Below, piece by piece: positions 1 to 29,235 of a stretch of DNA of 29,235 bases. Location: positions 1 to 29,235 of IMG/VR virus record IMGVR_UViG_3300027917_000140; one strand, given 5' to 3'. The notes below the pieces were generated by a model. The model had not been told where the DNA came from, ran no database searches, and saw only the letters and a list, made by a program, of their open reading frames with translations. How positions within the stretch are numbered: the first letter of the stretch is position 1; each line of letters starts with the position of its first letter. Source of the DNA: a virus. Made by a program: the position numbers and the translations under genes.

Positions 1-20
1 AAAAATGGATTTAATGTCAT
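1..20 (-). CDS. 14: Neck protein gp14, 5' end only (partial)
   Basis: An ATG at 20-18, six bases after the gp13 stop codon, opens a frame reading MTLNPFF before the window ends. As I recall, cyanophage gp14 proteins begin with this kind of sequence (M-x-LNPFF), and T4 gene 14 directly follows gene 13. gp14 forms the neck with gp13, closing the filled head and making the tail attachment site. Only seven codons are visible, so the call depends on position and the N-terminal match. Confidence 0.6.
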
Positions 21-25
21 TTTTA

Positions 26-892
26 TTATCCAATCATATCCATAGGTGGCAGTTCATAATCGGATGACATTCTTTGCTTTATCTCATCCAATTCTCTTTG
101 TCCGTCTTCATATATAGCTCTGCCATTTAGTTCGACACCACCTGGAAGTTTTACTCCCTGAAACTTAATCAGATTCATACCCCATTGTTTTTTTATTGCC
201 GCAGTTAAGTATTTTTTGACAAAACTATCATTGTATACTTTTGAGAAGTTTGCGGGATCCATTGCCCTGTAGCATTCTATAACGAGAAAAGTATTTGCCT
301 CTTGTGCTCCCCAGTCAATATCAAGATACAGTCTATTTTGCCTTTGATTGAATCTAATCTGCTTGTCTGTTGTCAATAGCATATCAATATCTTCCAAATA
401 AGATTTGGTCATTGAATATGTTAATAAATCTACAGAGTTAAAGAAATATAAATCATTCAAAAATAGTTGATATTTAATACTGAACATTCCACCAGAAATG
501 GAACTAGTATCAAACTTAAATATTTTCTCAATACCAATTACGGAATCTGGAACTTGAATAAAGTTTGAAGTCTCATAAAAATTGGAAGTAACCGTTCCAA
601 ATCCAGCAATATTGGTTGAGGTTCCTGTTGTAGTAACAATGCCAACACCGGTCGTTGTAACTCCAACAGAACCCGATCCAGATCCTCTACCACGATTAAT
701 ATCATCTTGAGTAATCTTATATTTAAGATAAGTTTTTTCTACACCATCAAAATGTCTCTCATTAAAGTATTGAATGGTATCATCAAGCAAATCATCAATT
801 TGCTCATCTGCAACGTTTATTTCTAAAACTGGTGCACCAAGTTGTCTTAAACAATAGTCTTTTAGTTCTTGTCTAGTAGTTGGTTTTGCCAT
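26..892 (-). CDS. 13: Neck protein gp13 (T4-like)
   Basis: This 288-aa protein matches the size class of T4 gp13 (about 309 aa), a head-completion protein that forms the neck with gp14. The N-terminus has the family pattern: a helix, then DEQIDDLLDDTIQYFNERH at residues 29-47. The C-terminal part (about 150-288) holds YLEDIDMLL, a DIDWG segment, and a charged helical end rich in EDGQRELDEIKQRM. A Gly/Thr low-complexity loop at about residues 67-105 (RGRGSGSGSVGVTTT and similar) lies between the N-terminal helices and the first beta segments. The start codon overlaps the stop of the upstream fibre-like gene (TGATG), so translation is probably coupled. gp14 follows after a 5-base gap. Confidence 0.85.
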   Translation of the reverse strand: MAKPTTRQELKDYCLRQLGAPVLEINVADEQIDDLLDDTIQYFNERHFDGVEKTYLKYKITQDDINRGRGSGSGSVGVTTTGVGIVTTTGTSTNIAGFGTVTSNFYETSNFIQVPDSVIGIEKIFKFDTSSISGGMFSIKYQLFLNDLYFFNSVDLLTYSMTKSYLEDIDMLLTTDKQIRFNQRQNRLYLDIDWGAQEANTFLVIECYRAMDPANFSKVYNDSFVKKYLTAAIKKQWGMNLIKFQGVKLPGGVELNGRAIYEDGQRELDEIKQRMSSDYELPPMDMIG

Positions 893-2307
893 CAGTAAAT
901 ACCTCCATCAATAAGTCCGGCAGTAAGTGTTCCTGCAACAAATACATCACTCGAAAATGTTGCAATACCAACAAATGTTGATAATCCGGCAACATTTAAA
1001 TTTTGAGAAAGTAGTAAATCACCAGTAGATGTTAATGTGGATGCAGCACCCGGATATCCTGCTTCAAGACCACTTCTGGCAGTGATCAATCCAATAGCAT
1101 CAACGCTTGTTACATCTTCGTATGTTAATGTTCCTGCAATAGAAACATTTCCAGAGAAGGAGGCATTGCCTACAAATGTCGAGATACCTTGAACATGTAA
1201 ACTGGAATTTGCGTCTATTGCTCCAGTAAATGTTGATAGTCCAGAAACAATTATCTGATCGGTATCTATTGTTCCAGTTACTGTAATACCAGCACCAGTA
1301 GTTTCGAACTTTCTAGAATCATTGAAGAAAAGTTCAACTCCACCATCTTTGGTGAGTCTTGCCATAACTTCGTCGGTATCCGACAGAAGTTCGATGATAT
1401 TATTAGATTTTAACTTGAGATTGCCGTCTCCATCATCAAAGATATAACTGTCAACTCCATCATGGAAAATCTGAAGATCTCCCTGTGCAGCATTGCCCAG
1501 TCTTATAGTATTTCCGTCACCAAGAACAATATCTGCATTTACATCCAAATTGGATCCAAATGTAGATACACCAGATACATTGAGGTCATCTAACTCTGTG
1601 TGACCATCTACATCAATACTTGCATTAATATCTACATCAGATCCGAATGTAGATATTCCAACAACATTAAGTGTCTCCGAAATGTTAGTGGTATCTAATT
1701 CAGTTCTGCCATCAACATCTAATGTTCCGTTGACATCTAATGTAGTTCCTACTGTGGCAATACCAGTAATATTGCCATTTCTGGAAGTAAATTCATCAAA
1801 TACTAAATCATCAAGTACATATAAGTCACCACCTACGTAGAGATCTCCTCCAGTCGTTGTGATACCACCAGCAGATGCTAAAGTGGTGACACCAACAGAC
1901 TTAAATGTAGAGTTTACTGTTGTTTGATTTAGAATATCAACTGCGGCATTAATATCTAAATTAGAAGCAAATGTTGCAATACCAGCAATTGAAATTCCAC
2001 CACCAATATTTACTTGTTTTGCAACTCCAATCCCACCTCTAACGACTAAAGCACCATTTGCTGGTGCCGTAGAGTTGGTCGTATTTGAAAAAGTTACAAT
2101 ACCTGTAATATTCAAGGATGACGAATCAATCGTATCCGTCATATAGAAAGATTCTGTGGCAAGATCCCACACAAGGATCATACCATCTCTAGTTTTTAAA
2201 GTAGAATCTACGTCAGTTAGGTTAACTAATCGTGTTGGTGGTGCAGAAGCATTAGATAATACACGGATTACATTCTGAGAACCAATCCTGTCGTTAATAT
2301 TAGGCAT
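892..2307 (-). CDS. Repeat-rich fibre-like virion structural protein in the fibritin (wac) position
   Basis: This 471-aa protein is probably a trimeric beta-structured fibre or whisker. The N-terminal ~65 residues (MPNINDRIGSQNVIRVL, then a TDVDSTLKTRDGMILVWD segment) look like a distinct attachment domain. The body repeats a short motif about every 25-50 residues: GIVTF, GIATF, GISTFGS, GVSTFGS, GLSTF, GISTFVG, GLSTFVG and GIATFSS, each usually preceded by LNV-x-G or similar and followed by DINA or DVNA. A GDLQIFHDG to LKLKSN segment at about residues 270-300, then VMARLTKDGGVELFFNDS, matches a module I remember from many marine phage fibres. The gene lies immediately before gp13, where T4 has wac, but I see no long coiled coil of the T4 fibritin type. 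Its start overlaps the upstream stop as TAATG. The virion location is inferred. Confidence 0.7.
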   Translation of the reverse strand: MPNINDRIGSQNVIRVLSNASAPPTRLVNLTDVDSTLKTRDGMILVWDLATESFYMTDTIDSSSLNITGIVTFSNTTNSTAPANGALVVRGGIGVAKQVNIGGGISIAGIATFASNLDINAAVDILNQTTVNSTFKSVGVTTLASAGGITTTGGDLYVGGDLYVLDDLVFDEFTSRNGNITGIATVGTTLDVNGTLDVDGRTELDTTNISETLNVVGISTFGSDVDINASIDVDGHTELDDLNVSGVSTFGSNLDVNADIVLGDGNTIRLGNAAQGDLQIFHDGVDSYIFDDGDGNLKLKSNNIIELLSDTDEVMARLTKDGGVELFFNDSRKFETTGAGITVTGTIDTDQIIVSGLSTFTGAIDANSSLHVQGISTFVGNASFSGNVSIAGTLTYEDVTSVDAIGLITARSGLEAGYPGAASTLTSTGDLLLSQNLNVAGLSTFVGIATFSSDVFVAGTLTAGLIDGGIY

Positions 2308-2642
2308 TACCTGGTGACTCCCCCTCGTACTAGTGCTGCACCTTCTACAGCTTTGTATTCTCTACCAGCATTTGTAATTTTTACATCAAAGACATATCTA
2401 CCAGGTTTTAAACTAACAGTTTGTGAACCGGTCAATGAAATGGAGATAATGCCTAATTCGGGGCTAATTATTGTCGAGCCAAGAGATACTGATGTGGATG
2501 ATCCATAGTGTTTTCTCAACTGAGCTGATGTTGAAGCATCAGTTAATACTAATGGAGAATTAGTCCTAGTATCCTCTAACTGAAATGACGTATCAAAGTC
2601 AAATCCTTGTTCGATCACAATATTGGATACATAAACAGCCAT
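2307..2642 (-). CDS. Small Ig-like/beta-sandwich structural protein
   Basis: This 111-aa protein is predicted to be all-beta. The pattern is an N-terminal strand ending in EQGFDFD, a middle AQLRKHYGSS strand, a GIISISLTGSQT segment, then GRYVFDVKI and a C-terminal EGAALVRGGVTR. This resembles the immunoglobulin-like N-terminal domain of phage upper baseplate proteins (BppU-type) and similar small marine phage tail proteins. The match is to pattern only. It is the first gene behind a TATAAATA late promoter (2671-2678) and runs into the fibre-like gene with a one-base overlap, so the two products may work together. No clear Shine-Dalgarno sequence precedes the ATG; the nearest purine run (AGAGG) is about 20 bases upstream. 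Confidence 0.6.
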   Translation of the reverse strand: MAVYVSNIVIEQGFDFDTSFQLEDTRTNSPLVLTDASTSAQLRKHYGSSTSVSLGSTIISPELGIISISLTGSQTVSLKPGRYVFDVKITNAGREYKAVEGAALVRGGVTR

Positions 2643-2662
2643 TATTTTATGATGCTAATATA

Positions 2663-2691
2663 CCTCTAGCTATTTATATTAATTGTAGAGG
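2663..2691. repeat. Inverted repeat enclosing a late promoter
   Basis: On the plus strand CCTCTA (2663-2668) and TAGAGG (2686-2691) form perfect 6-bp arms around 17 bases that include the late promoter. In minus-strand RNA coming from the 64-aa gene this could fold as a weak hairpin. There is no U-run, so a terminator is doubtful. A six-base match in a 50-base gap may be chance. Confidence 0.35.
2671..2678 (-). promoter_or_regulatory. T4-type late promoter (TATAAATA)
   Basis: The minus strand reads TATAAATA, identical to the T4 late promoter consensus recognised by the gp55 sigma factor with gp33/gp45. It lies in the 53-base gap between the 64-aa gene and the 111-aa gene. Transcription should begin about 7 bases downstream, giving a leader of about 20 bases before the ATG at 2642. 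It would drive the Ig-like, fibre-like, gp13 and gp14 genes late in infection. Confidence 0.75.
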
Positions 2692-2695
2692 CTAG

Positions 2696-2890
2696 TTATT
2701 TTTGAAGCAATTCTCTAAGAAGAGTTTTTATCTCATCAATATCTTTTCTCATATCATCCAATTCCTTTTTACGCAAATCTTTTTGTACTAAAGAATTGAC
2801 ATATTGGTTATAACCGGCAGTATCGCAGTTTACGATAGCACCGGTATTTTCATCTCGATAAAGATTTGAGTGTCCTTCTACTTTTATCAT
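2696..2890 (-). CDS. Small coiled-coil protein of unknown function
   Basis: This 64-aa protein has two parts. Residues 1-30 (MIKVEGHSNLYRDENTGAIV, then NCDTAGYNQY) look like a small folded head. Residues 33-64 form a charged heptad helix (DLRKKELDDMRKDIDEIKTL) ending in LLRELLQK, a likely coiled coil. The start overlaps the stop of the 2509-aa DUF4815 gene by four bases (ATGA), so it is probably translated by coupling with that structural protein. I remember similar short proteins in cyanomyovirus genomes, without an assigned function. A small virion or assembly role is a guess from position. Confidence 0.7.
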   Translation of the reverse strand: MIKVEGHSNLYRDENTGAIVNCDTAGYNQYVNSLVQKDLRKKELDDMRKDIDEIKTLLRELLQK

Positions 2891-5800
2891 CTGAGTGCTA
2901 TAACTCTAAGATCTGCAAAACGAGGTGCTTGTGCTTGATTAGAACTTGACATTACAATCTTAATTCCATAACCAGTGAAGAGATCTAGATTATCAACAGT
3001 AAACTCATACTCTAAGAATTCTCCATCTAGACTCGCTCTCACTTTTCTATCAGGCAATCCACTATTTCTGGATGGATCAACAACTAACAGTCCTTCGGTT
3101 GTTTGTTTCAGATTATTATATCCTGGGAACAACTCATAGGATTGTTCGATTTCACTAGAATCTGCCTTTATAGTTGTATAAAGAACTCTGAAATCGGCAT
3201 CTCCAGGTCTTTCTGCAGCAATGATAACTTTAAGTCCAGATGCAGGGTTTTGGAGATTAGTTATGTTTGAATAATATACCGATGCGTGTGGATCATCAAG
3301 AACGGAATTGACTCTATTATCACCAGGATAATTTGTGATTGGTTTGTTGATTCGATTCAAATTAAATACCGATCTTGCCGATTCTAAATCCAGTATTGGA
3401 GAAAGTGCATTATTTGGATCACTGGAGTTAAAAGTAATTGCAGTCGTAAATGATTTCTTTCTCGGTAAAGCGGTTAGATATTGATCTTGATTTACCTCAG
3501 ATGCAACCATTCGAACAGAGTTTAAAGCATTGAGAGAATTGAGTTGAACATCTTCATATCCATTATCATTGAAAGAAACTTCTGTGCCATCAACACTTGT
3601 TGAACTTACAGTTCTAATTTTTCCAGTTACAGAAGTTGTTGATCCTGGTGTCAGAATATCGTATGAAGGAATTACAGAATCATACATCAAGTTTTCTGAT
3701 GCAGTTACTTTATTTCCACCTACTAACTTTTCATCATTGAATGAAAGTTGTGGAGCATTTGCAGTTGCTCCATCATTTATTCTACTATTTCCTTTAGTGC
3801 TTGATCTATCAATCTTAATATGATAACTATCAATGTCAATTGGTGCAACTATGGATGTAGTAATCCCATTGATTCTTCTCAGTGAAACTCCACCAAACTC
3901 ATATTTTTCTACAACAGTATTTGAGAAGTGATTAACGGAGATAGTTCCATCGATAGCTCTGCCACTTGGAGAAATGCTTAGTGTTCCACTACCAACATTG
4001 TTATATCCAATAATCTCATTTCCAATCTTAACATATCCAACATATCCTGCACCAACTGGTCTTCCTTCAAAAGTCGTAAAGTTCTCAGTAGAAGCAACAC
4101 TAATCGTTGATACTTCATCAAGTGTTACTTGAGAAGTCAATACTGTTGCTGGAACATCTGATTTAATGTTATTAACTACAACTTTATTAGTAGTCGAATA
4201 CATTCCGTGATTGAAGTGGTCTACCTTGAAATAATCTCCCGAATAGACACCCCCATTTGCAGAAGCAGAAACGATATTAGTTCCTGCGGCAGAAACTATA
4301 GTGGTTGCATCACTGTAATAACTTACGGCAGCACCTACAGCAAACTCCGTTCCACTAGTATTGAACTGACCTTGTACATTTGTGAGGTACAGTGTGTCCA
4401 CACCATTGATTGCAGTAATCGTTATTCTTGCATCTCTACCAGTTTGAGTTGAGGTCGTTGAAGTTTGAATACCTACAACATCACCAACTTTATAACCAGT
4501 TCCAAAGTCTGGATGGACAGTAGAGTGTGCTACACCAGTAATAACTCCACTGGAGTTTGTTGTTATTCTGAGTTTGAGATTTTCTCCCTCACCAGAAATA
4601 TTATAAGTGCTCACAACTTCATTTGTAACACTTGCTGGATAACCAGAACCAGCAGTTGTGAGTCCGACTGTTGAAACTGAACTACCCTGCCCAACAACTA
4701 CTGCAGATCCTCCATTATTATTGACACCTGCAAGTTTTCTGCCAACAGTTACAATGCCAATAAAGTCACTATTGGTTGTTGTCACGATACCAATCTTTCC
4801 TTTCTTGGGAAGAGTAGTAATTGGATTGTTGATCAATTCGGGAACATAGGTATTACTTTCGTCAAGTGGTGGATTATAGAAGTATGCAGTTCCTTGAGTT
4901 GAAGTAAACTCTGCTTTATAAAGTTTGAACTTAAGATCTTGATTTTGGTCTGTAGTCCAAATAGATCCGTTTTGAGACTTGAAGAGTGATCCAAGAGCAA
5001 ATTGCTTGGTGTAAATGACCTGATCAACATCTGGAAGTTGTTGGGTATTTACTGTCTTATTTCCCATAACTGCAGTCCAGACTTCATATTCATCACTTTG
5101 TTCTGAAACTAGAACAACTGCATATTCTCTACCTGGTGGCAAGAAGATGGGTTCTGGGAATCTAACATTTGTTGCAACTTCACCTGTGGAAGATGTTTGA
5201 ATCAGTTGAGTTTCAACTCCATTTTCGTTAATGGTTCTGGGTCTAAGAGTTACTGGAGTGCCAATGACTTCAAGTGTTGGTGTTCCAAGTTGAGTAGATC
5301 TTATTTCAACCCTTATAGGAGCATTTCCACTATCTATAGATGCAAAATATAGATCTACTGAGGTTAAAAATACTCCATTTACATCATCATCAGTATCAAT
5401 ATCAGATTTGACTTGAATATTTCCACCAACTGTGAAAGTTTGTGCCAGTGGGTCTGCATATGTATTTGTGGTAACGTTTCTTCTTGTGGTAGTGGTTAGT
5501 GAAGTAGTTAATGAAGTTCTTAAATTGACAGTATTGGAAATACTTACATTAGTTCTAGTAGTTTCTCTCGCTACTGTTGCTCTAAACTGCAACAAGGTTG
5601 CATTTGCACTATAGTTTGTTTCTGCAAAAGAAACGGAATTGCTACCCGGCAATCCAGAAGCATTTGTTGGGCTGGAAGTGAGTCTGTAAGTTTTTGTTCC
5701 TGTTCGTATTCTAGTTGATGGTCTGGGTGTTTGATTTGGATTTCTTATAAAGAATGTTCCAATAAGATCTCCATAATTATCAGAAATCAGTCTGTTATTT

Positions 5801-8800
5801 TTTACAAATGCGATTGCTCCACTAGTTTGTCCCACCAATTGCATTCCTGTTGCAATGTATCCAGAAAAACGACCTTGAGCATTTTGTGAAAGTGATGAAG
5901 TATCTACGTTTAGTATTTTTGATGTTGAACTATAAAAATTGCCTATTGCTTCTTTATTGTATGGATCTTGATTGTAAGTTGTTGTTGGATTTCTGAATGG
6001 ACCAGACTTGTGATTAGGTTTGCAAATTCTAAATCTAATTCTTTCGACACCATTTACAATTCCAACAACAGTTTCACCAATCCTAAATGCTGCAGATGCT
6101 CCAAATCCAGTAAGTTGTCTATTATTTGAAATTTCAATGAGTTTTGGAATAATGTCAATTCCACTATTACCATCTAAGAAATGATAATATCTAGTATTCG
6201 GTTTTAAGTTTGATGCATTGAACTCAACATTTCTAGATCTCATAAAGAGTTCATCAGGTGTTCCAACAACCTCGTTACGAATGGTCGTATCTACGGTATC
6301 AAATGAAAATGATCCTGTTGCAGTGCTCGAAGAGTTTGAAACACTGGTTGAAGAACTAGTTGATCTTCCAACTACTGTATCTACTGTAGATGAACTAACT
6401 AACCTTCCCCTACCTCTATTGACAGTTATTCCATCAAGTCGCGTAGTACTTGTCAAGTTTTGTCTCAGGTTTTGACTCAAATTATTAACTAAGTTTACAC
6501 TTCTATTTTGAGTCCTTACTACACCCCGATCAATGTTTCTATCTGCTAATTGAACTGTTCTAGTCCAGCTGTCAACTTCTGGTTGTAGTTTTATCACCCC
6601 ATCATATACAACAATGTTAAATGGATTGACATTTTCAACTTTTGTTGCAAATGGTTGCTCTAACCAATTAACTTGATTATATGCAAGAGTTAGTACGTTA
6701 CCAGTCTTTTGTATGTTCTCATCTAAAAGTTGAAGAGGTGGATTTGAATATTTGTCGAGAGATAAATCTAAATTCTCTGGATTTAAGTCATCTTCAGTTG
6801 CAATTAAAGATTCTAAAGAATCACTACTGATATCAGAATTTAATGTTCTAGAGTCTCCATCGACTAATGTTGTTGAGAAGAATGTGTCAAATTTTGATTC
6901 ATCAGAAAAATCGTCAACAAAAAATCCACTCTTGAATCTATTTCTTCCTTCGGCATCTTGAATCTGTAAAGACTGAGTATTGACTTCAAGTAAAGATAAT
7001 GTTGTTACTCTTTCCAGATTTTCAACTCTATCTTCAATAAGTCCAATGTCTCTCATTGTATATCTTCTATTATCCGTTAGAATAATATTTGCATCAGAAG
7101 GATTGTATAAGTATGCTGGATATGCAATTGTTCCCAATTCCAAAAACTCACCATTTTTTGTCGGTGGCTTTGGATTTTTCGATGATAAACCTTTTTCTAC
7201 AACAAAATTTCCGAGAATGTCTAAATAAATCTTGTCAATTCTAGGAAGATAAAAACTTTGGTTGATTACTGACCCCTCTTCTGGTGCCAATAATCTTAAT
7301 GGGGAAGTATTAAATGCTGAAGTTCTTGAGTTGAAATCAAATGGTGATCTATCAGTTGTTACTGTAGGATCAAAAACGGACACTCTAGGTCTAAAATCTA
7401 GTGTATCAGTTGCTCTGACAGATCCTCCAATATTTGGAATATCAGTCGAAAATCTATCTTTATCGTAGCTATCAACAGTAAATACATCACCCGTATCGTT
7501 TGTTGGAACTGTATAATGGTCAAATACGACCATTAAACGTCTTGATGGATCTTGAGTATTTTTAGTTCTTACAAGTCTGGAATAATCATAATACTGATTT
7601 TTTTGACCTCTATTCAGTTTGAACTCTTGCGTTATATTGCTAAAGTTTCCATTCGTAATAGAATCTACTTCAGATGTGATTCCAGATTCTTCAAAAGTTA
7701 CTGCTTCACCTATAGAAAACTTATTTTCGTTCAAATAAACAATTCCTAATTTATTTGCAGCACCAGATGAAGGAGTTGTTGTGTTATTTGTAACGACTCT
7801 GGCAACTGCATTACTTACAGATCCTATAATGTTTTCACCAATGAGTGCATTTGATCCAACATTTGTAATAACTGGAAACTCTACTACGTCCAAAGTCGGA
7901 TTTGATGTATTTAAAGATTCATATACGGCAAGAACTTTTACTACATCTGGATAGTTTAAAGAAATTTCTTCATCCTGAACCCTCAAGCCATAATATTCAT
8001 TATAAGTCAATCCATCATTTTTGGAAGTTGCCGCGTTAGTGCCAGATTCTTTCAATTTAGATCCGTTCACAAATAAAACTCTGCTTCTACTGAAGTTTTT
8101 GGTTTTACTTTGAATTCCATTCTTGAGAAAGGTTACATTAACAACAGTATCGTTATTTGATTGGGCACTATCAAGATTTCTTAAGGTGATTGTATTTCCA
8201 CTAAGATCAAATGAATCGGAAGTAATGGTTCCAATACCTCCACCATTATATCCAACAGAAAATCTTTCTTGATCAAAGTTTACCCAAGAGATATCAGTAA
8301 CACCACTAATATCACTAGTGTTTAATGTAATAGTATTATCTGAGTTATCGACATCTTGTCCCGTAAGTTGATCAATCAAATAAAGATTGGAATTTGAGAG
8401 ATCAACATCAGAAGTATTTTGTTCTGGTAATGGTGCAAATAATGTGCCAGATCCTCTTACAATAGGTGCACCTAAGAATCCGTTAACTTGAATATCTGAT
8501 GTTGGAAGTGCTCCATTGAAAACTCCTGCCACACTAGATATTGCAGAAACCTCAAATGACAATAAGTCTGATGCGATACTGGATATCCTATTGTAAGATT
8601 CTAAAGAAGATCCCGATTGTTGATATCTAATAACTGTATCTGTTCTAAGACCTACGAAAGTGCGTCCAGGAGACGTTACTGTCGAAATTCCACCACCAGC
8701 AGCAGTAATGACTAACTGAGAAACTGCTCCAGGAAAATCAAACTTATCTAAAATAGAGTCTGCTTTGAAATCATTAGTTCCACTGAAAGGAGTGGTTTGT

Positions 8801-10416
8801 TTTACAGACTTTATGTTCTGAGTATTGTATGCACGAACTTCGGTTACAGATCTTGATGATTCTACACCATTGATGATTAAAGTTTCACCCTTTGCGAAAG
8901 TTCCTGAGGTCTGTCTTAAGAAGACAATATTGGACGATCCGTCTGCAGTAGCAAATCCTGTTGCACCAGTGCTCTTTCCTTTAACAAAATATGATTGCTT
9001 AATCTGTGATGTAGTTACTGCTTGATTTAATGTGAGTTTTGTGTATGTTTGAATATCATAAAGTCTCAAATCCCAACTTGTGGTTGCATCTGCATATGCA
9101 GAATCTGTTAAATTGAAAGAGTAAACTCTTGCCTCACCAATTTGCTCTCCAACACATCCAAACTGCGCGTACAGTGAGATTGTTTCTCTTACTTTTGCTA
9201 CACCAGTTACATTATTAACTCTTAAAATATTTCCCATTTCAAATGGGACTGTTACGTTTTTAATATCTTCAGTATCTCTTGGTTTTTCTACATCAATGAT
9301 CGATGTTGATGTTTTTTCAATATCATATCCTTTTACATATGCTTTACCTGGAGATATTTTCAGAGATATAAGATTATCGGATGGAATGTTTCCTTGATCC
9401 GTTTGCTCATTAGCAAAGAAGGAACCATCATTTCCTAGTAGATTATTTAAAGATTCTTCTAAATTTAAATCAAAAGGTCTTACAGTATAATCTCCAGATT
9501 CATCAAAAGTTCTTTCTGCAAGATAATCTCGGATTTTATTATATTCGGTTTTTGTTGTTATCTTTTTAACTCTTCCATTTTTTAATCTAAGTAACTCTAC
9601 AAAATCAGTATCATTCGTATCTGTTAATGATTTTTTTGTGAGAGTTAGAGATATTTTTAATCTATCGGCACCTGGTGATGCATAGTTTGAAAATCCTCTT
9701 GCATTATCATATAATGATTCGTCTTCTTTTGCATTAACAATAGATTCGGTTATCTTTAATCCAACTCTATATGATGGGGTATTTGTATACTCATCTAAAA
9801 GAATTGTTTGATCCGAAACACTTACAAAATATCCCCTTATAAAATAAACTCCATCACCAATTGATGCTGCTGATCCAATGGCAGTTGCATTTGCACTGAT
9901 TAAGGATCCAAAAGGAGTTCCTGCATTTATAGTCGTATTTCCATACACAACGTTCTCTGTTGCGGACAATAATTCTCCATCTGCAAATTCAGAGAACTCG
10001 AAGTTCAAATCAGATTCAAGATATTTTACATATAATGTAATATCATTTATATTATTATTTTCCGTTGGCAGAACTACTTTCTGAACTTTTGCAGTAATTC
10101 CAGTAACTTGTCCCTGTATCGTTTTTCCGACAAACTTATCAATATATAATGATATGTCAACTCCAAATTGAGTAGAATTTAGTTTAACCGCATAAAACTG
10201 CCCATCATATGTTATGTTTCCAGGGATAACCATTGATCCCTCTTTAAACATATGACTTCCAAAATCTTCAATCTGATTTTGAAGTATTGATTGTAAAGTT
10301 GTCAGTTCTCTAGACTGAACAGGATATCCTGGTTTAAATAAAACTTTTAGAAAGTTTTTTGCTGAATCAAAATCGTCATAATATGGGCTGATATTTAAGT
10401 TTGTTTTTTGCGACAT
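2887..10416 (-). CDS. Giant DUF4815-type virion structural protein
   Basis: This 2509-aa protein starts with the typical DUF4815 N-terminus of T4-like marine phages: NISPYYDDFD, LFKPGYPVQSRELTTLQSIL and FGSHMFKEGSMVIPG within residues 9-66. The region up to about residue 650 continues with beta-rich sequence. The middle has Ser/Asn/Thr-rich stretches at about 1310-1375 and a Thr-rich linker at about 1610-1650. Next is a DPLAQTFTV-type beta-sandwich module at about 1652-1790, including FLTSVDLYF and a REYAVVLVSEQS segment. Around residues 2090-2175 lies a VKIGNEIIGYNNVGSG module also seen in the gp7-position protein. The C-terminus (about 2290-2509) is another beta domain ending FADLRVIALR. 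The gene occupies the interval where T4 has gp9-gp12, so it probably forms the outer baseplate or its attachment platform. That role is inferred; DUF4815 itself has no known activity. The start lies 6 bases after the gp8 stop. Confidence 0.8.
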   Translation of the reverse strand: MSQKTNLNISPYYDDFDSAKNFLKVLFKPGYPVQSRELTTLQSILQNQIEDFGSHMFKEGSMVIPGNITYDGQFYAVKLNSTQFGVDISLYIDKFVGKTIQGQVTGITAKVQKVVLPTENNNINDITLYVKYLESDLNFEFSEFADGELLSATENVVYGNTTINAGTPFGSLISANATAIGSAASIGDGVYFIRGYFVSVSDQTILLDEYTNTPSYRVGLKITESIVNAKEDESLYDNARGFSNYASPGADRLKISLTLTKKSLTDTNDTDFVELLRLKNGRVKKITTKTEYNKIRDYLAERTFDESGDYTVRPFDLNLEESLNNLLGNDGSFFANEQTDQGNIPSDNLISLKISPGKAYVKGYDIEKTSTSIIDVEKPRDTEDIKNVTVPFEMGNILRVNNVTGVAKVRETISLYAQFGCVGEQIGEARVYSFNLTDSAYADATTSWDLRLYDIQTYTKLTLNQAVTTSQIKQSYFVKGKSTGATGFATADGSSNIVFLRQTSGTFAKGETLIINGVESSRSVTEVRAYNTQNIKSVKQTTPFSGTNDFKADSILDKFDFPGAVSQLVITAAGGGISTVTSPGRTFVGLRTDTVIRYQQSGSSLESYNRISSIASDLLSFEVSAISSVAGVFNGALPTSDIQVNGFLGAPIVRGSGTLFAPLPEQNTSDVDLSNSNLYLIDQLTGQDVDNSDNTITLNTSDISGVTDISWVNFDQERFSVGYNGGGIGTITSDSFDLSGNTITLRNLDSAQSNNDTVVNVTFLKNGIQSKTKNFSRSRVLFVNGSKLKESGTNAATSKNDGLTYNEYYGLRVQDEEISLNYPDVVKVLAVYESLNTSNPTLDVVEFPVITNVGSNALIGENIIGSVSNAVARVVTNNTTTPSSGAANKLGIVYLNENKFSIGEAVTFEESGITSEVDSITNGNFSNITQEFKLNRGQKNQYYDYSRLVRTKNTQDPSRRLMVVFDHYTVPTNDTGDVFTVDSYDKDRFSTDIPNIGGSVRATDTLDFRPRVSVFDPTVTTDRSPFDFNSRTSAFNTSPLRLLAPEEGSVINQSFYLPRIDKIYLDILGNFVVEKGLSSKNPKPPTKNGEFLELGTIAYPAYLYNPSDANIILTDNRRYTMRDIGLIEDRVENLERVTTLSLLEVNTQSLQIQDAEGRNRFKSGFFVDDFSDESKFDTFFSTTLVDGDSRTLNSDISSDSLESLIATEDDLNPENLDLSLDKYSNPPLQLLDENIQKTGNVLTLAYNQVNWLEQPFATKVENVNPFNIVVYDGVIKLQPEVDSWTRTVQLADRNIDRGVVRTQNRSVNLVNNLSQNLRQNLTSTTRLDGITVNRGRGRLVSSSTVDTVVGRSTSSSTSVSNSSSTATGSFSFDTVDTTIRNEVVGTPDELFMRSRNVEFNASNLKPNTRYYHFLDGNSGIDIIPKLIEISNNRQLTGFGASAAFRIGETVVGIVNGVERIRFRICKPNHKSGPFRNPTTTYNQDPYNKEAIGNFYSSTSKILNVDTSSLSQNAQGRFSGYIATGMQLVGQTSGAIAFVKNNRLISDNYGDLIGTFFIRNPNQTPRPSTRIRTGTKTYRLTSSPTNASGLPGSNSVSFAETNYSANATLLQFRATVARETTRTNVSISNTVNLRTSLTTSLTTTTRRNVTTNTYADPLAQTFTVGGNIQVKSDIDTDDDVNGVFLTSVDLYFASIDSGNAPIRVEIRSTQLGTPTLEVIGTPVTLRPRTINENGVETQLIQTSSTGEVATNVRFPEPIFLPPGREYAVVLVSEQSDEYEVWTAVMGNKTVNTQQLPDVDQVIYTKQFALGSLFKSQNGSIWTTDQNQDLKFKLYKAEFTSTQGTAYFYNPPLDESNTYVPELINNPITTLPKKGKIGIVTTTNSDFIGIVTVGRKLAGVNNNGGSAVVVGQGSSVSTVGLTTAGSGYPASVTNEVVSTYNISGEGENLKLRITTNSSGVITGVAHSTVHPDFGTGYKVGDVVGIQTSTTSTQTGRDARITITAINGVDTLYLTNVQGQFNTSGTEFAVGAAVSYYSDATTIVSAAGTNIVSASANGGVYSGDYFKVDHFNHGMYSTTNKVVVNNIKSDVPATVLTSQVTLDEVSTISVASTENFTTFEGRPVGAGYVGYVKIGNEIIGYNNVGSGTLSISPSGRAIDGTISVNHFSNTVVEKYEFGGVSLRRINGITTSIVAPIDIDSYHIKIDRSSTKGNSRINDGATANAPQLSFNDEKLVGGNKVTASENLMYDSVIPSYDILTPGSTTSVTGKIRTVSSTSVDGTEVSFNDNGYEDVQLNSLNALNSVRMVASEVNQDQYLTALPRKKSFTTAITFNSSDPNNALSPILDLESARSVFNLNRINKPITNYPGDNRVNSVLDDPHASVYYSNITNLQNPASGLKVIIAAERPGDADFRVLYTTIKADSSEIEQSYELFPGYNNLKQTTEGLLVVDPSRNSGLPDRKVRASLDGEFLEYEFTVDNLDLFTGYGIKIVMSSSNQAQAPRFADLRVIALR

Positions 10417-10422
10417 TTTTCT

Positions 10423-11991
10423 TTAGAATTCCAGAATAATTTTGATGTCTTCTTTTTGTCTAGAGTCTCTTTCTACAAGAGAACGATTGTCAATGTAGAT
10501 AATATCTCCTGTGTTTTTATTTATCTCTGGATCTGCAATCCCTCCAGAGAAAGTTACACCCAAACTAACTTGTTTAGATCCAATCGTTGTCGTAATTCCA
10601 CTAAAATTAATATCAACCGATCCTGAAATAGGAGATATTGTTGTAGTAGTTGATGCAAAACTGACAACATTTGCCTTTGAGGTAACATCATTTCTATCAG
10701 TTTGATCACGACCATTGGCAAAATTTAAAGATCTGTCTTGATAATATTTTAATACTCTTGTATCGATATCATATGATGCAATATATCCTCTCGCAGTTCC
10801 ACTTGAAGTAGATTGAGTTATTGCCGTACCAACAACAGGAGTTCCACTAAAATCTGAAGTTAACTTGATGGCGCCTAAAGATGAATATTCGTTACCAGTA
10901 AAAGTCGTTTTTGAATTATATTTTTCGGGATTTTTTATAATTCCAACTTGAGAAAATTTAGTATCCGTTGGAAAGTCTTTGGTAGAATCGTCAAATCTGG
11001 AATAAACCAAAACCTTATCTGCACCCAATTCAGTATAAATGTCATACCCGTGACCTCTAGATGGTGGGATAATTGGAATCAATTTTGCTACATTACTGCC
11101 CAGAGAATCACTCGACGAATGTCCAAAATCAACAATTCCAAAAGTATACCCACTACCACCAGAAACTACTGTTGCTTTTGTAATCTGATTTGAAGTATTG
11201 ACCTCAATATTAACTTTTGCTCCAGTCCCGTCACCCTTGATATCATAAGTTCCTGCTTTATAAATTCCACTCCCACCATCTGCAATATATACAACTTTTA
11301 TTTGATTATTATTTACAGTCGAATCACCCGCATCTCTTACACTTTGAATTTGGAAGTCGGTAGATGTTGACCAATTGTTTGGGAGAACAACATATTCGGT
11401 AGAGTCGAACTTTATAATATCACTTGGAGAAATGGTAAACAAATATTTCCAAATATATCCATCACCACTTGTTCCAGCAGCAGATGGTTCCAAATCGGTA
11501 AATGTTGGCTCATCCTGAGATGTATTTCCAGTCAGATTCGATGACCCTCCAATGTCTCCATGCGATCCATTATAAAGGCATACATAAACTCTAAAGTCAC
11601 TATTTACAACATAATAGTTTGTATCATAAAGTCTTGCACTTCCCGAATTTGGAGTTTGATTGGCAACACTATAGTCATGTCGATACATGTCGTATCTAGT
11701 GTTTGCAGTCCAAGTAACTTTTTTTACAACTCTTCTAATATTTGAACTGTTTAGTTTTTTGCCAAACAAAGCAGTATTTCTGTAATGACTCAAATATTGT
11801 TGATTATCAATAGGACTAGGTGGATTAGATGGAGTATTGCTCCATGAATCTGATCTACCAAATCCAACAGAAGTTGGTCCAGGATTTGATAACCCTAGAA
11901 ATACATAATATGAATTATTAGCATCCAATACAGAATCTACAAAATTATTGGCATTCGCAATTCTAAATTGGTCTGTTACTATAGCAGCCAT
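10423..11991 (-). CDS. 8: Baseplate wedge protein gp8
   Basis: This 522-aa protein matches remembered T4 gp8 (334 aa) at both ends and in the middle. Residues 3-46 (AIVTDQFR, NNFVDSV, YYVFLGLSNPGP, FGRSDSW) parallel T4 AIVTSKFR, NFYNSIG and FGRSEPWS. Residues 176-203 (GDGYIWKYLFTIS, then EYVVLP) parallel GDGYVWEYLFEI and EYIVVP. The C-terminus IIYIDNR followed by KEDIKIILEF parallels MIYMENR and EEINILFTF. gp8 forms a dimer in each wedge, next to gp7 and gp10. The extra length is partly an insertion at about 231-290 carrying two GGSG-type repeats (IADGGSGIY and VVSGGSGYTFG), the same family as in the adjacent giant proteins. The gene has its own late promoter 19 bases upstream of the ATG and no obvious Shine-Dalgarno sequence. 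Confidence 0.9.
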   Translation of the reverse strand: MAAIVTDQFRIANANNFVDSVLDANNSYYVFLGLSNPGPTSVGFGRSDSWSNTPSNPPSPIDNQQYLSHYRNTALFGKKLNSSNIRRVVKKVTWTANTRYDMYRHDYSVANQTPNSGSARLYDTNYYVVNSDFRVYVCLYNGSHGDIGGSSNLTGNTSQDEPTFTDLEPSAAGTSGDGYIWKYLFTISPSDIIKFDSTEYVVLPNNWSTSTDFQIQSVRDAGDSTVNNNQIKVVYIADGGSGIYKAGTYDIKGDGTGAKVNIEVNTSNQITKATVVSGGSGYTFGIVDFGHSSSDSLGSNVAKLIPIIPPSRGHGYDIYTELGADKVLVYSRFDDSTKDFPTDTKFSQVGIIKNPEKYNSKTTFTGNEYSSLGAIKLTSDFSGTPVVGTAITQSTSSGTARGYIASYDIDTRVLKYYQDRSLNFANGRDQTDRNDVTSKANVVSFASTTTTISPISGSVDINFSGITTTIGSKQVSLGVTFSGGIADPEINKNTGDIIYIDNRSLVERDSRQKEDIKIILEF

Positions 11992-12009
11992 ATTACACAG
12001 TTTTTTAGA

Positions 12010-12017
12010 TATTTATA
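12010..12017 (-). promoter_or_regulatory. T4-type late promoter (TATAAATA) for gp8
   Basis: The minus strand reads TATAAATA in the 30-base gap between the stop of the giant gp7-position gene and the gp8 ATG at 11991. A start site about 7 bases downstream would leave a leader of only about 12 bases. It would let gp8 and the DUF4815 gene be transcribed without reading through the 12-kb gene upstream. Confidence 0.75.
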
Positions 12018-12021
12018 TTGT

Positions 12022-15000
12022 TTAGTTGAGTGTTTCTGGAAGTGCTCCAGTTTTTCTAAGACCCTCACCCCTTCTTTGAATTGTTGGGAATGTGGATAAA
12101 CCAACATCAACAGTTTTTCCAGTAACTCCAATAGAAATAGGAGATGATGATCTAGTAATCGATGTAAACAATCCCCAAGAGAATTCTCCAACAATATCTC
12201 CACTAGTAGAAAGACCTGTCGTATTAGTTCCGGAATCAATATTGCATGTGACAATTCCTACTGTCCCATCGACAGTTATTGCACCAACATAATAGATATT
12301 GTCTAAGAATGTTGTTCCAATGCCAACTATATCACTATCAGAACTATCGACTGATGTCACACCCGATCCAACCTTAGTGTTCTTAACAAATATTGGATAT
12401 CCAACTTTCAAATCATTGCCAAATGCTGTTGGAGATCTATCGAGGAAGAACTTGATTCCTAATGAATGTCCACCTGTTCCTGTAGTAGTTTCAATAGATG
12501 TTATTATTCCAGAGAAACCAGAAACAATTTGAATACCTCCCAAGTTTTCATAATTTGGACTAGGTAAAGGAACGATAGTTTTTGGTGCAACAGTGTATCC
12601 AAATCCTGGATTTGTAATATTGATTGGAGTGGTTAAAGATCCACCACTCCCAACTGTTACGGTTGCAGTGGCAGTTGTTCCGAATCCAACACCAACACGT
12701 AAAGGATTTTGGAACTTAACATTAACAGTAGATCCAGTGTATCCACTTCCACCATTAACAATACTAAGAGAACTGATAGTTCCACCTGCACCAATAGTTG
12801 CAGTAATATTTGCTGGTGAAGGATCTTCTTTGCCATCAACAACAATACCTTTCAATGAATTGTATGGTCCAGCACCAAGATTATATGTGAAATCACTTAC
12901 ATCATCAACAAAAATTCTAGAATCTGAAGTTGAAACATCTTTAATAATTTTTGCAGTCGGATATACTTGAGAAATTGTAGATTGTCTCGTCTTGTAGACA
13001 AACTCACCATTAATTACTCTATCGGTTTTTTGTTTTGTCCATGACATGGGTTTGTCATTGACTTCATCAACTCCTTGATTAGCATATAAATTTGTTTCAA
13101 ACTTATCTGAGAAAGAGACATCAAAAATAGTTCTTTGATCTTGAGTAACTGTTCCAGAAATAGTATCATTTTTAAATACCTGAACATTATCACCTCTTTC
13201 CAAAGTTGGAATAACATTTTCTACTTGTATATCATCTAAACCTCTTGTCCCTCTATAGAAGAAAATGTCAATATTATCACTTGGTTTTGGTGCAACACTG
13301 AATGCGAATGATGTACCACCATCAAAAGTATATGCATCTCCAGGACTTTGAAGAACTCCATTGATGAATATTAATAATACATTTTGAAGATCTATAGTAG
13401 AATCTTCTGGTTTTTCGAAACTAAGAATTGATCCATTATAGAATAGTGGGAATCTGATTCTTGTTCCATCCTGATAGTTTTTAATAGAATCAATGAAGTC
13501 AAGTTCTCCAAACTGCCATGCTCCAAAATTATCAGTAAATGTCTCCAATACAGTTATTTCAAAATCAGATAGTGGAGATGCTAATCCAGCAGCAGTGACT
13601 AATCCAACTGGTTTGAATACGTCACCTTTTCTGAATGCATATCCAGATCTTGCAATAGAGAAACTATTAACAGCAAAGTATGTTGATCCAACACCTACTG
13701 TTGAACTTGCACCAACATTGACATTAAGCAATAATCCAGTTCCAGTATCAGTTGTTGCACCCACACCTATTCTAGAGACACCGGTTATTTCAAGGTTTTC
13801 ATATGAAGGTTCTGAAACAAATATTTGCGGATTTGTATATCCAGAACCTCCATCAGTAACGGTGAAGAATAAAGTTCCACCAATACCTACTGTGGCACCA
13901 ATGGATGCTACAGAACCTGTATGACCTTCCTCATAAACGCTGACACCGATTGAAACAATTCCATTATATCCAGATCCAACGTTGTCAGTTGCTCCAAGAC
14001 CAATACTATTTTGAATAACTCCACCACTGACAACAGCAGTAACTGAAGCACCAACAAGAGGTGCATATCCAAGACCACCAGTCGATCCAAGAGAAATAAT
14101 AATACCACCTCTAGGAATTTGGTTTTGATTTACATCGGATTCCGAAATCAAAATACTATTTGGATCTGCTATATCTGTTCTAATACCACTGAATACGATA
14201 GAAGATATTCCTGTAGGAGAGGTTTGCTCAATAATTCTGAAATTTCTTGATGGATTATTTTGAGTTGTTGGAGTTTGGAATATTCCATTGATAAACACTA
14301 CTCCATTTCCACCAGTAGTTCCAATACCAGCAGTATTTGCTCCACCAACAGTTAATGTAAATGTTCTACCAATTCCACTAAATTGGTCAGAAACATCATC
14401 ATAAACTTGGTTTGTAGTGTAATCACTCCTAAGGAACACTCTGCCAGTAAAGTCGGAAGTTTCAAACTTTAAGTTGCTACTATCTCTAGTAATACTTGAA
14501 TTACCTCTCGGTGCTTTTGTAAAGAAAATGCTATCTCCAACAATATTGTAAGATCCTTTGTATATTCTAGTCGATGTCGAATCAGTATGTGATGTTGCAG
14601 AAGATCCTACGTGACCTCTCTCAACCTGAACTAATTTTTCAGTTCCTGTATTGGTAATAGGTCCAATATTTGTTGTTCCAAATCCAACATTAACAACTTT
14701 CATATATTCATCATCTATTTTCAATATATCAAGAGGAACTATAGTTGTGATTCCACTTAAAGCAAATGTTGTTGCTGAGGTTGTGATTCCACCACCATTT
14801 CCACTTAATGTTTGAGAGATTTTTGTGAATGTAATTGGGTATTGTGCAACATTATCAAGAGTAATAATAGTTTTTTCATTTCTCTTTGCCATTGCAAATT
14901 GATGAGCATTTCCTTCACCTAAAGATGTAAATGTTACTGCTGTTCCTGATTTTGTTGTTGATATTGAGAACTCGTTATCGTTATTATTAACAATAGCAAA

Positions 15001-18000
15001 TACTTGTGTTGGCAGTTCTGCAATAACAGATCCATTCTTATACATCATTGGAGTTGATCCAACACCGACAAATGTTGATCCTGGAGTATAAACTAATTCT
15101 TCACCATTACTGAAGAAATGATTATTAATCGAAAATACTCCTGTCGATTGATTGAGAATATTTGTATTTGCTGGATCAAATGTTTTGGCAAAAATTGGAG
15201 TATTGTTTGATCTAAGTACAAAGTCTTCTTTATTAATTCTATCTCCGTTGATTGCAAGATATTGAGAAGTATTTACAGTTTCTACAGAATTTCCATACAA
15301 AAGATCTGGTGCTTGATTTACAAAATCGACAGTCGTATAAAGACACTCGCTGAAAGAGTGAATTTGAACATTGCCAGTAAAACTTGCATCTGGATAGAAC
15401 TTAATTAAAACATTATCTCCAGAATATTCTCCACCAAAGGTTCCTATTCCCGTTGTACTTCCAACTGAAAGGATTGAAGATTGTTGAATATAGATGTCAG
15501 TTTTGTCCTGAACCATCATAATTTGGTGAATTGATTTTGTAGATCCAATACTAACTTCAACTAAAGATTTCGATGCATCAAAAATATTTTTATCTAATGT
15601 TAAAAATGTCGTTACACCAGTTCCTCCAGCAAAATCGGATTGATAAATTGCAGATCTTTCATTACCCACTGGTTGATTTGTTAAAATATATCTGTAAGTC
15701 CCAACACCAACGGCAGTTGTTCCAAATCCAACAATTCTAGTTTTTACAACAACATCTTCATTGGAATCATTGTTGAAAGTTAAATTAACTATTCCAGAAT
15801 TGATATTTGCCCCAAATGATCCGATTAATCCACTAGATGTTGAAAAATCTCCAGTATCAAAATAGAAATCTGCAATATTTGTATTTGTTCCATCATGAGT
15901 TAAATATAACTCAACAAAATTCATCTCATTGCTTACTTCTTTGTAAACCTGTGCATTAACGTGTAATGAAGTAAACTTATCAGTTGCAACTCCAATAATA
16001 GTTGAAGTAATTCCGATAATAACCTCTTGACTACGAGAAGTTAGATCAACAAATCCAACTGATTTTGTTCCTACCCCAACAACTTGATTATCAAACTTTT
16101 TGTAGATATACTTGATATCATATTCAATATTAAATGGATCTTCCGGAGTAAATCTGAGATAGTTGTTTCCAAATTCATCACTTTCTACTGAGAAATCTCC
16201 ATATTGCTCCCCATCCTGTGTGGTAAATCCAGATCCAACATTTACCAAAGACTGTTTTTCTAAGATTGCAATATTTTTATTAGTATCATTCTTCAATAAA
16301 ACCAGATTTGTAAGTTGAACCTGATTTCTGTTACTCACATCAGAAACTTTAAACAAATAATTATTATATGATCCAACATCATTTAGATCTAATATATCTT
16401 TATAAACAAATGGTTCGGATTCAAAAGCACTAAATTGATCTTGAATATTGTCAATTTTTAAAACAATATTAGATCTGGACTCATTATAATTTGTGAGTTT
16501 TTTGTTTGATAATTTTAAGAATTTTGATCTTTCATTGACCAAATCAATATCTTTCACAAAATCAAAGTTATTAATGGTATCCACTCTTTTTTCATCAATA
16601 TAATCTCTTACGATTGTTGTATTGTCTGAGAAACTAGAGATTCCAATCTTATCATCTTCATCGGATATTACTTCTGTATCTGAGAAATTTTTAGTTCCAA
16701 CTGAGTGAACCAAACTATTAACTGGTGTCCTAATGTCTTTCCATTGTTGATTACTCTTAATAGAGTAAGAAAGATTTTGATAATAATCATTATCTGCAAG
16801 AACCTGATAATCTTCACTCAATTTTCCAGTTTCAGTATCCCAACCTTCGTCTTTTCTATTGGAGAACTGAATCTCATACATTCCATTATATTTGACCAAA
16901 GATTCGATAGTTGCAATATTTCCGGATGTTTTTCCCTCAATTATCTCATTAGTAGATAGATCATAAGATCCAAATACTTTAAGAGACCCAGTATCATCAT
17001 ATCCAGTGACTTCTAAATCTCTCTCTATACCATTACTAATAATCTTTTCTCCAACTTCAAACGCAGATGGTTTTAATGAAATTGTAAACGTTGGATAATT
17101 GTCTTTAGATATGATTGTACCAAAAGAATCTTGAATTGTTTTTGCAATTCCAGTATTAGTTCCTAAACCGGCAATACTAACGGTAACTCGATCATCAGTT
17201 AATCCGGGTGTAAATTTATTTTCATATTTTGTGACCGTAAAGAACTTATATCCATAGTCACTAGAATTGAATCCATCTCCAGAAGCACTATACTTTTGAA
17301 TACCTTCAAGGAAGACCTCATCATTCACTGCAAATGCATCTGTAGAGAATCCTGCAGATGGTGTTGTGAGAATGCAAGTAAAGATTCCAGTATTTGATGA
17401 TTGGACCTGTTTTATACTAATGCCATTGGTATTATTGACAGTAAAAAGTTCTGCCGATTGATCTGAAATTCCTTTTGGTGGGACATCAATATTCAAACTT
17501 GTAATTGAGTTGGCTGTCAATATTGGTTTTATCAATCCATTATCCAATACAGTTCTTGTGTTGTTGTTGACAACAACTACTTGAGGTTCTGAAATATATC
17601 CATATCCACCGGATGTTATGGTAACAATACCAATCGTATTTGAATCCTTTAACTTAATATTTGGAGATATGAAAGCTTCTGGTTGTAATGTTTTATCGGA
17701 TGAATACTCAAATCCCTCATTTATAATTTTGGTTTCTATAATGTTTCCAATTTCATCAGAATTGAGGGAAACAAACAGATTCTCTCCATTTGTTGAAGTT
17801 ACATTTGATAAGGAGGGTAGTTTTTTGTATTCAGATCCACCGGATAGAAGTTTTACTTTATTTGCTGGTCCTGATGCTGATAGAGAAGTAGTTGTATATT
17901 CTAACTTATCGCACTCTGCAGATGAATATGATAATTTTTCCGGTTTTTGTTGTAATGAAACTTGGAATGTGGTAGTTCCTACACCAGAGATTGTATAAGT

Positions 18001-21000
18001 CTGATTGTAAATACTATTGACAAATTCAATCTCGGAAAAATTATTTACATCTTTATCGGATGTGCTAATATATCCTGCCCTTTCTAATGAATAGTAAAGT
18101 TTTTCTGGGAATCCCACAGATGAATGATTGATTGTATAAGTCGCACCCGGTTGACCTGTAGTACCAACACCAATCGTGTTAAAAGTGGAGGTAGATCCTG
18201 TGGATACAAATTCATTATTAAAATCTTGATCGTAGTAAACCTTAAATGCATATCCATTTAAAGAGGAATCTGATAAATCAAATACAAGATTATTATTTAC
18301 AATAGATTCTATTTTTGGATTGATTGGAGAAATAGTTTGAGATGATCCGCCAGTTCCGGCAATACTTACCACTACCGGTGGATTTTGTTTGGAATTAATG
18401 AGGGTTTCGCTTAACTTAATAGTGTTTGAATCTACTCTATAAACAAAGTAAGAACCAGTGCTTAAACCAGAAGCAACAGTATTTGCTTCATAATAAATCT
18501 TATCTCCCGTTTTCAAATCATGGGAACTAATAGTAATCTCATTAGTTAATGTATTGACACCTATAGATGTAAATCCTATAGGATTAATTTGAAGATTTCC
18601 TGTAACTGAATTTCTGTTTACTCTAATAGCAGTTGAAGTTCCTATTCCAACAGAAAGATTCGGTTTGACATTTAAGGTGATTGAATCACCAGCAGTTAAT
18701 CCATGCGTTGTTGATATTGAAACAGTCGATAAAATCTTTTCAACTTTTCCTACTTTTTGTTCGAGATTACTTTCGAAGTAATAATCATCCGCATTGTCAC
18801 CATTTGTTATGAAAAATACTTCATTGGATGTAAGGGAGGTTTTTATACCAATCGTACTTGGTGACTTATTAACAGCATATACTGTGGTTGGAAGATTAAA
18901 TGGTGTTCCTGTTGGAGAAGTAGAAATTGAAATATGACTATTACCGTTTCTACTATATGTTAATTTTTGATTGGTTTTGAATGGATGATCCTCTAAACTA
19001 ATTCTTTGAGTGGGAATGGATCCCGTTATTGTTTCTTGTCCAAATGAATAGGAAACCTCATGTCCAGTTCCGGCAGTTGTGCCCAATCCAACAGATTCTC
19101 TAGGGTTAAAATAAATCTTATCATTAACTTTTGACTTAAAATAATCTAGTTGCTGATCAATAGTAAAGGTTTTTGTTTTAGCCGTTATTGCCACACCGAC
19201 ATTATGTGTAGTTCCGGGAAGACCTCTCTTTACTCTGAGAACATTTTTATTTGAATATACATTAAGAACTTCAAGAGTCTCTGTCCCAATCCCAATCGTA
19301 CTGCCAACAGAAATACCAGATGGAACTTGCGTCACATAGATTTCTGTTGTTGCAGCACCGGTTCCTGCAATCTCTGTAGTTATTCCTATAGTTGGAATAC
19401 TTGAAACATCAATTTGAAAATAACCATTTAATGAAGATAGTGTAGATGTGGAGAATCCGGATATTGAAACGTAATCATTATCTCCAAATACGTGGAAAGG
19501 TTCTATAGTTACGTTTACCTTCCCGTCCTTTCTCCAAGTAAATAAGGCATTGTTATATGATTGATATATTGTATCAACTCTATTAATAGTTTTTCCTTTT
19601 AACTCTGAAATTTCTGCAGAAATTCCACCACCATTTGTGTTACTATTGTCAAAGTTTAAAGAATCATTTACTTTAAAATTGTCTCCAGGATTTACAATGT
19701 CTATAGATTTAATAGATCCTTCTTGAACAGACTCGATGGATATTTTTTGTCTTCTAATTTCATTACTTTCTATGATAAAATCATTATCGGCATTTGGTTC
19801 TGAAATCTTATATGGAAGAGTGTTTCTAGAAAGTGACGAGTTATTAAAATCAAATGTTTGATTTAATGTGGGATTTTCACTTAAAGTATTTGATCTAAAA
19901 GTGTCTCCAATAAAATATGGGAATTGTGGTTTTCCTGATACTGGATTTATCGATGCGTAGTATGCATATACACCATTCGGAAAATCTTCGGTTTTTGCAA
20001 ATCTTCCATTATTTCTATCAAGATCTCCACTTCCATTTTCATATCTATAGTCTTCGACGAAAAATCCTAGAGGGAAGTTGGATGTTGATGGTCTGTCATA
20101 AACATTAGTTGTGTTTTTAACATAACTAGAAGTCATCGTTTTGATACCAGAGTTTATATTTTCTGGATCTGGGGATGAATATGACCCATAGATTGGATTT
20201 CCATCATATGCCCATCCGATGATTCCGGAAATGTCTGATCCATCATCTTGGAAAGATGACCTCAATGTATCAAAATATCCGGATACAGAATATGATAACT
20301 CATCATCAACGTCTCTTAAAATTTCAGTTTGTTGTGTCGAAAGTTTTTCAACTTGATTAACGGACAAAGATCTAATAGAACAATCAAATATTTGATCCTT
20401 TCCACTTGGAATGACTTCAATAGTGCTAGAAGTTGAATATCCAATACCTGCATTAATTATTCTTAGTTCAGAAACTTTGCCGTCAGAAATTATTGCTCTT
20501 AATTTAGCACCCGTTCCAGATCCAGTTGGATCACTAACAATAACATCAGGAATTGAAAAATAATCAAATCCACCGAATTGAAGATTAACTTCATTTACTG
20601 ATCCATTAACTATGATTGGAGAGAACTGTGCATCTCTGCCATTTTTAATTGTTAATGATGGTTTCTTTTGAAGATTTAAAATATTGGATCCATATCTTGT
20701 TCCTGGTTCATAAAGATATACTTGTTTGATTGATCCTTTGATAACAGGTGTCAAAGTTACAGACTGTATTTGAGTAGTTGTCCCAAGTCCAACTACTGTA
20801 ACTTCAGCCGATGCCCGAATATCGGGATACTTAAATTGCTGAAAACCTGTCCCTGTTGAAGACAACTTTACAAAGTTTTTCTGCTCATAATTTGTGATGT
20901 TAGTACCACCAACACCCGCATCACAAACTCTGAACGAATTATTGTTTTCTTTTAAGATATAGTATTGATTGGTTGTAGTTAAACCAGAAATATTTTGTGG

Positions 21001-23973
21001 CTGTGTGGATCCTAGTCCAACAACTGATGCATACTCTACGATTTCACCACTAGAAAAACCATGATTAGTAAAGTTAATCAAACTTTGTGATGTGGAAATT
21101 CCTGATGGTTTTACCAAAAGTTTTCTATTTGTGAATGTTCCACCATCAATAACCTTTATTTCCGAAATAGTTTTCTTTGCAGTTCCGGTTAAAAATTTGT
21201 GAGTTCCACTTAGAGAAGTAGTTCCAAAAGAAATAACATTTGCATTGGATTGATAATCATCAAAAGTATTGAACAGTTGAACAGTAGTATTATTATCAAT
21301 CTTCACAAAATAATTTTTATTATCAACTAATGCAGATACTCCTAGACCGATACTGATATTTTCATTTCCGTTATTTCTATAAGTAACTTCTTCACCATTT
21401 GTTAAGTTATGATCACTTAAAAATGTAAGTTGTGATGTAGTAGTGCTTATTCCCCCACCTTCAGTAGTTGCTCTACCGTCGAATAATATCTCTCTTCTCT
21501 TTACAACTGTTACTGGTTCAAAAGAACCACCAGATCCATTTCCACCAGTAACATTGACTGACAATACTTCTTTGATATCAAAATCTTGCTTATCAACAAA
21601 AATTTCTTGTACAGAACCACTTATCACTGGTTGAACCAATGCGGTTGTTCCCAACCCTGCAGAAACCACTATTTTTGGTGGATTGATTACATCAAAACCA
21701 GATCCTCCATTCAAAATATTTACATTTTCAATAGGACCAGAATAAATCTTATCAAAAGTTTTATAGTTGGAAATTTCAACCCCATTAATCAGCATTCCAG
21801 TTGTTCCTGGAATTGTTTTTTCTCCGGTTCCGTTTTTAATATTTGGATTTAGAGTAAACTTCTTTAAAACTTTTTGTGGATTTATTGTTCTCGATTTTTG
21901 AGAATATAAAACAAAACTATGTGTTTCGAGTGGTATTGTTGAAGACTCAAACTGAACAGCATTGGAATCAGAGTCTAAAAATGAGTTTGAAGTAAAAAGT
22001 TTTATCTTTTTGGGGTTTGATAAAACTTTAACATAGTAAGAACCCTCAGATAATCCGCTGAGAGGGGTTCCAGATGCCGTGTATTGGATTTTTTCTCCAC
22101 TTATGAAGGGAACATTGGTATCAAATAAAATGGAGGTATACAAACCCGTTGCGGGATCTAAATCGGATAAACTTCCAGAAGTTGCAGAAATTGATGCAGA
22201 ATTTAAAGTCTTTGTTATTTTGTAAGTATATGTGTTTCCAAATCCATTCCCCCAAGAAGGCAAAGAATTTGATGCGACATACGCATAATCATCATTATCT
22301 AAGTATAGATTTTGAACATCCGAAATAATGCTATCATTTCCATATTTAAATGAAATGGAAGAACTATTTGCTTTATTAATTTTTCTTCTTATCTTATAGT
22401 TTTTACTTGCAACTGGAGTAAATCCAGTTAAGTTTCCTATAGATAATGATTTTGACTGAAAGGGTATATTTGCATCAATATAAGGTTTAGATGAAGATTC
22501 TGTTGGAAACACAACAGTGTTTGTCGTTTCATCTATAAACTCTACAAGATCTCCTTTTTTAAATTGAGATTTATCTACCGATGTTTTTAATAAAACCGAT
22601 GCTCCATCAAAAGAATCAATACTGACAGAAGAGCTAGTGTTATAAATCCAAGAGTTTGCAAAAATTTCTTTATATGTTTTATTTTGCTCCGGATTTTTAA
22701 CTAATGTGCCAACATTTTTAACAGTTATTATATCACCTTCACTAACAGAAATCGTTTTTGACTTTTGTACAAAATCAGATAAAACACCTGTAAGTCTTAA
22801 GACAACCTTTTTTGAAATATCTCCATCTTCATATGAAAAATAAGTATCATCCGAATGAATATTATCGGTAGCAATAATATCACTAGTAACTCCAGAACAT
22901 CCCAAAAACTGATTAATACTCTTATCAGAATATTCGATAATATTTGATCCAGAATATAATATTCCAGTTTGTCCAAATCCAATTGTAGAATCTACTGATA
23001 TTACTGATGATCCTACACTCACACTCTCTAAAACTTTTGAACTGGGTGTAACTACAAAATTTCCTTGAACACTACTATTGTCATCATATCCAACAAATAA
23101 TCCAATCTTAAAATATTGTTTTTGATTTCTTGTAAATGCTTCAACAGATGATATTGATGCATTAGTGGCATCATCTGTTGTTTTTGTTAATGTTTGCCCA
23201 ACTATTTTTAATGGATTTCCAGAAATTACTTCAGCAACACATATTTCTCTTCTGATAAATTGTGCATCAGATGGTTTAATCAGATAATTTTCAAGATTAA
23301 TAATCTTTGGAGTCTCTCCATATAATACGTTGAATAAGATTCTAAATGAATCATCCGTTCCCTTTGTCTCATAAAAAGATCTTGCTTCTTTGATAAAGTT
23401 TCCGGCATTGATTCTTGAATCAAAAACTCTATCTTCGAATCCTGGAGTATATGTAAATTTCAGTTTTTTGTAGAATTCTTTTAGAAATAGTGAACTCAGA
23501 TTCTGTATCTTTGCATTACTACTGTGAGATTCTGCGGTTGATGTGGAGAAGACTAACTCTTCTTCATTCAAATCCGTATGATAACTAGTAATACCTGAGA
23601 AACCCCGAACACAACCAGTAAAAGTGTTTGTTGTAATACCAGTATATGTTATAATCTCACTATCTATTTTTAAAAGACCATATTGATTGGGAAATCCTCT
23701 TGTGTTTGAAACAGTAATAGTAGTGTCACTTGCACTAATATTGGAGGAAAGTGTAGTAAATCCAACAACCACATCTGGGGTGAGGTTATCTACCTTTAAA
23801 TATTCATCTAAATTTTCTACAATATCAACAGGTCCGCCTTGATATTCTTGAGAAATGTAATATTGCTTTAAAAAATCTACTGCCTTTGGACTTTCATCCA
23901 AGACAAATTCTGGTAACTGATTGGAAATTATGTCCTGAATCTTTACTCTAGATTCAATCCCAGTCTGTATCAT
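12022..23973 (-). CDS. 7: Giant baseplate wedge/structural protein with gp7-like N-terminus
   Basis: This uninterrupted 3983-aa frame lies between gp6 and gp8, where T4 has gp7 (1032 aa). Residues 1-65 and 160-235 (SLFLKEFYKKLKFTY, then RSFYETKGTDDSFRILFNVL and YGETPKI) resemble the C-terminal part of T4 gp7, which has RSYDFYSTKGIEASYKFLF and VLYNEE. A DSEIITYTG-type beta module at about 75-150 interrupts that match. The remaining ~3700 residues are largely repeats: GGSGY-type modules (about residues 755, 1170, 2120, 3375, 3735 and 3790), H-x-[LF]-x-x-G-E-x-V-x-Y modules (at least seven), and Gly-Ile-Gly-Thr-Thr runs. A YHYH-like domain lies at about 1241-1358 (IIGWAYDGNPIYG, then GDLDRNNGRF and YAYYAS). 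The start is 1 base after the gp6 stop, preceded by purine-rich GAGAG. The gp7 symbol rests on position and the N-terminal resemblance; a projecting fibre-like extension is inferred. Confidence 0.75.
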   Translation of the reverse strand: MIQTGIESRVKIQDIISNQLPEFVLDESPKAVDFLKQYYISQEYQGGPVDIVENLDEYLKVDNLTPDVVVGFTTLSSNISASDTTITVSNTRGFPNQYGLLKIDSEIITYTGITTNTFTGCVRGFSGITSYHTDLNEEELVFSTSTAESHSSNAKIQNLSSLFLKEFYKKLKFTYTPGFEDRVFDSRINAGNFIKEARSFYETKGTDDSFRILFNVLYGETPKIINLENYLIKPSDAQFIRREICVAEVISGNPLKIVGQTLTKTTDDATNASISSVEAFTRNQKQYFKIGLFVGYDDNSSVQGNFVVTPSSKVLESVSVGSSVISVDSTIGFGQTGILYSGSNIIEYSDKSINQFLGCSGVTSDIIATDNIHSDDTYFSYEDGDISKKVVLRLTGVLSDFVQKSKTISVSEGDIITVKNVGTLVKNPEQNKTYKEIFANSWIYNTSSSVSIDSFDGASVLLKTSVDKSQFKKGDLVEFIDETTNTVVFPTESSSKPYIDANIPFQSKSLSIGNLTGFTPVASKNYKIRRKINKANSSSISFKYGNDSIISDVQNLYLDNDDYAYVASNSLPSWGNGFGNTYTYKITKTLNSASISATSGSLSDLDPATGLYTSILFDTNVPFISGEKIQYTASGTPLSGLSEGSYYVKVLSNPKKIKLFTSNSFLDSDSNAVQFESSTIPLETHSFVLYSQKSRTINPQKVLKKFTLNPNIKNGTGEKTIPGTTGMLINGVEISNYKTFDKIYSGPIENVNILNGGSGFDVINPPKIVVSAGLGTTALVQPVISGSVQEIFVDKQDFDIKEVLSVNVTGGNGSGGSFEPVTVVKRREILFDGRATTEGGGISTTTSQLTFLSDHNLTNGEEVTYRNNGNENISIGLGVSALVDNKNYFVKIDNNTTVQLFNTFDDYQSNANVISFGTTSLSGTHKFLTGTAKKTISEIKVIDGGTFTNRKLLVKPSGISTSQSLINFTNHGFSSGEIVEYASVVGLGSTQPQNISGLTTTNQYYILKENNNSFRVCDAGVGGTNITNYEQKNFVKLSSTGTGFQQFKYPDIRASAEVTVVGLGTTTQIQSVTLTPVIKGSIKQVYLYEPGTRYGSNILNLQKKPSLTIKNGRDAQFSPIIVNGSVNEVNLQFGGFDYFSIPDVIVSDPTGSGTGAKLRAIISDGKVSELRIINAGIGYSTSSTIEVIPSGKDQIFDCSIRSLSVNQVEKLSTQQTEILRDVDDELSYSVSGYFDTLRSSFQDDGSDISGIIGWAYDGNPIYGSYSSPDPENINSGIKTMTSSYVKNTTNVYDRPSTSNFPLGFFVEDYRYENGSGDLDRNNGRFAKTEDFPNGVYAYYASINPVSGKPQFPYFIGDTFRSNTLSENPTLNQTFDFNNSSLSRNTLPYKISEPNADNDFIIESNEIRRQKISIESVQEGSIKSIDIVNPGDNFKVNDSLNFDNSNTNGGGISAEISELKGKTINRVDTIYQSYNNALFTWRKDGKVNVTIEPFHVFGDNDYVSISGFSTSTLSSLNGYFQIDVSSIPTIGITTEIAGTGAATTEIYVTQVPSGISVGSTIGIGTETLEVLNVYSNKNVLRVKRGLPGTTHNVGVAITAKTKTFTIDQQLDYFKSKVNDKIYFNPRESVGLGTTAGTGHEVSYSFGQETITGSIPTQRISLEDHPFKTNQKLTYSRNGNSHISISTSPTGTPFNLPTTVYAVNKSPSTIGIKTSLTSNEVFFITNGDNADDYYFESNLEQKVGKVEKILSTVSISTTHGLTAGDSITLNVKPNLSVGIGTSTAIRVNRNSVTGNLQINPIGFTSIGVNTLTNEITISSHDLKTGDKIYYEANTVASGLSTGSYFVYRVDSNTIKLSETLINSKQNPPVVVSIAGTGGSSQTISPINPKIESIVNNNLVFDLSDSSLNGYAFKVYYDQDFNNEFVSTGSTSTFNTIGVGTTGQPGATYTINHSSVGFPEKLYYSLERAGYISTSDKDVNNFSEIEFVNSIYNQTYTISGVGTTTFQVSLQQKPEKLSYSSAECDKLEYTTTSLSASGPANKVKLLSGGSEYKKLPSLSNVTSTNGENLFVSLNSDEIGNIIETKIINEGFEYSSDKTLQPEAFISPNIKLKDSNTIGIVTITSGGYGYISEPQVVVVNNNTRTVLDNGLIKPILTANSITSLNIDVPPKGISDQSAELFTVNNTNGISIKQVQSSNTGIFTCILTTPSAGFSTDAFAVNDEVFLEGIQKYSASGDGFNSSDYGYKFFTVTKYENKFTPGLTDDRVTVSIAGLGTNTGIAKTIQDSFGTIISKDNYPTFTISLKPSAFEVGEKIISNGIERDLEVTGYDDTGSLKVFGSYDLSTNEIIEGKTSGNIATIESLVKYNGMYEIQFSNRKDEGWDTETGKLSEDYQVLADNDYYQNLSYSIKSNQQWKDIRTPVNSLVHSVGTKNFSDTEVISDEDDKIGISSFSDNTTIVRDYIDEKRVDTINNFDFVKDIDLVNERSKFLKLSNKKLTNYNESRSNIVLKIDNIQDQFSAFESEPFVYKDILDLNDVGSYNNYLFKVSDVSNRNQVQLTNLVLLKNDTNKNIAILEKQSLVNVGSGFTTQDGEQYGDFSVESDEFGNNYLRFTPEDPFNIEYDIKYIYKKFDNQVVGVGTKSVGFVDLTSRSQEVIIGITSTIIGVATDKFTSLHVNAQVYKEVSNEMNFVELYLTHDGTNTNIADFYFDTGDFSTSSGLIGSFGANINSGIVNLTFNNDSNEDVVVKTRIVGFGTTAVGVGTYRYILTNQPVGNERSAIYQSDFAGGTGVTTFLTLDKNIFDASKSLVEVSIGSTKSIHQIMMVQDKTDIYIQQSSILSVGSTTGIGTFGGEYSGDNVLIKFYPDASFTGNVQIHSFSECLYTTVDFVNQAPDLLYGNSVETVNTSQYLAINGDRINKEDFVLRSNNTPIFAKTFDPANTNILNQSTGVFSINNHFFSNGEELVYTPGSTFVGVGSTPMMYKNGSVIAELPTQVFAIVNNNDNEFSISTTKSGTAVTFTSLGEGNAHQFAMAKRNEKTIITLDNVAQYPITFTKISQTLSGNGGGITTSATTFALSGITTIVPLDILKIDDEYMKVVNVGFGTTNIGPITNTGTEKLVQVERGHVGSSATSHTDSTSTRIYKGSYNIVGDSIFFTKAPRGNSSITRDSSNLKFETSDFTGRVFLRSDYTTNQVYDDVSDQFSGIGRTFTLTVGGANTAGIGTTGGNGVVFINGIFQTPTTQNNPSRNFRIIEQTSPTGISSIVFSGIRTDIADPNSILISESDVNQNQIPRGGIIISLGSTGGLGYAPLVGASVTAVVSGGVIQNSIGLGATDNVGSGYNGIVSIGVSVYEEGHTGSVASIGATVGIGGTLFFTVTDGGSGYTNPQIFVSEPSYENLEITGVSRIGVGATTDTGTGLLLNVNVGASSTVGVGSTYFAVNSFSIARSGYAFRKGDVFKPVGLVTAAGLASPLSDFEITVLETFTDNFGAWQFGELDFIDSIKNYQDGTRIRFPLFYNGSILSFEKPEDSTIDLQNVLLIFINGVLQSPGDAYTFDGGTSFAFSVAPKPSDNIDIFFYRGTRGLDDIQVENVIPTLERGDNVQVFKNDTISGTVTQDQRTIFDVSFSDKFETNLYANQGVDEVNDKPMSWTKQKTDRVINGEFVYKTRQSTISQVYPTAKIIKDVSTSDSRIFVDDVSDFTYNLGAGPYNSLKGIVVDGKEDPSPANITATIGAGGTISSLSIVNGGSGYTGSTVNVKFQNPLRVGVGFGTTATATVTVGSGGSLTTPINITNPGFGYTVAPKTIVPLPSPNYENLGGIQIVSGFSGIITSIETTTGTGGHSLGIKFFLDRSPTAFGNDLKVGYPIFVKNTKVGSGVTSVDSSDSDIVGIGTTFLDNIYYVGAITVDGTVGIVTCNIDSGTNTTGLSTSGDIVGEFSWGLFTSITRSSSPISIGVTGKTVDVGLSTFPTIQRRGEGLRKTGALPETLN
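14890..22140 (-). repeat. Dispersed ~75-aa beta-repeat family inside the giant gene
   Basis: At least seven copies of a module begin with H-x-[LF]-x(2)-G-[ED]-x-[IVL]-x-Y or a close variant and usually continue with a YYV or YFV strand and a G-x-G-x-H-x-F ending. Approximate copies by nucleotide are 22130-21905 (ISGEKIQY), 21430-21190 (HNLTNGEEVTY), 21080-20825 (HGFSSGEIVEY), 19005-18770 (HPFKTNQKLTY), 18720-18570 (HGLTAGDSITL), 18545-18300 (HDLKTGDKIYY) and 15140-14890 (HFFSNGEELVY). They are diverged at DNA level, so I see them only as protein repeats. The boundaries are approximate. Confidence 0.65.
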
Positions 23974-23974
23974 A

Positions 23975-25903
23975 CTACTCTCTGATTAAACTTCCGTTTG
24001 AATAACTTGATGTGTAAAAATCTCTGTTGAAAACAGTTCCAGATATTTCATCACCAGATGAAATAACATCTTTAATCATATTTATTTTGGTTTTTGACAT
24101 ATCAAAATTGAGATAAAGATCTCTCAAACCAACTACATCATTGGACTCTGGGAAAGCCTGTATTTCTATAACATTATTTGGTTTTACCGTAGAAACTATA
24201 TTTACTGTTCCTAGGTTGATTTCACCCTTTACATAATCAACTGTCCCTGCAGACTTGGCAATAACTCTTACAGAACCATCCGGAATATTTTTAACAATTG
24301 ATAAAATTCCCGTTTTCTTATCTGCATTTGGAACATCAGTCAAATAAACAATATCAGATTCACCAGATATTCTAAATCCGGTCGATTTAATATTTTTGCC
24401 TTCATCCGAAACATGGAATTGGTTACCAAAACACAACTCATATTGTGCAAACTGATTTAACAGTGCTACCAAGTTTCTTCTTATTTTAATTCTTGTAATA
24501 TTCGATGTTACGGCAGTATCAGTATCATCAATAGTTCTTAAAACTTTACTGTATCTGAATCTACCACCAAACTTATTCAAATCACTTGATTGTGAATAAC
24601 TTGTAAGTGAGTTGGATATTTTTGTTTTTAGATCATTTGCAGTTGATACCATAGAGTCATTATAATAAACAAATGAATCTGCCTCAACATATAATATTTT
24701 GAGATCGACTATTTTTTGATTAATACCAGAAATAGAATACTGTTTTAGTTTTGATAAAATCCTCGATTTATTAAAGTCGGATACTAAGAATCCATTTTTG
24801 GGTTTAATTGAAATTTGAACCGTACCAAAGGCAGGAGGGTCTAGTTCTTCACCACCAACAACTGATACTGATTCAGTATCTGGATAAATCGTTTTTATAA
24901 TTGTTTCATAGTCACGTCCAGTAACTGCCCTATTCTGTGCAGAATAAATCCTGGGCGCAAAATACTTGATAGAATCTATGGTTTCAATTTCTGATCCATT
25001 CTGAGATGATTGTACTGTTGTAACAGTGAATGGTTGGGGTGAGACTGGATTACCATTACTATCAACTATTCTTCCAGAGAAAGAGAAGTTCGTGGATCCA
25101 TTACCCTCCTTCCCATCTGTAACCAAATAGTTTACCGTAATAATTTCACCAGTTTCTAATTTTCTACCAATTAGTCCATCACCAAATAAGAGTTGATATT
25201 TTTCATCCTGAATTTCTTGAATCAAGTAAATATACGAAGATCCAGTTACATCAGTAATATTATTGATCAACTTATATTCTACACCTAATCCAGAATCTCC
25301 TTCTTTCTTTACATATACTTTAATTGTTGATGTATCAATAAAAGAGTTGTCAAGAATAAATCTCTGGTCAAGAGAAGAATCGACAACAAATTGCTTTGTA
25401 AGATATGTTCCTTGACTTACTTCAATATTTTCAAATGTTGCAGTTCTTTGGGTTGTAGGAACACCATCTATTGTAATGTCCGTTACTGTAGTTGGTAACT
25501 GAATATCCTCTAAAATTGAAAATGTATATGACGTATCATTCGTATTTCCAACACAAGTAAGACCTCTTTTCAATACGAGTGTTGGTGTGGTTGTATTTCT
25601 TACACTCACTGTAAAGGTAACAGATGCCTTTGCAGCAGTTCTTGACTTTGGTACGTATCCAATGTTCCTTGCGAGGGATACAACGTTCTCACGGAGGGTT
25701 GCAGAGTCTAAGAAAGACTCATTTACAACCATATTAGAGTTGAATGCAGTGATATATGTGTTGTATGCAAGAGTATCGATCAATACGGAAAAATTAGAGC
25801 CCTCAAAATCAAATCCTGTAAAATCAGAATTAGCACGGAGATAACTCCGAATGGACTCTTTTATTTGATCGAAATCGAGATCTGTAAATTTTGTAAAAGG
25901 CAT
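23975..25903 (-). CDS. 6: Baseplate wedge protein gp6
   Basis: This 642-aa protein is close in length to T4 gp6 (660 aa). Residues 31-49 (FDFEGSNFSVLIDTLAYNT) parallel T4 DFEGSRLNVLCDLLAYNT, followed by SLARNIGYVPKSRTAA, which parallels the T4 NGYLPTSKSAA segment. The central RAVTGRDYETIIKTIYPD segment (about 330-350) matches the baseplate J-type core of the family. gp6 dimers form the inner ring of the T4 baseplate, joining gp25, gp53 and gp7. The gene starts one base after the gp25 stop and ends one base before the giant gp7-position gene, consistent with a single wedge operon. Confidence 0.93.
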   Translation of the reverse strand: MPFTKFTDLDFDQIKESIRSYLRANSDFTGFDFEGSNFSVLIDTLAYNTYITAFNSNMVVNESFLDSATLRENVVSLARNIGYVPKSRTAAKASVTFTVSVRNTTTPTLVLKRGLTCVGNTNDTSYTFSILEDIQLPTTVTDITIDGVPTTQRTATFENIEVSQGTYLTKQFVVDSSLDQRFILDNSFIDTSTIKVYVKKEGDSGLGVEYKLINNITDVTGSSYIYLIQEIQDEKYQLLFGDGLIGRKLETGEIITVNYLVTDGKEGNGSTNFSFSGRIVDSNGNPVSPQPFTVTTVQSSQNGSEIETIDSIKYFAPRIYSAQNRAVTGRDYETIIKTIYPDTESVSVVGGEELDPPAFGTVQISIKPKNGFLVSDFNKSRILSKLKQYSISGINQKIVDLKILYVEADSFVYYNDSMVSTANDLKTKISNSLTSYSQSSDLNKFGGRFRYSKVLRTIDDTDTAVTSNITRIKIRRNLVALLNQFAQYELCFGNQFHVSDEGKNIKSTGFRISGESDIVYLTDVPNADKKTGILSIVKNIPDGSVRVIAKSAGTVDYVKGEINLGTVNIVSTVKPNNVIEIQAFPESNDVVGLRDLYLNFDMSKTKINMIKDVISSGDEISGTVFNRDFYTSSYSNGSLIRE

Positions 25904-25904
25904 A

Positions 25905-26306
25905 TTATCTTGTTGCCTCTAATAGGAACGAATATTCTTGTGTCGGAAACTCTTGTCCAATAATATCGAAAATCACTGTGACCTCAAATTCATTTTGATC
26001 TGGTCTCGGAAATACTTCAACCTGCAAATTATCAACTCTTGGTTCGAAATTTTCAATCGATATTTGAATTTGGTCACTGATTACTGATGCAGTACCAAAA
26101 TCAACAAACTCAAATAGACTTCCTCTTACATCAGACCCAAATAATGGGTTAAAAAACTTTTCGGTAGGTATTGTTTGAACAATATTTCTCACAGATCTAC
26201 GAATTGCCGCCTCATTTTTGAGAACTCGCAGATCATTTGTAATAGGATGGGGTTCAAATGATAAACTAATATCTTTGAATGCTCTAGATATCCTCCGATT
26301 TGCCAT
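25905..26306 (-). CDS. 25: Baseplate wedge protein gp25
   Basis: This 133-aa protein has the length of T4 gp25 (132 aa) and belongs to the GPW/gp25 family. Recognisable family features are FEPHPITNDLRVL at residues 17-29, AIRRSVRNIVQTIPTEKFF at 34-52, NPLFGSDVRGSLFE, then ENFEPRVDNLQVEV, which parallels T4 NYEPRIDKLAVNV. gp25 sits in the core bundle of the wedge with gp6 and gp7 and contacts the inner tube and sheath. It is the first gene of the wedge operon, 23 bases downstream of a TATAAATA late promoter. Confidence 0.92.
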   Translation of the reverse strand: MANRRISRAFKDISLSFEPHPITNDLRVLKNEAAIRRSVRNIVQTIPTEKFFNPLFGSDVRGSLFEFVDFGTASVISDQIQISIENFEPRVDNLQVEVFPRPDQNEFEVTVIFDIIGQEFPTQEYSFLLEATR

Positions 26307-26328
26307 TTTGACTAGAGTTTTCTGACTT

Positions 26329-26336
26329 TATTTATA
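26329..26336 (-). promoter_or_regulatory. T4-type late promoter (TATAAATA) for the wedge operon
   Basis: The minus strand reads TATAAATA in the 33-base gap between the 78-aa gene (stop at 26340) and gp25 (ATG at 26306). The predicted start site lies near 26322, giving a leader of about 16 bases. It should drive gp25, gp6 and the giant gp7-position gene. Confidence 0.75.
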
Positions 26337-26339
26337 CCC

Positions 26340-26576
26340 TCATTCATAAATTGGTTCGGTCCCGTACTCCCAATCATCATAATCCTCATCATTGCGAATT
26401 TTTTCGTGCAATTCTGCTTGTTTTTTGAAGTTATGACGTGGTGCATTGTCGTGCATGACCTCTGTTAGCACTCGTTTTGGTTTTTCTTGCATAGATCCAT
26501 AGTCAGATACGAGTTTTGTAGTTCCCCACATCTCTCTCATATACTCATTATTTCTATCGACAGGTGAATTGCCCAT
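26340..26576 (-). CDS. Hypothetical protein, 78 aa, acidic C-terminus
   Basis: I do not recognise this protein. It is hydrophilic, with MREMWGTTKLVSDYGSM at about residues 13-29, a basic KKQAELHEKIR helix in the middle and an acidic tail (NDEDYDDWEYGTEP). There is no signal peptide or membrane segment. The start is supported by AGGAG five bases upstream. The upstream leader contains a perfect 7-bp hairpin that overlaps the ribosome binding site. Its position just ahead of gp25 does not define a role. Confidence 0.65.
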   Translation of the reverse strand: MGNSPVDRNNEYMREMWGTTKLVSDYGSMQEKPKRVLTEVMHDNAPRHNFKKQAELHEKIRNDEDYDDWEYGTEPIYE

Positions 26577-26584
26577 TGTAGCTC

Positions 26585-26604
26585 CTGATTTACTGCGAAA
26601 TCAG
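26585..26604 (-). promoter_or_regulatory. Leader hairpin overlapping the ribosome binding site of the 78-aa gene
   Basis: In minus-strand RNA CUGAUUU and AAAUCAG form a perfect 7-bp stem with a 6-base loop (CGCAGU). The 3' end of the stem overlaps the first bases of AGGAG, the ribosome binding site of the 78-aa gene. There is no following U-run, so it is not a standard terminator. It could control translation or mark an RNA processing site. Confidence 0.5.
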
Positions 26605-26633
26605 AACTTTTAGAGGGGTTGCTATCCCTATTT

Positions 26634-27311
26634 TTATTTATTTTCACTCTCCTCGGATGTTTCTTCACGTTCTTTTGCCGTTTTCCAGAAATATTCGTCC
26701 TCACGACCCATTCCAAGTCGATCATTTCCATTTTCAACTTGATAATATTGAGTTGAAACCTTAAAGTCTGGCATTTTTGGATCTACTGGTGTCAGACTAT
26801 TATCAAAAATACGCAATCTGTTGTTTGGATAGAGAGCATACTGACCATTTTCAAGTTCAATCAGGTTATGTGACTTGTGTTCGGCAGGATTTTCACTGGT
26901 TGCCCAGTCAACATAGTCTGGATCATGATGATAGTTATCAATTGTACAAACATAAGTGCCCTTTACAACACCGTGGTCTCTTGTATAACATTCAAAATCC
27001 ATACTTCCAATGAATTTTTTATCAATACTGATAACACCATAATCCATACAGTTCCAAAACTGTAGGTTTGGTAGATTCATATCGGGATCAGGTAGTTTGG
27101 GACGAGATAAAAACGCACTAATTGGCAACTTATCGTACATTGCCGCATACTCGGGCAAATATGTCTCAAAATAAAAAGCACGTCCAGGAATCGACTTTGC
27201 CGATACCCAGACGCCTTTAACAAATTCACCGTGCCCACTCTGATGGTCTGTAAGATATTCTTTACGAACCCATACTTCTTGTGATGGTAGATTGGTGATT
27301 AAACAACTCAT
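26634..27311 (-). CDS. Conserved-looking hypothetical protein, 225 aa
   Basis: I do not recognise a named domain. The protein appears globular and soluble, rich in Trp, Tyr and Pro: WVRKEYLTDHQSGHGEF at residues 14-30, FYFETYLPEYAAMYDKLP near 47-64, FWNCMDYGVISIDKKFIG near 85-102, a His/Asp-rich HHDPDYVDW segment, and GQYALYPNNRLRIFD near 154-168. The last ~20 residues are charged and acidic (EREETSEESENK), probably disordered. I believe related proteins exist in other cyanomyoviruses, but no function comes to mind. The ATG abuts the stop of the 50-aa basic protein (TAA then ATG), and that gene's end supplies an AAGGA ribosome site. Confidence 0.7.
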   Translation of the reverse strand: MSCLITNLPSQEVWVRKEYLTDHQSGHGEFVKGVWVSAKSIPGRAFYFETYLPEYAAMYDKLPISAFLSRPKLPDPDMNLPNLQFWNCMDYGVISIDKKFIGSMDFECYTRDHGVVKGTYVCTIDNYHHDPDYVDWATSENPAEHKSHNLIELENGQYALYPNNRLRIFDNSLTPVDPKMPDFKVSTQYYQVENGNDRLGMGREDEYFWKTAKEREETSEESENK

Positions 27312-27464
27312 TTATCCTTTACCTTGTCCTCGATACATTTTACGTTTTCCATTACGAGACGTGGCGGCATACTTTGTATTCTTGCCGGATCCTTGACGAG
27401 TTTTCTTCGGCTTACCGGGCATAAAGCCGTCTTTGTAAATACCAATCTTTGAACGAACTGCCAT
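27312..27464 (-). CDS. Very basic 50-aa protein
   Basis: This short gene begins with ATG at 27464, seven bases after a strong AAGGAG (within TTTAAGGAGTATT), and stops with TAA at 27314-27312, directly before the next ATG. I translated it by hand: it starts MAVRSKIGIYKDGFM and ends KMYRGQGKG. Ten Lys and five Arg against one Asp make it strongly cationic, with Gly-rich KPKKTRQGSGKN and NGKRK segments. Such composition suggests binding to DNA, RNA or an acidic virion surface. I recall near-identical small proteins in other cyanomyoviruses, but no proven role. Confidence 0.75.
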   Translation of the reverse strand: MAVRSKIGIYKDGFMPGKPKKTRQGSGKNTKYAATSRNGKRKMYRGQGKG

Positions 27465-27472
27465 AATACTCC

Positions 27473-27634
27473 TTAAATTTCAAACATTTTTGTTTCAAGA
27501 TCTTGAGGTCTTGGAGAACCTTTCTGATAATACTCTATCGAAAGGTCCTCCATAATATCAAAATACTCATCCTCCGTCAAGTTCTTATAAAGTATGTTTC
27601 CCTTATGGAGGATTGTATATTTTGTCTGACTCAT
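27473..27634 (-). CDS. Hypothetical protein, 53 aa
   Basis: The frame is open 17 codons further upstream, but the start is best placed at 27634. There the ATG overlaps the stop of the glycosyltransferase gene (TGATG), with AAGGA about nine bases upstream. The protein begins MSQTKYTILHKGNILYKNL, then has an acidic helix (TEDEYFDIMEDLSIEYY) and KGSPRPQDLETKMFEI. It looks like a small beta-hairpin plus helix fold. I recall similar short cyanophage proteins without function. Confidence 0.65.
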   Translation of the reverse strand: MSQTKYTILHKGNILYKNLTEDEYFDIMEDLSIEYYQKGSPRPQDLETKMFEI

Positions 27635-28392
27635 CAGATAATCCTTGACTTTTCGTGACCAACTCTGATACGAGGATCGCACCAAATCTCAAATCCTGCT
27701 TCGATAGCATCGAGACAGAATGATACATCTTCTCCACACATATCCTGAACTTCTCCACTCTCAAAAATCTGCATCTTTGGTGCAAACCAAGGATACTTCA
27801 TATCAGAGTGCTCAAAGACTCCGTGCTTGATTAGAACCCATCCGAAACCTGTATAGTCTACGGTGAATGGTTTCTTACGCTTGGAGATACTCTCAAGTGT
27901 TTCGTGGTTCATTACACCACCATTGTTACGGAAATCTTCCTCTTCCATCCAGTGTGCAACACTCGTGGTACGACCGTCTTCGGTACAATACCATCCACTG
28001 GCAATGTCCTGATCCATCAGAACCAACTGCCAGAACTTTTCTGTATTGAATACAATATCACTATCAATCCATAACTGATAATCATAGTGCAACTTTCCGT
28101 CCCAGGGAATCTGATCCGGTCCTCGCAGTACATTCGCACCTAAGCATTTGCATCTTGCAAAATTTACCATTGATGAATAATCTTGCGAGATCTGAATGCT
28201 TGCTCCTGCCTGCACAAGATCAAAACAAAGTTGTACAAAGTTTTTGAGATATGTATAAGAGACTCCTCTACCGGGTAGGCAAAACACAACGGTCTTGCCT
28301 TTGATCATTTCTTTTGCCTTATCATAGTCCCACTCTGCAGTGCTCTCTGATGGTTTGGGTGTCTTTGCTTTAACGGTGAATCCTTTAGCCAT
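27634..28392 (-). CDS. GT-A fold glycosyltransferase-like protein
   Basis: This 252-aa protein looks like a nucleotide-sugar glycosyltransferase of the GT-A type. After a ~25-residue leader, VVFCLPGRGVSYTYL (35-49) fits the first Rossmann strand and loop. LHYDYQLWIDSDIVF (101-115) holds the DxD-like metal motif D110-S-D112. YTGFGWVLIKHGVFE (180-194), GEDVSFCLDAIEAGF (220-234) and the His in RVGHEK (about 246) follow the order of acceptor and catalytic elements in family-2-like enzymes. Donor and acceptor are unknown; modification of virion proteins, phage DNA or a host glycan are all possible. A sigma70-like promoter (28415-28443) lies directly upstream, unlike the late promoters of the structural genes, so earlier expression is plausible. 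The stop overlaps the next start. Confidence 0.75.
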   Translation of the reverse strand: MAKGFTVKAKTPKPSESTAEWDYDKAKEMIKGKTVVFCLPGRGVSYTYLKNFVQLCFDLVQAGASIQISQDYSSMVNFARCKCLGANVLRGPDQIPWDGKLHYDYQLWIDSDIVFNTEKFWQLVLMDQDIASGWYCTEDGRTTSVAHWMEEEDFRNNGGVMNHETLESISKRKKPFTVDYTGFGWVLIKHGVFEHSDMKYPWFAPKMQIFESGEVQDMCGEDVSFCLDAIEAGFEIWCDPRIRVGHEKSRII

Positions 28393-28414
28393 AACTGTAA
28401 GTAACTACGTCAGT

Positions 28415-28443
28415 ATCATAACACTCTATCTATACAAAGTCAA
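28415..28443 (-). promoter_or_regulatory. Sigma70-type promoter ahead of the glycosyltransferase
   Basis: The minus strand shows TTGACT (28443-28438), a 17-base spacer, and TATGAT (28420-28415). Each hexamer matches the bacterial sigma70 consensus at five of six positions with ideal spacing. The predicted start near 28408 leaves a 16-base leader to the ATG at 28392. In T4-like cyanophages this type of promoter is read by the host RNA polymerase early in infection. Confidence 0.6.
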
Positions 28444-28447
28444 TAGA

Positions 28448-28636
28448 CTAGTCAATATCACTAATAATGATACAGTCGTTCTCAACCTCAATGTTTACTT
28501 CTACTCCCTCGTACCACCCCTTCTCATCACAAATCCACTGAGGTATTGTGACATAATACTCACCGGTTACTGGATCGATCTCTACCGTCGTAAAATTTTC
28601 CTGCGGATTTTTTTGCATTTCTTTGAACTCTACCAT
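28448..28636 (-). CDS. AbrB/MazE-like small protein
   Basis: This 62-aa protein has the swapped-hairpin pattern of the AbrB/SpoVT/MazE fold in its second half: YYVTIPQWICDEKGWYEG (residues 27-44) and VEVNIEVENDCIIISD (45-60). The VTIP segment, the Gly after a short helix and the terminal I-I-I strand fit the family. Members act as DNA-binding regulators or antitoxins. In a phage it could regulate transcription or be one half of a toxin-antitoxin-like pair with the upstream HicA-like gene. A T4-late-like TCTAAATA lies 37 bases before the ATG; no clear Shine-Dalgarno sequence is visible. The fold is a pattern call only. Confidence 0.6.
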   Translation of the reverse strand: MVEFKEMQKNPQENFTTVEIDPVTGEYYVTIPQWICDEKGWYEGVEVNIEVENDCIIISDID

Positions 28637-28672
28637 TGATTTTATATATGAAAAAATTTTTTATGAGAGTGA

Positions 28673-28680
28673 TATTTAGA
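28673..28680 (-). promoter_or_regulatory. Possible variant late promoter (TCTAAATA)
   Basis: The minus strand reads TCTAAATA, one mismatch from TATAAATA. I recall that cyanomyovirus late promoters include CTAAATA-type variants. It lies in an intergenic gap 37 bases before the AbrB-like gene. The predicted leader would contain a perfect A6T6 palindrome (28651-28662). Confidence 0.4.
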
Positions 28681-28710
28681 AGTCGATTTGGGTCGTTTAT
28701 AGCTTAGGGA

Positions 28711-28780
28711 AGTTAGGGGTTTTTATATACGGGGGGCATCACGGCGGGCAACACATAAGGGGGCATAATACCCCCTAACT
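28711..28780 (-). repeat. GC-rich nested inverted repeats in the 164-base gap 28637-28800
   Basis: On the plus strand AGTTAGGGG (28711-28719) and CCCCTAACT (28772-28780) are perfect 9-bp inverted repeats. Inside them AGGGGG (28758-28763) and CCCCCT (28771-28776) form a 6-bp stem with a 7-base loop. A further GGGGGG run sits at 28731-28736. In minus-strand RNA the same G-run can pair with any of three downstream C-runs. The local stem lies 25 bases after the HicA-like gene and is followed by UUAUGUGUU, so it may be a weak terminator. The rest of the gap holds the variant late promoter and no gene that I can support. Confidence 0.5.
28758..28776 (-). terminator. Possible weak terminator after the HicA-like gene
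   Basis: The RNA stem AGGGGG/CCCCCU with loop UAUUAUG is stable, but the tail (UUAUGUGUU) is only moderately U-rich. It ends the two-gene unit upstream, which makes a terminator sensible. Confidence is limited by the poor U-run and the alternative pairings. Confidence 0.35.
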
Positions 28781-28800
28781 GCTGTATCACGAACGAATGC

Positions 28801-28983
28801 CTAAAGTGATAACTTCCTGCGGATATCTCTCTCTACTTGATTCAATGCATGACGACAGGAAGGTGTAGATGCCGTGTGAATCTTGACTCCAGTGCGATGC
28901 CTCCAGACTAAATGTTTGTTTGATCGATATAACTCAAACTCATAAGATTGCATGAGTTTGGTGAGTGCCTTCTGGTGTTTCAT
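28801..28983 (-). CDS. Small HicA-like (dsRBD-like) protein
   Basis: This 60-aa protein has a pattern like HicA/YcfA proteins: an N-terminal helix (HQKALTKLMQSY), a strand segment YRSNKHLVWRHRTG with a central His, a strand KIHTASTPS, and a C-terminal basic helix RHALNQVERDIRRKL. HicA toxins are small ribonucleases with a dsRBD-like fold and a conserved His; whether H24 has that role cannot be told here. Phages often carry small non-toxic relatives. It overlaps the upstream gene by four bases (ATGA), suggesting coupled translation. Confidence 0.55.
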   Translation of the reverse strand: MKHQKALTKLMQSYEFELYRSNKHLVWRHRTGVKIHTASTPSCRHALNQVERDIRRKLSL

Positions 28984-29235
28984 GATGCAGTCTGAAAACG
29001 ATTGTTGTTGAAGTTGGCATAACTGAAGAGACGACGATTCACCAACTTATAAGTACCGAACTCATTGGAGTAAACATAACCTTCGGCATCGATTCGATCG
29101 TATCCAATGTATGCTTCGGGACCAAGATTACGGCAGAGATAGAGTGCATCATCCTTGATAGATTTCACGAGTGCCCATAACCCAAGCAGAAGAGGATCGC
29201 AGTCAAAATCATCATTCACGACGGGACGATTCTCA
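28980..29235 (-). CDS. Hypothetical protein, possibly 5'-truncated by the window edge
   Basis: The frame is open to the window edge; the only start visible inside is GTG at 29219, giving 79 aa. Translation after that start reads NDDFDCDPLLLGLWALVKSI, then YLCRNLGPEAYIGYDRIDAEGYVYSN and NRRLFSYANFNNN. I do not recognise the family. No Shine-Dalgarno sequence can be assessed for the GTG, and the five codons before it (E-N-R-P-V) fit ordinary coding sequence, so the true start may lie outside the window. It overlaps the next gene by four bases. Confidence 0.5.
   Translation of the reverse strand, partial: ENRPVVNDDFDCDPLLLGLWALVKSIKDDALYLCRNLGPEAYIGYDRIDAEGYVYSNEFGTYKLVNRRLFSYANFNNNRFQTAS

Follow-up and report, generated by a model that had tools for sequence, protein, structure and literature searches.

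The region examined (positions 28637–28800 of the window, i.e. of the whole 29,235-nt stretch of viral DNA that was analyzed) is a gap between a 60-aa ORF (28801–28983) and a 62-aa AbrB/MazE-like ORF (28448–28636), all on the minus strand. The features of the locus, listed in the direction of reading, are as follows.

28801–28983, minus strand: 60-aa gene, phrog_2053, the HicA-like gene of the first, sequence-only reading; upstream, outside the element
28787–28797, minus strand: 5′ box TTCGTTCGTGA, then CAGT at 28781–28778
28772–28780, minus strand: 5′ arm of the long-range stem, AGTTAGGGG
28758–28776, minus strand: local GC hairpin AGGGGG-loop-CCCCCT, with tail TATGTGTTGC lacking an uninterrupted T-run
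28731–28736, minus strand: third C-run, ending the GC-rich spacer (18–74 nt in homologues)
28721–28729, minus strand: TATATAAAA box upstream of the core, UP-element-like or a −10
28711–28719, minus strand: 3′ arm of the long-range stem, CCCCTAACT, overlapping the core start
28690–28713, minus strand: 24-nt core ACTTCCCTAAGCTATAAACGACCC, a proposed binding box for an activator, with a single convincing site in each record
28673–28680, minus strand: TCTAAATA, late-promoter-like −10, one mismatch to NATAAATA
28651–28662, minus strand: AAAAAATTTTTT tract in an unstable A/T stretch
28640–28648, minus strand: second TATATAAAA, just ahead of the start codon, as often in homologues
28448–28636, minus strand: AbrB/MazE-like 62-aa gene, phrog_661, directly downstream
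25905–26306, minus strand: gp25 baseplate wedge gene (Pfam GPW_gp25, 2.9e-12; phrog_261), a downstream syntenic landmark

The upper half of the gap, described earlier as G/C-rich relative to its surroundings, is indeed so: the G+C content of 28711–28800 is 51.1%, compared to 34.8% for the window and 27% for 28637–28710, and 0.13% of the 90-mers of the window are as G+C-rich. The sequence-only reading also placed the gap between HicA-like and AbrB-like genes. The downstream product shows a resemblance to AbrB/MazE that is weak by score, and the HicA identity remained unconfirmed, because the 60-aa gene gave no match in a Pfam scan. Among 23 AbrB-like members, the MazE_antitoxin profile matched 15 weakly (best 2.7e-4) and TIGR01439 matched 10 (best 0.0011). 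The protein of the window scored 13.8 with TIGR01439 (cut-off 28.3), matched no Pfam family and stayed below the cut-off of the curated AbrB/MazE profiles. Its structural model (pLDDT 79.6, pTM 0.52) comprises strands and one helix; the top Foldseek matches were MazE, AbrB and SpoVT, with probabilities of 0.96–1.00, yet with E values of 0.2 or worse, and a weak resemblance to the MazE/AbrB fold is suggested by the model. A search of genome contigs with one AbrB-like protein yielded a single partial match (residues 7–33).

The stem-forming words reported for the gap were all located, in minus sense. The 9-bp long-range stem AGTTAGGGG/CCCCTAACT was found exactly (28780–28772/28719–28711), the same G-run can pair locally (AGGGGG, 28776–28771, with CCCCCT, 28763–28758), and the third C-run is a further partner, used in the minimum-energy fold (G-run paired with 28736–28732). 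The G-run has, in consequence, three possible, competing partners. The centroid fold contains the local hairpin; the long stem is absent from both the centroid and the minimum-energy folds. A perfect inverted repeat of at least 9 bp also arises in 16/500 dinucleotide-shuffled versions of the gap, which makes the long inverted repeat mildly unusual. Minus-strand folding, proposed earlier as a check, gave an ordinary energy (z = −1.35; 21 of 200 shuffles fold as well), with z = +0.41 for the plus strand. No Rfam family was matched at the gathering score, and in evalue mode the only match was MIR4208 (22.8 bits, against 140). The sequence AGGGGGTATTATGCCCCCT, with tail TATGTGTTGC, passes a loose terminator scan (5 T in 8), in which one site was found and 0.8 were expected by chance.

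Homologous loci were fetched through relatives of the AbrB-like protein, without use of the gap, the best 80 being kept in each of two sets. Of these 160 loci, 16 with short upstream regions and 42 with duplicate ones were dropped, which left 53 (set A) and 49 (set B) distinct loci. The core was identified at most 320 nt upstream of the AbrB-like gene in 48 of the 53 set-A loci (at most one mismatch) and 44 of the 49 set-B loci (at most two mismatches), compared to 1/550 and 4/550 mononucleotide-shuffled upstream regions at the same respective limits. Two classes of core were recognized: CTATAAACGACCC (class 1, that of the window) and CTAyAAAGTGTTAC (class 2). Among the ten exceptions, eight contain an HNH endonuclease-like ORF between the core and the gene (HNH_3 of Pfam in 4/4 inserted ORFs tested, the remaining ones being judged by eye), and two have a 15–17-nt core deletion. 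The latter (L371 and L397) lack 15–17 nt of the core tail (CTACAAAAGTAAATAT), from which this part was read as dispensable or replaced. The eight insert loci (L021, L052, L062, L071, L075, L364, L376 and L436; e.g. L052:808-1662) make up 8/102 of the protein-anchored distinct loci; where the core is visible (six of them, L062 at no fewer than two mismatches), its tail is of class 2, unlike the set-A loci without an insert, which are mostly class 1. Seven of the eight named records found through the protein contain the core and S-CAM7 does not; the eight include a single-cell virus and the nearly identical pair P-SSM2 and P-SSM5.

Pattern scans identified at least 257 distinct copies of the core. 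Among the matches listed, an AbrB-like ORF comes next in 124/126 class-1 and 114/131 class-2 copies. The copies not followed by such an ORF include three at contig ends, three with an endonuclease-like gene, and thirteen that precede other small genes in loci where no AbrB-like ORF was detected by HMM. Since these copies were gathered with core patterns, invariance inside the patterns is by construction.

The core was also sought in phages chosen from a gp25 search blind to it: one coliphage and 13 cyanophages, the latter picked for diversity from 60 matches listed of 733. The sequence CCCTAANCTAYARA is located 1.7–5.1 kb upstream of gp25, on the same strand, in 11 of the 13 cyanophages (six exact matches and five that differ at one position; S-BM3 is included by counting across the ends of its record). 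In this gp25-anchored test, no core was found in S-H34 or coliphage KFS-EC, and ACG-2014f, with merely a weak look-alike, was counted as negative. A reversed-pattern control gave 0–4 matches per genome at one mismatch; therefore, the position and surroundings of a match matter. When the records were searched whole, additional core matches appeared only at one to two mismatches, about as often as with the reversed control, and the window contains a single match.

BLAST searches with three core regions lacking the AbrB-like gene placed the core at similar map positions in many named cyanophages, often unannotated (60 matches each of 340, 117 and 291 records, with E up to 10 and chance hits including Vibrio and other phages). 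The core in Syn9, S-SM2, P-TIM68, Syn1, DSL-LC02 and S-ShM2 follows a run of tiny ORFs, presumably early genes, and precedes a few more genes. Downstream of it, on the core strand and within the fetched stretch, lie gp25 and gp6 in S-SM2, P-TIM68, Syn1 and DSL-LC02; gp25 of Syn9 is at 58348. An opposite-strand ORF lies directly downstream of the core in DSL-LC02, while in DSL-LC03 two small same-strand ORFs are followed by two opposite-strand ORFs. In P-TIM68 and Syn1 the core match overlaps an annotated ORF. The core is thus independent of the AbrB-like gene, and the idea of a leader specific to that gene was dropped, as the core is also present in loci and named phages in which no such gene was found.

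The anatomy of the element was examined in (i) 275 copies, nearly all AbrB-linked and most gathered with core patterns, and (ii) 25 sequences, i.e. 24 named records (one of them a single-cell virus) and the window, all found through the core or its neighbours; ACG-2014f was left out of the latter after its site proved unlike in appearance. The 5′ box is marked by TTCGT in 251 of the 275 copies (TTCGT...CAG in 243) and was not seen in Syn9-like phages. It is separated from the core by a hypervariable, GC-rich spacer of 18–74 nt. The TATATAAAA box, found in the window only at 28729–28721 and 28648–28640, has four A columns conserved in 19–23 of the 25 sequences. The core itself has the consensus ACTwCCCTAAsCTAyAAA, followed by about 17–20 nt, a −10-like box and an A/T tract; its columns from CCC to AAA are identical in 21–25 of the 25 sequences, except for two positions (C/G and C/T), and its tail is variable.

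A −10-like box was defined as ATAAATA (at least 6 of 7) at +22 to +24, or TATAAT (at least 5 of 6) at +25 to +29. Such a positioned box was present in 18 of the 25 sequences, compared to 1.85 in shuffles, the positions having been set after looking at these related phages, the window included; anywhere in 20 nt, the values were 19/25 and 5.53. ATAAATA at 6 or 7 of 7 positions is found in 9/25 sequences and is exact in S-PM2 and Syn1. Several homologues have TATAAT-like boxes in its place, and some close relatives lack a good late box, with CTATTTC replacing TAAATA.

The conservation of the stems was analyzed at two depths. The close set comprised 26 loci of 42 distinct blocks: 15 non-ACT blocks were left out, as was L034 (ACT-type), whose block began at an earlier CAGT, and the window replaced the identical L002. 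In these loci, 90.9% of the cells of the long stem pair, compared to 86.9 in shuffles, and its covariation score (0.113, against 0.056 in shuffles) was reached by 0/500 shuffles and exceeded all slid versions. Pairs changed on both sides number 2/9, close to the shuffle mean of 1.9 (459 of 500 shuffles reach this), and five of the nine pairs never vary. No covariation was detected in the local hairpin of the close loci, which is uninformative because it is nearly invariant there. RNAalifold predicted 12 pairs, none of them compensatory, and did not predict the long stem.

In the broader survey, 237 of the 275 copies were used for hairpins, and the 119 ACT-type copies among them for the long stem. 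The full 9-bp stem is present in 23 of these 119 (5.1 expected by re-dealing the 3′ arms), and 78 keep just the three invariant pairs. A GC hairpin beside the 5′ box occurs in 146/237 copies, compared to 20% in shuffles (5′ arm G-richer in 91, not in 55). A GC hairpin is likewise present in 13/25 sequences, compared to 3.9; it is missing from the other 12 and from many AbrB-linked copies in which the core is kept. The S-CAM1-like copies L226 and L245 carry a GC hairpin followed by six T, in the block before the core; in Syn1 and Syn9 the sequence after the GC hairpin reads CTTAATG or TTAAATA. The covariation check suggested by the sequence-only reading was consequently split, since the long-stem score lies above shuffles but the doubly changed pairs do not, and the local hairpin shows none. 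Of the earlier proposal that competing stems form an attenuator or regulatory RNA, the regulatory-looking intergenic region, the three partners of the G-run and the long-stem score survive; the double changes, the non-universal hairpins and the silence of Rfam speak against the rest. Competing-stem attenuation does not appear to be conserved in this element. The hairpins noticed are mostly its changeable upstream part, and the conserved sequence is a different stretch, downstream. The case cautions that hairpins noticed in a single genome may turn out to be the portion of a conserved element that is conserved least; those described here may represent terminator-like insulation drifting by lineage, rather than a switch.

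Taken together, the core is conserved and syntenic, occurs as one convincing site per record and is followed at a preferred spacing by a −10-like box. We consider it probable that 28637–28800 is a composite transcription control region of T4-like cyanophages, acting on the minus strand between the tiny-gene array and the gp25–gp6 baseplate genes. The GC-rich hairpin block would insulate the upstream array in a terminator-like manner while free to change. The core (28713–28690) may be the box for an activator protein, about 20 nt upstream of a putative −10, TCTAAATA (28680–28673), and the upstream TATATAAAA may act either as a second start or as a promoter element rich in A+T; the TATATAAAA at 28648–28640 may be another such element. 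The region would drive the AbrB-like gene here and, in other phages, whichever small genes precede gp25, and CCCTAAgCTATAAA would, if the region is a promoter, matter for expression during infection, the timing of which is inferred. Autocorrelation of the core peaks at 10 nt in class 1 (0.325; next 0.311, at 8 nt) and class 2 (0.314; next 0.282), a weak hint that would suit a tandem-binding activator. Several findings count against a promoter: S-H34 and S-CAM7 have no core, L371 and L397 lack part of it, and opposite-strand ORFs lie soon downstream in DSL-LC02 and DSL-LC03. Single use in a genome is, moreover, unusual for a promoter box.

The proposed control region shares traits with known systems. 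T4 middle promoters combine a MotA box in the −30 region with a sigma70 −10. Like them, the element has a conserved box that precedes a −10-like sequence by a preferred distance; by eye, however, the core does not resemble the MotA box. It further differs in having one core site per record, and motA, like asiA, has no homologue in cyanomyoviruses according to PMC2984593. How these phages run middle transcription is described as unsettled in PMC2984593 and PMC5780444. The T4-type late promoter has TATAAATA; for cyanophages, PMC2984593 gives NATAAATA. The box resembling ATAAATA that follows the core at a preferred distance, and TCTAAATA in the window, are similar to it, but the three TATAAATA words of the window have no core nearby. 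With Rho-independent terminators the element shares the GC hairpin ahead of the core and, in L226 and L245, the six T that follow; in contrast, the hairpin of the window ends in TATGTGTTGC, at a loose-scan site of a kind expected 0.8 times by chance.

Four other explanations were weighed against the promoter. A cis-acting RNA leader or attenuator, in which the G-run chooses among its local partner, the third C-run and CCCCTAACT and thereby switches the AbrB-like gene, draws on stems that exist (the third C-run being used in the minimum-energy fold), on the 90.9% pairing and the covariation score of the long stem in the 26 close loci, and on hairpin frequencies above those of shuffles (146/237 and 13/25). 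It is nevertheless improbable, given the ordinary folding energy (z −1.35), double changes at the shuffle level, a local stem without covariation, 0/12 compensatory RNAalifold pairs, a stem complete in just 23/119 copies, hairpins absent from many AbrB-linked copies and 12/25 sequences that keep the core, the interrupted T-run and the lack of an Rfam match. We give similarly little weight to an operator through which the AbrB-like protein would regulate its own gene. The position of the core just upstream of this gene in most protein-anchored loci would suit it, as would the best Foldseek matches of the model (MazE, AbrB and SpoVT). However, 13 copies lie in loci without an AbrB-like ORF by HMM, and Syn9 and S-PM2 keep the core, with the protein unmatched there among the tblastn matches listed. 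In a comparison of 165 of the 238 AbrB-linked copies, those with a parsable ORF, the tail class differs in 16/179 protein pairs of at least 90% identity and 143/816 of 80–90% identity, with no discordance for identical segments (0/31). Still less probable, and indeed very hard to credit, is a gene for a small trans-acting non-coding RNA with the core as its functional sequence: the element is intergenic, conserved and often unannotated in the named records listed, but no compensatory structure was found around the core, Rfam gave no match and the core tail is variable.

A promoter-type replication origin, whose transcript opens the A+T-rich tract and primes the leading strand, as in T4 oriF/oriG, is unlikely, though the least so of the four. 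The core with its flanks would then serve T4-like cyanophages as their main early origin, a single one in each genome, placed where the small-gene array ends and fired by a transcript forming an R-loop over the A/T tract, a role we regard as doubtful. The baseplate-gene neighbourhood is like that of T4 oriE. According to PMC3016281, T4 oriF and oriG each combine a promoter with an unwinding element rich in A+T, and oriE carries evenly spaced 12-nt repeats. The promoter-like box with its A+T-rich tract resembles this, and repeats recall oriE, whose 12-nt spacing, however, differs from the weak 10-nt periodicity of the core. Synteny, the single convincing site per record and conservation beyond any single gene also fit an origin. 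The downstream tract ranks 15th of 29,196 40-mers of the window in instability, but only 131st of 29,176 60-mers and 1074th of 29,156 80-mers, and 1–17% of the genome is equally unstable in five isolates. The 10-nt autocorrelation peak of the core, common to the two classes, is a weak signal (class 1 gives 0.325 there and 0.311 at 8 nt). The maximum of the detrended cumulative GC skew lies 4–11 kb from the element in 4/5 genomes, but elsewhere in Syn1; the local skew change is unremarkable in 5/5, and the skew may follow gene class. Alongside this reading we note, as a separate observation, that in 8 loci an HNH endonuclease-like gene separates the core from the gene that follows.

Other candidates were rejected. 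A host RpaB/HLR1 box was considered, since 148/150 class-2 copies score 12–14 of 16 (12 is reached by 15/150 shuffles) with the HLR1 consensus, but these copies have a core in common, and the class-1 copies score no higher than shuffles. Pairing of the 5′ box with the tail of the core, noticed by eye in P-SSM2 (TTCGTGA/TTACGAA), was dropped because, by eye, the 5′ box is constant when the tail changes. The Pho box and NtcA consensus, as given in PMC3037559, do not match the element by eye. No paper on the element was found among those listed in the literature searched, which mostly excludes subscription papers. The core box of the probable control region is a concrete target: it sits where the small-gene array ends, is present in most of the genomes tested and often lacks an annotation.

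Further observations concern individual loci and the rest of the window. In L081:3001-3140 (Synechococcus phage DSL-LC03) the core precedes a gene starting MKNFRAFMESGG, whose start region looks, by eye, similar to those of the AbrB-like genes, giving the impression that the leader was fused to a different gene. A TTCGTTCGTG...GGGGGCAGT module upstream of the core is tandemly duplicated in L110, L120, L123, L143 and L146. The only TATAAATA words of the window, at 26336, 12017 and 2678 (minus strand), lie upstream of gp25, a 522-aa ORF and a 111-aa ORF, respectively, and are candidates for ordinary late promoters. A sigma70-like site (TTGACT-17-TATGAT, with TG before the second hexamer; 28443–28415, minus strand) precedes a 252-aa ORF (phrog_1574, with a weak glycosyltransferase match); a scan of the stretch for such sites found 5, with 5.0 expected. 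The minus-strand ORF at 26634–27311 matches phrog_3704, labelled ferredoxin (4.1e-113), whereas the S-SKS1 gene at a similar place (L082:5232-5948) is annotated PurM, so that either the labels disagree or the genes differ. Two giant minus-strand ORFs, of 3983 aa (12022–23973) and 2509 aa (2887–10416), adjoin the baseplate genes.
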